A stretch of 64,000 bases of DNA, taken from assembly GCA_949282265.1 (NCBI GenBank), contig CASDOZ010000010.1, positions 27,190 to 91,189 of the forward strand. Direction: 5' to 3'. Position 1 is the first letter of the stretch; each line of letters opens with the position of its first letter. Below the pieces are notes generated by a model. The model searched no databases and was not told the DNA's origin. It worked only from the letters and a program-made list of their open reading frames with translations. Positions 1 through 64,000 of this stretch are shown one piece after another. Source of the stretch: an uncultured Bacteroidales bacterium (GTDB lineage: Bacteria; Bacteroidota; Bacteroidia; Bacteroidales; Paludibacteraceae). The translations under genes were made by a program, and so were the position numbers.

Positions 1-50
1 CTTGAAAAAGGAAAGTGCTGAAAATTAAGCCTTTTCCGTGACTGGAAAAT

Positions 51-92
51 AAAAGAAAGGCTGGCTGGATTATTCCGGCCAGCCTTTCTTTT
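51..92. terminator. Bidirectional intrinsic terminator
   Basis: A perfect 15-bp inverted repeat (51-65 with 78-92) starts with an A-rich run and ends in CTTTCTTTT, so it can terminate in both directions. Three or four further pairs can form inside the loop. It lies just beyond the stop of kdsB (minus strand) and probably also ends a plus-strand gene located before the window. Confidence 0.85.
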
Positions 93-119
93 ACCGTACT
101 TTCACACAAACATCCCGTT

Positions 120-866
120 TCAATCAATCAACTTCAACGCTTGTTCCATATCAGCCGGGGTATCAATACCGATACTGCAAGCCGTCGAAATGCCGACTTT
201 GATTTTGTATCCGTTCTCAATCCAACGCAATTGCTCCAGCGATTCCGCCAACTCCAACGGCGATTGAGGCAAGCGGGTTATCTCCTCCAAAATATCAGCC
301 CGATATGCGTACATGCCTATATGGTGGTAATACTGATGCGACTGCAACCATTCCATATGGTGTAGCCCGCGCTTGTATGGAATAATGGAACGGCTGAAAT
401 ATATTGCCTCATGGCTTTTTTCGGAAAAAATAATTTTGGGCGTATTAGGGTCGAATAATTCATCAAACGTACTGTCCGGGCCATAAGGCTTGGCCAATGT
501 CGCAATTTGCGTGTCGCCTGTGTCAAAACAAGCCTTAATGGCTTCGATTTGTTCCGGCTGTATAAAAGGTTCATCTCCTTGGATATTAATAATGACATCG
601 GCTTCATAGCCGCATTTCCGGTATGCTTCATAACAGCGGTCGGTGCCGCTGCGGTGCTTGTCCGATGTCATAATGGCTTGCCCGCCAAAAGCAGCCACAG
701 CATCGGCTATGCGTTGGTCGTCCGTGGCGACACAAACCTTGTCCAAAGCCTTTCCCACCTGTTCATAAACCCGCTGTATCATGGGTTTTCCTTTCATGTC
801 GGCCAGAGGCTTGCCCGGGAAACGCGTCGAAGCATAACGCGCCGGTATGATTCCAATAAAATTCAT
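120..866 (-). CDS. kdsB: 3-deoxy-manno-octulosonate cytidylyltransferase (CMP-Kdo synthetase)
   Basis: The product activates Kdo with CTP to give CMP-Kdo, the donor for the inner core of lipid A-linked glycans; it acts in the cytoplasm. The 248-residue length is normal for KdsB. The N-terminus IPARYASTRFPGKPL is the nucleotide-binding signature of the family, followed by the CVATDD and INIQGDEPFI motifs around residues 45-100 that contact the nucleotide and metal. The ATG start overlaps the stop of the upstream nnrD gene by 4 nt (ATGA), which suggests translational coupling. A terminator follows immediately. Nothing about the protein is unusual. Confidence 0.96.
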   Translation of the reverse strand: MNFIGIIPARYASTRFPGKPLADMKGKPMIQRVYEQVGKALDKVCVATDDQRIADAVAAFGGQAIMTSDKHRSGTDRCYEAYRKCGYEADVIINIQGDEPFIQPEQIEAIKACFDTGDTQIATLAKPYGPDSTFDELFDPNTPKIIFSEKSHEAIYFSRSIIPYKRGLHHMEWLQSHQYYHHIGMYAYRADILEEITRLPQSPLELAESLEQLRWIENGYKIKVGISTACSIGIDTPADMEQALKLID

Positions 867-1711
867 GATTCCTGTATATTTAGTTGTTGTATGATGTCTG
901 AAGCAATCAGTGCTTCCTGCTTTTTGTACTTGAGCACTGCATCGCCGGCTTTCCCGTGCATGAAAACACCTTTTATGGCTGCCTCCTCCGGCGAATACCC
1001 CTGCGCAAGCAAACCACCGATGATTCCGGCCAACACATCCCCGCTGCCAGCCGTCGCCATTCCCGGATTGCCGGTTGTATTTTTATATAATTTACCCGAT
1101 GGAACGGCAACCAATGTTCCGACTCCTTTCAGCAGAATTACAAGTCCGTATTTCGCAGAAGCAGCCCGCAAAGTGCGTATGCGCTCGTCCGGCTCTCTGG
1201 CAGTCCCGAACAGCCGCTCAAATTCCTTGACATGCGGTGTCAATATTGACCCTTCCGGAAGCAGGTCCAACCAGTCCTTATGCGCGGAAATCAAGTTCAG
1301 GGCATCGGCGTCCACAACGCATGGCATGTGCAAACGCGGAAGCAGGTCGGACAACATGTGTGCCGTCTGTTCATGCGTGCCGATTCCCGGCCCGATGACT
1401 AATGTGGCGTATCTGCCAATGTCGCCGACGGCAGAAATCCGCCCTTCCTCCACATCCGAGACAAACATGGCTTCCGGCAGCGCCGTCTGCAAAATAATCC
1501 GGTTGCAAGCAGGACCATGCACAGTAACCATGCCGCAACCGCTACGCAACGCAGCATGTGCCGCCAGCAACGATGCGCCGGCCATACCCTTGCTTCCGGC
1601 AACAACCAGCAGGTGGCCGAACGTCCCTTTATGGGCGTTGAGCGGGCGCGCCTTATCGGGCAATATGCCTTCATTCAAAAAAATACAGTCTCTTTCAGCC
1701 GTATATATCAT
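863..1711 (-). CDS. nnrD: ADP/ATP-dependent NAD(P)HX dehydratase (stand-alone)
   Basis: This enzyme of the ribokinase-like superfamily repairs hydrated NADH and NADPH by nucleotide-dependent dehydration. Family signatures are GHLLVVAGSKGMAG near residues 32-45, the VIGPGIG turn near 105-111, DADALNL near 134-140, TPHVKEF near 158-164 and AGSGDVLAG near 221-229 with the catalytic Asp at about 225. The 282-residue protein has only the dehydratase domain. In many bacteria, including many Bacteroidota, it is fused behind the NnrE epimerase; no epimerase domain lies upstream here, because the gene begins at the intergenic region. It overlaps kdsB by 4 nt and probably shares its transcript. Confidence 0.93.
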   Translation of the reverse strand: MIYTAERDCIFLNEGILPDKARPLNAHKGTFGHLLVVAGSKGMAGASLLAAHAALRSGCGMVTVHGPACNRIILQTALPEAMFVSDVEEGRISAVGDIGRYATLVIGPGIGTHEQTAHMLSDLLPRLHMPCVVDADALNLISAHKDWLDLLPEGSILTPHVKEFERLFGTAREPDERIRTLRAASAKYGLVILLKGVGTLVAVPSGKLYKNTTGNPGMATAGSGDVLAGIIGGLLAQGYSPEEAAIKGVFMHGKAGDAVLKYKKQEALIASDIIQQLNIQES

Positions 1712-1876
1712 TTAATAACGCTATTAATTCTGCTGCAAATATAGTGATAAATCAAGAATGTGTACACAATCCCTGCAGAATAGGTAATAAAAAGCATTAC
1801 CATTAATATCTGCCAACAACAAATATTCGAAACTTGTAAAAAAACAAAAAATCACCGTATTACTGTACAAAATCCG

Positions 1877-1884
1877 TATCTTTG
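1877..1884 (+). promoter_or_regulatory. Bacteroidales -7 box TATCTTTG for the redox operon
   Basis: TATCTTTG matches the TAnnTTTG consensus used by the Bacteroidota primary sigma factor. It lies 66 nt before the ATG of the iron-sulfur protein in the divergent region shared with nnrD. I do not see a clean TTTG box about 20 nt upstream, so the promoter may be weak or assisted. Confidence 0.45.
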
Positions 1885-1950
1885 TTGCTGGTATAATGCT
1901 TTTTAGTAGGCAGATTACTTACTGTGTGATTAGATTATCAGTTTTAAGTT

Positions 1951-3450
1951 ATGTTGCGAAAAATCAGAAGGACGCTCGCTGTATTGTCTATTGCGTTGCT
2001 CACCTTGTTGTTCCTTGATTTTACGGGAACATTGCATGTTTGGTTCGGCTGGTTGGCCGACATACAGTTCGTACCGGCCGTTTTGGCGCTGAATGCGGCT
2101 GTTATCGTCGGACTGCTTGTCCTAACATTGCTTTTTGGACGCGTATATTGCTCCGTTATTTGCCCGTTGGGCATATTCCAGGACATTATTTCGTATGTCA
2201 GCGGCTTGCGCCGCCGCAAACGGCACCGTTTCTCCTACTCTCCTGCCATAAATTGGCTGCGCTATATTTTCCTTGCCTTGTTCATAGTCGCCTTGGCGGC
2301 CGGCTTCGCATCATTTGCATCCCTGATTGACCCATACGCGGCATACGGGCGCATGGCCTCCCATTTACTGGCACCGGTTTACCGTTGGGGAAATAATTTA
2401 TTGGCCGGCATGGCCGAAAAACTTGACAGCTATGCTTTTTACAATACGGAAATATGGCTGAAAAGTTTGCCTGTGTTGATAGTCGCCATTGCAACCTTGG
2501 TTGTACTATGCGTATTGGCATGGAGGAACGGCCGCACTTATTGCAATACGGTTTGTCCTGTGGGCACAGTATTGGGCTTTATATCACGCTATTCCCTGTT
2601 CCGTCCGGTCATCGACACGGAAAAATGTACACACTGCCATCTGTGTTCACGGACGTGCAAAGCATCGTGCATAGATTCGGAACACACACAAATCGATTAT
2701 TCACGGTGCGTAGCATGCATGGATTGCTTGGACACATGCCGCCAAAAAGCGATTACATATCGGAGCCGTTTCCGAATGGGAAAAGCACATGCAACAGAAA
2801 CGACAAGCGCTGCACAACCGGACAAAGAACGCCGCCGGTTCTTGTCCACAACGGTCCTGCTTGCAACTTCTGCCGTCCTGAAAGCACAGGAAAAAAAAGT
2901 GGACGGCGGACTGGCCGTAATTGAGGACAAAAAAATTCCGGCACGTGCCACACGCCTGACACCGCCCGGCTCATTGGATACACAGCATTTTGCACAACAT
3001 TGCATAGCATGTCAGTTATGCGTTTCCGCTTGTCCGAACCAAGTGTTGCGGCCCTCGTCCGATTTACGCACATTCATGCAGCCGGAAATGTCCTACGAAC
3101 GCGGTTATTGCCGTCCCGAATGTACAGAATGTTCTAAAGTATGTCCGGCCGGTGCCATTCTCCCGATTACACCAGCAGAGAAATCGGCCATCCAAATCGG
3201 ACACGCCGTCTGGATTGCCAATAATTGCGTAGTGCTGACAGATGGCGTGGCGTGCGGTAATTGCGCCCGTCATTGTCCGACCGGCGCCATCAGCATGCTG
3301 CCTTACGTGGCGGAAGATGCATCCTCTCCGAAAATTCCCGTGGTAAATACGGAACGGTGCATCGGTTGCGGTGCGTGCGAGAATTTATGTCCGGCACGGC
3401 CGTTCAGTGCCATTTATGTGGAAGGGCACGAAGTGCACAGGACAATATAA
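1951..3450 (+). CDS. NapH-NapG-like fused membrane polyferredoxin
   Basis: This 499-residue protein joins two redox modules. Residues 1-270 resemble NapH: several membrane helices, two CxxxCP motifs (C67/C71 and C198/C202) and two cytoplasmic ferredoxin motifs starting at C226 and C253. Residues 294-312 read like a twin-arginine signal (ERRRFLSTT then a hydrophobic stretch). The remainder resembles NapG, with the PPG(S/A) approach and four Cys-rich sites near HCIACQLCVSACP, CRPECTECSKVCP, CGNCARHCP and CIGCGACENLCP. The NapH and NapG assignments are by family pattern. No nitrate reductase is nearby, so it likely moves electrons from the membrane quinone pool to the next gene product, a Tat-exported oxidoreductase; that is inference. 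Confidence 0.85.
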   Translation: MLRKIRRTLAVLSIALLTLLFLDFTGTLHVWFGWLADIQFVPAVLALNAAVIVGLLVLTLLFGRVYCSVICPLGIFQDIISYVSGLRRRKRHRFSYSPAINWLRYIFLALFIVALAAGFASFASLIDPYAAYGRMASHLLAPVYRWGNNLLAGMAEKLDSYAFYNTEIWLKSLPVLIVAIATLVVLCVLAWRNGRTYCNTVCPVGTVLGFISRYSLFRPVIDTEKCTHCHLCSRTCKASCIDSEHTQIDYSRCVACMDCLDTCRQKAITYRSRFRMGKAHATETTSAAQPDKERRRFLSTTVLLATSAVLKAQEKKVDGGLAVIEDKKIPARATRLTPPGSLDTQHFAQHCIACQLCVSACPNQVLRPSSDLRTFMQPEMSYERGYCRPECTECSKVCPAGAILPITPAEKSAIQIGHAVWIANNCVVLTDGVACGNCARHCPTGAISMLPYVAEDASSPKIPVVNTERCIGCGACENLCPARPFSAIYVEGHEVHRTI

Positions 3451-3475
3451 TTTCAACAATAAAAACGGAAACATT

Positions 3476-4861
3476 ATGAGCGAAGAACATAACAAAGACA
3501 TGAACCGGCGTGATTTCCTGAAAATCGTAGGCATTAGCGCAGCGACCAGCACATCGCTATTTTACGGCTGTAACGGGAAAAACGGGAATACAACGGATGC
3601 TGCCGCACAAACAGCCGTGCCGGCTGACAAAATGACTTTCCGCACATCCAAACGGGGCGACCGCGTTTCATTGTTGGGCTACGGCTGTATGCGTTGGCCG
3701 ACCATGCCGGCTGCCGATGCTTCGGGCAATGTCATCGACCAGGACAAAGTAAACCGTCTGGTGGATTATGCCATTGCACACGGCGTGAACTATTTCGACA
3801 CATCGCCGGTGTACGTACAAGGATTCTCGGAGAAATCGACAGGACTTGCCTTGAAACGCCACCCGCGCGAAAAACTTTTCATTGCGACCAAGCTGTCCAA
3901 CTTCCAGAACAGCACGCGGAGCAATTCCATGGCCATGTATGAACAGTCGTTCAAGGACCTGCAAGTCGATTACATCGATTATTACCTGCTGCACTCAGTC
4001 GGGAACGGAGGCATGGAAACCTTCCGAGCACGCTACATCGACAACGGCATGTTAGACTTCCTGCTGGAAGAACGCGCAAAAGGACGCATCCGCAATTTGG
4101 GCTTCTCGTTCCACGGCACAGTCGATGTGTTCGACCAAGTTCTGGCTTTGGATGATTACGTGCATTGGGATTTCGTGCAAATCCAAATGAACTATGTGGA
4201 CTGGCGCCATGCTTCGGGCCGCAACGTAAATGCGGAATATTTGTACGGTGAATTAGTGAAACGTGGCATTCCGGCCGTCATCATGGAGCCCTTGCTGGGC
4301 GGACGTTTGTCCAACGTGCCGGAACATATCATGCTGCGCCTAAAACAGCAGCGGCCGCAAGACAGCGTGGCATCGTGGGCATTCCGGTTCGCAGGTTCAT
4401 ATCCGAACGTACTGACCGTATTGAGCGGAATGACCTACATGGAACATCTGCAAGATAACATCCGCACATATTCGCCCTTGCAGCCACTGACGGATGAAGA
4501 AAAAATCTTTCTGGAAGAAACGGCACAGCTAATGATAAAATACCCGACAATCCCGTGCAACGAATGCCAGTATTGTATGCCATGCCCTTACGGCATAGAC
4601 ATTCCGTCCATTTTAGTGCATTACAACAAATGTGTAAATGAAGGCAGTATCCCGCGTAGCCGCCAGGATGAGAACTACCGGAAAGCCCGCCGCGCCTATC
4701 TGGTCGGCTATGACCGGAGCGTGCCCAAATTGCGGCAGGCAAACCATTGTATCGGTTGCGGACAATGTTCGCCGCATTGCCCGCAAAGCATCGATATTCC
4801 GAAAGAACTGCACCGCATCGACCATTTTGTGGAACAACTGAAACAAGGCACACTGCCATGA
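3476..4861 (+). CDS. Tat-exported aldo/keto reductase with C-terminal ferredoxin sites
   Basis: I start this at the ATG at 3476, 25 nt after the preceding stop, because it gives a proper Tat leader: N-R-R-D-F-L-K at residues 10-16, a hydrophobic stretch and a possible lipobox Cys at 32. The 461-residue protein has an aldo/keto reductase barrel (DTSPVY with the catalytic Tyr region, then FIATKL with the Lys). It ends in iron-sulfur motifs CNECQYCMPCP and CIGCGQCSPHCP. Members of this Fe-S aldo/keto reductase family are common in anaerobes, but the physiological substrate is unknown. It sits between a membrane polyferredoxin and a DUF1893 gene, and tatA/tatC are 1.1 kb downstream. Export of a folded Fe-S enzyme fits the Tat route. 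Confidence 0.88.
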   Translation: MSEEHNKDMNRRDFLKIVGISAATSTSLFYGCNGKNGNTTDAAAQTAVPADKMTFRTSKRGDRVSLLGYGCMRWPTMPAADASGNVIDQDKVNRLVDYAIAHGVNYFDTSPVYVQGFSEKSTGLALKRHPREKLFIATKLSNFQNSTRSNSMAMYEQSFKDLQVDYIDYYLLHSVGNGGMETFRARYIDNGMLDFLLEERAKGRIRNLGFSFHGTVDVFDQVLALDDYVHWDFVQIQMNYVDWRHASGRNVNAEYLYGELVKRGIPAVIMEPLLGGRLSNVPEHIMLRLKQQRPQDSVASWAFRFAGSYPNVLTVLSGMTYMEHLQDNIRTYSPLQPLTDEEKIFLEETAQLMIKYPTIPCNECQYCMPCPYGIDIPSILVHYNKCVNEGSIPRSRQDENYRKARRAYLVGYDRSVPKLRQANHCIGCGQCSPHCPQSIDIPKELHRIDHFVEQLKQGTLP

Positions 4862-5268
4862 ACGATTTGATCCAACGTTTGCACGAGGGCGGATATTCGT
4901 GCGTCATTTACAACAAAGGCAAAACAGCCGCCTTTACCCGCCGCGGGGTAATAGATTTGTTTGAATTGCTGGCAAAAGAGCCGGACTTCCTGCGGGGAGC
5001 ATCGGTTGCAGACAAAGTTGTTGGAAAAGGAGCGGCGGCCTTGATGTTGCTGGGCGGCGTAAGCCGGTTGCACGCCAATGTCATTAGCACGCCGGCCTTG
5101 GAATTGCTGAAAAACAGTTGTTTGAAAGTAACTTACGGACAGTCAGTACCTCATGTGCAAAATAGGACAAAGACAGACTGGTGCCCGGTAGAGAAATTGT
5201 GCTACAACTTACATACGCCGCAGGAAATGTTCGAAGCGATACGCACATTCTTGGATGCACAGAAATAA
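4858..5268 (+). CDS. DUF1893 family protein
   Basis: The ATG at 4858 overlaps the stop of the aldo/keto reductase gene (ATGA), giving a 136-residue protein; this start is chosen over longer readings because of the overlap. The sequence matches the DUF1893 pattern: CVIYNKGK near residue 17, ADKVVGKGAA near the centre and a late WCPVEKLC pair of cysteines. No signal peptide or membrane helix is seen, so it is probably cytoplasmic. The function of the family is not known to me. Tight coupling to the Fe-S genes suggests a maturation or accessory role, which is inference only. Confidence 0.8.
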   Translation: MNDLIQRLHEGGYSCVIYNKGKTAAFTRRGVIDLFELLAKEPDFLRGASVADKVVGKGAAALMLLGGVSRLHANVISTPALELLKNSCLKVTYGQSVPHVQNRTKTDWCPVEKLCYNLHTPQEMFEAIRTFLDAQK

Positions 5269-5362
5269 AGAAGCGGAAATGTCCTTACCCATATCCTATA
5301 TCAAATTTTGTTTCTGTGTTGCCAGATATATAGAATTTGTAGAATCGTCCGGCAAAATTAGG

Positions 5363-5390
5363 TATATTTGAATAAGATTTATTACTTTTG
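5363..5390 (+). promoter_or_regulatory. Two candidate -7 boxes for the ECF-tatA-tatC operon
   Basis: TATATTTG (5363-5370) and TACTTTTG (5383-5390) both fit TAnnTTTG and lie 60-87 nt before the ATG of the ECF S-component gene. A TTTG at 5336-5339 is 23 nt upstream of the first box. The 181-nt gap separates the redox operon from the tat operon. Confidence 0.45.
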
Positions 5391-5449
5391 TTCGGTAAAA
5401 ACCGGCTTCCGCACGGATATAACCAATAACGAATAATAAACAGACAAGT

Positions 5450-5959
5450 ATGGAAAATACTGTAAAATTATATGCATTGCCTTACAGCAAATCGAAAACC
5501 TATTGGCTGGCTGGCCTTTTTATAGCCGGCAATATCGTTTTGCCCCAACTGTGCCATTTGCTGCCGCAAGGTGGCCTCGTCTGGTTGCCAATCTATTTCT
5601 TCACTTTGGTTGGAGCCTACAAATACGGCTGGAAAGTCGGATTGCTGACAGCGATATTGTCACCGTTGCTAAACTCTTGGCTATTCGGGATGCCTCCCGT
5701 TGCGGCTTTGCCGGCCATTTTGTTCAAATCGTCCATATTGGCCATTGCTGCCGGCCTCGCCGCCGCATATTTTCAGAAAGTTGCTGTTTGGACACTTGCC
5801 ATCGTCGTCCTGGGCAGCCAATTCATCGGTACAGCCTTTGAATGGCTCATCGTGCAAGATTTCCACATTGCCATACAGGATTTCCGTATCGGAATTCCGG
5901 GAATGCTCGTCCAAATTTTTGGAGGATATTTGCTAATTAACCATGTAATCAGAAAATAA
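5450..5959 (+). CDS. ECF-type transporter S component (substrate-binding membrane protein)
   Basis: This is a small integral membrane protein of 169 residues with about five hydrophobic helices. The pattern of a soluble N-terminus, [20 protein letters not shown] and a loop [19 protein letters not shown] is typical of ECF transporter S components in Bacteroidota. Such proteins bind a vitamin or metal and use a shared energizing module (EcfA, EcfA', EcfT), none of which is in the window. The substrate cannot be read from the sequence. It is 4 nt upstream of tatA and so probably on the same transcript; whether the link to Tat is functional is unclear. Confidence 0.7.
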
Positions 5960-5963
5960 GATT

Positions 5964-6185
5964 ATGACAACTTTATCGGCAATTCTATTATTCGGCAATA
6001 TCGGAATTCAGGAAATTCTGGTCATTGCACTAATCATTTTGCTTTTATTCGGCGGGAAAAAGATTCCCGAACTGATGAAAGGACTTGGAAAAGGCGTTCG
6101 TAGCTTTAAAGATGGAATGAAAGAAGTGGAAAAGGACATAAAATCCGATGAAAACGCTTCTTCCGACAAAACAAAGGAACAATAG
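5964..6185 (+). CDS. tatA: Twin-arginine translocase subunit TatA/TatE family
   Basis: The 73-residue protein has the TatA layout: a short periplasmic N-terminus, one membrane helix (about residues 15-30), the FGGKKIPEL hinge, an amphipathic helix ([20 protein letters not shown]) and a charged tail. Many TatA oligomers form the variable pore through which folded, RR-signal proteins pass. It starts 4 nt after the ECF gene and stops 4 nt before tatC. No separate TatB is visible, which is common in Bacteroidota where one TatA-type protein may serve both roles. Confidence 0.93.
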
Positions 6186-6189
6186 ACCG

Positions 6190-6987
6190 ATGACCGAAGC
6201 GGAGCAAGGAAATACCATGTCCTTTTGGGACCACTTGGATGTGTTGCGGGCTGCCCTATTAAAAATCCTGGCAGTTACACTGATTTTCGGCACACTTGCA
6301 TTCGTGTTCAAAGACGTGCTTTTTTCTATCATTCTAGCTCCCAAAGAAAGCGATTTCATCGTTTATCGGCTCTTCCATTTTATCAGCACCCGACTTGGGA
6401 CACAAGCATCGCCAGACAATTTCACCATCGATTTGATAAACACGGGATTGGCACGGCAGTTTATCATGCACATGAAAGCGGCCATGTATGCCGGTTTCCT
6501 TGTAGCTTCCCCATATGCCTTGTTCCAGTTGTTCCGTTTTATCTCGCCTGCGCTTTATATAAATGAACGCAAATACGTCGTTCGGGTTGCCGGTAGCGGT
6601 TACCTTATGTTCATGTTAGGTGTCTTATTTTGTTATTTCCTGCTATTCCCGCTGACATTCCGTTTTTTAGGGACATATCAGGTAAGCGGAGAAGTGCAAA
6701 ACCTGATTTCTCTCGATTCATATATGGGAACCTTGATTACAATGAGCCTCCTAATGGGAGCCGTGTTTGAGATTCCTGTCCTTTGCTGGCTGTTCGCCAA
6801 ATTGGGTTTCCTGAAAGTTACATTCATGCGCCGCTACCGCAAGCACGCCATTGTCGCTATTCTGGTTCTGGCGGCCGTAATCACGCCTACTGCCGACATT
6901 TTCACCCTTTCGCTGGTTTCGTTGCCCATGTGGTTACTGTATGAGCTGAGCATTCTGATTGTAAAACGTACGGAGATAAAGAAGTAA
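6190..6987 (+). CDS. tatC: Sec-independent protein translocase subunit TatC
   Basis: TatC is the six-helix receptor that recognises the twin-arginine motif. The ATG at 6190, 4 nt after the tatA stop, gives 265 residues starting MTEAEQGN; the alternative start at 6148 would overlap tatA and add a non-family N-terminus. Diagnostic motifs are SFWDHLDVLR near the start (family form SxxxHLxELR), the SPYALFQLFRFISPAL segment, FxxEIPVL in the fifth helix region and the late ITPTADIFT. Its nearest evident cargo is the RR-signal aldo/keto reductase 1.3 kb upstream. Confidence 0.95.
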   Translation: MTEAEQGNTMSFWDHLDVLRAALLKILAVTLIFGTLAFVFKDVLFSIILAPKESDFIVYRLFHFISTRLGTQASPDNFTIDLINTGLARQFIMHMKAAMYAGFLVASPYALFQLFRFISPALYINERKYVVRVAGSGYLMFMLGVLFCYFLLFPLTFRFLGTYQVSGEVQNLISLDSYMGTLITMSLLMGAVFEIPVLCWLFAKLGFLKVTFMRRYRKHAIVAILVLAAVITPTADIFTLSLVSLPMWLLYELSILIVKRTEIKK

Positions 6988-7083
6988 ATATATACAACTG
7001 ACTATCAGTATATTTACATTTTACACCACTCGAACTTGAATAGAAATATTCAAATATTATGATTTATTTTATTTGTTTTTTTG

Positions 7084-7091
7084 TATCTTTG
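7084..7091 (+). promoter_or_regulatory. -7 box TATCTTTG for the sugar transferase operon
   Basis: TATCTTTG fits the Bacteroidales -7 consensus and is 44 nt before the ATG of the sugar transferase gene. The upstream region is extremely AT-rich and offers no unambiguous TTTG at the usual distance. This 148-nt gap separates the gene from tatC, so independent transcription is likely. Confidence 0.5.
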
Positions 7092-7135
7092 CGGTTGTTT
7101 TGATATGCTAACCATCTATTGAAAATTCCTCATCA

Positions 7136-8671
7136 ATGAACAAACGAATACGACAAATTTTTGCATACCGGATCAAATGGAGCTATTTGCTACTCGATAT
7201 TTGTTTGCTAGCATTGATTTTTTTTGTCATATTGCAGTTCTTTCCCCTGAGCACACCTATCCCGTTCAAAAAATACAAGACGTTCATTTTAGTCTTTTCC
7301 GTGCTTTGGGTGTTTATTAGTTATTGTGCACATCGCTATGTTTCCGTCAAGTTTCTGAAACTGCGGTCGCATTTCATGCGTTTATTCATTACCACACTGG
7401 TTGTTTTCTTGGCTTCATTACTATATGATTGGGCATTCCCACAGAAAAATCTGTCTTTTAATGTCATTCTTTGCATCACCCTGTCCGTGGCTATAACGAA
7501 TGCCATCTGCCTGTCGGTGCTTTATGCCTACAAATACGCCTTGAACATAGAGCCGGAACTAGTACGCAAACATCGCAGCCACCAACAAGTATTGTACGTG
7601 CCAGAAAAGCTGTCTGCAGAAGCTATAGCACAACGACGTGAAACCTTGGTTGCACAAACATCAGAAAACGTTTATAGCTTTTTACAGCAAAATATTGATA
7701 TAAATTCTTCCAATACGTTGTTCCTAAAATCCAAGAATTTGAATGATTTCAAGAATCTGGATTATTACCGCTACGATACAATTGTCAATTTGGAACGCTT
7801 GAACCATATCCGAGGTATAAACAAAATGTTTGGAATTGTAAATGACAAACTTCCTGACAATAGCCTATGGATATGTTGTTTCGAGCCCAAAAGTACACGT
7901 AAACGCCGTTTTCTTGCCAAATACCCACCCGTTATCAATTATATCTTATATTCCTTTGATTTCCTGTTCATGCGCGTCATGCCCAATATGTTCGCGACCA
8001 GTCGTTTATTTTTTGACATAACTGGAGGCAGGCACAGGGTTTTGTCCAAGACGGAAGTGCTTGGCCGCTTATGTTATTGCGGCTTTGAGATAGCGGCCGA
8101 GACCAAACAAAACGGGATAGTCTATGTGGTGGCACGCCGTGCTTTTACGCCCAAAACAATACAACGCCGTGTGTACGGTGCCATTATCCGCCTGAAACGC
8201 ATAGGAAAAAATGGCAAGGAATTCGATTTTTACAAGATGCGTACCATGTATCCCTATTCGGAATACTTACAAAGCTATATTTACGAAAAGAACCGTTTGC
8301 AAGAAGGCGGAAAGTTCAACCATGACATCCGCATTACATCCATGGGACGGTTCATGCGGCGTTTCTGGATTGATGAATGGCCAATGGTCATCAACCTGCT
8401 GAAAGGAGACATGAAACTGGTTGGCGTACGACCGATAAGCAAACAATATTTCAGTTTATATAGCAAGGAACTACAAGAAAAACGTATTAAATTCAAACCG
8501 GGCTTGTTACCACCTTTTTACGCCGATATGCCCAAAACATTAGAGGAAATACAGGCTTCAGAAATGAAATATTTGACAGCATGTGAACAAAAAGGAGTGT
8601 TTCTGACCGACATAACTTATTTTTGTAAAATCTTGTACAACATAATCTTCCGATGCGCACGAAGCAAATAA
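7136..8671 (+). CDS. Polyprenyl-phosphate hexose-1-phosphate transferase (WbaP/EpsE-type)
   Basis: Enzymes of this type start surface polysaccharide repeats by moving a sugar-1-phosphate from a nucleotide sugar onto undecaprenyl phosphate at the inner membrane. The 511-residue protein has four N-terminal membrane helices (within residues 15-140), a divergent middle part, and the catalytic bacterial sugar transferase domain from about residue 340: GKNGKEFDFYKMRTM, RITSMGRFMRRFWIDEWPM and DMKLVGVRPIS. The tail after KPGLLPPFYAD is characteristic of a Bacteroidales subgroup. A Wzi-like gene overlaps its end. The large polysaccharide locus at 29-46 kb has no initiating transferase, so this enzyme is a candidate for that step (inference). 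The sugar specificity cannot be read. Confidence 0.88.
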   Translation: MNKRIRQIFAYRIKWSYLLLDICLLALIFFVILQFFPLSTPIPFKKYKTFILVFSVLWVFISYCAHRYVSVKFLKLRSHFMRLFITTLVVFLASLLYDWAFPQKNLSFNVILCITLSVAITNAICLSVLYAYKYALNIEPELVRKHRSHQQVLYVPEKLSAEAIAQRRETLVAQTSENVYSFLQQNIDINSSNTLFLKSKNLNDFKNLDYYRYDTIVNLERLNHIRGINKMFGIVNDKLPDNSLWICCFEPKSTRKRRFLAKYPPVINYILYSFDFLFMRVMPNMFATSRLFFDITGGRHRVLSKTEVLGRLCYCGFEIAAETKQNGIVYVVARRAFTPKTIQRRVYGAIIRLKRIGKNGKEFDFYKMRTMYPYSEYLQSYIYEKNRLQEGGKFNHDIRITSMGRFMRRFWIDEWPMVINLLKGDMKLVGVRPISKQYFSLYSKELQEKRIKFKPGLLPPFYADMPKTLEEIQASEMKYLTACEQKGVFLTDITYFCKILYNIIFRCARSK

Positions 8672-10470
8672 ACAAGACAAGAAAATGTTGGCGGCAACTT
8701 GCTGCCACGTTGGCTACTTTGTCGTTGGCTTTATGTTTGCAGGCACAGGATATTCCCCAACATATATCCTATACACAAATATACGATTTCATCGATGAAT
8801 TGGCGGCAGAGCATATCATTGAAATCAACTCGGCAGTAAAGCCATACAGCCGGAACTTGATAGCGCAAAAATTGCAGGAGGCGCAATTGCAACGCGAACA
8901 TCTAACCCGCCGCCAACAGGCCGATTTGAATTTTTTCCTGAACGACTACGCATTGGAATGCGATACGATACCCGATGCCATTGTGCAATGGACCAACCGG
9001 ACGAATTTTTCGCTGGGCTTGCTGCAACCGGCATTCCACTACAAAGACCGCCTGTTCAAGTGCCGGATTACGCCTTTGCTGGGTATGCACGTGTACGCCA
9101 ACCGCAAAGGAGCTATCCTAAAACGTTGGTGGGGCGCATCATTCCAAGCGGATATAGCATCGCATGTGTCCGTATGGGGCGACCTGCGCGACCAATCCTA
9201 CAACGGAACTGCCTTGTTGCGCGACAGCTATTATGAAACGAACAATGCCAAAATACAAGGTGCGCGCCTCTCGCAACCGCAATACTTGAACATGTTGCCG
9301 GGCTGTGAATACAAGGAAGCAAGTTATGGCGGCGATTTCAGCGATTCACGCGGCGGCATCAAAGCATATACCCCGTGGGGAAGCATTGGTCTGGTAAAAG
9401 ACAATATCGTTTGGGGCGATGCCTACCATTGTTCCAACATTTTGTCAGGCAGGGCACCTTCCTTCCCGATGGTAACACTGCAACTAAAACCCGTCAAATG
9501 GTTCGAATTGAACTATTTCCATGCATGGCTTATCAGCAACGTGCTGGATTCGACCCGGCAATATACGGCCAATGCCGGTACAGAATATGAAAAAACATAT
9601 TACCGCCCGGCCAACAAATTCATGGCGGCCAACATGCTTACGTTCCGCCCGATTCCATACTTGAACCTGTCGGTTGGTAACTCTATTATCTACGCGGAAA
9701 ACAATGTGCAGGCGGCTTATTTCATCCCTATCGCATTTTACAAATCATTAGATCATTTGCTGACCAAAGGTCTGGCCGTGGAAAACCAGAATTCACAGTT
9801 TTTTTTCTCCCTAAGTACACGCAATGTCAAATACTTGAACCTGTATGCTTCTGTTTATGTCGATGAAATCAAGTTTGCACGCTTCAAGAAATCCAATCCG
9901 GAAAACAATCCCATTTCATGGCAAGCAGGATTCAGCTTGACGAACTTTCCGGTGGAAAACCTGTCCTTGCGCGGCGAATACACACGTACTAACATTCTGA
10001 ACTACAAGCACTTCATCAATACGCTCAATTATGCTTCCAACGACTACAATCTGGGGCATTACATGGGCGATAATGCACAAGAAATCTATTTGGAACTGCA
10101 ATACAAGCCGATACGCAGCCTGAATATGAAGCTCTGGTGGTGCTATGCCACCAAAGGCAATGACTATGAAGATGTGCGGACACGCATTGATGGACAAAGC
10201 ACCGTGAGCCAAATTATCAGCCAGCCGGTTTTGGGCGAAAAGGTTTGGCAAAACAACACGGTGGCCTTTGATGCCGTCTATGAGGTTTTCAATAACTGTT
10301 ATGCCGTGTTGAATGTGGCTTGGAACAACGCACAGGCCTTTGAACCGGCATCAGAGCCAATCGTGGGGGAAAACCGCTTGACCGCACAAGGTTATCTGGA
10401 TAAATTTACGCCAGTATTTTATCAAGGCCAGAACCTGACCGTAACGGCCGGATTCAGTTTCGGATTCTAA
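8653..10470 (+). CDS. Wzi-like capsule assembly outer-membrane protein
   Basis: This 605-residue protein begins with a basic stretch and a signal peptide ending near LCLQAQD (about residue 32). The rest is rich in alternating aromatic and polar residues with many short beta segments and ends in Phe (TAGFSFGF), as expected of an outer-membrane barrel. The family resembles capsule assembly Wzi proteins, which anchor or order capsular polysaccharide at the cell surface. The ATG at 8653 overlaps the sugar transferase by 19 nt; it is the only start that provides the signal peptide. Its pairing with an initiating glycosyltransferase supports a polysaccharide role. The Wzi call is moderate; the barrel call is stronger. 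Confidence 0.7.
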   Translation: MRTKQINKTRKCWRQLAATLATLSLALCLQAQDIPQHISYTQIYDFIDELAAEHIIEINSAVKPYSRNLIAQKLQEAQLQREHLTRRQQADLNFFLNDYALECDTIPDAIVQWTNRTNFSLGLLQPAFHYKDRLFKCRITPLLGMHVYANRKGAILKRWWGASFQADIASHVSVWGDLRDQSYNGTALLRDSYYETNNAKIQGARLSQPQYLNMLPGCEYKEASYGGDFSDSRGGIKAYTPWGSIGLVKDNIVWGDAYHCSNILSGRAPSFPMVTLQLKPVKWFELNYFHAWLISNVLDSTRQYTANAGTEYEKTYYRPANKFMAANMLTFRPIPYLNLSVGNSIIYAENNVQAAYFIPIAFYKSLDHLLTKGLAVENQNSQFFFSLSTRNVKYLNLYASVYVDEIKFARFKKSNPENNPISWQAGFSLTNFPVENLSLRGEYTRTNILNYKHFINTLNYASNDYNLGHYMGDNAQEIYLELQYKPIRSLNMKLWWCYATKGNDYEDVRTRIDGQSTVSQIISQPVLGEKVWQNNTVAFDAVYEVFNNCYAVLNVAWNNAQAFEPASEPIVGENRLTAQGYLDKFTPVFYQGQNLTVTAGFSFGF

Positions 10471-10480
10471 AATCCATAAT

Positions 10481-11062
10481 ATGCAACAATTGGTAGGACT
10501 TACAGGAGGTATCGGAAGCGGAAAATCCACATTGGCAAACGAACTGCGCAAGCAGGGAATACCCGTGTATGATTCCGACTCGGAAGCACAACGCATTATC
10601 AGCCAAGACACAGATGTGCGCAACGAATTATGTGCCTTGTTCGGCCAAAATGTATATACCGGCACACTGCTCGACCGCCCCAAAGTGGCGCAAATAGTGT
10701 TCCGTAACCCCGATTTGTTGCAACGCATGAATGCGATTGTGCATCCGCGCGTGCGCACCGATGTGTCGGAATGGGTGAAACGGCACAACAATGCGCGTTT
10801 GTTGTTCGTCGAATCAGCCATCCTGTACCAGAGCGGCTTCGACAACTTATGCGACAAAACCGTATGGGTAACTGCACCGGAACAAGTGCGTATTGCACGT
10901 GTCATGCAGCGGGACAATGCAACAGAAGCCGACGTGCGCTTGCGCATGGCACGCCAAGGCGACGAAACCGCTTTCTTGCGCCGTGCCAATATTGTCGTAA
11001 ATAACGACGGATTTACCGCCGTTCCGGAACTTGCCGCAGAACTGTTGCGGAAATTATGCTAA
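10481..11062 (+). CDS. coaE: Dephospho-CoA kinase
   Basis: CoaE phosphorylates the 3'-hydroxyl of dephospho-CoA, the final step of coenzyme A synthesis. The 193-residue protein has the Walker A motif GGIGSGKST (residues 9-17), the YDSDSEAQ motif that replaces the common DADxI, and the LID-region RxxxQ pattern near RVMQRDNATEADVRLRMARQ. It follows the Wzi-like gene by 10 nt, so it may be co-transcribed with the sugar transferase genes. Length and motifs are standard. Confidence 0.95.
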   Translation: MQQLVGLTGGIGSGKSTLANELRKQGIPVYDSDSEAQRIISQDTDVRNELCALFGQNVYTGTLLDRPKVAQIVFRNPDLLQRMNAIVHPRVRTDVSEWVKRHNNARLLFVESAILYQSGFDNLCDKTVWVTAPEQVRIARVMQRDNATEADVRLRMARQGDETAFLRRANIVVNNDGFTAVPELAAELLRKLC

Positions 11063-11175
11063 TTCCGGTATTCTCCATTTTTTTATAAACCAACCATTTA
11101 CGCCTCATACCGATATATTGGTTGCCCGTTTTTTGCGTCCAGTTTATCGGCGGAAACAGCAAGAAAAACACTGCC

Positions 11176-11207
11176 TTTGCATAATCTCCCCGAAACATCT
11201 ACTTTTG
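11176..11207 (+). promoter_or_regulatory. Bacteroidales promoter for mutY
   Basis: TTTG at 11176-11179 and TACTTTTG at 11200-11207 are separated by 20 nt, a good match to the -33/-7 consensus. It lies 31 nt before the chosen mutY ATG, which argues against the longer upstream reading frame that would begin before the promoter. Confidence 0.65.
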
Positions 11208-11237
11208 CGGACACAAACATTTCCAACCGACAACCAC

Positions 11238-12317
11238 ATGGACTTACAACATATCAGGCAAGAACTGAAAAAATGGTATGCGGAAAACAAACGTATCCTG
11301 CCCTGGCGGGAAATAAGCGACCCGTACAAAATATGGATTTCTGAAATTATCCTGCAACAGACACGTGTCGCACAAGGCTACGACTATTACCTGCGTTTTA
11401 TCGAGAAATTTCCTGATGTTCAGACATTGGCCGCCGCCTCGGAAGACGAAGTTCTCCGCTGCTGGCAAGGATTAGGCTATTACAGCCGCGCCCGCAACCT
11501 GCACCATGCAGCACAGCAAATCATTTCCGATTTCAACGGGTATTTTCCAAAAGAATACAAGCATGTACGCAACCTGAAAGGCATTGGCGACTACACCGCC
11601 GCAGCCATTTGCTCGTTTGCATACAATCTGCCCTACCCTGTGCTTGATGGCAACGTGTTCCGTGTGCTGTCACGCCTGTTCGGCATACAAACCCCCATAG
11701 ACACGACCGAAGGCAAAAAAGAATTTGCACAAATGGCGCAAATGCTGATGGACACCGAAGAGCCTGCCATTTACAACCAGGCCATCATGGAATTCGGTGC
11801 ATTGCAATGCACGCCAAACAACGCCCAATGCGTCCAATGCCCGTTGATGGAAACATGCGTGGCAACACGCACGAATACCGTAAATAAGTTGCCGACAAAA
11901 GCCACCAAAACAAAAGTTTCCGACCGCTATTTCAACTATCTTTTCATCCGTGCCAATGGCTATACCTTCTTGCAAAAACGTGGCGGCAACGACATTTGGA
12001 AACATCTATACGAATTTCCCCTTATCGAGACCGATGCTTTACTTAACAGCGATACATTGTTGCAACATCCAGATTTCAAACACTATACAAAACAACTCAC
12101 GAAATTGGAACTAGTCGATGTATCCAATGAGGTAATACACGTTCTAAGCCACCAGCGCATACATACCCGTTTTTTCAGTTTTATCTGCTCCGATGGCGAA
12201 ATAAAAACCTGCAAGAAAGTAGCCCTAAACAACTTGGAACGATATGCAGTTTCACGACTGACTGAAAAATACATGGAGAAGTTCATGCAAGGCTGCATAC
12301 GTTTTGATAACGATTAA
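11238..12317 (+). CDS. mutY: A/G-specific adenine DNA glycosylase
   Basis: MutY removes adenine mispaired with 8-oxoguanine in base excision repair. The start at 11238 gives 359 residues beginning MDLQHIRQEL; it lies behind a clear promoter. Visible motifs are PWRE near residue 22, SEIILQQTRV (catalytic Glu region), the helix-hairpin-helix LKGIGDYTAAAI with the catalytic Asp of VLDGNVFRV following, and the iron-sulfur site C-x6-C-x2-C-x5-C (CTPNNAQCVQCPLMETC). A C-terminal NUDIX-like domain with LSHQRIHTRFF recognises 8-oxoG. A reading frame extends upstream to 11031 but overlaps coaE and lacks family residues. Confidence 0.95.
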   Translation: MDLQHIRQELKKWYAENKRILPWREISDPYKIWISEIILQQTRVAQGYDYYLRFIEKFPDVQTLAAASEDEVLRCWQGLGYYSRARNLHHAAQQIISDFNGYFPKEYKHVRNLKGIGDYTAAAICSFAYNLPYPVLDGNVFRVLSRLFGIQTPIDTTEGKKEFAQMAQMLMDTEEPAIYNQAIMEFGALQCTPNNAQCVQCPLMETCVATRTNTVNKLPTKATKTKVSDRYFNYLFIRANGYTFLQKRGGNDIWKHLYEFPLIETDALLNSDTLLQHPDFKHYTKQLTKLELVDVSNEVIHVLSHQRIHTRFFSFICSDGEIKTCKKVALNNLERYAVSRLTEKYMEKFMQGCIRFDND

Positions 12318-12336
12318 TTTTACCACCCATCGTGAC

Positions 12337-12367
12337 TTGTAAATATTGAAAAAAAAAAGTACCTTTG
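12337..12367 (+). promoter_or_regulatory. Bacteroidales promoter for the bactofilin gene
   Basis: TTG at 12337-12339 and TACCTTTG at 12360-12367 are 20 nt apart, matching the -33/-7 pattern. It is 28 nt before the ATG and is the likely start of the transcript that continues through the DUF1015 and PorE-like genes. Confidence 0.6.
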
Positions 12368-12395
12368 GCGGTCAAAATACAAGCGACAGAACATT

Positions 12396-12776
12396 ATGGC
12401 AAAAGAAGTAGCAAATAACACAGGCGGTGCTTTATACAACGCACTCACAACAGGCAGCAAAATCATAGGTACCATCACTGCCGACAGCGATTTCCGGATT
12501 GATGGCATCGTAGAAGGCGATTTGGACTGCAAAGGCAAGGTTGTCATCGGACAACAGGGATTCATGAAAGGCACTATCCACTGTACCAATGCCGAAATCC
12601 TTGGCTCATTGGAAGGCAAACTGGATATTACGGAAACACTCGCCGTGCGCGAAACAGCCAATATCACAGGGGAAATCAAGACGAAAATCCTGATTGTGGA
12701 ACCCAATGCAGTCATAAACGGCACATGCTCCATGAACAGCAACAAGGCAAAAACAAAAAATACGACTACTGACTAA
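12396..12776 (+). CDS. Bactofilin (polymer-forming cytoskeletal protein)
   Basis: The 126-residue protein has a short disordered N-terminus, a core of repeated short beta strands with the I-x-G-x-I/V pattern (GTITADSDFRIDGIVEGDL, then KGTIHCTNAEILGSLEGKL), and a polar tail. This right-handed beta-helix is the bactofilin fold (DUF583). Bactofilins self-assemble without nucleotide and scaffold envelope or peptidoglycan enzymes. There is no membrane helix, so any membrane contact would be through the N-terminus. It sits 12 nt before the DUF1015 gene. Confidence 0.9.
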   Translation: MAKEVANNTGGALYNALTTGSKIIGTITADSDFRIDGIVEGDLDCKGKVVIGQQGFMKGTIHCTNAEILGSLEGKLDITETLAVRETANITGEIKTKILIVEPNAVINGTCSMNSNKAKTKNTTTD

Positions 12777-12788
12777 AAATTTAATGCT

Positions 12789-14036
12789 ATGGCTACCATC
12801 AGACCATTCAAGGGCATACGTCCGCCCAAAGAATTAGTAAAACAGATTTCGTCCCGTCCGTACGACGTGCTGAATTCCGATGAAGCGCGGGCCGAAGCCG
12901 CAGGCAACGAAATGTCATTATACCACATCATCAAACCTGAAATAGATTTTCCCGTCGGTACGGATGAACACGATCCCGCCGTTTATGAAAAAGCGGCCGA
13001 GAATTTTGCCAAATTCAAACAAAAAGGCTGGCTGAAACAAGATGCAAAAGAGCAATATTACGTTTATGCACAAACCATGGACGGGCGTACGCAATACGGT
13101 TTGGTTGTTTGCGCCGCCGTGGAAGACTACATGACCGGCAAAATCAAAAAACACGAACTGACGCGCCGCGACAAGGAAGAAGACCGCATGAAACACGTCC
13201 GCGTAAACAACGCTAACATTGAGCCGGTATTTTTTGCCTATCCGCACCGCGACGATTTGGATGCCATCATCGCCCGTGTTACTGCCCAAACGCCGGAATA
13301 TGACTTCACGGCTGACTTGGATGGCTTCGGGCATCATTTTTGGGTAATTGACGATGATGAAACCATTCGCCAGATAACCGATATTTTCGCACAGATCCCG
13401 TCACTTTACATTGCCGACGGGCATCATCGTAGCGCGGCCGCCGCGTTGGTCGGACATGAAAAAAAACTGCAAAACCCGAACCACCGCGGCGACGAGGAAT
13501 ACAACTATTTCCTGGCCGTCTGCTTCCCCGACAACCAGCTGAACATTATCGACTACAACCGCGTAGTGAAAGACCTGAACGGTCTGTCGGAAAACGAATT
13601 TCTGGCAAAACTGTCGGAAAATTTCACGGTTGAAAAAAAAGGCACGGAAATTTACAAACCCAATAAATTGCACAATTTCTCGTTATACTTGGCAGGAACA
13701 TGGTATTCACTCACAGCAAAACCCGGGACATACGACGACAACGACCCGATCGGCGTGTTAGATGTAACCATTTCGTCAAATCTGATATTGAACGACATTC
13801 TGGGCATCAAGGATTTGCGCAGTGACAAACGTGTTGATTTCGTCGGTGGCATCAGGGGATTGGGTGAGCTGAAACGTCGGGTAGATAGTGGCGAAATGAA
13901 AGCCGCGCTCGCGCTTTATCCAGTTTCCATGAAACAGTTGATAGACATTGCTGATTCCGGAAATATCATGCCTCCAAAAACAACTTGGTTTGAACCAAAA
14001 TTGCGTTCTGGTCTGATCATCCATGAATTGGTATAA
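12789..14036 (+). CDS. DUF1015 family protein
   Basis: The 415-residue protein begins IRPFKGIRPPKELV and contains SSRPYDVLN, the conserved opening of DUF1015, plus YIADGHHRSAAA in the centre (about residues 208-219), which recalls a catalytic or metal-binding loop. It has no signal peptide or membrane helix. Members are widespread in Bacteroidota and some lie near serine biosynthesis genes, but the biochemical role is not established. Here its neighbours are the bactofilin gene upstream and the PorE-like lipoprotein downstream, with no serine genes nearby. Confidence 0.85.
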   Translation: MATIRPFKGIRPPKELVKQISSRPYDVLNSDEARAEAAGNEMSLYHIIKPEIDFPVGTDEHDPAVYEKAAENFAKFKQKGWLKQDAKEQYYVYAQTMDGRTQYGLVVCAAVEDYMTGKIKKHELTRRDKEEDRMKHVRVNNANIEPVFFAYPHRDDLDAIIARVTAQTPEYDFTADLDGFGHHFWVIDDDETIRQITDIFAQIPSLYIADGHHRSAAAALVGHEKKLQNPNHRGDEEYNYFLAVCFPDNQLNIIDYNRVVKDLNGLSENEFLAKLSENFTVEKKGTEIYKPNKLHNFSLYLAGTWYSLTAKPGTYDDNDPIGVLDVTISSNLILNDILGIKDLRSDKRVDFVGGIRGLGELKRRVDSGEMKAALALYPVSMKQLIDIADSGNIMPPKTTWFEPKLRSGLIIHELV

Positions 14037-14086
14037 CCATAGAAGGGAAAACGACAGCCGAAATACAGACAGAATTTGCTAAAATA

Positions 14087-16105
14087 ATGCCGACAAAACA
14101 GACAACATATAAAAAACATTCTATTTTCCCATCAAGGAATATACGCATTTGCATTTGTTGCGGGATTATCGGCATATTGGCAACAAGTTGCGGCATCAAT
14201 GCACGCATCAAAAAAGCTGACAAAAAATACAACATAGGCGAATATTATACAGCCGGTGAAATGTATAAAAGCATTTACGGCCGTATTTCCTACAAAGACA
14301 AAGCCAAGCGTGCTGAAATCGCATACAAACAAGCCGACTGTTACAAACGCCTGAATCACAGGCGCACGGCTCAGGTTTATAATTATGCCATCCGGAACAA
14401 TTATCCCGATTCCATCGTCTATTTGCGTTATGCACAAGTGCTCCAACAGAACGGCAAGTACGCCGATGCCGCCAAACAATACAAAATCTATCTGGAATCT
14501 AATCCAGACGATCCTGTCGCTTTAGACGGATTAGAAGCCTGCGAACAAGTGAGCGTATGGCGCACTGTCCCGAGCCGTTACAAAGTGCGGCTTGCCACCG
14601 ATTTCAACGCCAAACGGAGCAGCACATTTGCACCTGCCTTTATAGGTGAATCAGCCGATGCATTAATATTTACTTCCAACAGGAACCTGACCAGAGCTAT
14701 AGGGAAGAACAGTGCCATTACCGGCGTACCTGAAAACCATATGTACTCCGTACGGAAAAACGTAACCGGCAAATGGGAAGAAGTGGAAAAAGTAGAAGGA
14801 CTAACATCTGAAAACGATGAAGGTGTCTGTTCATTCACTGCAGATGGGAAAACCATGTACTTCACGCGCTCCATATCTGTAAGCGGGAGCGACTGCGGCG
14901 CACGTATTTACATGTCCAGCCGCGCCGGCGGCGAATGGAGCGAACCGCAATCCCTAACATTGTTCCAAGACAGTACCATCACGACAGCGCATCCGAGCAT
15001 CTCGCCCGACGGACTGACGCTCTATTTCGTGTCGGATGCCCCCGGCGGATTCGGCGGGAACGACATCTGGAGGGCCACCTACGAAGAAGGCGAATGGAAA
15101 GCCGTCGAGAACTTAGGGCCGGAAATCAACACATCAGAAGACGAAATGTTCCCTACCCTCCGCAACGACACGACCTTGTATTTCTCGTCGCGTGGACATG
15201 CCGGCTACGGAGGCCTCGACTTGTTCAAAGCAGTTTACACTAACGAACACTGGCAAGTGGAAAACATGGGACAGCCTTTCAACACAAACGGCGATGATTT
15301 TGGAATCACGTTTGCAGGAGCGACCGAAAGCGGCTTTTTCAGCTCCAACCGAAATGACAAGAAAGGATATGATGCCATTTATGCTTTTGAATTGCCAGAA
15401 CTGGTGTATCAAATAGAAGGAAAAGTTACCGATTATAACGGTGAACCAATAACCGACGCATACGTGCGCATTGTCGGCTCCAACGGCATGAACGCGAAAA
15501 TCCAGGCTAAAAAAGATGGGTCATACCGTTTCAAGTTAGCCCAAAACACAGATTATGTCATGCTGGCCTCATGCCGCGGTTTCCTGAACCAAAAACAAGA
15601 CGTTTCCACACAAGGGCTGACCGACAGCAAATCATACAAACAAGATTTCCTGCTTACACCCATCAGTAAGCCCGTCACGATGGACAATATCTTTTACGAA
15701 TTCGGAAAATGGGATATTACACCCGACTCGGAAGCATCATTATTAGAGTTGGTCAAACTATTGAATGACAACCCGAATATCACCATCGAATTGAGCGCAC
15801 ACACCGACAAGGTGGGCAATGCCGAGCAGAACAAAATACTTTCAGAAAAACGCGCGCAATCGGTTGTAAACTTCCTGATTTCAAAAGGAATAGAAAAAGA
15901 AAGACTGACACCCATAGGCTACGGCAAAGAAAAACCCGTGGTTGCCGACAAGGCACTCCACGACAAATATCCGTTCATCCCGATTGACACGGAATTGAAC
16001 GAGGCTTTTATCGACTCACTGACACCCGAGCAACAAGAAATAGCCAACCAGATAAACAGACGTACCGAGTTTAAAGTACTGAAAACAACATATAAACTGT
16101 TTTAA
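14087..16105 (+). CDS. PorE-like TPR / beta-propeller / OmpA lipoprotein
   Basis: A signal peptide with lipobox LATSC places the lipidated Cys at residue 35. TPR-like repeats follow (about 40-150), then PD40-type propeller repeats (about 165-430; for example HPSISPDGLTLYFVSD), a carboxypeptidase-regulatory-like domain from about 441 (IEGKVTDYNGEPITDAYVRI) and a C-terminal OmpA peptidoglycan-binding domain (ELSAHTDKVGN, then LSEKRAQSVVNFL). The order and 672-residue length match PorE of the Porphyromonas gingivalis type IX secretion system as I remember it. PorE links the outer-membrane secretion ring to peptidoglycan. Similar proteins also exist in Bacteroidota without type IX secretion, so the specific role is uncertain. 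Confidence 0.8.
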   Translation: MPTKQTTYKKHSIFPSRNIRICICCGIIGILATSCGINARIKKADKKYNIGEYYTAGEMYKSIYGRISYKDKAKRAEIAYKQADCYKRLNHRRTAQVYNYAIRNNYPDSIVYLRYAQVLQQNGKYADAAKQYKIYLESNPDDPVALDGLEACEQVSVWRTVPSRYKVRLATDFNAKRSSTFAPAFIGESADALIFTSNRNLTRAIGKNSAITGVPENHMYSVRKNVTGKWEEVEKVEGLTSENDEGVCSFTADGKTMYFTRSISVSGSDCGARIYMSSRAGGEWSEPQSLTLFQDSTITTAHPSISPDGLTLYFVSDAPGGFGGNDIWRATYEEGEWKAVENLGPEINTSEDEMFPTLRNDTTLYFSSRGHAGYGGLDLFKAVYTNEHWQVENMGQPFNTNGDDFGITFAGATESGFFSSNRNDKKGYDAIYAFELPELVYQIEGKVTDYNGEPITDAYVRIVGSNGMNAKIQAKKDGSYRFKLAQNTDYVMLASCRGFLNQKQDVSTQGLTDSKSYKQDFLLTPISKPVTMDNIFYEFGKWDITPDSEASLLELVKLLNDNPNITIELSAHTDKVGNAEQNKILSEKRAQSVVNFLISKGIEKERLTPIGYGKEKPVVADKALHDKYPFIPIDTELNEAFIDSLTPEQQEIANQINRRTEFKVLKTTYKLF

Positions 16106-16117
16106 ACACACCTTATC

Positions 16118-16912
16118 ATGAAGCAATATTTAGATTTGCTGAACAGGGTCCTTACAGAAGGCGTACACAAAGAAGACCGCACAGGAACCGGCACCATCAG
16201 CGTTTTCGGGCACCAGATGCGTTTCAACCTCGCAGATGGTTTTCCGTGCCTCACCACAAAAAAATTGCATTTAAAATCCATCATATATGAGTTGCTTTGG
16301 TTCCTGAAAGGTGATACGAACGTAAAATTCCTGCAAGACAATGGCGTGCGCATCTGGAACGAATGGGCCGACGAAAATGGTGATTTAGGACATATTTACG
16401 GATACCAATGGCGCTCATGGCCGACATACGACGGCGGTTTCATCGACCAAATCTCGGAAGCCGTGGAAACCATCAAGCACAATCCGGATTCGCGGCGCAT
16501 CATCGTCAGCGCCTGGAATGTGGCCGACTTGAACCGGATGAACCTGCCACCTTGCCATGCGTTTTTCCAGTTTTACGTAGCCAACGGCAAATTGAGCCTG
16601 CAACTGTATCAACGCAGTGCCGATATTTTCCTCGGCGTGCCGTTCAACATAGCTTCTTATGCCCTGTTGCTGCAAATGATGGCACAGGTAACCAGATTGC
16701 AGTGCGGCGATTTTGTGCACACCCTGGGCGATGCGCATATCTACAACAACCATTTGGAACAAGTCAAACTGCAACTGACACGCGAACCGAGGCCACTGCC
16801 GACCATGAAAATAAATCCCGAGATAAAGGATATTTTCCAGTTCACCTACGATGACTTTGAATTGATAAATTATGACCCGCATCCGCACATTAAAGGTGTC
16901 GTGTCGGTTTAG
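16118..16912 (+). CDS. thyA: Thymidylate synthase
   Basis: ThyA methylates dUMP to dTMP using methylenetetrahydrofolate and releases dihydrofolate. The 264-residue protein has the same length as the E. coli enzyme. Key sites are DRTGTGT near residue 20 (phosphate-binding Arg), the catalytic Cys146 in [11 protein letters not shown], the [17 protein letters not shown] segment and the final KGVVSV-type C-terminus. The next gene is folA, which recycles the dihydrofolate produced, so the pair is functionally coupled. Confidence 0.97.
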
Positions 16913-16969
16913 AAAGACAATTACAAAATAAAACAACGTGCATTTGAAAATCCAGAATCCTGCAAAATC

Positions 16970-17461
16970 ATGATATCCATTATTGTTGCCATAGCTGAAA
17001 ATTATGCCATAGGCAGAAGCAACGAACTGCTTTGCCATTTGCCCAACGACCTAAAACATTTCAAGGAAAAAACAAGCGGCAAGACCGTCATTATGGGCAA
17101 ACGCACTTTTTTCTCCCTGCCGAAACATCCGCTGCCGAACCGGCGTAACATTGTGATTTCGGACATACAGGGCGAACAGATTGAAGGTGCCGAAATGGCC
17201 TATTCCATCGAAGAAGCCGTCCGTGTGGCCGATGCCGGACAGGAAAACTTCATCATAGGAGGCGGCATGGTATACAGGCAATTCATGGACATAGCCGACA
17301 AGCTGTACATTACGCACATACATCACAGTTGGCCGGATGCTGACACATTTTTCCCCGAAATCAGACCAGAAATTTGGCAAGAAACGCAACGCGAACGGCA
17401 CGAAGCGGACGAAAAAAATCCATATCCCTACTCATTTGTGGAATATATCCGGAAAAAATAA
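16970..17461 (+). CDS. folA: Dihydrofolate reductase
   Basis: FolA reduces dihydrofolate to tetrahydrofolate with NADPH. The 163-residue protein shows the A-I-G loop near residue 14, the catalytic acidic position in LPNDLKHFKE, the GKTVIMGKRTF cofactor motif and NRRNIVIS, then IIGGGMVYRQFM near residue 100. The residue in the position of E. coli Trp22 (in LLCHLPND) is Cys, where related Bacteroides enzymes usually have Tyr as I recall. It is 57 nt downstream of thyA and 6 nt upstream of the GNAT gene. Confidence 0.95.
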   Translation: MISIIVAIAENYAIGRSNELLCHLPNDLKHFKEKTSGKTVIMGKRTFFSLPKHPLPNRRNIVISDIQGEQIEGAEMAYSIEEAVRVADAGQENFIIGGGMVYRQFMDIADKLYITHIHHSWPDADTFFPEIRPEIWQETQRERHEADEKNPYPYSFVEYIRKK

Positions 17462-17467
17462 ATTACC

Positions 17468-17938
17468 ATGGTTACGTTTGAACTTTGCAATTTTGACAAT
17501 CAGGAACATGTGCAAGCCTTGCTGGACTTGTATGCCCATTACATGCAAGACCCGATGGGCAATGCGCCGGCATTAGAGCCGGAACAACAAGCCAAACTGA
17601 TTGAGGCACTCAAAACGCAGCCGAAAACATTCGTATTGTTTATCAGGATGAACGGCGAATATGCCGGCTTAGCAACATGTTATGAACTGCTATCGACATT
17701 CAAAGTGCAACCCTACTTGTATATCCACGATGTCATTATCCACAGCCACTTCCGCGGTCAGAGGTTAGGACGCAAATTATTGGAACAAATCACGGCGGAA
17801 GCCCGAAAAAGGAATTGTTGCAAAATAACCCTGGAAGTCCGTGAAGACAACCAGGCCGCACTCAGGCTGTATCACCACATGGGATTTGCCGATTGCCAGC
17901 CGAAGCAATATTTCTGGACCAAAAACCTGAATCCATAA
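17468..17938 (+). CDS. GNAT family N-acetyltransferase
   Basis: This 156-residue protein has the GNAT fold: a beta strand and acetyl-CoA motif A, IHDVIIHSHFRGQRLGRKLL (RGxGxG/A-type pyrophosphate loop), then the conserved NQAALRLYHHMGF motif B at the end. The acceptor substrate cannot be deduced. It is 6 nt after folA and 11 nt before the regulator gene, so it is likely on the same transcript, but no functional connection to folate metabolism is evident. Confidence 0.88.
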   Translation: MVTFELCNFDNQEHVQALLDLYAHYMQDPMGNAPALEPEQQAKLIEALKTQPKTFVLFIRMNGEYAGLATCYELLSTFKVQPYLYIHDVIIHSHFRGQRLGRKLLEQITAEARKRNCCKITLEVREDNQAALRLYHHMGFADCQPKQYFWTKNLNP

Positions 17939-17949
17939 ATAAGGTAAAC

Positions 17950-19017
17950 ATGACCATGAAAATACGCATCAAGGATATTGCAACAATGGCCGGCGTTTCG
18001 GAAGGGACTGTGGACAGGGTATTGCACCACCGGGGCGAAGTTTCTGAAAAAAGCAGGGTCGCCGTACAAAAAATCTTAGACGAACTGAATTACAGGCCGA
18101 ACATCTATGCCCGATCATTAGCACTGAAAAAACAGTACACTTTTGCTATCTGTCTGCCTGCATATCACCAAGGAGATTATTGGGAAGCCGTGGACAAAGG
18201 TTTTTCGCAGGCTGAAAGCGAGTTCAGCAACTTCCATGTCATAACAAAACGCTATTTTTACAACCAGTTCGAGCCAGAATCGTTCAAAGATCAGGCAAAA
18301 AAAATAACGGCGGATTCGCCGGATGCCGTCATCATGGCGCCTTTTTTCAGCGAGGAAGCAAAAAAGTGGATTGAAACGCTGCAAGCCGAACAGATTCCAT
18401 ACGGTTTTGTGGATTCCATGGTTGATACAAACGATTTCTTGTGCTATTATGGCCAACATTCATTCCAAAGCGGCTGGATTGCTGCCAAGCTCCTGCTGGA
18501 ACAATTGCCGGAAATGTCGGAAGTACTACTGGTACGCATGTACCGTTCCCAGAATGCCATAAGCAACCAGACCAAAAATCGGTATGAAGGATTCATGGAA
18601 TACGTGGAGGCGCACAAACTGAAAAACCGATACAAATTCCTCACCATGTTGCTGCAAGACAGCAATCCACTTGGCAACCATGATACGTTGGAACGTGTTT
18701 TCATGGAAAACCAGAATATCAGGGCGGCAGTCATTTTCAATTCGCGCGCCTACCGGCTGGCACAATTCTTTGAGGAAACAAACCGCAGTGGCATCCGCCT
18801 TATCGGCTACGACCTGCTGGAAAAAAATGTAGCATACCTGAAAAGCGGCCTGATCAATTATCTGATTGCGCAACGCCCGGAACAACAAGCCTACTTGCTC
18901 ATCAGGGATTTCTGCCGGAAATTGGTGTTCGGGCAGGAAATCACACAGACCAACTATATCCCTATCGACATTTTGATGAGTGAAAACATCGATTACTACC
19001 TGAATTTCAACGAGTAA
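17950..19017 (+). CDS. LacI-family transcriptional regulator
   Basis: From the ATG at 17950 (or 17956), the 355-residue protein has an N-terminal LacI helix-turn-helix (IKDIATMAGVSEGTVDRVLHHRG) and hinge (ILDELNYRPNIYARSLA), followed by a periplasmic-binding-protein-like effector domain. The start at 17893 suggested by the longest frame overlaps the GNAT gene and adds non-family sequence. The T-V-D-R-V-L form of the recognition helix is typical of the Bacteroidota branch. No sugar-use genes lie next to it, so the target operon and effector are unknown. Confidence 0.9.
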   Translation: MTMKIRIKDIATMAGVSEGTVDRVLHHRGEVSEKSRVAVQKILDELNYRPNIYARSLALKKQYTFAICLPAYHQGDYWEAVDKGFSQAESEFSNFHVITKRYFYNQFEPESFKDQAKKITADSPDAVIMAPFFSEEAKKWIETLQAEQIPYGFVDSMVDTNDFLCYYGQHSFQSGWIAAKLLLEQLPEMSEVLLVRMYRSQNAISNQTKNRYEGFMEYVEAHKLKNRYKFLTMLLQDSNPLGNHDTLERVFMENQNIRAAVIFNSRAYRLAQFFEETNRSGIRLIGYDLLEKNVAYLKSGLINYLIAQRPEQQAYLLIRDFCRKLVFGQEITQTNYIPIDILMSENIDYYLNFNE

Positions 19018-19028
19018 AATCCAGAAAA

Positions 19029-19286
19029 CTATTCCAAGGCCTTGTCAAAAAGAGCCTTGACTTCATCGCGGAAGATGCCGCCTTCATGCACCTTCTCCCC
19101 ATCAATGTAAAACGTCGGCACGTAATAGTAATCGTACTGGTCAGCCAGCTCCGGCTGCTCGGTTTCTTCAATTTTTTCTATTTGCAGGCCTTTATATGGC
19201 TCCTGTTGCAACAATTCGTCCATATAGGCAAAAGCCTTTTTGCAAAACGGGCAACGCCGTTGATAAAACATCGTTATGGTTTTCAT
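19029..19286 (-). CDS. Glutaredoxin-like thioredoxin-fold protein
   Basis: The 85-residue protein has the redox motif C12-P-F-C15 after the first strand and the cis-proline element YVPTFYIDGEKVHEG, as in glutaredoxins. It probably reduces disulfides or mixed thiols in the cytoplasm. It lies 25 nt downstream of dnaE and converges with the LacI-family gene, from which it is separated by 11 nt; cotranscription with dnaE is likely. Confidence 0.88.
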   Translation of the reverse strand: MKTITMFYQRRCPFCKKAFAYMDELLQQEPYKGLQIEKIEETEQPELADQYDYYYVPTFYIDGEKVHEGGIFRDEVKALFDKALE

Positions 19287-19311
19287 ATATGTTCTATTTT
19301 AAAATTTCCAT

Positions 19312-22300
19312 TTACAAATTGACAGTAAAATCCAACTGGTTATCGTATTTCTGTTTTTTCAAGTAGCGGAACAACTCAGGTGTCATCCTGACAGGACATG
19401 AACGGCTTCGGAAAAGAACCGAATTACGTTTGTTTTCATAGACCTGGATATACAAAGGCACATCACCTTTATTTTGCTGTAAAACGTCCTTCAATTCGCT
19501 TATCCATACCGGCTGCAAGGTATTGATAGGAATTTGCAATGTCAGCGAACGGAGCATTTTCGACGCAATGTCGGAAAGAGGCTCTATTTTCTGGATTTTC
19601 ATTTCCCACTCATCAGTAGGCTTACGGTCGAATCCCATACGCTGCTGGGCTGATACGGTTACCATCAAATACAAATCTTTAATCAGGTATTTGCTGAAAT
19701 CGATGTATGTCTGGCCAAACAACCCGAATTCATAAGGACCTTCCTGGTCTTCCAAAGTCATAAAACCATAAGGTTTGCCCGTTTTTTGGGAGGTTCCCTG
19801 CTTAACAGCCGTTACAACGCCGCCGACACGCAACACCTTACCCTTGCACGAATCCATATCCTTCAACTGCGAAGTTGTCGCATTGCACAAATACTTAATT
19901 TCAAACTCGTAATCATCAAGCGGATGGGCAGAAAGATACATGCCTATAAACTCCTTCTCACGCCCGAGCCTGTAAAGTGCCGACCAACGGGGCGTTGCCG
20001 ACAATTTCGGCCGCATGACCGGAACGGTTTCCATATCCCCGAAAAGCGAATTTCCGGCAAAAGCCGCATCCGACTGATATTTGTTCCCATACCGCATGAT
20101 ATTATCATCAAACGCCCACTCTCCTTTTTCGTTCAGGACAAAATATTGTTCCCGATACGCATCCTCAAAACTATCAAATGCGCCGGAGAAAGCCAGACTT
20201 TCAATTGTTTTCTTGTTGCAAGTATTCAAATTGACGCGCTCTACAAAATCATAGATATTTTTATATTTCCCGTTTTTCTGGCGTTCGTTCAGAATCATCT
20301 CGGCAGCACCCTCGCCTACTCCTTTGATTCCGCCCAGACCAAAACGGATATGCCCAGCCTCATTCACGCTGAAATGCAGTTCACTCTCGTTCACATCTGG
20401 CTCAAGCACGTTGATTCCCATAGCCTTGCACTCATCCATAAACTTGGCGACTTCCACGATATTATCCATGTTCCGCGTCAAGTTGGCCGCCATAAATTCA
20501 GCAGGATAATGTGCTTTCAGATAGGCTGTCTGGTAGGAAACCCAGGAATAACACGTAGCATGTGATTTGTTGAACGCATACGAAGCGAAATGTTCCCAAT
20601 CGGCCCAGATTTTTTCCAGTACCTTGGGGTCATGCCCGTTTTGCTTGCCACGTTCGATGAAATCGGGCTTCATGTGGTCCAGCTTGTCCTTCTGTTTTTT
20701 TCCCATGGCCTTCCGCAAAGTATCTGACTCACCGCGCGTAAAATTGGCTAACAACCTCGACAGAAGCATGACCTGCTCCTGATATACCGTAATTCCATAC
20801 GTGTCCTTCAAATACTTTTCCATAATCGGGATATCATATTTGATAGGTTCCTTGCCATGCTTGCGCGCAATGAATTGCGGAATATACTGCATGGGGCCCG
20901 GCCGATAGAGTGCATTCATCGCAATCAAATCCTCAAAGGTAGATGGCTGAAGTTCACGCAGGTATTTTTGCATGCCGGCCGATTCAAACTGGAACGTCCC
21001 GACTGTTTTCCCCTGGCTATACAATTCGTATGTTGCTTTATCATCAATCGGAATCTTGTCTATGTCCAAATCTATGCCTTTCGATTTTTTGATGTTTTTC
21101 AGCGTTTCCTTGATGATGGACAGGGTTTTCAAGCCGAGGAAGTCCATTTTTATCAACCCGACACTCTCAATAACCGAGCCTTCATATTGTGTTACGAGCA
21201 CATCCTGGTCACTTCCTTTTTCCTTGGCTGTGCTGAGCGGCACAAATCTGGTCAGGTCATCCGCACCGATAATAACGCCGCAAGCGTGTACACCCGTCTG
21301 GCGTACCGTACCTTCCAACATGGTTGCGTATTTCAGCACATCGGATATATTCCTGTCTTCCGACTGGCTCGCTTTCTGCAATTCAGGTACGTATTTCAGG
21401 CAATTTTTCAAATTAACCTTCGGGACCTTACCGGTTTTCGGATCGGCCAAACTGTCATCGAACTTGTCCGGCACATAGGATTTCAGTTCGTTCACCACCG
21501 CCAACGGCACACGTTGCACACGCCCAACATCGGCTATGCTTGATTTAGTAGCCATTGTCCCATAAGTAATGATATGGGCAACCTTTTCCTTGCCGTATTT
21601 TTCCGTAACCCAACGCAATACTTCTGCACGGCCGTCATCATCAAAGTCTATGTCTATATCAGGCAATGAGATACGGTCAGGATTCAAGAAACGCTCAAAC
21701 AGCAAATCATATTTCAATGGGTCTATGTCCGTAATATGCAGGCAATAGGCCACCACGGAACCGGCAGCAGAGCCACGTCCCGGACCAACAGAAACACCCA
21801 TTTTACGCGCGGCATTGATAAAGTCCTGCACAATCAGGAAGTAGCCCGGGAAACCCATGGTTTTCATGATATGCAATTCAAACACAATGCGTTCGTGTAT
21901 TTCATCCGTCATTTCTTCATAACGTTCAGCAGCACCTTTCCATGCGAGTTCAGCCAGATAATCCGCTTCCAGCTTGATACGGTACAACCGGCCATATCCG
22001 CCCAACGCTTCGACTTTTTTTTGCGCCTTGTCTTCCGACATGACCACATTGCCCTTTTCATCCTGCGTAAATTCATCGAAAAGTTGCTTTTCCGTAAACT
22101 TCTGCCTGTATTCAGCTTCTGTCCCGAATGATTCGGGAATATCGAACATAGGCATCAACGGGCCGGAATCAATGCTATATGTTTCAATCTTATTGACAAT
22201 TTCCTGCGTATTTTCCAGAGCCTGCGGAATATCAGCAAACAATTCAGCCATTTCATCGGGAGTTTTCAGCCATTCCTGCATCGTATAATGCATACGCCCC

Positions 22301-23136
22301 GCTTCATCCAGGAAACGGCCAGTGCTCAAGCAAATCAGGCGGTCGTGTGCCTCCGCATGTTCCTCTTCCACAAAATGGACATCGTTGGTAGCAATTAATT
22401 TCGTGCCAGTCTTTTCGGCCAATTCCTGCAAGGCCTTGTTCACAACCAACTGATGCTGGTAAACTTCCTGGTCGGCATTCGGTTTGTCTGTCTTATGGCG
22501 TTGCAATTCCAGGTAATAATCATCACCAAACAAGGATTTGAACCAACGAATGGTATCTTCCGCCCCCTGCATATCATCATGCATGATTTTTTGCGGAACT
22601 TCGCCACCCAGGCACGCCGAACACACAATCAGCCCCTCATGATATTTTTCCAAAATTTCCTTGTCAATACGAGGCCGATAGTAAAACCCATCAATCCACG
22701 AAATGGAAACCAATTTGCAAAGGTTCTGATAGCCTTTTTTGTTCTTGGCCAGCAAAATCAAATGCCAGCCGCTGCGGTCATCCAGCTCTTTCTGGTTTTT
22801 CAGCGATGTGTGGGCACAATAGGCTTCCACCCCGACTATCGGTTTGAAAATCTGCGCACGGGTTGCAGCCAATTGTTCCTGCAAGGCAGGTTTATCCGTC
22901 TCGGCTGTTTCTGCGCTCGCCAGCTTCCGCTCCAACTCGCGGATTTTATCTTTGACTTTGCCATTGTATTTTCCCGCATAATCCAAAAACTCCTTGATAC
23001 CGAACATGTCTCCATGATCCGTCAACGCGATGGAATACATACCTGTGCGCACACATTTGTCGATCAAATCGGGAACTTTCGACATGCCGTCGAGGATGGA
23101 ATAATGTGAATGGACATGCAAATGGGTAAAATTCAT
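19312..23136 (-). CDS. dnaE: DNA polymerase III alpha subunit
   Basis: DnaE is the replicative polymerase core. The ATG at 23136 gives 1274 residues and begins directly with the PHP domain (HLHVHSHYSILDGMS, residues 5-19). A longer frame upstream to 23283 is rejected because it runs through the promoter and a terminator. The C-family polymerase aspartates are in LPDIDIDFDDDGR near residue 492. Other family signatures are GPGRGSAAGS, ATKSSIADVGRVQ, MDFLGLKTL and SHATCYSWVSYQTAYLKAHYP. The tail carries a helix-hairpin-helix region and an OB-fold (VLRVGGVVTAVK). A glutaredoxin-like gene follows. Confidence 0.97.
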   Translation of the reverse strand: MNFTHLHVHSHYSILDGMSKVPDLIDKCVRTGMYSIALTDHGDMFGIKEFLDYAGKYNGKVKDKIRELERKLASAETAETDKPALQEQLAATRAQIFKPIVGVEAYCAHTSLKNQKELDDRSGWHLILLAKNKKGYQNLCKLVSISWIDGFYYRPRIDKEILEKYHEGLIVCSACLGGEVPQKIMHDDMQGAEDTIRWFKSLFGDDYYLELQRHKTDKPNADQEVYQHQLVVNKALQELAEKTGTKLIATNDVHFVEEEHAEAHDRLICLSTGRFLDEAGRMHYTMQEWLKTPDEMAELFADIPQALENTQEIVNKIETYSIDSGPLMPMFDIPESFGTEAEYRQKFTEKQLFDEFTQDEKGNVVMSEDKAQKKVEALGGYGRLYRIKLEADYLAELAWKGAAERYEEMTDEIHERIVFELHIMKTMGFPGYFLIVQDFINAARKMGVSVGPGRGSAAGSVVAYCLHITDIDPLKYDLLFERFLNPDRISLPDIDIDFDDDGRAEVLRWVTEKYGKEKVAHIITYGTMATKSSIADVGRVQRVPLAVVNELKSYVPDKFDDSLADPKTGKVPKVNLKNCLKYVPELQKASQSEDRNISDVLKYATMLEGTVRQTGVHACGVIIGADDLTRFVPLSTAKEKGSDQDVLVTQYEGSVIESVGLIKMDFLGLKTLSIIKETLKNIKKSKGIDLDIDKIPIDDKATYELYSQGKTVGTFQFESAGMQKYLRELQPSTFEDLIAMNALYRPGPMQYIPQFIARKHGKEPIKYDIPIMEKYLKDTYGITVYQEQVMLLSRLLANFTRGESDTLRKAMGKKQKDKLDHMKPDFIERGKQNGHDPKVLEKIWADWEHFASYAFNKSHATCYSWVSYQTAYLKAHYPAEFMAANLTRNMDNIVEVAKFMDECKAMGINVLEPDVNESELHFSVNEAGHIRFGLGGIKGVGEGAAEMILNERQKNGKYKNIYDFVERVNLNTCNKKTIESLAFSGAFDSFEDAYREQYFVLNEKGEWAFDDNIMRYGNKYQSDAAFAGNSLFGDMETVPVMRPKLSATPRWSALYRLGREKEFIGMYLSAHPLDDYEFEIKYLCNATTSQLKDMDSCKGKVLRVGGVVTAVKQGTSQKTGKPYGFMTLEDQEGPYEFGLFGQTYIDFSKYLIKDLYLMVTVSAQQRMGFDRKPTDEWEMKIQKIEPLSDIASKMLRSLTLQIPINTLQPVWISELKDVLQQNKGDVPLYIQVYENKRNSVLFRSRSCPVRMTPELFRYLKKQKYDNQLDFTVNL

Positions 23137-23182
23137 AATACGAGAAGGATATAAATTGTGAATAATCGTTTTTCGTCTTGGG

Positions 23183-23190
23183 CAAAGATA
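23183..23190 (-). promoter_or_regulatory. -7 box TATCTTTG for dnaE
   Basis: On the minus strand TATCTTTG lies 46 nt before the dnaE ATG and downstream of the terminator of the ABC exporter operon. A TTTG at the -33 distance is not seen, so this is a partial promoter match. It supports the start chosen for dnaE. Confidence 0.55.
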
Positions 23191-23259
23191 AGCAATAATT
23201 CGCCGATTTTTGGGAATTGTTGATAAGTTTTCCCAAGCAGGCGGAATCATCCGGTACAC

Positions 23260-23295
23260 AAAAAAACCGGCAAGAATCCACAAATTCCTGCCGGC
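23260..23295 (-). terminator. Intrinsic terminator of the sppA-lpxK-pnp-ABC operon
   Basis: An 11-bp inverted repeat with one mismatch (23267-23277 with 23284-23294) is followed on the minus strand by seven T residues. It lies just after the ABC exporter stop and ahead of the dnaE promoter, so it separates the two transcripts. Confidence 0.75.
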
Positions 23296-23317
23296 TGCAA
23301 TTCAAAAAAACGGATAA

Positions 23318-25153
23318 TCACGACTGCATTTCCCAGTATTTGGTGTAAAAACCACCCAAAGCGAGCAATTCTTCGTGCTTGCCGCGTTCCACAATCCGGC
23401 CTTCGTGCATTACGCAAATCAAATCGGCGCGCTTGATTGTGCTGAGCCGGTGTGCAACCACCAAAGTCGTGCGGTTCTGCATCAGTTTTTCCAAGGCATC
23501 CTGCACCATTTTTTCCGATTCCGTATCGAGTGCCGAGGTGGCTTCGTCCAAAATCAGGATGGGCGGATTCTTCAAGATAGCGCGCGCAATACTGATACGC
23601 TGGCGTTGCCCGCCCGAAAGTTTGGAGCCACGGTCACCCACGGTCGTCTGGTAGCCATCGGGAGTAGCCATGATAAATTCATGCGCATTGGCTATGCGTG
23701 CAGCACGTTCCACATCCGCTTGCGTGGCGTTCTCCACGCCGAAAGATATATTGTTGAAAAACGTGTCATTGAAAAGCACGGCTTCCTGGTTCACATTGCC
23801 CATCAGGGAACGCAAATCGTAGGTGGACAAGTTGCGTATGTCCACGCCATCGATGGTGATGGAACCCTCACACACATCGTAGAAACGTGGCAACAAATCA
23901 AGCATAGTCGTTTTTCCGCTGCCGCTCTGCCCTACCAGAGCCACCGTCTTGCCCTTTGGAATTTCCAGCTGTATGTTTTGCAAAACCTGCCGTCCCGTCT
24001 GATAATGGAAACTGACATTATCATACACAATTCCTTTGGAAAATTCTGGCAGAGGAACGGGATTTTCCGGCTCGACAATCGTACTCTCAGTCTGCAATAT
24101 TTTATCGATACGCTCCAACGATGCCATACCTTTCCTGATACTGTACGCTGCTTTCGAGAAATCCTTGGCCGGATTGATTATGCTGTAAAAAATAACCAAG
24201 TAATAAATAAATTCCGGCGCGGCAATTGGGCTGTTATCCGCCAAAATCAAGCTACCGCCGTACCATAACAAAGTGGCTATCACAAAAGTACCTAAAAACT
24301 CGCTGACCGGATGCGCCATGGCATAACGCCGGTTCAGGCGGTTGAACGTATGTCTTGTTGCATCGTTCTGGTTGTCAAAGCGTTCCGTAAGTTTGTGTTG
24401 TGCATTGAAAGCTTTCACGACACGCAAGCCCCCCAAGGTTTCTTCTATCTGCGTCAGCAAGTCGGCTGTCTGCTCCTGCCCCTTGGTAGAACGCTTTTTC
24501 AATGATTTCCCGATGCGCCCTATCAGCCAACCGCTAACCGGCAAGAGCAACAACACGAACAAAGTCAGTTGCCAGCTCATCAAAAACATGGTAACCAGGT
24601 AGATAAGAATCATTATGGGATTCTTGAACATCATGTCCAAAGAACTCATAATGGATGCCTCCACCTCGCCGACATCGCCTGTCATACGCGCAATAATGTC
24701 GCCTTTACGTTCCTCCGAAAAGAAGCCTATCGGTAACGATATGACTTTCCGATAAAGGCTGGAACGCAAATCGCGCAACACGCCGGTACGGATAGGAATC
24801 ATGTAGAACGAAGCCATATAAGATGCCCAAGTCTTGAGAAATGTCATAATGACCAAGAAAAGGCCGATGTAGAACAACATCCATCCGGCTCCGAGCGACT
24901 GCACCGAGCCGGCAATATATACCAGCAAATTATTTTTCCATGCCGAAACAATATCGCCTACACTCATGCCCCAATCCCACGCCACAGTAGTGCCGACCTC
25001 AGTCGTTATGCCAAACAGGATTTGCAAAACCGGGATTATGGCCGCAAAAGAAAACAGACTGAACAGCGTGCTCAACAAATTGAAGAGCACGTTCAGCGCG
25101 ACTTCCTTTTTATAAGGCGGAATGAAACGACGTAATAATTTCAGAAAATCCAT
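23318..25153 (-). CDS. MsbA-like ABC exporter (fused permease and ATPase)
   Basis: The 611-residue protein has six membrane helices in the first 330 residues, then an ATP-binding domain with Walker A GQSGSGKTT, the Q-loop NQEAVLF, the signature LSGGQRQR, Walker B ILILDEATSALD and the H-loop VVAHRLST. It forms a homodimer that flips a lipid or exports a hydrophobic compound. The operon also contains lpxK for lipid A, which fits an MsbA-type lipid A flippase, but the substrate cannot be read from sequence. The gene is 10 nt downstream of pnp and ends at a clear terminator. Confidence 0.88.
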   Translation of the reverse strand: MDFLKLLRRFIPPYKKEVALNVLFNLLSTLFSLFSFAAIIPVLQILFGITTEVGTTVAWDWGMSVGDIVSAWKNNLLVYIAGSVQSLGAGWMLFYIGLFLVIMTFLKTWASYMASFYMIPIRTGVLRDLRSSLYRKVISLPIGFFSEERKGDIIARMTGDVGEVEASIMSSLDMMFKNPIMILIYLVTMFLMSWQLTLFVLLLLPVSGWLIGRIGKSLKKRSTKGQEQTADLLTQIEETLGGLRVVKAFNAQHKLTERFDNQNDATRHTFNRLNRRYAMAHPVSEFLGTFVIATLLWYGGSLILADNSPIAAPEFIYYLVIFYSIINPAKDFSKAAYSIRKGMASLERIDKILQTESTIVEPENPVPLPEFSKGIVYDNVSFHYQTGRQVLQNIQLEIPKGKTVALVGQSGSGKTTMLDLLPRFYDVCEGSITIDGVDIRNLSTYDLRSLMGNVNQEAVLFNDTFFNNISFGVENATQADVERAARIANAHEFIMATPDGYQTTVGDRGSKLSGGQRQRISIARAILKNPPILILDEATSALDTESEKMVQDALEKLMQNRTTLVVAHRLSTIKRADLICVMHEGRIVERGKHEELLALGGFYTKYWEMQS

Positions 25154-25163
25154 ATCTGTTCCG

Positions 25164-25979
25164 TCACGACAAACCGTTAATCAGTTCCTTCATGATCAGC
25201 GTCATCAAAGGCTGGGCATTGTTGCCGATTTCCTGAACTTCTTCATGGCTGACCTCCACGATTTTTCCAGGAACGCCCAAATCTGTGATAATACTCATGC
25301 CGAACACGCGCATTCCCATGTGGTTGGCCACAATGACTTCCGGAACAGTGCTCATACCGACTGCATCACCGCCAATAATACGGAAATAACGGTATTCGGA
25401 TGGCGTTTCATACGTCGGCCCCGATGTCCCTACATAAACACCTTTCACAACACGTATGTTATGTTGTTCCGCAATTTTTTCTGCCTGCTCAATCAATTTC
25501 TTGTCGTAAGCCTCGCTCATGTCCAGGAAACGCGGCCCTAATTCGCTGTAATTTTTCCCGCGCAGCGGATGTTCTGGAAAGAGGTTGATATGATCGGTGA
25601 TAATCATCAAATCGCCGATTTCGAAATCAGGATTCACGCCGCCGGAGGCGTTCGACACAAACAAGGTTTCAATGCCCAACAAGTGCATGACCCGGACTGG
25701 AAACGTTACCTGCTTCATATCATAACCTTCATAGAAATGGAAACGCCCCTGCATGGCAAGCACTTCCGTATCGCCCAATTTTCCGACAATCAGTTTGCCG
25801 CTATGCCCTTCCACCGTCGAAACCGGAAAATTGGGAATGCTTGTGTACAAAATTTCCTGCTTGTCCGTTATCTGCGTGGCCAAATTTCCAAGGCCAGTCC
25901 CAAGAATAATCCCTACTTTGGGGTGCAATTTCATTTCTTTCCGCAAAAAAGCTGCGGTTTCTTTCATTTTTTCCAACAT
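25164..25979 (-). CDS. Purine nucleoside phosphorylase (class I, trimeric)
   Basis: The enzyme splits guanosine and inosine with phosphate to free base and ribose-1-phosphate in purine salvage. In the 271-residue sequence, GIILGTGLGNLA (phosphate-binding Gly-rich loop), the phosphate-contact region around PVSTVEGHSGKLIVGKL, GRFHFYEGYD, the GTSGPTYETPSEYRYFR stretch with the base-binding Glu, and GMSTVPEV are all typical of trimeric PNPs. The gene lies between lpxK (32 nt) and the ABC exporter (10 nt). Confidence 0.95.
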   Translation of the reverse strand: MLEKMKETAAFLRKEMKLHPKVGIILGTGLGNLATQITDKQEILYTSIPNFPVSTVEGHSGKLIVGKLGDTEVLAMQGRFHFYEGYDMKQVTFPVRVMHLLGIETLFVSNASGGVNPDFEIGDLMIITDHINLFPEHPLRGKNYSELGPRFLDMSEAYDKKLIEQAEKIAEQHNIRVVKGVYVGTSGPTYETPSEYRYFRIIGGDAVGMSTVPEVIVANHMGMRVFGMSIITDLGVPGKIVEVSHEEVQEIGNNAQPLMTLIMKELINGLS

Positions 25980-26011
25980 AAATAACTCCTTTCTTTGTCA
26001 AAAAATGACAA

Positions 26012-27070
26012 TCAAATTTTTTGTTTCATGTATTTCAGAATAGGTTTTTGCCATTCGTCCATGCCGTTCACAATTTCCACATCAATCGGCAAGACATAAA
26101 TATACGATTTCAATTGTTCCGGAAAGTGCTTCCACGCACAAAGACGCGCTGCATCCTTTTGGGTGGTAATGATAACGCGACGGCCTGTCTGCAACGCATC
26201 AAATTCCTGCTGCAAACGTTTCATGTCCCGTGTGTGATAATTATGATGATCTGGGAAACATAAAGGCTTGACCACCTTGAAACATTTTTCCAAATAACGC
26301 TGCATATAGCCCGGCAAAGCTATTCCGGCCAACATGCAAACTTGCGTTTCCTTAGTGACAAACTCAGAAAGAGGAGATGCCTCCGCCTTTTCTGGAAACA
26401 ACGGATACAATTCGCCATAACGCATTTTGGAGAACAGCAAAGTCTGATATGGCGGCAATTGCAAGGTTGAAATGACCACACGCATGTCTATCGGGCGCAA
26501 ATCATCCGGGCATTTGGTAACAATCACCATATTAGCCCGCAAACTGCCATGTTTCGATTCGCGCAAAGTGCCCAACGGCAAATAATGATCATGCACATAT
26601 AGATTATCGTATGGCGTCAGCAGAATGGAATAACCGGCCTCAATGTAACGGTGCTGGTAGGCATCATCCAAGATAACCACATCCAAATCCGGGAACATCT
26701 TCAACAGACGCTTAACGCCATGCACGCGCTTTTCGCACACAGCCACCGGAATGTCAGGGAAAACCGTATGCAACAACATCGGCTCATCGCCTATGTCATG
26801 CACCGTACTGTCCGCACCGGCCAAATGGAATCCCCGCGTTTTCCGTTTATAGCCGCGGCTCAAAACCGCCACTTTATAATCTTGGCGGAGCATCTGCACC
26901 AGCGCCATTGTATGTGGCGTCTTGCCTGTTCCTCCAACCGACAGGTTACCCACGCAAATTGTTGCCACCAGCGGCTGCCATTTATACAAATAACCTTTGT
27001 CGAACAACCAGTTACGCAGTCCGACAACTATGGCATAAAGCCCCGACAATATGGCAAGGAGAATCTTCAA
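26012..27070 (-). CDS. lpxK: Tetraacyldisaccharide 4'-kinase (LpxK), non-ATG start
   Basis: LpxK phosphorylates the 4' position of the lipid A disaccharide at the inner membrane. The 352-residue sequence has an N-terminal membrane-associated helix, then the P-loop VGNLSVGGTGKTPHT (residues 41-55), the LSRGYKRKTRG segment and the LDDAYQHR motif with catalytic residues. The only start that includes the P-loop is TTG at 27070 (or another TTG six codons in); the first in-frame ATG is at about residue 55, inside the P-loop motif. The stop of sppA lies 10 nt upstream, so initiation probably depends on translational coupling. CMP-Kdo from kdsB acts later on the product. Confidence 0.93.
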   Translation of the reverse strand: MKILLAILSGLYAIVVGLRNWLFDKGYLYKWQPLVATICVGNLSVGGTGKTPHTMALVQMLRQDYKVAVLSRGYKRKTRGFHLAGADSTVHDIGDEPMLLHTVFPDIPVAVCEKRVHGVKRLLKMFPDLDVVILDDAYQHRYIEAGYSILLTPYDNLYVHDHYLPLGTLRESKHGSLRANMVIVTKCPDDLRPIDMRVVISTLQLPPYQTLLFSKMRYGELYPLFPEKAEASPLSEFVTKETQVCMLAGIALPGYMQRYLEKCFKVVKPLCFPDHHNYHTRDMKRLQQEFDALQTGRRVIITTQKDAARLCAWKHFPEQLKSYIYVLPIDVEIVNGMDEWQKPILKYMKQKI

Positions 27071-27080
27071 ACTTTCACAC

Positions 27081-28850
27081 TCAGTTGATTATGACATACG
27101 GCATAACAGCCTGCAAACCTTGAACTTCTGTTGCCTCACGGATACGTTTCAGCATATCGTATTGCTCACCGAATTTCGCGCGTGCGATTTTATCGGCCAA
27201 CGCTTCCGTGTTCATGCTTTCCAACATTTTGGTAACGAAATCTTTCTTGGCCGGATATTCCGCCACGCGGTATGTCGAAAGGCCTGCACAATTGGCAGCG
27301 ATTTCAACTGCACGCTGCAAACCGCCGATTTCATCGACCAAACCGATTTCCAAAGCATCTTCGCCTGTCCAAACGCGGCCTTCGGCTATGGCCTTTATGG
27401 CATCCACGCTCATACCGCGTCCATCGGCACAACGCTTCACAAACAACTCATAGCCACGGTTCACATAAGCCTGCATCAAGGCACGTTCATCGCCGTTCAT
27501 GCCCCGCAAAATCATGTTCGTTTCCATGTTGCTCATCTTATTGGTTTGCACGCCGTCGAAGCTAATCCCGACTTTCTTTGTCAGGCCGGAAATATTCGGG
27601 ATTGTCCCGAAAATACCGATGGAACCGGTCAATGTATTTGGCTGAGCCACAATGCTGTCAGCCATACAGGAAATATAGTATCCGCCCGAAGCGGCATAAT
27701 CACCCATCGACACAATCAACGGTTTCTCGGCTTTGAGTTGCACAAGGCTGCGCCAAATCTGCTCACTAGCATACGCACTTCCTCCCGGCGAGTTGACCCG
27801 CAATACTACGGATTTCACGCTCTCATCGGCCGCCACATCGTCAATGGTCTTGACCAGCGATTTTGAATTAATGCCGTCGCCGCCTTCCACTTGGATGCCG
27901 CCGGTTGCATAAATAATCGCGATTTTTTCTTTCTGGTATTTCTGTTTGGGAACGAACTTGCACATGGCACTATGCTTCACGAAATTAACCGTCGCTGTCG
28001 AATCCAGACCTGCACACGCCTTGATTGCGCTTTCCACCTGATCTTCATACACTAACGCATCGATCAAACCATATTGCACGCACTTTTCCGCTTCCTGGAA
28101 AGCCATCATTTCATCGGCATACTCATTCAGTTGCACGGATGACAACCCTCTCGATGCGGAAACTTCCGCGACCATATTGCCCCAAATGGAATGTAAATAG
28201 GTTTCTATCTGCTCGCGGTTGGCATCGCTCATCTTCGTGTTGACATACGGTTCTACCGCCGACTTGTATGTCCCGACCTTCACAATCTGCATCTCAATGC
28301 CCAGTTTGTCCAACGTATTTTTATAAAATTCCAGTTCGGAATACATGCCACGCCAGTCGAGCATCCCTTGTGCATTCATCAACAAAGTATCGGCCACCGT
28401 AGCCAAATAATAATTTGCCTGGCCGTAATTGTCCGCGTATGCCGCCACGAACTTGCCGGAGGTCTTGAAGTCAAGCAACGCATCACGGATTTCCTTTTTG
28501 CTCGCATATCCGGAATTCAACTGCCCGCCTTTCAGGTAGATACCAATCACATTGGCATCATTTTTGGCTTTCCGGATATTCGCCAACACATCATCCAACC
28601 CCTTCACAGCCACAGCAGAATTGCCCATTGCCCCTGCAAGCGCTTCGGCAAACGGGTCATCCTCCGAGCGTTCCTGCAAAGTTCCCGTCAAATCCAGCAC
28701 GTAAACAGAGTTTGGCTTCAGCTCCGACGTTGTCGCCTCCGACATGCTGGCCAACGAGCCAATTATGCCCATAAACAAAAAGAAAACAATAACAGAAAAT
28801 ACAAAAACACCCAGAATAGTCGCAAAAGTGTACTTAAAAAACTGTTTCAT
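27081..28850 (-). CDS. sppA: Signal peptide peptidase SppA (67K type)
   Basis: SppA degrades cleaved signal peptides in the membrane. The 589-residue protein has one N-terminal membrane anchor (about residues 10-30) and two S49 peptidase domains. The catalytic Lys is K196 in VGTYKSAVEPY and the catalytic Ser is S388 in AASGGYY, arranged in the two-domain (Ser/Lys dyad) form of the long SppA type. NSPGGSAYAS near 353 is the oxyanion/structural motif. It is the first gene of the operon with lpxK, pnp and the ABC exporter, and is preceded by a promoter. Confidence 0.94.
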   Translation of the reverse strand: MKQFFKYTFATILGVFVFSVIVFFLFMGIIGSLASMSEATTSELKPNSVYVLDLTGTLQERSEDDPFAEALAGAMGNSAVAVKGLDDVLANIRKAKNDANVIGIYLKGGQLNSGYASKKEIRDALLDFKTSGKFVAAYADNYGQANYYLATVADTLLMNAQGMLDWRGMYSELEFYKNTLDKLGIEMQIVKVGTYKSAVEPYVNTKMSDANREQIETYLHSIWGNMVAEVSASRGLSSVQLNEYADEMMAFQEAEKCVQYGLIDALVYEDQVESAIKACAGLDSTATVNFVKHSAMCKFVPKQKYQKEKIAIIYATGGIQVEGGDGINSKSLVKTIDDVAADESVKSVVLRVNSPGGSAYASEQIWRSLVQLKAEKPLIVSMGDYAASGGYYISCMADSIVAQPNTLTGSIGIFGTIPNISGLTKKVGISFDGVQTNKMSNMETNMILRGMNGDERALMQAYVNRGYELFVKRCADGRGMSVDAIKAIAEGRVWTGEDALEIGLVDEIGGLQRAVEIAANCAGLSTYRVAEYPAKKDFVTKMLESMNTEALADKIARAKFGEQYDMLKRIREATEVQGLQAVMPYVIIN

Positions 28851-28940
28851 AAGATTCTACAATTAAACATCAACTTTTCAAACAGGAAAAAACCTTGCTT
28901 TTACACAAGCATTTCCCTGCTTTTCCATAAATTCAAACTG

Positions 28941-28972
28941 CAAATATACAAAAACAGTTCATGTAGCACCAA
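28941..28972 (-). promoter_or_regulatory. Promoter of the sppA operon
   Basis: On the minus strand TATATTTG at 28941-28948 is a full -7 match, with TTGG (28969-28972) 20 nt upstream as a partial -33 box. It gives a leader of about 85 nt before the sppA ATG. Confidence 0.55.
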
Positions 28973-29042
28973 TTTATAACGGAATTTAATTGGAAAAATT
29001 CACATAAAATTTTATCGGGCAACAATCGGAATGGAACATAAA

Positions 29043-29075
29043 AAAAAGATTGCCTACCGCACAAGCAATCTTTTT
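29043..29075. terminator. Bidirectional terminator ending the polysaccharide locus
   Basis: A perfect 11-bp inverted repeat (29043-29053 with 29065-29075) has A-runs at the left and T-runs at the right, so it works on either strand. It follows the last gene of the polysaccharide locus by 67 nt. The remainder of the 292-nt gap to sppA holds only the sppA promoter. Confidence 0.75.
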
Positions 29076-29142
29076 ATCTGGTTTTTAAGAGTCTGAAAAA
29101 ACATGTGTACAAAAAAATCATAAAACATTGCCACAAAAAGAT

Positions 29143-30276
29143 TTAATAATCAGTTGCCCAATATATTTTTTTATCAATGACTGTGTTATCACTTATTTGT
29201 GCTGGATAAAAATGATCCATATATTGAGGGTCTTCTTTAATAATTTCTTTACTTCGAGGATAGTTTTCAATAAACCATATTAAAAATTCTGTTGGATTAA
29301 TTGTACTGTACTCAAGAGTTCTTCTTATTATATTAGCTTTCTCCCAGACTTCCTCTTTCTCTATTTTATTTATAGCATTCTTTATCTCATATTCATCCGT
29401 AGTGTTAATCACAATATCAGGAAAAGTAGCTGATTGAATGCCTGTATTCCCAACATGCAATGGATTGATGTATAAAGTTGGTACACCCAGCACAAAAGAT
29501 TCCGATGCCATTGTAGCTCCTTCTGTTATCATGAACTTGGCATTAGCTTCCATGTCATGCATTTGTTCCGGCCGTATTTTCAAAGCAAATTCCTCATATG
29601 GATTTGGCAATGACTCATGTGAAACAAAAACACGATATTTTTTAGACAATTCTTTAACGATTAATCTTTTGCTGTCCTCCGACAAAGGTTTTGCCACCAA
29701 ATCATGATGTGCATCGTACGAAATAAATCTCACTAAAACGTACTCATTTGGCTTGACTCCTAATTTATCCAGAACATCCGTTTGGGGAGAATAAAGTGAA
29801 GAATGTAAATATAACTGCTCAACAAACGCATTAAAATATAATTGTTTTTCACCAAGATTCTTTTTAAAATAGAAAGGTGTAAGAACACATGAACAAAACC
29901 GAAGATAAATCTTATGGTTCATTGTATTATGTTCAGTATCATCCAATAGTATACATGGCTTACTAAATACGGCAGAGGTGATTGCACACGCAGAAGAAGC
30001 AAAGCCAAGATACATATCTGGTTTAAAGGCAACACTTGCTTTTATACAAGCAAATACCATTTTTAATAGATTAACAAGAGAGGCAATAACTCCCTTTTTC
30101 TTAGGACGCGGATTCCTAACAATGTGATTAATATCGTAATAATCCAACAGATAGTTTATAATCGGACTACTTCTATTAACAACCAGAAACGAATGCCCTT
30201 TAGTTTCCATGATTTTAATAAAATTCCGGAAATAATGGACATGTGCAGGATGATTAATGTCAATTAGTATCTTCAT
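29143..30276 (-). CDS. DUF354 family glycosyltransferase-like protein
   Basis: The 377-residue protein starts ILIDINHPAHVHYFRN, the typical opening of DUF354, a family with a GT-B-like fold related to UDP-GlcNAc 2-epimerases and glycosyltransferases. A later acidic motif LLDDTEHN and the Gly-rich TEGATMASESFVLGVPTLY resemble the donor-binding C-terminal half of GT-B enzymes. No signal peptide or transmembrane helix is seen. It is the last gene of the polysaccharide locus, so a role in assembling the repeat is likely; substrate and donor are unknown. Confidence 0.75.
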   Translation of the reverse strand: MKILIDINHPAHVHYFRNFIKIMETKGHSFLVVNRSSPIINYLLDYYDINHIVRNPRPKKKGVIASLVNLLKMVFACIKASVAFKPDMYLGFASSACAITSAVFSKPCILLDDTEHNTMNHKIYLRFCSCVLTPFYFKKNLGEKQLYFNAFVEQLYLHSSLYSPQTDVLDKLGVKPNEYVLVRFISYDAHHDLVAKPLSEDSKRLIVKELSKKYRVFVSHESLPNPYEEFALKIRPEQMHDMEANAKFMITEGATMASESFVLGVPTLYINPLHVGNTGIQSATFPDIVINTTDEYEIKNAINKIEKEEVWEKANIIRRTLEYSTINPTEFLIWFIENYPRSKEIIKEDPQYMDHFYPAQISDNTVIDKKIYWATDY

Positions 30277-30505
30277 ATTTTTTACTTATAACGTTTAGAT
30301 TTATCGTTGCTGATTGACTAACGCGTGTTTTCTCGCAGCAAAAATATTTTACTTTCCCAAACTTTTTACATCTCATGTATTTATAAAATTTTGCAGAATC
30401 TCTTTTTCTCTCTAATAGTAATCTGGTAAACCCATAATATATTCTTCTCAATAGCCATAACTTTATTAACTCGTCAATTATACACGAAATAATATCTAAA
30501 ACACC
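30260..30505 (-). pseudogene. Gene remnant, 82 codons without a proper start
   Basis: An open frame on the minus strand runs from a TAG at 30506-30508 to the TGA at 30260-30262. It lacks an early ATG; the only internal ATG is about 37 codons before the end. It encodes basic, hydrophobic sequence including IIDELIKLW, RRIYYGFTRLL and FYKYMRCKKFGK, which faintly recalls the N-terminus of a polysaccharide acyltransferase, but I cannot assign it. It overlaps the DUF354 start by 17 nt. The surrounding 30277-30582 gap is AT-rich, has no other gene and may be scar from gene loss. The call is tentative. Confidence 0.3.
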
Positions 30506-30582
30506 CTATACAAAATTCGAATTACAATTCCCTGCACTTCTCCATTAAGTTATCACATACTATCCTACTAATAACACCACAT

Positions 30583-31911
30583 TCAATTTAAGAAAAACAA
30601 GTTTTTGCCATTCTTCCTATTTGCTATTGAATCAGAATACTTTATTATTATGTTGCAATCATTTCCTGCATGTTTATGCATCGTGTCAACAATTAATTTT
30701 TCTTCATCCTGGTCGTAACCATGCCCCTTAACTATCTCTACCGTAATTTGCATTGGTGCGCTTTTGAATATACGATACCCGATGACATGCAAATCCTTAA
30801 ACAATATCGTAAAACCCGGTCCCGTAAGATTTCGTCCATTTTCCAGTTCTATAATATCCGACGTCCGTCCTATTACTTTCTTCAAGACCTGACCATTATA
30901 GAACGTATTATATCCATCGCCCAATTCCAATTCATCTCCAAGGCGATAACGGATAAACGGAAATACCATATTAGTCACATCAGTCAAAAGCGCAACTCCC
31001 GTATTTTTTCTATCCTGACTCTGGCTTTGTTCAATCTGCACAATACAATTATATCCCACTTTATATCCACTTCCCGTACTATGAGCTACAATACCTCCAT
31101 CATTAGCCCCATAAGAATCAAGAACAACACATCCAAAAGCATCTTCAATAGTAGCCCTATATGTGTTTGTAAGTATCTCGGAAGTCGGGAAACATGCTTT
31201 AATGCTAAGTTGTTCTCCTAAATTCTTCCGTTTCACATATTTGGCGAGCAGATAAATTGCAGATGCATACCCATATATAAAATGTATATTCCTTTTTTGA
31301 ATTGTTTTGACACAATTCATAAGCACTTCTTCCGAAAGGTTCATGGCGTTGAACGGGTACTTTCCTTTCATTCTATAGAACAGAGTATGCAAAACGGAGC
31401 ATTTGTTTGTCGGGAAGATGGAAGAACTTCCTAACGCCAAAAACCTGTCACCGTAATGATATCCGACCTGTTTCCACATTATCGTATTAAACGCATTATC
31501 AAATCCCCACGATTCATTGTCTTTTATATATTTCGTCGGATCTCCCGTAGATCCACCCGTAGCACTTGGTTTATAATAATACCGATCTTTATTGGAAAGC
31601 AATATGTCATTGAATCTCTCCCTGATAATTTCCTTTGTTAAAGGAGGAATCTTCTCAAGGTCACTGAAAGTCAATATATCCGAAGGCTTTATGTGGTTTG
31701 TATCAAATAATTCACGATAATATACTGAATAATTGTAGGCATTGTCAATCAATTGATGCAATTTTGATAATTGCCATTCCTTGATCTGGTCAGGCGACCA
31801 TTTTTGCATATTACCTATTGTCTTATACCAATGCGCCATGTTGGTATGAAAAAAAGTGTCCACTACAGGCAGCACACCTCTTAAAATAATAGATTCCTTG
31901 AATGAACTCAT
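30583..31911 (-). CDS. CapK/PaaK-like AMP-forming acyl ligase family protein
   Basis: The 442-residue protein belongs to the phenylacetate-CoA ligase-like branch of adenylate-forming enzymes often found in capsule loci as CapK. The phosphate-binding loop is SATGGSTGDPTKY (near residue 116), the adenine region is DSYGANDGG (near 268), and YRLGDELELG followed by GRTSDIIELENG corresponds to the hinge Asp and Arg region. These enzymes activate carboxylic acids as acyl-AMP and often acyl-CoA. In this locus it could provide the CoA ester used by the lyase, hydratase and acyltransferase at 36.6-38.6 kb; that is inference. Composition is AT-rich relative to flanking chromosomal genes. Confidence 0.82.
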   Translation of the reverse strand: MSSFKESIILRGVLPVVDTFFHTNMAHWYKTIGNMQKWSPDQIKEWQLSKLHQLIDNAYNYSVYYRELFDTNHIKPSDILTFSDLEKIPPLTKEIIRERFNDILLSNKDRYYYKPSATGGSTGDPTKYIKDNESWGFDNAFNTIMWKQVGYHYGDRFLALGSSSIFPTNKCSVLHTLFYRMKGKYPFNAMNLSEEVLMNCVKTIQKRNIHFIYGYASAIYLLAKYVKRKNLGEQLSIKACFPTSEILTNTYRATIEDAFGCVVLDSYGANDGGIVAHSTGSGYKVGYNCIVQIEQSQSQDRKNTGVALLTDVTNMVFPFIRYRLGDELELGDGYNTFYNGQVLKKVIGRTSDIIELENGRNLTGPGFTILFKDLHVIGYRIFKSAPMQITVEIVKGHGYDQDEEKLIVDTMHKHAGNDCNIIIKYSDSIANRKNGKNLFFLN

Positions 31912-31948
31912 AATTCCAATATGTTTATAAAATAATATATTTTACATT

Positions 31949-32962
31949 TCAATTAATACCGTAGCAAGAATACAATTGTCCTTTTATGTTGTCCCACGAA
32001 TAGTTCGAAAGAGATTTTTTAGCCGTTTTAATTATCTCCAATGATTTATCGCCATGCTCAATAGCCCAAATCATTTTTTCAGCTAATTGCCTAAAATTAT
32101 CTGACTCTACAAGCAAGCCGGTCACATTGTCCTCCAACATATATGGAACACCACCAACGTTACTTGATATTACCAAAAGGCCACATTCACTTGCTTCTAA
32201 AATAGACATAGGTTGGTTATCTATTTTGGGCATAGAAATAAAAATATCAGATTGATCAAGGTAATCATATACCTTTGAATTGGGAACCCGCCCCTCAAAA
32301 TAGACATCTTCAAGTTTTAAATCCAAAACCAACTGTTCCAGATTTTTACGGCATGGTCCATCGCCCAATATGCACAATTTGGCCTCCGGCATAGACTGCT
32401 TTACTATAGTGAAAGCCTTTATTATACACTCTATATTATAAAGTGGTTGCAATGTGCGTACGCTAATAAAATTAGGCTGAATCTCATGACGCTCCCGATA
32501 ATGCGATTCATTTGGAGGCAGGATATTCGGAATAATCTGACTATCTAACCCATATTTATCGAATATTTTTGCCAAGAAACCAGACAATACTATATTTACA
32601 TGCGTCTGCTTCAAATAATACCTCACACACCAAGAAAATTTCCTAAAAAAAGATTCAGCACTCCCTCCGTGATAAGTACATACAATTCTTTTACCTAATC
32701 GTTTAGCAACCGTAATGGCTAAAACAGCCGGAAAGAAACCTATATATGAACAACAATGGACATGAATTATATCATAGGCTTTGGCCTCACAATACAAGTT
32801 ATGGAACATTCCCAATCGAGATATCATTCCTCCCTTTGTTGAATATATATCTGCTTCTACGCCTTCTTTATTTAGACATTTACATAATAACTCAACTTGA
32901 CTTGATATTCCTCCTGTCGATGAAATATAATTTGCAACAATCAAAATTCTCAGCATATCCAT
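31949..32962 (-). CDS. Glycosyltransferase family 4 protein
   Basis: The 337-residue protein shows the GT4 (GT-B) pattern: ANYISSTGGISSQVELLCKCL at the N-terminus, the CTYHGG acceptor-side loop, CILGDGPCRKNLEQL, and the donor-site region MPKIDNQPMSILEASECGLLVISSNVGGVPYML. These enzymes transfer a sugar from a nucleotide donor to the lipid-linked repeat on the cytoplasmic face. Two start codons lie two codons apart (32962 and 32956); the choice is not critical. Which sugar is transferred cannot be told. Confidence 0.9.
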   Translation of the reverse strand: MDMLRILIVANYISSTGGISSQVELLCKCLNKEGVEADIYSTKGGMISRLGMFHNLYCEAKAYDIIHVHCCSYIGFFPAVLAITVAKRLGKRIVCTYHGGSAESFFRKFSWCVRYYLKQTHVNIVLSGFLAKIFDKYGLDSQIIPNILPPNESHYRERHEIQPNFISVRTLQPLYNIECIIKAFTIVKQSMPEAKLCILGDGPCRKNLEQLVLDLKLEDVYFEGRVPNSKVYDYLDQSDIFISMPKIDNQPMSILEASECGLLVISSNVGGVPYMLEDNVTGLLVESDNFRQLAEKMIWAIEHGDKSLEIIKTAKKSLSNYSWDNIKGQLYSCYGIN

Positions 32963-32977
32963 TCCATTATAAAGGTT

Positions 32978-34351
32978 TCATGCACAAGGCAAATAGACTT
33001 TATCATATTTTCTTGATATAAAAATCACAATCATTAGCATGACCTGCATGGCTATATTTCCCATAATCTGCCCATTATAAAATACGAAATCAAATAACAC
33101 CGTTCCTATCAAAATCCATCGGAATCCTTTTTGTGGGATACGGAACATGATTTGCATATAATATAACAAAAACAAAAATAGGCCAAATAAGCCTGATATA
33201 AAATACATCATGACTATTCCTGTAACTCCTCCCCGATAACTTATACCAAAGTAATAGTCAGAGTTGAAATAATCTGCCCGATCTGCATACTTTATATATT
33301 CGTTTCCAACACCGAAAAGTTTTTGCCTGTCATAATCAAAAACATGAATCAGATCATTCCAGAAAAACACAACCGCTCCCAATCTGCCTTCTCCTTCCTT
33401 GACTTCAATCTCTCCCGCATTGGTTCTCGTACCTCCCGAATAATTCAAAGCATAATTATAAGCATACAACGGATCAAAACTGCCCCACACCTTGTGTTCC
33501 GGATTCAATGTTGGCGACAAACGCAAACCAAAATAAAAAAACATCAATGCAAACAAAGACAATGGCACGGATATCTTCAAGAATTGAGGAACAGTGTGTA
33601 TATTATAATATGCCATCAAGATCGCATATAACAAAGGGAACATTAACCAAACAGCCCGCTTACCCGTCATAAATCCGATAAAAAGAAAGCCAATCATTAA
33701 CAACAGGTTTTTCCACGTAAACTTCATACGCGTATTTACCGCCAGCCACAACAAACACAACAAAGGAAACGATGTACCAGCCCCGCCGCCTCTGATTCCC
33801 GTCAGTGAACCAACCCAACCTTCCTGGGTTGCTTGCAGAATCAACAATTTAATCCCGCAAAAAACAATCTGGGCGATAATCAAGTCACGCAAAACCATAT
33901 TCAGCAACACCATCCCCCGAAGCCGATACCTTATCAGAAAAGCATCAACAACCAGAAACATTGCAACCGGTATCGTGTAACTCAATACTTGCGAAACTAC
34001 AAGCCCCAGATTATCGTCATGCAAAAATACGGAAATAAAAAAGAAATATAAAATATAAATTACAAAACACAACAAAATTGCATTGTTCTTCTTATTATAT
34101 CCATAGCGTCTGAACAAAAAGAAAGCCCATACAATCACACACACCTTGTAAATATGGGACATGCTATTTCCCAGAGAAAAAATTTGTCCTAAATCAGAAA
34201 AGACTCCTGACATAAAAATCAATACAATGCATTGTGCAAACGATGCATTCCTATACTTCCAAAACAAGTATAGGAAAACAGCTATCATCAACACATTATA
34301 CAGTATCAACTGAAAGCTGGAGATATTGTTATAGGTAACAAAAAAATCCAT
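32978..34351 (-). CDS. O-antigen/capsule polymerase, Wzy-like
   Basis: The 457-residue protein is almost entirely hydrophobic helices (about 11 or 12) with one larger periplasmic loop near residues 275-345 that includes SGGTRTNAGEIEVKEGEGRLG. That layout, plus its place between glycosyltransferases in a locus with Wzx and Wzc, is typical of Wzy polymerases, which join repeat units in the periplasm. Wzy proteins share little sequence, so the call rests on topology and context. A GT2 gene starts 2 nt upstream in the operon. Confidence 0.78.
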   Translation of the reverse strand: MDFFVTYNNISSFQLILYNVLMIAVFLYLFWKYRNASFAQCIVLIFMSGVFSDLGQIFSLGNSMSHIYKVCVIVWAFFLFRRYGYNKKNNAILLCFVIYILYFFFISVFLHDDNLGLVVSQVLSYTIPVAMFLVVDAFLIRYRLRGMVLLNMVLRDLIIAQIVFCGIKLLILQATQEGWVGSLTGIRGGGAGTSFPLLCLLWLAVNTRMKFTWKNLLLMIGFLFIGFMTGKRAVWLMFPLLYAILMAYYNIHTVPQFLKISVPLSLFALMFFYFGLRLSPTLNPEHKVWGSFDPLYAYNYALNYSGGTRTNAGEIEVKEGEGRLGAVVFFWNDLIHVFDYDRQKLFGVGNEYIKYADRADYFNSDYYFGISYRGGVTGIVMMYFISGLFGLFLFLLYYMQIMFRIPQKGFRWILIGTVLFDFVFYNGQIMGNIAMQVMLMIVIFISRKYDKVYLPCA

Positions 34352-34353
34352 AC

Positions 34354-35295
34354 TTAAACAATTTCCTTATACGATTCTTGTATGGTTTTGGGCCAAAAGA
34401 ACAACACGTTCCATGTAAACAAGATATCCCTACAAATAGCATTATAAAAAGACTTAAACACAGAAACTTTATTTTTAGCTGCAGCACGAAAAGCCCTGTA
34501 AAACCAACCCGACAAACAAACAAGCCATACCCACGGGCAAAACCAACATAGCAATGCAGAAAACCAAAACACCAAAACCGAGTAATTCTGGCAAATAAAA
34601 ATTTTTAAATAACCTGTTTCTAAACAATGTTTCCTAAACAACAATGATGAATACCTAATATATGACAAGGCTTCTTCCCTATGCAGATACAACACCATAT
34701 AATGATTCGCTATATGTACAGGTTTACGCAAAAGTTTGACCCCCTTTTTAGCCAAACGAAGCGCCAAATCGTAGTCCTGGCTTCTTTTTTGCCTCGTATC
34801 CATTCCTCCAACACGATTCCACAGTTCTTTTTCTATCAAAAAAACACCTCCGGTCACAACTTGGTAAGTGTCTTTATTGACTTTAGCCCTATAATTATTC
34901 CTTATAAAAACCCAATTCTCATCATAACAGTAATCAACCAAATAACCAGACACGAAAGGATATACAAGCCGGCCATTCTGATCTAAAACAGTTGGCAGGA
35001 AACCGGACTGTATTTCCATATCGCCATCGATAAAAAACAGTATCTGGCCTTTTGCCTCTTTGGCACCTATATTACGGGCAACTGCCGCATTGCATTCACC
35101 TGTTATTAAAAACACACGAATATTTATCTTGTCGTAATGTTTTGCTATTTCAACACTGTTATCTGTCGATTGGCTATCCACGTAAATCACCTCATAACAA
35201 TCGATATGGTCGTTTGCTATCACCTCATAAATAGCAGCAAAACATTTATCCAAATGGCGGCCCTCATTCTTTCCTATCACAATAAATGAAATCAT
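34354..35295 (-). CDS. Glycosyltransferase family 2 protein
   Basis: The 313-residue protein has the GT-A fold signature: ISFIVIGKNEGRHLDKCFAA, the SQSTDNSVEIA nucleotide site, FFIDGDMEIQ with the DxD metal motif, then GGMDTRQKRSQDYDLALRLAKKG (family ED/QxxxW-like acceptor region). Two hydrophobic helices near the C-terminus (LCWFCPWVWLVCL) suggest membrane attachment. The ATG overlaps the stop of the preceding GT56 gene (4 nt), so the two are translationally coupled. Confidence 0.92.
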   Translation of the reverse strand: MISFIVIGKNEGRHLDKCFAAIYEVIANDHIDCYEVIYVDSQSTDNSVEIAKHYDKINIRVFLITGECNAAVARNIGAKEAKGQILFFIDGDMEIQSGFLPTVLDQNGRLVYPFVSGYLVDYCYDENWVFIRNNYRAKVNKDTYQVVTGGVFLIEKELWNRVGGMDTRQKRSQDYDLALRLAKKGVKLLRKPVHIANHYMVLYLHREEALSYIRYSSLLFRKHCLETGYLKIFICQNYSVLVFWFSALLCWFCPWVWLVCLSGWFYRAFRAAAKNKVSVFKSFYNAICRDILFTWNVLFFWPKTIQESYKEIV

Positions 35296-36434
35296 GTCTT
35301 TTCTATCTTTTTGAATTCCTGTTCCACGAATGAGATTGCAGCCTGTTCGGAAGTTATTTTGGAATATATCAAATCATAATTATATCTTGCCTTTTCCTCT
35401 GACAAAGGGGTAGAGAGTTCCTGTTCGTTCAAATCATCTTCTATCGTGTACACATAAAATCCATATAACTCTTTGAATTGTTTATACAAGACACTGTCTT
35501 TATAGAAGAAAACCTTTACTCCTGATTTTAAGCACAAGTGTATATTCCCTACTGCCTGCTGTCTCATATTACCGAAAATGGCATGCGAACAGGTTTTTAC
35601 AAGAGTATTGTATTCGTCCAATGGTATAAATGTATCCAATACACGCACGGCATCAACATCAAAAGATTTATTAATATAGCTTTTGACAAAATCACGGTAA
35701 AGTCCATTCCCATAACTCATGGGAACGATAATAGTTCCTGCCTTCGGCATGTTTTTCAGAATGCTCAGAACATCAACATGATTGTTTGTCGGAGTTGCCG
35801 AATTTCCCACCAATATATTTTGGGCAACAGGAAAACAAGAAAAAACCGAAGCCGAATAACGTTTAGGGACTGCCGACCAGAACAACTCTCCTTTGATTTG
35901 CTGAGACTTCTTTAAATACTCAAACTCAATAGGCAAAACTGGAGAATAATACTGAATACGTTTTAATACATAGTTCCTTTTAAACTTGTCAAAAGGGTAT
36001 AACAAGCAAAAATACATTCTTTTCAACCATGACCAGATATTCTGTTTATCACTTTTAAAGAAACGGCTTGTCTGTTCTTTATACAACGGAATCTTTACCA
36101 ATGGAGGCAACATTCTGTATGAAGCATACATATCATACCCCCATATCCACCAAATAATTTTCACGCCTCGTGGTATGGCAAAAATCAGTTTATATCTTTT
36201 AGGTGACAATGAATGCACATACACACAAGAAAAATTTCCTTTTCGTATCATTCCGGCCAGTTCCATCATGCTTGAACAGAAGAGCAAACCTTGCGTATTT
36301 TTAATATACCTCAACTGGCATTTCTTATCCGGCACATACAAAACATACGTATTTTCAAAAGTCGGAATCGAATCGAAAAATTTCCTAGACCCCTCATAAA
36401 ATTTGTCATCAACAACAAGATGCAATATTTTCAT
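35292..36434 (-). CDS. WecF-like family 56 glycosyltransferase (4-acylamido-4,6-dideoxyhexose transferase)
   Basis: The 380-residue protein has the ILVGNSATPTNNHVDVLSIL motif, which matches the GNSGDPSNNH pattern of WecF (GT56, TDP-Fuc4NAc:lipid II transferase). Other matches are IIVPMSYGN, the YINKSF segment and VLDTFIPLDEYNTLV. WecF uses TDP-4-acetamido-4,6-dideoxy-D-galactose. This locus also has a VioA-like 4-aminotransferase and a PglD-like acyltransferase, so this enzyme probably transfers the acylated 4-aminosugar they make; the link is inference from family specificity. The neighbouring 131 nt upstream in the operon is AT-rich and has no gene. Confidence 0.82.
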   Translation of the reverse strand: MKILHLVVDDKFYEGSRKFFDSIPTFENTYVLYVPDKKCQLRYIKNTQGLLFCSSMMELAGMIRKGNFSCVYVHSLSPKRYKLIFAIPRGVKIIWWIWGYDMYASYRMLPPLVKIPLYKEQTSRFFKSDKQNIWSWLKRMYFCLLYPFDKFKRNYVLKRIQYYSPVLPIEFEYLKKSQQIKGELFWSAVPKRYSASVFSCFPVAQNILVGNSATPTNNHVDVLSILKNMPKAGTIIVPMSYGNGLYRDFVKSYINKSFDVDAVRVLDTFIPLDEYNTLVKTCSHAIFGNMRQQAVGNIHLCLKSGVKVFFYKDSVLYKQFKELYGFYVYTIEDDLNEQELSTPLSEEKARYNYDLIYSKITSEQAAISFVEQEFKKIEKT

Positions 36435-36565
36435 ACTTTATCTATACCAAAAGAGGAAACGCCTCCTCATGAGACTCTTGTTTTATCCTTGACAATGGAA
36501 ATCTACCTGAATACAATGTATAAATATCACTTAAAAAACAAATAACTAATAACTAGACAAACTGA

Positions 36566-37459
36566 TTATTTGTTGTTGCTTTTAGACAATTCGAATCTTT
36601 TTATAATATTCCTCGCCATTTTCACCATAGGAGGCCCGATAAATTTATTGTCCTTGACTGCGACTCCCTTGCCTTGAGCAACGGCCTCTTCCGACAAACG
36701 CAACATTTCTTCAGCCCACTCCACTTCTTCCTGAGTTGGAGAATAGTATTTATGACACAAAGGCAACTCTTTCGGATTCAGAACCAACATTCCTTCAAAA
36801 CCAAGTTTTTTGGACAAAACCAGGTTCTTTTCCAAGTCTTCCAAATCATGCACTTTGATATGGACCGTATCAATCGGGACAATACCGTTCGCCTTAGCGC
36901 CCATAGCAATCATTGCACGGGCCGTAAAAATACTTGTCCCTTCCAAATCATGCTCCCCTCCAAGATCAGTAACAAAATCTTCACAACCAAACGCCACAGC
37001 AACGACTCTGTTCGGGCATGCCGTACATATTTCCTGGATATTCATGACTGCTCCTGTAGTTTCTATCAACGGAATGATTTTAAACGTGCCGACAGGTATC
37101 TTCTTTTCATATTCTATAGTTTCCAATAACTTCCCGAAAAAATAGACATCCTCTCCCTTCTGACTTTTAGGATACATGAATCCTTCCACACCGGGAATAG
37201 TCAGTTGATAAACATCCTGTAACAACTCTCCGCTTTCGCGGTCGTTGACACGAGGAAAAACCCTGCTGTTCGCAAACCGTCCTTGTGACACATATTCTTT
37301 GATTTTATCGCGTGCCACCTGTTTGTTTTCACGGGGTTGTACCGAATCTTCTATATCCAACAGCAAAACATCCGCTTCGCACTTGGTCGCACTATTCATA
37401 AGTCGTTCATTGTGAGCGGGTACGAACATCATGCTGCGCATCAAATAATCAACCTTCAT
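36566..37459 (-). CDS. CitE-like CoA-ester lyase (HpcH/HpaI aldolase/citrate lyase family)
   Basis: The 297-residue protein is a member of the CitE-like malyl/citramalyl/beta-methylmalyl-CoA lyase group: RSMMFVPAHNERLM, the metal and CoA site ADVLLLDIEDSVQPREN, RVNDRESG, IIPLIETTGAV and AFGCEDFVTDLGG. Enzymes of this group interconvert hydroxyacyl-CoA with acetyl-CoA or propionyl-CoA plus glyoxylate or pyruvate. It overlaps the MaoC hydratase gene by 11 nt, a pairing known from CoA-ester pathways in other bacteria. It is unexpected in a polysaccharide locus and suggests that the locus makes a hydroxyacyl-CoA, possibly for N-acylation of an aminosugar. Confidence 0.85.
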   Translation of the reverse strand: MKVDYLMRSMMFVPAHNERLMNSATKCEADVLLLDIEDSVQPRENKQVARDKIKEYVSQGRFANSRVFPRVNDRESGELLQDVYQLTIPGVEGFMYPKSQKGEDVYFFGKLLETIEYEKKIPVGTFKIIPLIETTGAVMNIQEICTACPNRVVAVAFGCEDFVTDLGGEHDLEGTSIFTARAMIAMGAKANGIVPIDTVHIKVHDLEDLEKNLVLSKKLGFEGMLVLNPKELPLCHKYYSPTQEEVEWAEEMLRLSEEAVAQGKGVAVKDNKFIGPPMVKMARNIIKRFELSKSNNK

Positions 37460-37916
37460 ATATCCGTTTTTTTACTAAAACATTTCTGCGGAACGATATG
37501 ACATCCACAGCGTTTTGATTATATCCGATTGTTTCCACATATACAATTCCCCTGTCCGGTTTGGATTTGGACTCACGCTTGTCCAGTATTTTAGTTTTGA
37601 CATACAATGTATCACCAATAAACATGGGAGCCAAATGCCTTATGTCTTCATAACCCAAATTAGCGATAGCCTTTCCACTAATGTCCGGTACAGTCATTCC
37701 AACTGCCAAGGAAAAGACCAATGTACCGACAACCAAAATCTTCCCGTGCTGATTTCTTGCGGCATAATCTGCATTTGTATGTACGGGATGGTGGTTCATT
37801 GTCAGCAATGAAAAAAAATTATTGTCGCTCTCAAAAATCGTTTTGGACAAGGCGTGTTTGATTTCCGCCCCAACGACAAAATCTTCATAATATAAACCTA
37901 AAACAGATTGGTCCAT
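37449..37916 (-). CDS. MaoC-type enoyl-CoA hydratase
   Basis: The 155-residue hot-dog fold protein has the hydratase loop NHHPVHTNADYAARNQHGKI, followed by GTLVFSLAVGM and the ESKSKPDRGIVYVE segment of the mesaconyl/itaconyl-CoA hydratase-like branch. It should add water to a 2,3-unsaturated acyl-CoA, or remove it. In the loop the residue matching the usual Asp before N-P-x-H is Asn here, so activity or substrate may differ; the alignment is by eye. It overlaps the CitE-like gene and starts 2 nt after the acyltransferase gene ends, so the three are tightly coupled. Confidence 0.85.
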   Translation of the reverse strand: MDQSVLGLYYEDFVVGAEIKHALSKTIFESDNNFFSLLTMNHHPVHTNADYAARNQHGKILVVGTLVFSLAVGMTVPDISGKAIANLGYEDIRHLAPMFIGDTLYVKTKILDKRESKSKPDRGIVYVETIGYNQNAVDVISFRRNVLVKKRIYEG

Positions 37917-37918
37917 TC

Positions 37919-38578
37919 CTACTCCTCCTTTTTACGCAACAACCTAGCCGGATTTCCTACAACAATAGATCCTTCCTCTACGTTCTTTAAAACGACAGAA
38001 CCCGAACCTATTAATGAATAATCTCCGATTATTACTTTTTCTCTAATTGTGCAATTTGTACCCACATGACATGCTTTCCCTACAATAACATTTGCTCCTA
38101 TTGTTGCATTTGAAGCTACATGAGCAAAACGTTTTAATGTGCTATCATGCCCTAAAAATGAATTTGGTAACATAATACAATTATCTTCTAATGTCGTATC
38201 AGGAGATAATTGAGACAGTGGAGCCATCAAAACTCCATCACCTATTTTGCACATCCCTTTCGGCACAATCGCTGTAGGGTGAATTAATGTAGCCAACCGG
38301 TTTGAAGGAATATCCAAGGAAATTATTTTTTCATATACTTTCTGCTCTTTTTGCATCCCAACATAAGCTATAAAAAAAACATTATTCTCATCTGCCATAA
38401 AAGTCGCCAAATCATCAGTTGTTCCTATCACAGGATATTTTTCATACTTCCCTATTTCTGACCCTACTGGCAAAACATCATTGAGAAACCCCCCAATCGT
38501 ATATGTTCCCAACTCTTTTGCAATGGATATAGCTATCATCCCAATACCACTGCCTCCTAGCACAATTAGATTCTTCAT
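37919..38578 (-). CDS. PglD/NeuD-like sugar N- or O-acyltransferase
   Basis: The 219-residue protein has an N-terminal Rossmann-like domain (IVLGGSGIGMIAISIA) and a C-terminal left-handed beta-helix of hexapeptide repeats (GANVIVGKACHVGTNCTI, IGDYSLIGSGSVV, VVGNPARLL). This is the PglD/NeuD layout; PglD N-acylates the 4-amino group of a UDP-4-amino-4,6-dideoxy sugar with acetyl-CoA. His144 (in LGHDSTL) sits about where the catalytic base of PglD is expected. The gene is 2 nt from the MaoC gene and 3 nt from the LUD gene. Its likely job is to acylate the amine made by the VioA-like enzyme. Confidence 0.85.
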   Translation of the reverse strand: MKNLIVLGGSGIGMIAISIAKELGTYTIGGFLNDVLPVGSEIGKYEKYPVIGTTDDLATFMADENNVFFIAYVGMQKEQKVYEKIISLDIPSNRLATLIHPTAIVPKGMCKIGDGVLMAPLSQLSPDTTLEDNCIMLPNSFLGHDSTLKRFAHVASNATIGANVIVGKACHVGTNCTIREKVIIGDYSLIGSGSVVLKNVEEGSIVVGNPARLLRKKEE

Positions 38579-38581
38579 TAT

Positions 38582-39406
38582 TTAAAATCCTAATTCTTTA
38601 TTAACCACAATTAAATGGATCCTGTCTGCATGATGATGAATCTGACCACGAACAATTACCGTGTTCATGCAAGCACTCTCTAGATTGCTACAATTGACAC
38701 ATCGTCCTAACTTAACACAGGGCAAATTTTCATGCTTCGTATAATGTTTGTTTGCGTGTCTTATGTATGTAAGCGGAGCCGCATAATTATGAACCCTATT
38801 TAATGCAGCATCCAAATCTGTAGTAATTTTATTTTTTCCTACAATGACAATGACATGTTTCGGACCAAAAATCATACTTGACACTCTATTCCCCAATCCG
38901 TCTACCGATACTATTTCTCCCCTAAGCGTTATTGCATTAGCTCCTATTATAGTTAAATCACTACAATGGGCATCCCTTATATTCTCGTACCAAAGATTAA
39001 ACTTTTCCTTATATTCATCATAGGGCAAACTCATTCTTCCTTTTGGTCTCTCTCCGTATATATAATAATGGCCACTTTTTGAACGGCGCAAAGGCCATAA
39101 CACATTCAAATTTTTATATTTATCAAGCATGTAGTCAAAAAGCCCCAGTTGATACAGTGTCACTCCATCGCTAAATGAAATTTTTTTTATGTAACTCCTC
39201 TTTTCTATAAAATCATCAATAATTTTATATACCTCTTCTTTATTATTTGCCGAATAAACACTAATACGCCTGCTTTCAAAAGATTTTTTCAACAACGCAA
39301 ACTGACTTAAAAACAACGATTCGAATTCATTTTCCAGATTCGTTTCATCTACATACATATTTACATCTTTTACTAATATTTCCCCTTTTTCTTCAACGGA
39401 TTCCAT
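38582..39406 (-). CDS. LUD-domain (DUF162) protein
   Basis: The 274-residue protein matches the LUD family: GANAITLRGEIVSVDGLGNRVSSMIFGPKHVIVIVGKNKI, the D-x-D-A-A-x-x-R-V segment and a Cys motif CVKLGRCVNCSNLESAC near residues 231-247. LutC and related proteins take part in lactate or other 2-hydroxyacid oxidation, though the exact chemistry of stand-alone LUD proteins is poorly known. LUD genes are unusual in polysaccharide loci. The gene is 3 nt upstream of the acyltransferase gene, so a role in handling the hydroxyacyl group is plausible but unproved. Confidence 0.8.
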   Translation of the reverse strand: MESVEEKGEILVKDVNMYVDETNLENEFESLFLSQFALLKKSFESRRISVYSANNKEEVYKIIDDFIEKRSYIKKISFSDGVTLYQLGLFDYMLDKYKNLNVLWPLRRSKSGHYYIYGERPKGRMSLPYDEYKEKFNLWYENIRDAHCSDLTIIGANAITLRGEIVSVDGLGNRVSSMIFGPKHVIVIVGKNKITTDLDAALNRVHNYAAPLTYIRHANKHYTKHENLPCVKLGRCVNCSNLESACMNTVIVRGQIHHHADRIHLIVVNKELGF

Positions 39407-39508
39407 ATGTTACATGTTACAATTTATACGGTTATTGGTTTCTGTTTCACTCTTTTACTTCGTCTACTGACACATGGTCATCAGAGCTGTTCCTTCACAA
39501 TAATTCAC

Positions 39509-40618
39509 TTACTTAACAACACTCTCCAACACCCTTCCTACTTCCTCATCGCTCAGTGTCGCAAACATTGGCAGGCAAATTACGCTGTCGGCAAGTTTGC
39601 GGGCGTTGGGCAGATTCTCGGCGCGTGCACTTTCCAAGCCTCGGTAAGTAGAGAAATCACTAATCAAGGGATAGAAATAACGCCTGCCGTAAACGCCCTT
39701 TTCCTGCATTTTGAAATAAAGCGCATCGCGGGTCATGCCGTATTCTTTTTCGTCGACAAAGATAGGGAAATATGCGTAATTGTGCCGCACGCTTGGGATG
39801 TCCTCAAAACAGCGTATACCAGGAACTTTGCTCAACTCGCTCCGGTACATTTGTGCAACATGTTTGCGCCTTTCAATTGCAGTGTCCACCTGTTTTAGGT
39901 TCAGCAAACCGTAAGCTGCCCGCACCTCGTCCATTTTGCTGTTTATGCCTGGCGCAACAACCTTTGTCTCACCCGCAAAACCGAAGTTCTTGAGGTAATC
40001 TATGTGCTGCTTTGCCTCAGCAGAATGCATTACAAGCGCACCGCCCTCAATGGTGTTGTAGACCTTTGTGGCATGAAAGCTGAGCGTAGACATGTCGCCA
40101 GCCTTCAACACACTCTCGCCATTCACCTCAACGCCAAAAGCATGGGCAGCATCATAAATCACTTTGAGTCCGTAAGTGTCTGCAATCTCTTTAATGCGAG
40201 CCGTATCGCAAGGGTTGCCGTATACATGCACTGGCATAATGGCCGTGGTTTTCGGCGTAATGGCAGCCTCTATTTTGTCGGGATCAAGATTGCCCGTAAC
40301 AGGATCAACATCTACAAACACGGGCTTTATGCCGTTCCACCAGAGCGCATGTGTCGTAGCAACAAAACTATAAGGTGTCGTTATCACCTCACCCGTAATA
40401 CGTAAGGCCTGCAAGGCCGTAATCAGCGGCAAGGTACCATTCGTAAACAACGAAATATAAGGAACATCCAAATACTCCGACAAGGCCTGCTCCAAACGTT
40501 TGTGGAATGAACCGTTATTGGTAATCCATTTGCTGTCCCATATTTCCTGCAAATATGGAATGAACTCCTCCAACGGAGGCAATAACGGCGAAGTAACTGT
40601 AATTTGTCGTTTATCCAT
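39509..40618 (-). CDS. VioA-like PLP-dependent 4-aminosugar aminotransferase (DegT/DnrJ/EryC1/StrS)
   Basis: From the ATG at 40618 the 369-residue protein reads closely like VioA, which makes dTDP-4-amino-4,6-dideoxyglucose: PPLEEFIPYLQEIWDSKWITNNG, SLFTNGTLPL, the IYDAAHAFGV segment and PLP Lys185 in SFHATKVYNTIEGG. The frame extending to 40789 overlaps wzx and is rejected. Its substrate would be dTDP-4-keto-6-deoxyglucose; rmlA and rmlB are not in the window. It is visibly richer in GC than the LUD gene downstream of it. A 102-nt gap follows. Confidence 0.88.
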   Translation of the reverse strand: MDKRQITVTSPLLPPLEEFIPYLQEIWDSKWITNNGSFHKRLEQALSEYLDVPYISLFTNGTLPLITALQALRITGEVITTPYSFVATTHALWWNGIKPVFVDVDPVTGNLDPDKIEAAITPKTTAIMPVHVYGNPCDTARIKEIADTYGLKVIYDAAHAFGVEVNGESVLKAGDMSTLSFHATKVYNTIEGGALVMHSAEAKQHIDYLKNFGFAGETKVVAPGINSKMDEVRAAYGLLNLKQVDTAIERRKHVAQMYRSELSKVPGIRCFEDIPSVRHNYAYFPIFVDEKEYGMTRDALYFKMQEKGVYGRRYFYPLISDFSTYRGLESARAENLPNARKLADSVICLPMFATLSDEEVGRVLESVVK

Positions 40619-40629
40619 AAAAATAGTCG

Positions 40630-42084
40630 TTATTTCTTTTTCATAAAACGTGATATAAACAAGCTTCTTACCTGCTCCCATTCCTGCATTTTGAACAATG
40701 AGGCCATTCCTGTATAAAAACCGACACCAATCAGAAAACCGGCACACAATTGCAATAGCAAAGGTTGCCCATGCAACAGCCAGACGCACAGCCAGACTAC
40801 CACTCCCATAAGCAAAGACAAAAATCCTGTCGGCAACAAGTCACCCATTTGCTTAAAGAAACCTACATGTATCAACTTTCCTGTATAATGCGTATTAATG
40901 ACCAATGCTATCAACGAAGAGCAAACACTACCTATTAACATAGGAATCAATCCGAGAGGAATGGTTATACATAAAATAGCCACACCCACTATTTTTTTTA
41001 TAATCTCCAATCTCAGAAATAAATCCGAACGCCCCTTCACTTGCAGCAAATTCAGATTGATGGCATGAATCGGATACCACATCATGGAAAAGCACATAAT
41101 CTGTAACAGGATGACACATCCTTCCCACTTATCCGTCAGCAAGAACAAAACCAACGGGGATGCCAAAGCCGCCAGCCCTATCATTAACGGAAATACGACA
41201 AAAGCAGATATCCGAAGATATTTCCGATATATATATTGCAATTGCCTATCATCATCCTGGATATTGCTCAAAATGGGAAATGTTACCCGCGACAAAATAC
41301 CGGTTATATTCGATGATGGTAAATTTACAAATTGTTGTGCACGTGTATAAAATCCCAAATCCCTGGCAGAAAAAACTTTACCAATAACCAAGGTGTACAG
41401 ATTCGTATATATGGTATTCAACAAACCGGACAACAACATTCTGGAGCCAAACGAAAACAAATCACGGAAAGAATCCCATGAATACGCCCGTTGTGGACGC
41501 CACTTGGAAACAAGCCAAAAAGCCAACACGTTCAATCCTGTCCGCGACACGCTTTGAATAGCCAACGCCCAGACACCATACCCCAGATATGCAAGCGCAA
41601 TACCCAATAATCCGGAAAGCAAAACAGCTGGAATTGTAACCCTGGCTTGTGTCTTAAAATCCACCCTTATGGTGAACTGCGCCCGCTGTACAATTACCAA
41701 TGAATTCAGAAAAACGTTCAAGGCAATCAATCGGGTCAACTGTTTCAGAATAGGCGTATCATAGAAACCGGCTATCAATGGAGCGGCCAAAAACAATATT
41801 AGATAGCAAACAATCCCGACAACAATGTTAAAATAAAAGGCCGTGGAATAATCCACGTCTGTCCGGCCTTTTTTACGTATCAATGCATTGGAAAATCCCG
41901 AATCAACAAATGACTGGGCTACAGCCATAAAGATAGTAAGCATACCGACAACACCAAACTCGCGGGGAGAAAGCAAACGCGCCATAATAATTCCCAATAC
42001 AAACTGGATACCTTGTATTGAAAAGCGCTCCACACTGCTCCAAAAAACGCCATTGACCGTTTGTTGTTTAATTGACTGCGGCAT
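40630..42084 (-). CDS. Wzx-type oligosaccharide flippase
   Basis: The 484-residue protein has about 12 to 14 membrane helices and the polysaccharide synthase/MATE-like pattern NGVFWSSVERFSIQGIQFVLGIIMARLLSPREFGVVGM, with DSGFSNALIRK and the YTRAQQFVNLPSSNI region typical of the WzxC-like branch. It moves the completed lipid-linked repeat across the inner membrane to the Wzy polymerase. It lies between wzc and the aminotransferase gene, 11 nt from each. Confidence 0.9.
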   Translation of the reverse strand: MPQSIKQQTVNGVFWSSVERFSIQGIQFVLGIIMARLLSPREFGVVGMLTIFMAVAQSFVDSGFSNALIRKKGRTDVDYSTAFYFNIVVGIVCYLILFLAAPLIAGFYDTPILKQLTRLIALNVFLNSLVIVQRAQFTIRVDFKTQARVTIPAVLLSGLLGIALAYLGYGVWALAIQSVSRTGLNVLAFWLVSKWRPQRAYSWDSFRDLFSFGSRMLLSGLLNTIYTNLYTLVIGKVFSARDLGFYTRAQQFVNLPSSNITGILSRVTFPILSNIQDDDRQLQYIYRKYLRISAFVVFPLMIGLAALASPLVLFLLTDKWEGCVILLQIMCFSMMWYPIHAINLNLLQVKGRSDLFLRLEIIKKIVGVAILCITIPLGLIPMLIGSVCSSLIALVINTHYTGKLIHVGFFKQMGDLLPTGFLSLLMGVVVWLCVWLLHGQPLLLQLCAGFLIGVGFYTGMASLFKMQEWEQVRSLFISRFMKKK

Positions 42085-42095
42085 ACCGTCATTAT

Positions 42096-44492
42096 TTATA
42101 CTCCCGCCTCCTCATCCGTATAATACGAATGCCCGTGTTTTTTCTTTTTAGATCCATAATAGCCGTAACCATAGCCGTAACGGTAACCATACGAACGATA
42201 TGAATAATAAGAACCACCATCGGTCGGCAGGTCATTCAACAACAAAAACATATTGGACATGTTGTCTTCATGCAATTGCGTCAATATATTCCGACAGAAA
42301 TACTTGTTTGTCTCGCCACTGCGAAGGATAAACAGCTTGACATCAGCATATTCCATCAAGGCATAGGCATCAGCAACCAACCCTATTGGACTGGTATCAA
42401 TCAAAATATATGAATACCTCTGCTTTAATTCCTTGAACATTTCGTGAAGTTTATCCGAGCGCAACAATTCCGCCGGATTCGGCGGGATTGTGCCAGATGT
42501 CATCACATCAAAATCGTAGCCCGTATCAGTCAAAATAATCTCATCCAAACTTGCATCGCCTATGATATAGTTTGTCAAACCATTGCTTTCGGGCAAAGAA
42601 AGTTGTTCACGCAAATTTGCCTTACGGATATCCATATCTATCAACAAGGTTTTGCGCCCAGTCAACGCATACATGGCGGCCAGATTGGAACTGAAATAAG
42701 TTTTCCCATCGCCGGACTGGGCAGAAGTGGTCAATATGGTAATGTCAGTTTTGCGGCATACGGCAAACTCCAGACGGGTACGCACGTTCCTGAACATTTC
42801 CGCAAACGATGAACGCGGACTTTTGGCTACCAATACCGGATCCTGCACCCTCGAATGTCTGATGACACCCAAAACAGGAAACCATTTGGTAAATACATCC
42901 AAATCCTTTTCCGTACGAATGGTATTGTTCAAAACCTCTTTTAGGATCACAAACAGCAAAGGCAGCAAAATGCCTATCAGAAGTGCCAATACATATATTT
43001 TGCTTTTGGCAGAAAGGTTTGTTACCTTGATTGTCCGTGCCTTGTCCAAGACACTATTGTCTGGCGTGTTTGATGCCTTTTGTATTTCGGCTTCCGCCCG
43101 CTTTTGCAAAAAGAAAGTATAATAACTGTCATTAATACGGTAATTACGTTCTATTGAGACCATCTCCTGCTCTTTTTCTGACAAACCGGCTATGTCGGCA
43201 CGGACTTCCGAAAAACGTTTGTCCAAATCAGCCTTTTCTATCTCCAAAGCGGCCTGCATATTTTTCACCACTTCCTGGATGGTGGCCTTCAAGTTTTCTA
43301 TATCCCTGCTATAACGGGCATAAAATACATTTTTCTCTGTTATTTCTCCCCGCTTCAACTGCAAATCGTTTAACTGCTGCACCAAAGGAACCAGCAACGG
43401 ATCTTCAACACCAAGGCTCGAAGGCACAACAACCGTACTCGTAGCCATCTTGTCGCTCAAATAATTCGTGATATAGGTCAAATAGGTTTCACGTAAACGA
43501 AGCGCCAATTTTTCCTGGTCGTACTTTCCAACCATTTCCATAAGCTTGGATGCATAATTGGACACGCTGACAATCTCGTTTTCCTGCCTGAAACCTGTTA
43601 TGGCCTCTTCCGACACAGCCAGCGAACTCGCTATAAGTTTCAATTGTTCATTGATAAAATTAATCGTGTTGTTGGCGACATCGTTTTTCTTGGCCAAATT
43701 ATTTGCTATGTACAACTCGCACATTTTGTCAATAAAATCCTTGTCGCGGCTCGGCGTCTGGCTTTCCAACGAGATGGACAACACCGTGGATTTTTCCGTC
43801 ACAAGTTGCATCGACAAACGGGTTGAGAAATCTTCTACCAACGATTCCCTATTGCGGAAACGGAAATACATTGTCCGGTCAGCGACCATATTCACAGTCG
43901 GCAACACGGTAATCGTGAAATAAGGAGTCGTCAGACATTCGCCATAATGACCGCTGACATGGAAATCATTATCTTCAATTCCAATCTCAAAGGAGCCATC
44001 TGGATTCAAGTCAATCGAGAACAAAAAGTTATAAGCCTCCGGCTCTATACTCTTGCTCTGTATTTCTATCGGTGAAGATTTATATAAATTTCGCGTCCGG
44101 AAACGCCCCATCGTAATATAATCAACCGACAAATCCGGTAGACTGTCAATAATCTGGCACAGGAAATCATAAGAACTCAGCAAAATGAGCTGGTTATCTA
44201 TATTGGTATAACTTTGTGCCAATCCAAATCCTTGCAGCATTAGGCTTTCACTGTCCATATAACGGGACGATGCCCCCTGGTTTTCAATCAGGACCGTGCC
44301 TGTTGTCTGATAATTGGGAAGCCACGAACGATTCTTCAAATACGCCAATCCCAAGGCTATAACAATAGCAGCGACAAACAAATACCAATAATTCAGTACC
44401 TTGTAAATCCACTCCAAAATATCGAAGTTCGATGTTTCCTCATCCTGGAAAGGCTGCATATTATATTGATTATATTGCTGATTGTCTTCCAT
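42096..44492 (-). CDS. Wzc-type polysaccharide co-polymerase and BY tyrosine kinase
   Basis: The ATG at 44492 gives 798 residues; an upstream TTG at 44501 is less likely. It contains a Wzz-type chain-length domain between two membrane helices (about residues 30 and 490), then a cytoplasmic kinase: Walker A TSAQSGDGKTYFSSN near 590, Walker A' TLLIDMDIRKANL, Walker B YILIDTSP, and a Tyr-rich tail (YYSYRSYGYRYGYGYGYYG) for autophosphorylation. Wzc controls polymer length and export together with the Wza lipoproteins. No Wzb-type phosphatase was found nearby. Confidence 0.93.
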   Translation of the reverse strand: MEDNQQYNQYNMQPFQDEETSNFDILEWIYKVLNYWYLFVAAIVIALGLAYLKNRSWLPNYQTTGTVLIENQGASSRYMDSESLMLQGFGLAQSYTNIDNQLILLSSYDFLCQIIDSLPDLSVDYITMGRFRTRNLYKSSPIEIQSKSIEPEAYNFLFSIDLNPDGSFEIGIEDNDFHVSGHYGECLTTPYFTITVLPTVNMVADRTMYFRFRNRESLVEDFSTRLSMQLVTEKSTVLSISLESQTPSRDKDFIDKMCELYIANNLAKKNDVANNTINFINEQLKLIASSLAVSEEAITGFRQENEIVSVSNYASKLMEMVGKYDQEKLALRLRETYLTYITNYLSDKMATSTVVVPSSLGVEDPLLVPLVQQLNDLQLKRGEITEKNVFYARYSRDIENLKATIQEVVKNMQAALEIEKADLDKRFSEVRADIAGLSEKEQEMVSIERNYRINDSYYTFFLQKRAEAEIQKASNTPDNSVLDKARTIKVTNLSAKSKIYVLALLIGILLPLLFVILKEVLNNTIRTEKDLDVFTKWFPVLGVIRHSRVQDPVLVAKSPRSSFAEMFRNVRTRLEFAVCRKTDITILTTSAQSGDGKTYFSSNLAAMYALTGRKTLLIDMDIRKANLREQLSLPESNGLTNYIIGDASLDEIILTDTGYDFDVMTSGTIPPNPAELLRSDKLHEMFKELKQRYSYILIDTSPIGLVADAYALMEYADVKLFILRSGETNKYFCRNILTQLHEDNMSNMFLLLNDLPTDGGSYYSYRSYGYRYGYGYGYYGSKKKKHGHSYYTDEEAGV

Positions 44493-44514
44493 AGAAAACA
44501 AGTTTATGGTATTT

Positions 44515-45270
44515 TTATTTTATATAATACAACACTGTGATTAACAACGAGATAGAAGATGTTATCAAGCTAATGAACCCACTGTATGTCGAGAACTTAT
44601 AGAAACTTCCGCTTGCCCGTTGCACATAAATCAAGTCATTCGGATATATATAATAGTATTCCGACTCGATAATGCTGTTTGAACGAATATCAAATTCCAG
44701 AACCTGCGGTTTGCCATCGATTTCACGGATTATACGCACATGTTTCCTGTCCCCGGGAATAGACAAGTCACCGGACATGGCCAAAGCCTGGAAAATGGTC
44801 ATTTTCTCCTTGTAAATAGGATAGACACCTTGTCCTATGTCGCCTATTACCGTAAAACTCTTGTTGGCAAGAGCCAGCTTGACCTCTGCATCGGGAATTT
44901 GCTCGCGGTAACGTTGCTCCACTGCTTGGCGCGCTTCCTCCACTGTCAAACCTGCAATCGGGATCTTGTCCGCAAAAGGCAAATCAATCGTGCCATCGGA
45001 ATACACCCGATAAGTATTGGTATACAAAAGATTTTCCGTTCTCACCGATGCTGCACCGAATACCCGGGTCATTTCTGGATCGGTCGTTATCAGGCGGTAA
45101 ATGATTTCATCATTCACCCGAATCCGATAGGGCTCATACTCCATTTTCTCATATTGCGGAATTCCTTTCCGTTCCTGCAACAAACCCACCTGACGATAAT
45201 TGTAGCACGACTGCAAAGCAAAAACCGACATTAACAGAACTCCGAACAATATTTTTTCCTTTATTCCCAT
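44515..45270 (-). CDS. Wza-like polysaccharide export lipoprotein (second copy)
   Basis: The 251-residue protein has a lipoprotein signal with lipobox LQSC at about residue 22, an SLBB/export domain with YRVYSDGTIDLPFADKIPIAGLTVEEARQAV and a further strand-rich region, ending in a short hydrophobic stretch. Wza-type proteins form the outer-membrane channel for polysaccharide. It shares the KEKxTIFxALAMxGDxSxxGDRxxVRIIRE block with the next gene upstream, so the two are paralogs in tandem. Confidence 0.88.
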   Translation of the reverse strand: MGIKEKILFGVLLMSVFALQSCYNYRQVGLLQERKGIPQYEKMEYEPYRIRVNDEIIYRLITTDPEMTRVFGAASVRTENLLYTNTYRVYSDGTIDLPFADKIPIAGLTVEEARQAVEQRYREQIPDAEVKLALANKSFTVIGDIGQGVYPIYKEKMTIFQALAMSGDLSIPGDRKHVRIIREIDGKPQVLEFDIRSNSIIESEYYYIYPNDLIYVQRASGSFYKFSTYSGFISLITSSISLLITVLYYIK

Positions 45271-45273
45271 AGG

Positions 45274-46107
45274 CTATTGCCGTTCCTTAACAGGTTGTAC
45301 TATATAATCATCAATAAAGGCATACAAAAACAACCCGAACGAGACTGTCGATGCCGTAATGGAAATCACGGAGGCCAAAGAAGTTGCACCAAATATCTGC
45401 CTGTCCATGGCTTGAATATAAATCACATCATTCGGTTCAATATAATAAAACTCCGAATTAATAATATCCTCGCTCCGAACATCAAACATTTTTACCGTTG
45501 TTCCGGAATCTGTTTCTCTGATAATACGCACTTTGCTTCTGTCACCATAAGTACTTATATCCCCTGCCATGGCCAAAGCCTCGAAAATGGTCAATTTTTC
45601 CTTGGGTATCACATATTTCCCCGTATATTTTGCCCCTATCACGCTGAATGTGCGATTTATAATCTTAACCTCGACAGAGATATCACTTACGACTCCTGCC
45701 AGTTTTTCTTCCAACACTTCCTTTATTTCGCGGGAACCCATACCGCGCACATACACATTGCCTATCATGGGATAGGTAATTTCACCATTATCATTAACAA
45801 GATAAGTGTAAAGTTCCATGGATGTCGTGGTCGTATTCGTTGTATTCATCATACGCACCAATGTAGTGGCATCCATGCCGCTGTTGAAATAAGTATTGGT
45901 TTCTTCGTTAGTAGAATATACACGGATATACAAACGGTCGCCTTTTTGCACCGTATAATCAGTAAACATTACTGTGTCTGCATAAGAAGGTATATTGCCT
46001 ACCGGTTTCTGCATATAATTGACCTGCCGGTTCGTTACACACGAACCTAAAAACGAGGAACAGATAACTATGAAAAACAAACGGCAATATTTAATCTTCG
46101 CACACAT
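45274..46107 (-). CDS. Wza-like polysaccharide export lipoprotein (first gene of the locus)
   Basis: The ATG at 46107 gives 277 residues with an export signal ending in lipobox LGSC (near residue 22). The longer frame to 46203 begins with TTG and lies within the promoter, so it is rejected. An SLBB export domain follows, with TYLVNDNGEITYPMIGNVYVRGM and KEKLTIFEALAMAGDISTYGDRSKVRIIRE. It is the first gene of the polysaccharide operon and precedes its paralog by 3 nt. Confidence 0.9.
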   Translation of the reverse strand: MCAKIKYCRLFFIVICSSFLGSCVTNRQVNYMQKPVGNIPSYADTVMFTDYTVQKGDRLYIRVYSTNEETNTYFNSGMDATTLVRMMNTTNTTTTSMELYTYLVNDNGEITYPMIGNVYVRGMGSREIKEVLEEKLAGVVSDISVEVKIINRTFSVIGAKYTGKYVIPKEKLTIFEALAMAGDISTYGDRSKVRIIRETDSGTTVKMFDVRSEDIINSEFYYIEPNDVIYIQAMDRQIFGATSLASVISITASTVSFGLFLYAFIDDYIVQPVKERQ

Positions 46108-46130
46108 CCCACAGATATGATTTTGGTCTG

Positions 46131-46161
46131 CAAAGGTACATATTTTTTTGCATAACACAAG
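46131..46161 (-). promoter_or_regulatory. Promoter of the polysaccharide locus
   Basis: On the minus strand TACCTTTG (46131-46138) and CTTG (46158-46161) are 19 nt apart, a good -33/-7 match. Transcription would start about 20 nt before the wza ATG. No inverted repeats typical of an invertible promoter flank it, and no UpxY-like antiterminator gene is present. Confidence 0.65.
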
Positions 46162-46218
46162 TCTTTTTGTACATAAATACCATTTCATCGCATTAACTAT
46201 CAATCAAAGAATTTGTAT

Positions 46219-46254
46219 CAAAAACAAAAGGAGACACTTAATAGCATCTCCTTT
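46219..46254 (-). terminator. Terminator of the PorG-uppS-bamA-skp operon
   Basis: An 8-bp inverted repeat (46227-46234 with 46247-46254) is followed on the minus strand by TTTGTTTTTG. It lies 21 nt past the stop of the second skp gene and ahead of the polysaccharide promoter, so it separates the two operons. Confidence 0.6.
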
Positions 46255-46275
46255 CAAACATATACTTATTCTTTA

Positions 46276-46776
46276 TCAATTCAAGCCAAGCTTTGCTTTT
46301 ACCAATGGCAAAACATTCTGAGCCTTATCCGATTGGAATACAATTGCCTGAGTGGACAAATCGAAAATATAGGTAAAACCATTTTCTTTGCCAACCTCAC
46401 TAATGGCCGTCCTTACTTTCTCAAACAACGGGGCAAAAAGGCTTTCCTGTTTTTGCTGAATACCTGTATTCGCTGTATTCTGGAAAGTCGTTATACGCTG
46501 TTCCAATTCCAATATCTCGCTTTGTCGGGCTTCTTTCACAGCATCTGGCAAATTTGCCTGATTGTCCTGAAAATCCTTGATTTTATTGTAATACTCTTCT
46601 CTCATCTTCAATAACTCATCTTCATATTGTTTGGCCAACTCTTCCAAGGCTTTTTGATTCTCAGCGTATTCTGGCATTTGCGAAATCAATTCACCTGTAT
46701 TAATATATCCCAATTTATCCTGTGCGAACAGGCTGAAAGGCAGTGCCAATAAAACTGCTACAATAAACTTTTTCAT
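46276..46776 (-). CDS. Skp/OmpH family periplasmic chaperone (second copy)
   Basis: The 166-residue protein has a signal peptide ending near LFAQD and a long charged coiled-coil (about residues 40-120) with QKALEELAKQYEDELLKMREEYYNKIKDF, the jellyfish-like Skp arrangement. It ends in a beta segment with FTYIFDLSTQAIVF. Skp binds unfolded outer-membrane proteins on their way to BamA. It is 73 nt downstream of a paralog, and both follow bamA. Confidence 0.87.
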   Translation of the reverse strand: MKKFIVAVLLALPFSLFAQDKLGYINTGELISQMPEYAENQKALEELAKQYEDELLKMREEYYNKIKDFQDNQANLPDAVKEARQSEILELEQRITTFQNTANTGIQQKQESLFAPLFEKVRTAISEVGKENGFTYIFDLSTQAIVFQSDKAQNVLPLVKAKLGLN

Positions 46777-46849
46777 GTTTTCTGTTTTTCTTTATTTGTT
46801 TTTAGTTATATGAATTCCTGTGCCTATAATAGATTGCAAAAATACGAAA

Positions 46850-47365
46850 TTATTTCGAATAACCCAACTTTTCCAACACCATGTCGCTTATATCCAACTT
46901 CGGAACCGAATATATCAGGCTGATAGTCGTAGTTTTATCCAAGACCATGTCGTAACCTTTTTCCTTGGCGATTTCCTGGATAGCCGTATAAATTTCATCC
47001 TGAATAGGCTTTATCAAGCTTTCACGTTTCTTGAACAATTCGCCATCCTGCCCAAAATACTTCCGTTTCAACTCATTGGCTGCTTTCTCTTTAGCCACAA
47101 TTTCTTCCTCACGTTGCACTTTCATTTCTTCCGACAGGAATACCAATTCCGTCTGGTAATTTTTATACATGGTCTGCACTTCTTGCAACTGCGCTTCCAC
47201 TTCCTTCTGCCATTTTTTCGAAACCATATTCAATTGCTCATTGGCTGTTTCGTAAGCTGGAATATTTTTCATGATATATTCCATATCTACCAAAGCGTAT
47301 TTTTGCGCCGACAGGAAGGATGTAAATCCCGCCATGAGAATGATTGATAAAAATAATCGTTTCAT
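46850..47365 (-). CDS. Skp/OmpH family periplasmic chaperone (first copy)
   Basis: The 171-residue protein has a signal peptide ending near FLSAQ, a charged coiled-coil (EKAANELKRKYFGQDGELFKKRESL) and a final strand region (KGYDMVLDKTTTISLIY). It binds unfolded outer-membrane proteins in the periplasm. The order bamA-skp-skp is conserved in Bacteroidota. The gene is 23 nt after bamA. Confidence 0.88.
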   Translation of the reverse strand: MKRLFLSIILMAGFTSFLSAQKYALVDMEYIMKNIPAYETANEQLNMVSKKWQKEVEAQLQEVQTMYKNYQTELVFLSEEMKVQREEEIVAKEKAANELKRKYFGQDGELFKKRESLIKPIQDEIYTAIQEIAKEKGYDMVLDKTTTISLIYSVPKLDISDMVLEKLGYSK

Positions 47366-47388
47366 ATCACGTCTGTTTTTTATAAAGT

Positions 47389-50031
47389 TTACAATTCTTG
47401 ACCAAGTACAAAATGGAACTGACTTCCACTATAATCCTTTGTTCCACTGATAGCATCGAAACCGTATGCCCAATCGATACCCATCAAACCGAACATGGGC
47501 AAATAAATACGGACACCGACACCTGCCGAACGTTTCAAGTCAAACGGATTATACTCCTTTATGGAACTAAAACAGTTTCCTGCATCTACAAAGGCCAATG
47601 CCCATATTGTGGCATTTTGCTCCAATGAAATAGGATAACGCATTTCAAGTGTGAACTTATTATACAAGTATCCTGCCTGATAACCCGTTTCCAAATCGTA
47701 AGGTGTGAGTGAGCCGGCATCATAACCACGGAATGCGATGTATTCTGTAGCATATGTAGAATATGAAGACATACCATCACCTCCCATGTAATAAAGCCCG
47801 AACGGAGATTTTGCATACTCGTTATAATGGCCTACATATCCAAATTCGGCACGCGCCATCAACACGAGCTTATCATCGCGGGTCAGCGGCGTGAATGTCT
47901 TGGCAGAGAATGTCCATTTGTGGTATTCGATGAATTTGTAGCGTTCCTGGTCATCCATTTTCGAATAGTCCTTGCCATTGATAAGCGAATAAGGCGGCGT
48001 TATTTTCAACCCTAACGTAAAAGTGGAGCCGCGCCTCGTGTAAATGGGGTTATCAATTGAATTACGGCTCAACACGAGGTTCAGTGCCAAATCATGGCAA
48101 ATGCCATCCGTTACACGCAAATAGTACGATGGCCAATTGCTGAGCATGTACATTTGATAGGAGAACTCACCGTAGAACTGGAAATAATCATCCGGCCAGC
48201 TCAAACGCTTACCATACCCAATACTCGCGCCCAAAGTGCGCATATACGTTTCAGGGTCAGCCTCGTTTCCATACAACGTGCTGTTATAATAACTGTCCCC
48301 GTAACCATAGTAATAATAGTTATAGTAGTTCTGGTAATAACTGCTCAAATTGGAATAGTAACGGTCGCTCATGCCCGACTGGGTCGCGAAAAAGAAAGAG
48401 GCTGAAAGCGAGTTCGGACGTTTCCCGCCGAGCCATGGCTCCAGGAACGAAATGCTGGCCGATGAATAATAACTGGCATTCGTCCGGGCATTTATGGAAA
48501 AAGTCTGCCCTTCGCCTTGCGGCACAATGCGGTAGGTTTCCGGCTTGAACAAATTCTGGATGGCAAAATTGCTGAACTTGACGCCCGCACTGCCGACAAT
48601 GCCGGTTGCACCCCACCCTAATGAAAATTCCACCTGGTCGGAACTTTTGGTTTCCAGCTGGTATGTAATGTCAACCGTACCATCTTCCGGATTTGGCTGA
48701 ATATCCGGCACTAACTTTTCCTGGTCAAAATGTCCCATCTGGGCCAATTCACGCAACGAACGCATAATCAGCGACTGGCTGTACAATTGGCCCGGCTTGG
48801 TATATAATTCACGGCGCACTACATTTTCATAGACACGTGTGTTGCCCGCTATATTGATTTCGTTTATCGTTGCCGGCTTGCCCTCATACATGCGCATCTC
48901 AAAATCAATGGAATCACCGTCAATCTGCACCTCGACCGGCTCGACATTGAAAAACAGATAACCACGGTCGTTGTATAATTTGCTCACAGCATCGTCATCC
49001 TCAATCAACCGCTTGTTCAACTGTTTCAGATTATATACATCGCCTTTTTTGATACCCAGCACCGCCGACAGATATTCATGCGGATAAAGCGTATTACCTA
49101 TCCATTGTATATCACGGAAATAATACTTTTCGCCTTCATCCACTGTGATATAGACATCAACCTTGCCTTCTTCCACTTTGGATGGCACCACACTGTCTGC
49201 TACAATACAAGCATCACGATAACCAATTTCATTATACTTGTCAATCAAGGCGATTTTATCTTTCTCATACTCCTCGGAAACAAATTTCTTCGTGCGGAAG
49301 AAGTTCAAGATATGATTATCGTTTGTTTTTTTCATAGCCCTGTTTATTTGGTTATAACTCAAGGCTTCATTACCTGTGATATGGATCTCGCTTACTTTGG
49401 TTTTTTGTTTTTTGTCCACAACCACATCAACAATCACATTGCCGGGTTCTTCTGCATCACGCTGATAGACATCGACCTGCGCATCATGGTATCCTTTTTC
49501 TTCCAGATAATTCTTTACCAGCACTTTTGCCCTGTCGGAGATATTGGGCGTGATTTGGTTACCTTTCACAATACCAACCTTCACTTCCAGGTCTTCCTGT
49601 TCAGATTTCTTCAAACCGATATAATTGATTTCAGAAACACGTGGCCGCTGTGTCAATTCTATTGTCAACCAGACTTTGCCATCTTTTATATCCGTCGCTT
49701 TTATCTTGACATCAGAAAAAAGCCCTTGACGCATGAAACGCTGGACTGCATTGGTAATTTTTTCTCCCGGTATATCCACGACATCGCCAACAGCCAAGCC
49801 AGAATAACCAATCAAGACAAAATCTTCAAAATTATCAGCACCAGTTACTTTGATTTCAGCAATTTCACATGTTTGCGGTGAAGCATAGTCTATGTGTAAG
49901 TCCACAGGCTCAACATCCTGTACATTCTGCTGCACGCTGTCTAACGCATTTTGTTGCGCATAGACAGGTAACATAATCCACGAAAATATGGATAACGTAA
50001 CTATAACTCGGTTACACATGCTTTTGTTCAT
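47389..50031 (-). CDS. bamA: Outer-membrane protein assembly factor BamA
   Basis: BamA inserts beta-barrel proteins into the outer membrane. The 880-residue protein has a signal peptide ending near VYAQQ (about 25), five POTRA-like domains between about 55 and 460 (for example IAEIKVTGADNF and INEINIAGNTRVYENVVRREL), and a C-terminal barrel from about 465. The barrel loop at residues 558-587 is very rich in Tyr and Asn. The gene is between uppS (17 nt) and the two skp genes. Confidence 0.94.
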   Translation of the reverse strand: MNKSMCNRVIVTLSIFSWIMLPVYAQQNALDSVQQNVQDVEPVDLHIDYASPQTCEIAEIKVTGADNFEDFVLIGYSGLAVGDVVDIPGEKITNAVQRFMRQGLFSDVKIKATDIKDGKVWLTIELTQRPRVSEINYIGLKKSEQEDLEVKVGIVKGNQITPNISDRAKVLVKNYLEEKGYHDAQVDVYQRDAEEPGNVIVDVVVDKKQKTKVSEIHITGNEALSYNQINRAMKKTNDNHILNFFRTKKFVSEEYEKDKIALIDKYNEIGYRDACIVADSVVPSKVEEGKVDVYITVDEGEKYYFRDIQWIGNTLYPHEYLSAVLGIKKGDVYNLKQLNKRLIEDDDAVSKLYNDRGYLFFNVEPVEVQIDGDSIDFEMRMYEGKPATINEINIAGNTRVYENVVRRELYTKPGQLYSQSLIMRSLRELAQMGHFDQEKLVPDIQPNPEDGTVDITYQLETKSSDQVEFSLGWGATGIVGSAGVKFSNFAIQNLFKPETYRIVPQGEGQTFSINARTNASYYSSASISFLEPWLGGKRPNSLSASFFFATQSGMSDRYYSNLSSYYQNYYNYYYYGYGDSYYNSTLYGNEADPETYMRTLGASIGYGKRLSWPDDYFQFYGEFSYQMYMLSNWPSYYLRVTDGICHDLALNLVLSRNSIDNPIYTRRGSTFTLGLKITPPYSLINGKDYSKMDDQERYKFIEYHKWTFSAKTFTPLTRDDKLVLMARAEFGYVGHYNEYAKSPFGLYYMGGDGMSSYSTYATEYIAFRGYDAGSLTPYDLETGYQAGYLYNKFTLEMRYPISLEQNATIWALAFVDAGNCFSSIKEYNPFDLKRSAGVGVRIYLPMFGLMGIDWAYGFDAISGTKDYSGSQFHFVLGQEL

Positions 50032-50048
50032 AGTCTAAAAATCCTGCT

Positions 50049-50801
50049 TCAACGGTGAAACCGGGTTATTTGCTCACTGGTTTTTCCGTATCGACGTTCA
50101 CGGTGCTGGTAGGAATATATTGCATTATAAAACTGTTCTTTTCTAAAATCCGGCCAATTCACATCCGTAAAGAAAAGCTCTGAATATGCCATTTGCCATA
50201 GCAGGAAATTGCTGATACGTTGTTCACCACTTGTACGTATCAACAAATCAGGATCCGGAATATCTTTCGTATTTAAATGCTCTGCCACTACTTGCTCGTT
50301 TATCTGCTCAGGCGACAAAGAACCAGACAACACCTCAGCTGCAATTTGTCTGACAGCAGCTGTTATTTCCCAACGGGATGAATAGCTAATGGCCAGCACC
50401 AAGTTCAAACCCGTATTGCCGGAAGTTTCTTCCATGCAACGTTCAAATTTTTCCTTAGTCATGCGCGGCAAACGGGCCAAGTCACCTATCGCCCGCAAAC
50501 GGACGTTGTTCTTATTCAACGTAGGTGTTTCTTTTTCTATCGTATCGACCAGTAACTCCATCAGAGCCTCCACTTCTTCCGAAGGGCGATTCCAATTTTC
50601 AGTAGAAAAAGCATATAACGTCAAGTATTTAATACCAAGTTCAGCAGCTGCTTCCGTGGCCTCACGCACAGAATCAACACCATGTTGATGCCCATATATA
50701 CGGTTATAGCCGCGTTCTTGCGCCCAACGCCCATTACCGTCCATGATTATAGCCACATGCGTCGGCAAATTGCTTCTGTCTATTCTTTCCTTCCAAATCA
50801 T
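50049..50801 (-). CDS. uppS: Undecaprenyl diphosphate synthase
   Basis: UppS builds the C55 lipid carrier that peptidoglycan and the surface polysaccharides of this window need. The 250-residue protein has the cis-prenyltransferase signature [14 protein letters not shown] (residues 19-32, catalytic Asp), [17 protein letters not shown], the [11 protein letters not shown] motif and [20 protein letters not shown] near the end. It overlaps the PorG-like gene by 4 nt and is 17 nt upstream of bamA. Confidence 0.96.
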
Positions 50802-51454
50802 AAAAACATATCACACATTCGGCATACATCACGTTCTTTAAACAAGTTGACCGTTATGCCGAAAGTTATAGTTGAAAACATATCGTTTCTTAAAAAATTG
50901 CTTCCGTTCAACTTGTACGAATTTGCCAGGGCTTCATTTCCTTCCAGTTTGTCAGACAAATAGAATTGGTGTTGCCATTCTATTTGGAGATTCAACAACG
51001 GAATGACATTCCACTTGAATCCTATTCCTAGGGGTATATAGAAACCCAGATCATTTCGCCTACCCGAAAGTCCGGCACCTATACCTACATTCAAATAGGG
51101 CGAATAATTTTTACAACTACTGTCGTACATTTTTCGCTCCATTTTGAAGAAGTTGAACTCACCGGAAAAATCCAAAGTCGTTATCTCGTTTTTAAATAAC
51201 GCGTTTTCAAATTTGTATTCAATATCTCCGTGCTGCCCTTTCACAGCAAGAGACCAACGCGAATCGAACTTGTAACGAAAAACCGCACCATAAACCGGAC
51301 GCATATGCTGGAAGACCGTAGGCGTAGCATCGCCGACATAATACGACCCGCCGCCGATTGGGCCAATTTCACACAAGTAACGTTCTCCGCGAATTCCTGT
51401 CGACAGCAACAACACCGACACTAACGCAAAACAATATCTGAAGATACGTATCAT
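50798..51454 (-). CDS. DUF6089/PorG-like outer-membrane protein
   Basis: The 218-residue protein has a signal peptide (ending near STGIRG) and an eight-stranded barrel pattern ([59 protein letters not shown]). It is in the position of porG in P. gingivalis, directly before uppS, bamA and two skp genes, and fits the DUF6089/PorG family. PorG is part of the type IX secretion system, but relatives persist in Bacteroidota that lack the system. It may head this envelope operon. Confidence 0.75.
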
Positions 51455-51606
51455 ATTGAGCTACTTTCTGTTTTTCAGATAAAAACGCCGTTTAGTGCAA
51501 AAAATTTTGTCGCATGCCAAAATACGGGGCAAAATTAATTAATATCTTCCAATGTATTCCCATGAAAGGAAAGGGGCGAAATTAATTTAACAAAAAATAG
51601 AGAACA

Positions 51607-52026
51607 TCAACGTAACTTCGCGAGCGCATTATTTTCTTTCTCTGTCATGGTTTTGCGTTGCCCGGGCGTCTGATCATCCTGGCCGCACAAATGTAGTATT
51701 CCATGAATCATGACACGCATCAATTCGTCCATAAAGGAATTGCCAAAATCCTTGGCATTAGAAGCTACCGTATCGATACTAATAAAAATATCCCCGGAAA
51801 TTGTGCTTCCGTCGGTATAGTCAAAAGTTATTACATCTGTATAGTAATCATGCTGCAAGAATTGCCGATTAGTCTCCAAAATACGTTCATCGTTACAAAA
51901 GACAAAAGACACATCACCGACATTCTTATTATAACCTGTCACAACATCCTTTATCCACGCCGATACCACCCGCCGTCTGAATTGCGGGAAAGCCGGACAT
52001 GCATCATCCAAATAGTAACTGATCAT
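51607..52026 (-). CDS. ybeY: Endoribonuclease YbeY (rRNA maturation)
   Basis: The 139-residue protein fits YbeY, a zinc-dependent RNase needed for 16S rRNA maturation. The N-terminal SFVFCNDERILETNRQFLQHDYYTDVITFDY segment and the metal site HGILHLCGQDD are visible. The family usually has H-x3-H-x5-H; the third His is replaced by Asp here (H-x3-H-x5-D), a substitution I have seen in other Bacteroidota. The gene is separated from the PorG-like gene by 152 nt without recognisable features. Confidence 0.9.
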   Translation of the reverse strand: MISYYLDDACPAFPQFRRRVVSAWIKDVVTGYNKNVGDVSFVFCNDERILETNRQFLQHDYYTDVITFDYTDGSTISGDIFISIDTVASNAKDFGNSFMDELMRVMIHGILHLCGQDDQTPGQRKTMTEKENNALAKLR

Positions 52027-52052
52027 ATTGATTTGATTTTACACATTGTATT

Positions 52053-52793
52053 TCAATACAATTCCAGATTTTGCCGATCAAAACGAAACGGCTCATCCAA
52101 GTCTTTCTCATAATGTATCATTTGTTCGCTTGACACGTAGTTCGACTGTATGTCGCGCACCGGAATGACATACAAATGTTCGGGCAAGGCCGGTGTCCCG
52201 CCGGAAGCAGCCACGATGAAAACCGGGATATTCATCTCGCGTTCAAAAACCTTTGCCCTTGCCAGAACTGTTTTGCTGGAACACACAAACCCTTGCTCAT
52301 GATTCTGGGCAAGCCATTTACACTCCACCCCAAAGCGCTGGGGTTCTTCTCCCTTGCCAATGGAAAACACCAATGCGGGACGTGTTACCGCCTGACGTTC
52401 TGCATCCACGGCTTGATCCATCAAACCATTGCGTTCCAGAACCTTGAAAGTACGCTTGTCGAATTTCTTCAGCAAAAAACCTTCAAAAGCCTTGTTGCGT
52501 TCCAGCCTGTCTGCGTTTATCTTAGGCATCAGATAACCCGCAGCGACTTTCTTTTTCAGATTTTCCACAATAGCCTCGCAGTTCAGCACATCCGGCAAAT
52601 CCACTTCATGCAACAATTCCTTGTCCGCTTCGGTTATATTACCTTGCGCCATTTCCTTTGCCACAAGATGTTGCCAAGGCGTTTTCGGCTGTTCTTCCGG
52701 CTCGGGTTGGGGAGCTACCGGTATTTCCGGCTGCGCTGGCGTATCAGATGGCCGCCGACGGCCGAACAAGTTGCTGAAAAAAACTATACCCAT
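52053..52793 (-). CDS. Unrecognised protein with a possible degenerate PD-(D/E)XK nuclease fold
   Basis: The 246-residue protein has a Pro/Glu-rich N-terminus (residues 15-40), a helical centre and a C-terminal half with FGVECKW (E157, K159) followed by NIPVFIVAASGGTPALPEHLYVIPV. This resembles a family of Bacteroidota PD-(D/E)XK-like proteins in which PD is followed by E-x-K. Here the expected PD is RPA (Ala140), so it may be catalytically dead. The N-terminus starts with a hydrophobic stretch of about 5 residues, not a full signal. I do not recognise a named family; the nuclease reading is by pattern only. Confidence 0.5.
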   Translation of the reverse strand: MGIVFFSNLFGRRRPSDTPAQPEIPVAPQPEPEEQPKTPWQHLVAKEMAQGNITEADKELLHEVDLPDVLNCEAIVENLKKKVAAGYLMPKINADRLERNKAFEGFLLKKFDKRTFKVLERNGLMDQAVDAERQAVTRPALVFSIGKGEEPQRFGVECKWLAQNHEQGFVCSSKTVLARAKVFEREMNIPVFIVAASGGTPALPEHLYVIPVRDIQSNYVSSEQMIHYEKDLDEPFRFDRQNLELY

Positions 52794-52815
52794 GATTTAC
52801 AAAACGTTTGACAAA

Positions 52816-54048
52816 TCAATGAAAAAACAAATATCCTATCAGAATGGCAGCGATAATACCGACCACGTCAGCTATCAAGCCACACGTAACCGCATACCGC
52901 GTATTCTTAATGCCTACCGAACCGAAATAGACGGCCAATATATAAAATGTCGTGTCCGTAGACCCCTGTATGGTGGAAGCCAAACGGCCGACAAACGAAT
53001 CGGCGCCATATTGCGTCATGGCATCGACCATCATGCCGCGTGCACCGCTGCCGCTCAACGGTTTCATCAGAGCCGTGGGCAACGCCCCGACAAAATCCGT
53101 ATTCAAACCGAGCCATGCAAAAAAGCGGGCCAGCCCTTCAATCATGAAATCCATTGCACCCGATGCGCGAAACATGCCAATGGCTACCAAAATGGCTATC
53201 AAATAAGGAATTATGCCAATGGCTACCTGGAATCCTTCCTTGGCACCATCAATGAAAGCATCATACACATTTATTTTTTTCCAAGCCGCCATGCCAATGA
53301 ATAAAATTATCAGCGACAACAAAATGCAACTGGAAATGACCGAAGAATAGACAGACAATTGCTCTTTGGGTAAACGGCTAAGCAGGAATACAAGTCCTCC
53401 AACCAAAACAGCCAATCCTAACAATGTACCAAGAATCACTTTATCGAACAAGTTAATACGCTGATAGATGGCCACAGCCAGAAAACCAGCAAGCGTCGAG
53501 GCAAAAGTTGCCAGCAAAATCGGCAAAAATATGTCGGCAGGATTGGCGGCACCCAACTGTGCACGGTACACCATAACACTTACCGGTACCAAGGTCAGGC
53601 CGGAAGTGTTGAGCACCAAAAACATAATCATCGGATTGGAAGCCTTGTTTTTATCGGGATTCAGATCCTGCATTTCCTTCATGGCTTTCAGCCCCATGGG
53701 TGTAGCCGCATTGTCCAACCCGAGCATATTGGCCGCCACATTCATAAAGATATTGCCCATGGCCGGATGGTTTTTGGGAATGTCCGGAAAAATCCGGCAG
53801 AAAAATGGGGCGACCATGCGCGAAAACGCCGACACCACACCGCCACGTTCACCAATCTTCATAATGCCGAGCCACAACGCAAGTACTCCCGTCAATCCCA
53901 AGGATATTTCAAATCCTGACTTTGCCGAATCAAAAGTAGAATTAACTATCCGGGAAAAGACATCGATGTCTCCATTGATAAAGAATTGCAGACATCCGGC
54001 AATAAAAGCAATCAGGACAAAACCTATCCAGATATAATTCAAAACCAT
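52816..54048 (-). CDS. SpmA/SpmB-like nucleoside-recognition (Gate) domain membrane protein
   Basis: From the ATG at 54048 (a TTG at 54066 is less likely) the 410-residue protein has about 9 to 10 membrane helices in two related halves, each with a gate-domain motif: the first half has NVAANMLGLDNAATPMGLKAMKEMQ and NTSGLTLVPVSVMVYRAQLGAANPADI, the second GALPTALMKPLSGSGARGMMVDAM and STIQGSTDTTFYILAVYFGSVG. Spore maturation proteins SpmA and SpmB have these halves as separate proteins. In non-sporulating Bacteroidota the fused form is common and its function is unknown; transport of a nucleoside or ion is only a guess. Confidence 0.8.
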   Translation of the reverse strand: MVLNYIWIGFVLIAFIAGCLQFFINGDIDVFSRIVNSTFDSAKSGFEISLGLTGVLALWLGIMKIGERGGVVSAFSRMVAPFFCRIFPDIPKNHPAMGNIFMNVAANMLGLDNAATPMGLKAMKEMQDLNPDKNKASNPMIMFLVLNTSGLTLVPVSVMVYRAQLGAANPADIFLPILLATFASTLAGFLAVAIYQRINLFDKVILGTLLGLAVLVGGLVFLLSRLPKEQLSVYSSVISSCILLSLIILFIGMAAWKKINVYDAFIDGAKEGFQVAIGIIPYLIAILVAIGMFRASGAMDFMIEGLARFFAWLGLNTDFVGALPTALMKPLSGSGARGMMVDAMTQYGADSFVGRLASTIQGSTDTTFYILAVYFGSVGIKNTRYAVTCGLIADVVGIIAAILIGYLFFH

Positions 54049-54164
54049 ATTTTTTCCGTTTTGCAAACCTTGGGAAGCGGAATTGTTGATAAAAAATTTA
54101 CCCCGTCAAGGCCTGTTTTCTAACAGGCTGCAAAATTACATTTTTTTTACGGCTGTACAACCCG

Positions 54165-54194
54165 TTTGTTACATGATTAATTTTCGTATCTTTG
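54165..54194 (+). promoter_or_regulatory. Promoter of the GT9 gene
   Basis: TTTG (54165-54168) and TATCTTTG (54187-54194) are 18 nt apart, close to consensus spacing. The ATG is only 11 nt after the -7 box, so the transcript would be nearly leaderless. Confidence 0.6.
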
Positions 54195-54205
54195 CACACT
54201 GATTT

Positions 54206-55249
54206 ATGACCTATTTAGTATTACGTTTTTCTACGATCGGCAATGTCGCCATGAGTGTGCCGGTACTACATTCAGTGGCTACACGATATCCCGAACATCA
54301 GTTCGTTGTGGTATCGCGCAAATTGCTTGCGCCCATGTTCCACGGTTACGAAAACATCCATTTTGAAACTGTCGACCTGTCTGGCAAGCACAAGGGAATC
54401 AAAGGAATGTGGCACTTGTACAAGGAATTGAAAAGCAAATATGACATCAAAAAAGTCATTGACCTGCAAAACGAATATCCGTCCATATGGTTGCGCCGCA
54501 TATTTGCGTTTTCGGGCTGCAAAACCGTTGCCATAGACAAAGGTCTGAAAGCAAAATGCGAACTTGTCCGCAAAGGGGCTGCGGAAGCCCGACCGATCAA
54601 AAGCATGTTTGACTTTTATGCGGAGACATTCGAGAAAATAGGCCTGAAAACAGACAAGAGCTTCGTTTCCATACAGGAAGATCTTGCCGCCAATGCTGCG
54701 ATAGAAAAACGTTTCGGCAAAAAAGAAGGCCAGTGGATTGGCATCGCACCCTTTGCCAAATATGCAAGCAACCGCCTGCCCTTCCGCACGACCAAAGACA
54801 TTATTGCCTATTTTTCCCAACGCCCCAACACGAAAGTTTTCCTTTTTGGTGCCGGCGAAATAGAAAGCGAGATGTTGCAACAATGGGCAGACGTGTTCGG
54901 CAACGTGACTTGCGTAGCAGGCCGGCTCCTGTTGGATGGAGAACTTGCGTTGATGCGCAAACTGGATGTCATGGTTTGCATGGATTCGGCCAATAAACAT
55001 CTGGCGGCGCTGATAGGACAGTCGGCCATCAGCGTGTGGGGCGGCACGCATCCGTATGCTGGATTCTACGCATGGAACCAACGACCGGACAATATGCTGC
55101 AATTGGATTTGCCCTGCCGACCATGCACCATAAACGGCACAGACACATGTAAACGCCAAGATTTTGCCTGCATAAAAGGTATAACGGCGCAACAGGTCAT
55201 TGAAAAAGTGGAACTTAAATTGAAAATGAAAACGGATGCGGCAAAATAA
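54206..55249 (+). CDS. Glycosyltransferase family 9 (heptosyltransferase-like)
   Basis: The 347-residue protein starts YLVLRFSTIGNVAMSVPVLHSVA, the GT9 opening, and has the second-half donor site CMDSANKHLAALIGQSAISVWGGTHP. GT9 enzymes add heptose or a related sugar to the LPS core at the inner membrane. The heptose-type specificity is not provable from sequence. The N-terminus agrees with the family, so the start is good even though the leader is very short. It is divergently placed from the SpmAB-like gene and parA follows after 49 nt. Confidence 0.9.
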   Translation: MTYLVLRFSTIGNVAMSVPVLHSVATRYPEHQFVVVSRKLLAPMFHGYENIHFETVDLSGKHKGIKGMWHLYKELKSKYDIKKVIDLQNEYPSIWLRRIFAFSGCKTVAIDKGLKAKCELVRKGAAEARPIKSMFDFYAETFEKIGLKTDKSFVSIQEDLAANAAIEKRFGKKEGQWIGIAPFAKYASNRLPFRTTKDIIAYFSQRPNTKVFLFGAGEIESEMLQQWADVFGNVTCVAGRLLLDGELALMRKLDVMVCMDSANKHLAALIGQSAISVWGGTHPYAGFYAWNQRPDNMLQLDLPCRPCTINGTDTCKRQDFACIKGITAQQVIEKVELKLKMKTDAAK

Positions 55250-55298
55250 TGATGTCAATCAACCGTTCAATTAATTTGATTATTAAAACTTTGAAGAT

Positions 55299-56072
55299 AT
55301 GGGTAAAATCATCTCATTAGCAAATCAGAAAGGTGGCGTAGGCAAAACCACGACAAGCATAAACCTGGCCGCATCACTCGCTACACTCGGCAAAAAAGTA
55401 CTGTTAGTTGATGCCGACCCGCAGGCAAACGCCTCATCCGGCTTGGGGATTGACATCCGCAAACTTAAATATACGATATATGAATGTCTGATTGATGGTG
55501 TGCCGACACAACAAGCCATCGTCCCGACAGAAATTGAAAATTTATATGTCATGCCATCACATATCGACTTGGTAGGTGCTGAAATAGAAATGCTGAATCT
55601 GCCCGACCGCGAAAAAGTAATGCGCGATATGTTGTCACCGCTGAAAAGCAATTACGATTACATTCTGATAGATTGTTCGCCTTCTTTGGGACTGATTACT
55701 GTTAATGCGCTAACAGCGTCCGACTCGGTCATCATTCCCGTGCAAAGCGAATATTTTGCATTGGAAGGCATTGGCAAACTGCTCAACACGATTAAAATCA
55801 TCAAGTCGAAACTGAATCCGGGACTGAACATTGCGGGCTTCCTGCTCACCATGTACGACAACCGCCTGCGCTCGGCCAACCAAGTATACGAAGAGGTAAA
55901 GAAACATTTTGGAAATATGGTATTCGACACAAGCATTGCGCGCAACGTACGCTTGAGCGAAGCCCCGAGCCACGGCAAACCGATTATCTTGTACGATGCA
56001 GAATCAAAAGGAGCCGCAAACTACATGGATCTGGCCAAGGAAGTCATTGCACGCGAAGCAAACAATCAATAA
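55299..56072 (+). CDS. parA: ParA/Soj chromosome-partitioning ATPase
   Basis: The 257-residue protein has the deviant Walker A KGGVGKTTTS (residues 11-20), the VDADPQANASSGLG motif, Walker B IDCSPSLG and the C-terminal VRLSEAPSHGKPI segment. It is a Soj-type ATPase that works with ParB to separate chromosome origins. It is followed by parB after 42 nt. No clear parS site was noticed in the window. Confidence 0.96.
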   Translation: MGKIISLANQKGGVGKTTTSINLAASLATLGKKVLLVDADPQANASSGLGIDIRKLKYTIYECLIDGVPTQQAIVPTEIENLYVMPSHIDLVGAEIEMLNLPDREKVMRDMLSPLKSNYDYILIDCSPSLGLITVNALTASDSVIIPVQSEYFALEGIGKLLNTIKIIKSKLNPGLNIAGFLLTMYDNRLRSANQVYEEVKKHFGNMVFDTSIARNVRLSEAPSHGKPIILYDAESKGAANYMDLAKEVIAREANNQ

Positions 56073-56114
56073 AAACAAACACGGATTTTTAAAACCAAAC
56101 ATCATACACGGAAC

Positions 56115-56987
56115 ATGGCAAAAGGATTTGGACTTGGGCGCGGACTGGATGCGCTGATAGACACAGAACATGTCATAACGAATGGATCATCATCGATAAA
56201 TGAAGTGGAATTGTCGGCCATTTCGCCGAACCCGAACCAACCGCGGACACATTTCGATGAGGAGGCACTCGAAGAGCTGGCCACTTCCATACGTGAATTG
56301 GGTGTTATCTCCCCCATCACACTGCGGAAAAACGAGGATGATACCTACCAAATCATTGCCGGCGAACGCCGCTACCGTGCCGCCAAAAAAGTCGGGCTGA
56401 AAACCATTCCAGCCTACATAAAAACAGCCGCCGATGAACAAGTCATGGAAATGGCGCTTATTGAAAACATACAACGCGAAGACCTAAACGCCATAGAAAT
56501 AGCCCTGACATACCAGCGCCTGATGGACGAATATTCGCTGACCCAAGAGCGCATGAGCCAGCGTGTCGGCAAAAAGCGTGCAACCATTGCCAATTACTTA
56601 CGCCTGCTGCGTCTGCCGGCTGAAATCCAAATGGGCATAACAGAGCACAAAATCGACATGGGACACGCACGCGCCCTGCTGGGTACAGATAATCCCGCCA
56701 ACCAATTGGACATTTACAAACGCATCCTGAACGAAGGACTTTCTGTCCGCAAAGTGGAAGAAATTGTGCGGGACGAAAGCGACAAGCAGCAGACAAAACC
56801 AGAAAACCAGGTGCGCAAATTGCCTGAATACGCCCAATTGCAACAACGATTGTCTGATCTGTTCGAGACCAAAGTCCAGTTTAACTGCAATGACAAAGGC
56901 AAGGGAAAAATCAGTATCCCATTCGCCAACGACGGGGAACTTGCAAAAATCATGGAGAAATTAGATAGCATCAACGATCGGACGTGA
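56115..56987 (+). CDS. parB: ParB/Spo0J chromosome-partitioning protein
   Basis: The 290-residue protein has the GLGRGLDALI start, ISPNPNQPRTHFDEEALEELA, the CTPase/ParB box IIAGERRYRAAKKVGL and LIENIQREDLNAIEIALTY, then a helix-turn-helix RVGKKRATIANYLRLLRLP and a dimerisation tail. ParB binds parS and slides with CTP. The final stop overlaps the DUF5683 gene start by 4 nt (GTGA). The neighbour pair with parA is standard. Confidence 0.96.
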   Translation: MAKGFGLGRGLDALIDTEHVITNGSSSINEVELSAISPNPNQPRTHFDEEALEELATSIRELGVISPITLRKNEDDTYQIIAGERRYRAAKKVGLKTIPAYIKTAADEQVMEMALIENIQREDLNAIEIALTYQRLMDEYSLTQERMSQRVGKKRATIANYLRLLRLPAEIQMGITEHKIDMGHARALLGTDNPANQLDIYKRILNEGLSVRKVEEIVRDESDKQQTKPENQVRKLPEYAQLQQRLSDLFETKVQFNCNDKGKGKISIPFANDGELAKIMEKLDSINDRT

Positions 56988-57682
56988 AGAAACTGCTTGC
57001 CATACTTGTTTGCATTTTGTCAATTACATCAGGCTGCCTGCAAGCGGCAGACAATGACACGATTGCCGCACAAATAAACGACGGCTCTCCGATGCTTATA
57101 CAAAATGACAGTATTCAAAGCGAGGAAATGCCGGAAGCCTTGCTACTCGATACGGTTATCGAGTCAGATGCCATCGTTCTAAAGCAAGGCTGGAAACCCG
57201 ACCCGATGAAGTCTGTCTGGTTGGGCGCAATTGTACCGGGATTAGGACAGATTTATAACCGGAAATATTGGAAACTCCCTATCGTATATGGTGGGTTTCT
57301 GGGTTGTGCATACGCTATTTCCTGGAACAACGGCATGTACACCGATTATAAAAACGCATATCGTGACATTATCGACAATGACCCGAATACCAACAGTTTC
57401 ATGGATATATTGCCCGAAGGTTACACCATAGAAAGTTTAGGAGGTATGAGTGCATACCAAAACGTATTGCAAACCCGTATGAACACATACCGCCGTTACC
57501 GTGACTTAAGTATTTTCGTTACTATCGGAGTATATGCCCTCACACTTATTGACGCATACGTAGATGCCCAATTATACGATTTTGACATAAGTCCCGATTT
57601 GAGCCTGAACGTACAGCCTGTAATTTATAAAGACGAATATAACAAACATGGAGCTGAACTAATGTTTACATTCCGATTTTAG
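56984..57682 (+). CDS. DUF5683 membrane protein with GTG start
   Basis: The 232-residue protein starts with GTG at 56984, overlapping the parB stop by 4 nt (GTGA), which also explains the lack of an ATG. It has a signal peptide (KKLLAILVCILSITSG), a polar linker, then WKPDPMKSVWLGAIVPGLGQIYNRKYWKLP and two hydrophobic helices (IVYGGFLGCAYAI and FVTIGVYALTLIDAYVD), the DUF5683 pattern. The gene order parA-parB-DUF5683-lytic transglycosylase is common in Bacteroidota. Its function is unknown but a cell envelope role is likely. Confidence 0.85.
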   Translation: MKKLLAILVCILSITSGCLQAADNDTIAAQINDGSPMLIQNDSIQSEEMPEALLLDTVIESDAIVLKQGWKPDPMKSVWLGAIVPGLGQIYNRKYWKLPIVYGGFLGCAYAISWNNGMYTDYKNAYRDIIDNDPNTNSFMDILPEGYTIESLGGMSAYQNVLQTRMNTYRRYRDLSIFVTIGVYALTLIDAYVDAQLYDFDISPDLSLNVQPVIYKDEYNKHGAELMFTFRF

Positions 57683-57697
57683 AAGAGACAAAACGAT

Positions 57698-59038
57698 ATG
57701 AAAAATAGGAACCGACTACATTTACTTACAATCATTTTACTGCTATTGCCTGCAGCAATCAGCCAAGCCAAAATACAAAAAGTAGTAACAGACACGTTGA
57801 AAGCCGACACCACCACACTCGCACAAACAGAAAGGCTTTCCACTGATTCAGTCAGCATAATACAACTGCTCGATTCAACCATCAGCGTACCACAAGAAGT
57901 AGAAAATGCCTTGGATGACATGCTACACGCATGGATGCTGAAATATGAAGAATCGACCGACTGTACAACCGACTCCATTGGTCCTGTTTTTCCTGATTCT
58001 GTGTACAAAGAACGCCTGCAAACATTACCATACGTTATGGAGATGCCTTATAACAGCCGTGTACGAGCATTCATAAACCTGTACGTAGACAAACGACGGA
58101 AATATTTAGGCTCCATGATTGGTATGTATGACTATTATGCACCAATGTTTGAAGAAAAACTCAACCAATACGGACTACCGCTAGAATTGAGCCACTTGCC
58201 CATTATCGAATCTGCCCTGAACCCAAGCATTGTATCTAGGGCGGGTGCTGCCGGACTATGGCAATTCATGGTAGCAACAGGACGCATGTACGGCCTGGAA
58301 GTAAACAGCCTGATAGACGAACGCTGTGACCCACTCAAATCAACTGATGCAGCTTGCCGTTTTCTAAAAGACTTGTATTCCATTTATGGTGATTGGCATT
58401 TGGTTATTGCCGCTTACAATTGTGGTCCCGGAAATGTAAACAAAGCTATACGCCGTTCAGGAGGCAAACGCGATTATTGGGAAATTTACCCCTACCTGCC
58501 TCGCGAGACCCGTGGCTACGTTCCTACATTTATCGGCGCCTGCTACGCTATGAATTTTTATCAGGAGCATAAGATTTGTCCTAAAAACGTAGATATGCCG
58601 CTGGTAGTGGATACTATCATGACCGGGAAACGCATTCATTTAGAGCAAATTGCTGTCGTATTGGACATGCCGATAGCTGACCTGCGTGCACTGAATCCGC
58701 AATATCGCCGCGACATAGTACCCGGTAACGGCAAAAACTACGCTATCTGCCTGCCACACAATTACGCGCTGGCATTTATTGACCACGAACCGGAAATTCT
58801 GGCCTACAAGGCCGACGAACTGATAAACAACCGACGTGCGGAAATCGACTTGGCGCAGAAAACCGACTTTGACGGCAGTTACACAAGTGGCAACATAACC
58901 TATTATAAAGTAAAAGCCGGCAACACACTGGGAGGCATAGCACAACGCTACCACGTAACCGTAAGCCAGTTGCAAAAATGGAATCGCCTGAAAGGGACTA
59001 CTATTCGCATAGGCCAAACGCTCAAAATATACAGGTAA
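57698..59038 (+). CDS. Membrane-bound lytic murein transglycosylase, MltD-like
   Basis: The 446-residue protein has a signal peptide (ending near ISQAK), a linker, and an SLT domain with catalytic Glu171 in LPIIESALNP, then AGAAGLWQFM, AAYNCGPGNV and TRGYVPTF. A single LysM domain lies at the C-terminus (VKAGNTLGGIAQRYHVTVSQLQKWNRL). It cleaves peptidoglycan glycan strands to make anhydromuropeptides and is anchored by LysM. MltD of E. coli has several LysM repeats, so this version is shorter. The gene follows DUF5683 by 15 nt. Confidence 0.93.
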   Translation: MKNRNRLHLLTIILLLLPAAISQAKIQKVVTDTLKADTTTLAQTERLSTDSVSIIQLLDSTISVPQEVENALDDMLHAWMLKYEESTDCTTDSIGPVFPDSVYKERLQTLPYVMEMPYNSRVRAFINLYVDKRRKYLGSMIGMYDYYAPMFEEKLNQYGLPLELSHLPIIESALNPSIVSRAGAAGLWQFMVATGRMYGLEVNSLIDERCDPLKSTDAACRFLKDLYSIYGDWHLVIAAYNCGPGNVNKAIRRSGGKRDYWEIYPYLPRETRGYVPTFIGACYAMNFYQEHKICPKNVDMPLVVDTIMTGKRIHLEQIAVVLDMPIADLRALNPQYRRDIVPGNGKNYAICLPHNYALAFIDHEPEILAYKADELINNRRAEIDLAQKTDFDGSYTSGNITYYKVKAGNTLGGIAQRYHVTVSQLQKWNRLKGTTIRIGQTLKIYR

Positions 59039-59041
59039 GAA

Positions 59042-59356
59042 ATGGAGAGGATATTCTACTCGATAGCGGAAGTGTCGGAAATGCTGCACATAACACAGCC
59101 TACCCTACGCCACTGGGAACGCCAGTTCAAGCAACTTGCCCCACACAGGAGCAACGGACGACGTTTTTATACCAAACAAGATATCGAAATTGTCAAACAG
59201 ATTGATTACTTGAGAAACGAAGAACATTTGGGCATGGACGCCATAAAAAAACGGCTGTCCGATAACCGAAGCGAGGTAGAAAAAAAACAACAGGCCATAG
59301 AACGCCTACGGAACATAAGGAACACATTGCAATCTATCAAACAAAACATATCATAA
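59042..59356 (+). CDS. MerR-family small regulator
   Basis: The 104-residue protein is a MerR-type winged helix (FYSIAEVSEMLHITQPTLRHWERQF, then NGRRFYTKQDIEIVKQIDYLRNEEHLG) with a short C-terminal coiled coil and no effector domain. It begins 3 nt after the transglycosylase stop, so it is probably on the same transcript. Its targets are unknown. Confidence 0.9.
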   Translation: MERIFYSIAEVSEMLHITQPTLRHWERQFKQLAPHRSNGRRFYTKQDIEIVKQIDYLRNEEHLGMDAIKKRLSDNRSEVEKKQQAIERLRNIRNTLQSIKQNIS

Positions 59357-59402
59357 AACAGGGAAAATTGATTTATTCATACTTAAACAAGGTTTACAGT
59401 AA

Positions 59403-61301
59403 ATGAGAAAGTGGAAAATTGAAGACTCGGCAGAGTTGTATAACATCAACGGCTGGGGATTGGATTATTTTTCGGTAAACGAAAAAGGACATGTAACGGT
59501 AAAACCGAAGGCCGATGGCCCTGCCATAGACCTGAAAGAGCTGATGGATGAATTGCAAATACACGATGTACCTGCGCCCGTCCTGCTCCGGTTTCCGGAC
59601 ATCCTGAACAACCGGATTGAAAAAATATCCGCTTGTTTCGACATTGCATCCAAGGAATATGGCTACAACGCCAAAAGTTACGTCATTTACCCTATCAAGG
59701 TAAACCAGATGCGTCCCGTCGTGGAAGAAATCGTAAGCCACGGAAACCAATACAACATCGGCTTGGAAGCCGGTTCCAAACCTGAATTGCACGCCGTGCT
59801 ATCCATCGACATAGACAACGACGCACTCATTATATGTAACGGCTATAAGGACGAAAGCTACATAGAACTGGCCTTGCTGGCACAAAAAATGGGACGGCAA
59901 ATCTTCCTCGTAGTGGAAAAGATGATGGAACTGCACACTATAGCGCGCCTGGCCAAGAAAATGCGGGTCAAGCCCAACATTGGCATACGCATCAAGTTGG
60001 CAAGCTCCGGAAGCGGCAAGTGGGAAGAATCAGGCGGCGACGTGAGCAAATTCGGCCTCAATTCCAGCGAACTGCTCGATGCGCTCGAGTTCCTCGAAGC
60101 AAACAACCTGAAAGACTGCCTCAAACTGATACATTTTCACATAGGCAGCCAGGTCACCAACATACGGAACGTCAAAACCGCCCTTAAAGAAGCAACCCAG
60201 TTCTATGTGCAATTGCAACGCATGGACTTCAACATAAGTTTCGTCGATATTGGTGGCGGCCTCGGCGTGGACTACGACGGCACGCGCTCATCGCTCAGCG
60301 GGAACAGCATGAACTACTCCATACAGGAATATGTGAACGACGCCGTATCGTCCATTGCCGACGTATGCGAGAAAAACGGCCTGCAACAACCCAACATCAT
60401 CATCGAATCGGGACGCTCGCTGACCGCGCACCATTCCGTGCTTATCATTGAAGCGCTGACCAGCACCAGCCTGCCCCAATGCGACGACAGCGAGGAACTT
60501 GGCGAAAACGAGCACGAGCTTGTCAAGGAACTGTACAACCTGTGGGACACGCTGAACCAGACGCGCATCCTGGAAACATGGCACGACACGCTCCAATGCC
60601 GCGAAGAAGCGTTGGACCTGTTCAACCTCGGACTGATAGACCTCAAAACGAGGGCGCGCGTGGAACGCCTGTTCTGGTCCATTGCACGCGAGGTGTATGA
60701 AATGGCCATGAGCATCAAACATGCGCCCGACGAGCTGAAAAAGATTTCCAAGCTGCTGCCGGACAAGTATTTCTGCAATTTCTCACTGTTCCAGTCGCTG
60801 CCGGACTCATGGGCCATCGACCAGATTTTCCCGATCATGCCCATCGGCCGGCTGAACGAACAGCCGACCAAATCGGCCACCATCCAGGACATAACCTGCG
60901 ATTCGGATGGCAAAATAGACAACTTCATCTCGACCAAAAACTTTTCATACCACCTGCCCGTGCATACGCTCAAAGACGACGAACCATATTATCTGGGCGT
61001 GTTCCTTGTGGGTGCGTACCAGGAAATCCTGGGCGACCTGCACAACCTGTTTGGCGACACGAACGTGGTGCACATCAAAGTGAAAGGAAACGACTACACG
61101 ATAGACAAAGTAATTGAGGGCGAGACGATTGCCGATGTGCTCGACTACGTGCAGTTCAACCCCAAGCGCATGGCGCGTTCCATTGAAGTATGGGTGTCGG
61201 CAGCCGTGAAGAAAGGCAACATATCAGCCGAAGAAGGACGCGAGTTCCTGTCCAACTACCGCTCCGGACTGTACGGATACACGTACATGGAAAACGATTG
61301 A
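59403..61301 (+). CDS. speA: Biosynthetic arginine decarboxylase
   Basis: SpeA decarboxylates arginine to agmatine, the first step of polyamine synthesis in many Bacteroidota. The 632-residue protein is of the fold III PLP type: the PLP Lys is in SYVIYPIKVNQMRPVV (about residue 100), GLEAGSKPEL follows, then LKLIHFHIGSQ, FVDIGGGLGVDYDG and IIESGRSLTAHHSVLI. The gene ends at a strong terminator. The later half (after about 60.2 kb) is visibly GC-richer than the first. Confidence 0.95.
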   Translation: MRKWKIEDSAELYNINGWGLDYFSVNEKGHVTVKPKADGPAIDLKELMDELQIHDVPAPVLLRFPDILNNRIEKISACFDIASKEYGYNAKSYVIYPIKVNQMRPVVEEIVSHGNQYNIGLEAGSKPELHAVLSIDIDNDALIICNGYKDESYIELALLAQKMGRQIFLVVEKMMELHTIARLAKKMRVKPNIGIRIKLASSGSGKWEESGGDVSKFGLNSSELLDALEFLEANNLKDCLKLIHFHIGSQVTNIRNVKTALKEATQFYVQLQRMDFNISFVDIGGGLGVDYDGTRSSLSGNSMNYSIQEYVNDAVSSIADVCEKNGLQQPNIIIESGRSLTAHHSVLIIEALTSTSLPQCDDSEELGENEHELVKELYNLWDTLNQTRILETWHDTLQCREEALDLFNLGLIDLKTRARVERLFWSIAREVYEMAMSIKHAPDELKKISKLLPDKYFCNFSLFQSLPDSWAIDQIFPIMPIGRLNEQPTKSATIQDITCDSDGKIDNFISTKNFSYHLPVHTLKDDEPYYLGVFLVGAYQEILGDLHNLFGDTNVVHIKVKGNDYTIDKVIEGETIADVLDYVQFNPKRMARSIEVWVSAAVKKGNISAEEGREFLSNYRSGLYGYTYMEND

Positions 61302-61328
61302 GCACCACGCCACAATCACAGAAACAAG

Positions 61329-61370
61329 AAAACGCCGCGCAAGGTACAAAATCCTTGCGCGGCGTTTTTT
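61329..61370. terminator. Bidirectional terminator after speA
   Basis: A perfect 16-bp inverted repeat (61329-61344 with 61353-61368) has A residues before and T residues after, with a GC-rich stem. It ends speA on the plus strand and also the DUF1016 operon on the minus strand. Confidence 0.92.
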
Positions 61371-61395
61371 GTGTGCTACTGATTTGTTTGTACCC

Positions 61396-62052
61396 TTATT
61401 CATTCAGAAAAACCTTGATTCCCAGACCAAGAATATCGGAAACTTTCTCAATAAAAGTCTTTTTCATAGAATTATTGCAATGGGTAATCAACAACCAGCC
61501 GCCACCCAAATCTTTCTGACTTCTGCCATATTTTGTGTCCCGACGGTTGGAAATCACAGGAACCTTGCAAAACCTGAGATTATGTTCCTCAACTACCTTT
61601 CGGACGTTTGCCACACCTATTTTCCTTACTACTGCAACCAAGGTTTCCACGGCTGTTTTTTCAGCGATAACGGTTCCATCCGGAAAAATTACCGTCATAT
61701 CCCGAGCTGGTTTCCTTTCAATCTTTTCATCAGAGCGGGAAGTATGGTTACCATGGGTTACTTCTGGGTCAAGCACCATCTCTTTGGCATCCGTCAGTTC
61801 TGCCGCAAAGTTGCGTTTGCGGCTCAAATGAACACTCAACGGCTGTCCGGGTATATAATCCACAACCAATACAAGTTCACGCTTAACCGGTTGCAAGGCC
61901 GGTTCTATCGTTTTGCTCAACACGGGAAGAATCTCTTTTTTGATTATTTCTTCTTCCTGTTCATTGGCTTTTCTTTCAAGGTCTTCGTTTACTGGAAGCC
62001 CCTCTTTCCGAAGAGTTTCCATAGCTTTATATAAATCACTTAGTCTGCTCAT
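61396..62052 (-). CDS. Unrecognised protein paired with DUF1016
   Basis: The 218-residue protein has a charged helical N-terminus (RKANEQEEEIIKKEIL), a middle part LSRKRNFAAELTDAKEMV and a C-terminal alpha/beta region with MTVIFPDGTVIAEKTAVETLVAVVRKIG. I do not recognise a named family. It has no signal peptide or membrane helix. It follows the DUF1016 gene by 5 nt and the pair is very likely one operon, so it may be a partner of the nuclease. Its role is unknown. Confidence 0.75.
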   Translation of the reverse strand: MSRLSDLYKAMETLRKEGLPVNEDLERKANEQEEEIIKKEILPVLSKTIEPALQPVKRELVLVVDYIPGQPLSVHLSRKRNFAAELTDAKEMVLDPEVTHGNHTSRSDEKIERKPARDMTVIFPDGTVIAEKTAVETLVAVVRKIGVANVRKVVEEHNLRFCKVPVISNRRDTKYGRSQKDLGGGWLLITHCNNSMKKTFIEKVSDILGLGIKVFLNE

Positions 62053-62057
62053 ACGAA

Positions 62058-63104
62058 CTATTTTAATTCATTTTCTATCTCTTCTATGCTTGGCAACGTA
62101 CCTTTAAAGTCTGTCGGATAAAGTTTGGACAGTTCATATTCAGAAATACCTATAGGTTGATTAGAAGACTCCAAGGCATATTGGGCCAACACATTGTCCT
62201 TAGACTTACAAATCAGAAGTCCCAACGTAGGATTATCAATTTCCTTTTTCAGCAGGTGGTTCACGGCAGCGACGTATGTACCCAATTGTCCGATATATTC
62301 CGATTCAAACTTACCGGTCTTTATTTCGACAACCACATAGCAGCGGAGATTCAGATTGTAGAACAGCATGTCTATAAACTTTTCGGTTTGCCCTATCATA
62401 AGGCGGTATTCACGCCCCATATAGGCAAAGCCCGTCCCAAGCTCCAAAAGGAAATTGCGGATATTCACCTCCAGTGCATCTTTCAATTCCTTTTCACGAT
62501 ATCCTTCGGTCATCGTAAGAAAATCGAACTTGTATGGGTCTTTGGTCATTTCTTGTGCAAGGTCGCTTTGCGGAACAGGCAGTGACACCTTGAAGTTGGT
62601 AATGGCCTTCCCTTGCCGTTCGTAAAGGTCTGTATCCATAAAATTCAAAAGGACGTTCCGACTCCAACCGTTTTCAAGTGTCTTTCGCACAAAGAACATG
62701 GCTTTCTCTGGCTCGTTGAAACATTTGTCTATGATATATTTGTGATGTCCCCAAGGGATACGCCAAATGGCGCTCTCCTGTAATTCACCCCCAACTTGGG
62801 GGTGAATTGTAAGCCATTCATTATAAAGCAGATAAAATCTTTTAGCATATCCAATACTTGTTTCCGAAAGTCCCTTTACCCCTGGAAGTTTGGCACGCAG
62901 GTCCGAACTTAAATTTACAAGGAATTTTTCGCCCCAACGACTCTCCGCATGAAGCGTCACAATGTCCTTTCCCAACGACCAGTAAAATTGCAGTATCTCA
63001 CTATTCACATGCGTCGCCGCCTTTATTTGGCTATGCTTGTACCTCTGGCTGAGTTCTTCAATCCAGGAGGCGTAATCCTTATCTATGTTTGCCAAGTGTG
63101 TCAT
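62058..63104 (-). CDS. DUF1016 (YhcG-like) PD-(D/E)XK nuclease family protein
   Basis: The ATG at 63104 gives 348 residues; a GTG at 63155 lies inside the promoter and is not used. The N-terminal domain reads NSEILQFYWSLGKDIV and SETSIGYAKRFYLLYNEW; the C-terminal nuclease part has FAYMGREYRLMIGQTEKFIDMLFYNLNLRCYVVVEIKTGKFESEYIGQLGTYVAAVNHLL, with D and E-x-K matching the PD-(D/E)XK pattern. DUF1016 proteins are found in accessory and defence-associated regions. An in-frame 27-nt palindrome at 62782-62808 encodes part of the linker (IHPQVGGELQ) just before IPWGHH. Confidence 0.87.
   Translation of the reverse strand: MTHLANIDKDYASWIEELSQRYKHSQIKAATHVNSEILQFYWSLGKDIVTLHAESRWGEKFLVNLSSDLRAKLPGVKGLSETSIGYAKRFYLLYNEWLTIHPQVGGELQESAIWRIPWGHHKYIIDKCFNEPEKAMFFVRKTLENGWSRNVLLNFMDTDLYERQGKAITNFKVSLPVPQSDLAQEMTKDPYKFDFLTMTEGYREKELKDALEVNIRNFLLELGTGFAYMGREYRLMIGQTEKFIDMLFYNLNLRCYVVVEIKTGKFESEYIGQLGTYVAAVNHLLKKEIDNPTLGLLICKSKDNVLAQYALESSNQPIGISEYELSKLYPTDFKGTLPSIEEIENELK
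62782..62808. repeat. Perfect 13-bp inverted repeat inside the DUF1016 gene
   Basis: AATTCACCCCCAA (62782-62794) and its exact complement (62796-62808) are separated by one C. It is in frame in the gene and encodes the IHPQVGGEL segment. The two arms fold into a hairpin in either strand. Its GC content stands out from the surrounding gene. Confidence 0.85.
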
Positions 63105-63154
63105 AATAGATTTGACATAATTACATATATTTTCCACCAAGACATAAATTATCA

Positions 63155-63185
63155 CAAATATACAATAATTCCCATAGAAAACAAC
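63155..63185 (-). promoter_or_regulatory. Promoter of the DUF1016 operon
   Basis: On the minus strand TATATTTG (63155-63162) is a full -7 match and GTTG (63182-63185) lies 19 nt upstream. The box covers the GTG that would start a longer DUF1016 reading frame, supporting the ATG at 63104. Confidence 0.6.
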
Positions 63186-63317
63186 TGTACAATATTTTTT
63201 GTACTAAATCTACACATTGAGGAGTATTTTGTAACCGTTTAGACACTCATTTTGTTTAGAGAGCCATTAAAAACACTGCATGTTTAAAGTATTTTCCAAC
63301 ACCCAGATAGTAAAATG

Positions 63318-63947
63318 TCACATAAAACATTTTATGTACCTCGCCAAAGTATTCCTATCAACCTTACATATATCTGCTATTCTTCGTTTTGAGACATGAG
63401 CTGCCAATAATTCACGAATAAGATTGTGTTTTGTAAAAAGTTTATACTTTTCCGGCTGAGTCTTCCTGCCTTTAGGTCTTCCCAGGACAACACCTTCCGA
63501 CCTTTTTCTTGCCAATGCTTCTTTTGTTCTTTGACTTATCAAATTTCTTTCTATTTCCGCAGACAAACCGAAAGCAAATGCAAGGACCTTACTTTGAATA
63601 TCATCCCCTAACCTATAATTGTCTTTGATAGTCCATACCCGACATTCTTTAGTCATACAAATATTCAAAATTTCCATTATCATAAACAGATTTCTACCTA
63701 AACGAGAAAGCTCTGCACATATAATCAAATCATTCTTTTGTATTCTCTTTAGTAATCGTCCAAGTTTTTGTATTCTCTTTAGTAATCGTCCAAGTTCTCT
63801 TTTATTATAGTTCTTTGTACCACTGATTGTCTCCTCAATCCATCCATCAATTTCTAGATTTGATTTCTTACAGAAATTATTAATTTCAAATCTTTGATTC
63901 TCTACTGTCTGCTTGTCACTACTTACTCTAATGTATCCGTATATCAT
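63318..63947 (-). CDS. Mpi-family serine recombinase (DNA invertase) with an internal duplication
   Basis: The 209-residue protein has the resolvase/invertase catalytic domain: YGYIRVSSDKQTVENQR (catalytic Ser9 or Ser10), then ISGTKN, LIICAELSRLGRNL and the long helix FAFGLSAEIERNLISQRTKEALARKR, followed by GRPKGRK and a helix-turn-helix at the C-terminus. This closely resembles Mpi of Bacteroides fragilis, which inverts capsule promoters. A perfect tandem duplication of 10 residues (LGRLLKRIQK twice) interrupts the region before NDLIIC. No clear inverted recombination sites are seen nearby. The gene is close to the right end of the window. Confidence 0.93.
   Translation of the reverse strand: MIYGYIRVSSDKQTVENQRFEINNFCKKSNLEIDGWIEETISGTKNYNKRELGRLLKRIQKLGRLLKRIQKNDLIICAELSRLGRNLFMIMEILNICMTKECRVWTIKDNYRLGDDIQSKVLAFAFGLSAEIERNLISQRTKEALARKRSEGVVLGRPKGRKTQPEKYKLFTKHNLIRELLAAHVSKRRIADICKVDRNTLARYIKCFM
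63736..63794. repeat. Tandem direct repeat of 30 nt within the recombinase gene
   Basis: The 29 nt at 63736-63764 and 63766-63794 are identical with a period of 30 nt. The period is a multiple of three, so the reading frame is kept and adds 10 residues. Confidence 0.95.
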
Positions 63948-64000
63948 ATCTCTAATTATTAATTATAAACTTTATCATATAAAAATACATCAAATAATAT

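Follow-up and report, generated by a model that had tools for sequence, protein, structure and literature searches.

A conserved pair of hydratase and altered citrate-lyase-like genes with a probable role in making an unusual acid group for an amino sugar in a Bacteroidales capsule operon

Our analysis of the window, a stretch of 64,000 nucleotides of DNA from an uncultured Bacteroidales bacterium, revealed within a capsule operon a pair of genes, encoding a MaoC-type hydratase and an altered citrate-lyase-like (CitE-like) protein, whose products probably make an unusual acid group for an amino sugar. The core result, which goes beyond the original prediction, is that MaoC and CitE constitute a conserved module that recurs by sugar-acylating enzymes. 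N-acyl groups on surface amino sugars affect the recognition of a bacterium by host and phage and, to our knowledge, the source of unusual acyl groups is known in few cases. We consider it quite likely that the module serves sugar acylation, and we assign a probability of about 0.5 to the whole pathway proposed below, in which the pair makes the acyl-CoA for N-acylation of a surface sugar.

The five proteins of the original prediction, namely a sugar 4-aminotransferase, an acyltransferase, a hydratase, a CitE-like protein, and a glycosyltransferase, were found at the positions claimed on the minus strand, and their Pfam scores exceeded the curated cut-offs (Table 1). The claimed contiguity of the five genes did not hold, however, because a LUD-domain gene parts the aminotransferase gene from the acyltransferase gene. 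All the named genes belong to one minus-strand capsule operon, with intergenic gaps of 102 bases (DegT-LUD), 3 bases (LUD-NeuD), 2 bases (NeuD-MaoC), and 131 bases (CitE-GT56) and an overlap of 11 bases between the MaoC and CitE-like genes.

Table 1. Features of the capsule operon, in coordinates of the window
Feature	Position	Strand	Supporting match or remark
Wzx-type flippase, same operon	40630-42084	-	PF13440, 345.1 bits
DegT-family sugar 4-aminotransferase, DesI/VioA-like, 369 aa	39509-40618	-	PF01041, 332.3 bits (cut-off 19.8); best NCBIfam model DesI, 300.5 bits
LUD-domain protein, 274 aa, accessory	38582-39406	-	PF02589, 86.2 bits (cut-off 22.6)
NeuD/PglD/VioB-type sugar N-acyltransferase, 219 aa, putative catalytic His144	37919-38578	-	TIGR03570, 156.8 bits; VioB 7txp
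MaoC-type hydratase, RipB/mesaconyl-CoA-hydratase-like, 155 aa, Asn41...His46	37449-37916	-	PF19315; RipB_Ich
CitE-like protein, Gly-lid subfamily, 297 aa	36566-37459	-	HpcH_HpaI (PF03328), 144.7 bits (cut-off 25)
Codon of Gly275 in the CitE-like gene	36635-36637	-	Ungapped alignment stretch; position and residue numbering derived manually
GT56/WecF-like glycosyltransferase, 380 aa	35292-36434	-	PF07429, 61.4 bits (cut-off 25), residues 202-340
CapK/PaaK-like adenylate-forming protein, accessory	30583-31911	-	Weak NCBIfam CoA-ligase matches, best 70.4 bits (cut-off 300)

The expectation of a 4-amino-6-deoxyhexose and of a NeuD/VioB-type N-acyltransferase was borne out by the acyltransferase having VioB as its best-scoring relative of solved structure (98.8 bits) and by DesI as the best NCBIfam model of the aminotransferase. 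The DesI model (TIGR04427) ranked at the top of 13 NCBIfam matches, with a score below its cut-off of 650 bits. The acyltransferase passed the cut-offs of PglD_N (PF17836, 33.1 bits; cut-off 23.4) and of the hexapeptide model (PF00132, 67.3 bits; cut-off 27) and fell narrowly below that of TIGR03570 (160.8 bits). Its nearest solved structures are VioB, PglD-type, and pilin-glycosylation acetyltransferases, and its His144, which aligns with the His of VioB, 4m98, and 2npo, is presumably the catalytic His of the hexapeptide helix. The precursor enzymes RmlA and RmlB are encoded in the same genome, away from the capsule operon; methylmalonyl-CoA mutase is encoded in the genome as well. Qui4N appears a fairly likely identity for the sugar of the operon. 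The GT56 assignment is a tentative one at the family level: PF07429 passed its cut-off over only part of the protein, and the WecF equivalog model NF052570 scored 60.8 bits, far below its cut-off of 525.

The link between MaoC, CitE, and acyltransferase genes was then analyzed in 53 related loci, which share descent and from which one locus with an Asp lid and no MaoC match (L077) was excluded. In 52 of the 53 loci, the Gly-lid CitE gene has MaoC no more than 400 bases away, and the adjacency of the two genes is therefore beyond chance. A gene of the NeuD cluster, defined as hexapeptide proteins joined by BLAST, was found within 3 kb in 39/53 loci, an AAC3-family gene within 1.5 kb in 5/53, and either of them in 44/53. 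DegT was present within 5.5 kb in 39/53 loci and FdtA within 2.5 kb in 13/53; at the set distances, 12 of these 13 FdtA loci also contain NeuD and 11 contain DegT. The identity of FdtA was confirmed in one member, and one AAC3 member was likewise scanned. The cassette hosts are Bacteroidota and also Bacillota and Cloacimonadota. Nine loci (L037, L051, L053, L060, L061, L067, L074, L076, and L085) have neither NeuD nor AAC3 at the set distance, and in six of them (L060, L061, L067, L074, L076, and L085) a NeuD-cluster gene is located farther out. The position of the catalytic His is kept in only 34 of 45 aligned NeuD-cluster members, and therefore some of these proteins are other acyltransferases.

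The neighbourhood search with CitE, MaoC, NeuD, and DegT that the original prediction had proposed tied the pair to N-acyltransferase genes in many loci. When the pair was relocated at random inside its own locus in 20,000 draws, an N-acyltransferase gene was expected within two genes of it in 11.0 of 49 loci (SD 2.9, maximum 24), compared with 33 observed; the permutation omits four of the 53 loci, where the gene calls did not place CitE immediately after MaoC or gave fewer than six further genes. The corresponding count for DegT (14/49 against 9.8 expected, maximum draw 19) was not clearly above chance. In a matched control, using the same search and the same 1.5-kb flanks, MaoC was present in 7/7 and NeuD in 6/7 of the Gly-lid loci L003 to L009, in contrast to 1/22 and 0/22, respectively, of the Asp-lid loci L010 to L031. 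Median between-locus identity was 73% for MaoC and 68% for CitE, compared with 30% for the nearest NeuD-cluster protein and 27% for the nearest DegT, which suggested one conserved step with varied partners. For the tree, 15 duplicate or truncated rows were removed. Among the open-access matches listed, no literature tied MaoC or CitE to polysaccharide N-acylation.

The Fdt pathway leads to dTDP-3-amino-3,6-dideoxyhexoses. The same MaoC-CitE pair thus occurs in both 4-amino and FdtA-type (3-amino) loci and has been reshuffled between them; in the window, where no FdtA lies within 2.5 kb of the pair, C4 is instead the expected site of the amino group. Since the one conserved two-gene module has acyltransferase links in both kinds of loci, a Gly-lid CitE beside MaoC might predict capsules with non-acetyl acylation.

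The CitE-like protein has the TIM barrel of the PF03328 superfamily and its C-terminal lid, in which a beta-hairpin connects two helices. Its predicted model matches the fold of 4l9y over residues 1 to 293 (VIA-align), and the modeled lid comprises helix 243-261, strands 267-269 and 272-274, and helix 276-295. In the alignment, the Mg ligands E133 and D161 of the active site, the E37-D38 pair, and the catalytic R70 are all intact, and these elements are given as superfamily features in PMC3832036. The lid Asp of the CitE superfamily is replaced by Gly275, which aligns with Asp299 of the Rhodobacter sphaeroides malyl-CoA lyase. Published passages describe this Asp as conserved throughout the superfamily, with Glu in the malyl-CoA thioesterase clade, and it is the presumed proton donor or acceptor in malyl-CoA lyases. 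The lid residue is Gly in 52/52 readable CitE proteins of the 53 cassettes and Asp in 29/29 readable non-cassette relatives. The non-capsule MaoC-CitE pairs readable at the lid (L098, L099, and L022) have Asp. In one listing of 46 places, 16 had no locus and do not enter these lid readings. A search artefact was rejected as the source of the Gly lid, as none of the six peptide search patterns includes the lid motif. The remaining catalytic residues are invariant among the cassettes, and the dN/dS of CitE against the near-twin locus L032 is 0.047, while the CitE reading frame is disrupted in L069 and L076.

Judging from the sequence, the usual lyase/synthase chemistry may have been lost with the change from Asp to Gly. 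The activity of this CitE thus cannot be transferred from the family name, and PMC6689899 describes assignment by bioinformatics alone as unreliable. The NCBIfam models ranked citrate lyase beta subunit (citE, TIGR01588) first, with 174.7 bits (cut-off 443.4), and the citramalyl-CoA lyase RipC (NF038242) second, with 109 bits (cut-off 375). The protein differs from the malyl-CoA and citramalyl-CoA lyases (MCL, CLYBL, RipC, and Rv2498c) in having Gly275 for the lid Asp and in being encoded in capsule loci, where the tblastn queries used detected no CoA-transferase alongside. A CitE subfamily that is under selection without a supposedly universal residue puts the accepted mechanism directly to the test. 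As for the chemistry that we infer for the Gly lid, one doubtful possibility is that the enzyme forms C-C bonds without deprotonating its nucleophile: the carboxylate of malonyl-CoA or methylmalonyl-CoA would replace the lid Asp, and decarboxylation would yield an enolate that attacks an Mg-bound 2-oxoacid. If true, a reversible lyase would have turned into an irreversible synthase, as in ketosynthases compared with thiolases, and this reaction would make the acyl unit in a mobile cassette through which surface polysaccharides of three phyla receive hydroxy- or enoyl-dicarboxylyl groups.

The MaoC protein passed both PF19315 (MC_hydratase, the mesaconyl-CoA hydratase domain; 69.3 bits over residues 7-151, cut-off 26.5) and Pfam MaoC (61.2 bits, cut-off 27). 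Its closest relatives are dicarboxylyl-CoA hydratases, and it has Asn...His rather than Asp...His, as do domain 2 of Mch and 4/4 non-capsule relatives. N41 and H46 are kept in all 46 aligned MaoC proteins (42 from cassettes, 4 non-capsule), so Asn41 was dropped as a mark of the cassette. In contrast to RipB/Ich, whose model (NF038241) was the best NCBIfam match at 153.7 bits against a cut-off of 340, this MaoC is partnered by a Gly-lid CitE, and the cassette MaoC proteins have fixed residues of their own, F28, V63, F68, K82, and Y126 among others. The dN/dS of MaoC against L032 is 0.048.

Gene content, conserved linkage, residue conservation, and predicted fold are the observed basis of the pathway, and from these we infer its catalytic direction, substrate, product, and step order. 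RmlA and RmlB would provide dTDP-4-keto-6-deoxyglucose, which the DegT enzyme would aminate to dTDP-Qui4N. The CitE-like enzyme, whose Mg and Arg site resembles the one in malyl-CoA lyase, would join an acyl-CoA and a 2-oxoacid into a hydroxydicarboxylyl-CoA of the malyl, methylmalyl, or citramalyl class, and MaoC could interconvert this product and the corresponding enoyl-CoA, of the mesaconyl or itaconyl class. NeuD would move one such acyl group onto N4 of the sugar, the GT56-like enzyme would attach the N-acylated 4-amino sugar to a lipid-linked repeat, and Wzx/Wzy-type machinery would then export it. The route resembles that of VioA/VioB and DesI to dTDP-Qui4NAc in its 4-aminotransferase and NeuD-type acyltransferase and differs from it in the MaoC-CitE pair, the acyl donor presumably being other than acetyl-CoA. 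Anthrose synthesis in Bacillus follows a common logic (hydratase, aminotransferase, acyltransferase, and glycosyltransferase), with other CoA enzymes where the window has CitE. The 4-amino sugar with its NeuD/VioB-type enzyme, RmlA and RmlB, and the linkage of MaoC-CitE to N-acyltransferases make a pathway for an N-acyl group the best reading. Of the hydroxyacyl pathway in the original prediction, the N-acyl part is supported, while the part that took the CitE activity from the family is undercut by the missing lid Asp; the broad specificity of PF03328 enzymes also counts against our reading. We only tentatively, at slightly less than even odds, place the acyl group in the C4-C5 hydroxy- or enoyl-dicarboxylyl class. 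Examples of this class on amino sugars are reported in PMC3210612, namely N-malyl sugars in marine bacteria and a 4-[(S)-2-hydroxyglutar-5-ylamido] group on a 2,4,6-trideoxyglucose in Flexibacter maritimus.

PMC3210612 also reports 3-hydroxybutyryl and 3-hydroxy-3-methylbutyryl groups on Qui4N, and this, together with a CitE devoid of the lid acid/base, would suit an alternative scheme in which MaoC alone acts as an R-type hydratase that supplies NeuD with 3-hydroxybutyryl or another simple 3-hydroxyacyl group, and the Gly-lid CitE is a partner, a scaffold, or a binder of CoA esters. We regard this scheme as unlikely, because MaoC is nearest to the dicarboxylyl-CoA hydratases and a mere scaffold need show neither fixed catalytic residues nor so low a dN/dS. 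The pair might also have no part in the acylation of the sugar, with NeuD only acetylating it to dTDP-Qui4NAc and MaoC-CitE serving a different substituent of the polysaccharide. N-acetyl is the common case on amino sugars, the nearest solved relatives of NeuD are acetyltransferases, and some NeuD-cluster members by the pair may be O-acyltransferases; nevertheless, the proximity of NeuD-cluster or AAC3 genes to the pair at three times the expected count, and their membership in two unrelated acyltransferase families (judged from the window's NeuD and the one AAC3 member scanned), leave this alternative a low probability.

The top NCBIfam models, RipB for MaoC and citE followed by RipC for CitE, would be compatible with a RipB-RipC-like module for itaconate or mesaconate breakdown that has entered capsule loci by chance. 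The itaconate RipA-RipB-RipC module has a CoA-transferase in its cluster, whereas one class I CoA-transferase query gave no tblastn match in the 53 loci, nor did the queries taken from non-capsule pairs (three CaiB, acyl-CoA dehydrogenase, and PrpD). Given also the location of the pair in polysaccharide loci and the Asp lid of the readable non-capsule pairs, as opposed to Gly in the cassettes, we consider such a breakdown module very improbable.

The PaaK-like and LUD genes look accessory to the MaoC-CitE module. The CapK/PaaK-like ligase of the original prediction is indeed encoded in the operon, but it gave no Pfam match at an E value of 0.01 and only weak NCBIfam matches. As its gene is missing from the near-twin L032 and lies within 5 kb of just 8 of the 53 cassettes, it is not core and was rejected as the acyl activator. 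The LUD gene, equally missing from L032, was rejected as a core part: it is found within 5 kb of 2/53 cassettes, the window's included, and relatives at 1e-15 occur in 3 of 345 genomes of the host's class, its own genome included.

The pair lies in a Wzx/Wzy-type capsule operon that runs from 46.2 to 29.1 kb on the minus strand of the window. The original prediction placed genes for five proteins (DegT, NeuD/PglD, MaoC, CitE-like and GT56-like) side by side, and all five are indeed present in the operon; however, the DegT and NeuD genes are not adjacent but separated by an overlooked LUD gene. The source genome is a 2.47-Mb draft in 28 contigs (89% complete), and the nearest named record is L032, a Bacteroidales metagenome bin whose CitE is 98% identical.

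Genes of the capsule operon. Wza, Wzc, Wzy and GT4 were named by reading the sequence, not by family search.
Gene	Position	Strand	Basis of name
Two Wza-like genes	start of operon	-	reading of sequence
Wzc	42096-44501	-	reading of sequence
Wzx	40630-42084	-	
DegT aminotransferase	39509-40618	-	
LUD-domain protein	38582-39406	-	
NeuD/PglD acyltransferase	37919-38578	-	
MaoC	37449-37916	-	
CitE-like	36566-37459	-	
GT56-like	35292-36434	-	
GT2	34354-35295	-	
Wzy-like membrane protein	32978-34351	-	reading of sequence
GT4-like	31949-32962	-	reading of sequence
PaaK-like	30583-31911	-	
DUF354	29143-30276	-	

In 2-kb steps, G+C content is 0.35-0.40 at 28001-40000, compared with 0.41-0.51 in the preceding 28 kb and 0.37-0.50 in the following 24 kb; such low values are frequent in capsule loci. 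The LUD protein is a stand-alone domain with conserved cysteines (C230, C236, C239, C246), and its relatives occur in capsule locus L067 (42% identity) and, at 32-33%, in L098 and L100, whose settings are unlike capsule loci. When window positions 38400-40000 are compared with positions 8450-8880 of the near-twin locus L032, DegT has diverged at its 3′ end and LUD occurs in one of the two loci but not in the other; GT56 is almost identical (dS of 0.013), whereas DegT is far apart (dS of 1.4). The arrangement has the appearance of a recombination mosaic.

At the family level, the likeliest amino sugar is dTDP-Qui4N, because the best match of DegT is DesI, a dTDP-4-dehydro-6-deoxyglucose aminotransferase (300.5 bits, under the cut-off of 650), the closest PDB relative of NeuD is VioB (98.8 bits, with the VioB His conserved), and RmlA (473.8 bits) and RmlB (466.8 bits, neighbour in frame included) are encoded on other contigs of the genome, both above their cut-offs.

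A single scan of genome contigs with the window CitE as the query yielded 46 loci; the window, 45 of these (all except L077) and a further 7 loci, obtained by sampling 395 genomes of the phylum, formed a set of 53, in which counts are not independent because related loci share descent. In 52 loci (the exception being L067), MaoC was at most 400 bases away from CitE; 39 loci had a gene of the NeuD cluster (hexapeptide proteins grouped by BLAST links) within 3 kb of the pair, and 39 had DegT within 5.5 kb. An AAC3-family gene (PF02522 in the sole member scanned) was found near the pair in 5 loci, bringing those with NeuD-cluster or AAC3 genes to 44; FdtA (PF05523 in the sole member scanned) was near it in 13, PaaK in 8, a second CitE in 6 and LUD in 2. 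In 42 loci, the sequence extended 3 kb or more to either side; of these, 41 had MaoC and 36 had NeuD or AAC3. Since the catalytic His is kept in 34 of 45 aligned NeuD-cluster members, not all need be N-acyltransferases.

Genes were called by a simple script, and the pair was placed at random among the genes of its own locus (49 loci, 20000 draws). NeuD-cluster or AAC3 genes lay within two genes of the pair in 33 loci versus 11.0 at random (SD 2.9, highest draw 24), within one gene in 21 versus 5.4, and within three in 41 versus 16.5. FdtA was also closer than random (11 versus 3.9, highest draw 9). DegT was not clearly so (14 versus 9.8, highest of 5000 draws 19), and RmlA (1 versus 2.8), WbqC, PaaK and the ATP-grasp gene did not exceed the highest random draw. 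In a matched search of 1.5-kb flanks, MaoC was found in 7/7 Gly-lid loci versus 1/22 Asp-lid loci, and NeuD in 6/7 versus 0/22.

Across 39 loci, MaoC had a median identity of 73% and CitE of 68%, whereas the nearest NeuD-cluster protein reached 30% (33 loci) and the nearest DegT 27% (28 loci). CitE distances correlated with those of MaoC (r = 0.50, 0/2000 permutations as high), weakly with NeuD (r = 0.15, 83/2000) and to an intermediate degree with DegT (r = 0.32, 0/2000). On a tree of 49 Gly-lid CitEs, FdtA context required 8 changes and AAC3 context 4, and well-supported branches alone forced at least 4 of each. These context changes and the unequal partner identities indicate that the pair has been newly combined with FdtA-type (3-amino sugar) and other amino-sugar genes and with differing acyltransferases.

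Besides Bacteroidota, the pair occurs in Bacillota (isolate Anoxynatronum buryatiense, L070) and Cloacimonadota (two bins, L074 and L076). Its distribution is patchy: among 395 genomes sampled from the phylum, at least 8, including the source genome, encode a Gly-lid CitE (with 16 further weak matches beyond this count), and among 395 from the class, 1 does, the source genome itself. MaoC was detected at 1e-20 in 4 of 348 Bacillota genomes, namely that of L070 and three with non-capsule clusters. In L070, DegT (45%) and a GT56-like gene (27%) lie approximately 6 to 9 kb upstream of CitE. The taxonomic labels of metagenome bins may be wrong; L037, assigned to Tissierellia, resembles Alistipes locus L036 in gene order.

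The best NCBIfam match of the window MaoC is RipB/Ich (153.7 bits, under the cut-off of 340), and the protein exceeds the Pfam cut-off of the Mesaconyl-CoA hydratase model. Its Asn41 and His46 occupy the positions of Asp and His in MaoC structures 1q6w and 4ffu, the same Asn...His as in domain 2 of Mch and in all four non-capsule relatives (L022, L097-L099). In L097-L099, from three Bacillota genomes, such a non-capsule pair stands beside genes read from sequence as a CaiB-like CoA-transferase and an acyl-CoA dehydrogenase, joined in L097 and L098 by a PrpD-like gene named likewise; where readable (L098 and L099), CitE is of the Asp-lid type. As tblastn with these CaiB-like, acyl-CoA dehydrogenase and PrpD-like queries, and with one class I CoA-transferase from the source genome, gave no matches in any of the 53 loci, the cassette appears to be a hydratase-lyase pair that lacks a CoA-activating step. 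This would be expected if the CoA ester were made by condensation and then spent in acyl transfer.

In its bold form, the proposal is that CitE would catalyse a decarboxylative condensation, the role of the lid Asp being assumed by the carboxylate of malonyl- or methylmalonyl-CoA. The source genome encodes a methylmalonyl-CoA mutase, and such a reaction of the Gly-lid CitE, though hypothetical, is consistent with the data. Passages of PMC6689899 caution that bioinformatics alone cannot assign function in the PF03328 family. Known polysaccharide acyl groups include the class predicted for the product of the pair: passages of PMC3210612 describe sugars with an N-malyl group in Pseudoalteromonas rubra and Vibrio vulnificus. 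For Flexibacter maritimus they give 4-[(S)-2-hydroxyglutar-5-ylamido]-2,4,6-trideoxyglucose, with the acid elsewhere in the same passage designated R.

Loci L065, L083, L085, L086, L087 and L088 have a three-gene form of the cassette: directly upstream of MaoC, they encode a further CitE-like protein whose lid carries Glu, like that of the malyl-CoA thioesterase clade. Directly downstream of CitE, L033, L036, L037 and L069 encode a ferredoxin/FrhB-type Fe-S protein (PF04432 in L036, the sole one scanned), which possibly reduces the acyl group; a NeuD-cluster gene follows in three of them, and L037 ends there. An ATP-grasp ligase (CPSase_L_D2 and LAL_C2 in L052, the sole one scanned) lies between DegT and a more distant NeuD-cluster gene in L040, L044, L052, L058 and L072, whose DegT proteins are 71-76% identical to that of the window. 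In L069 and L076, the CitE frame is broken into two tblastn pieces in different frames, reflecting either decay or sequencing error.
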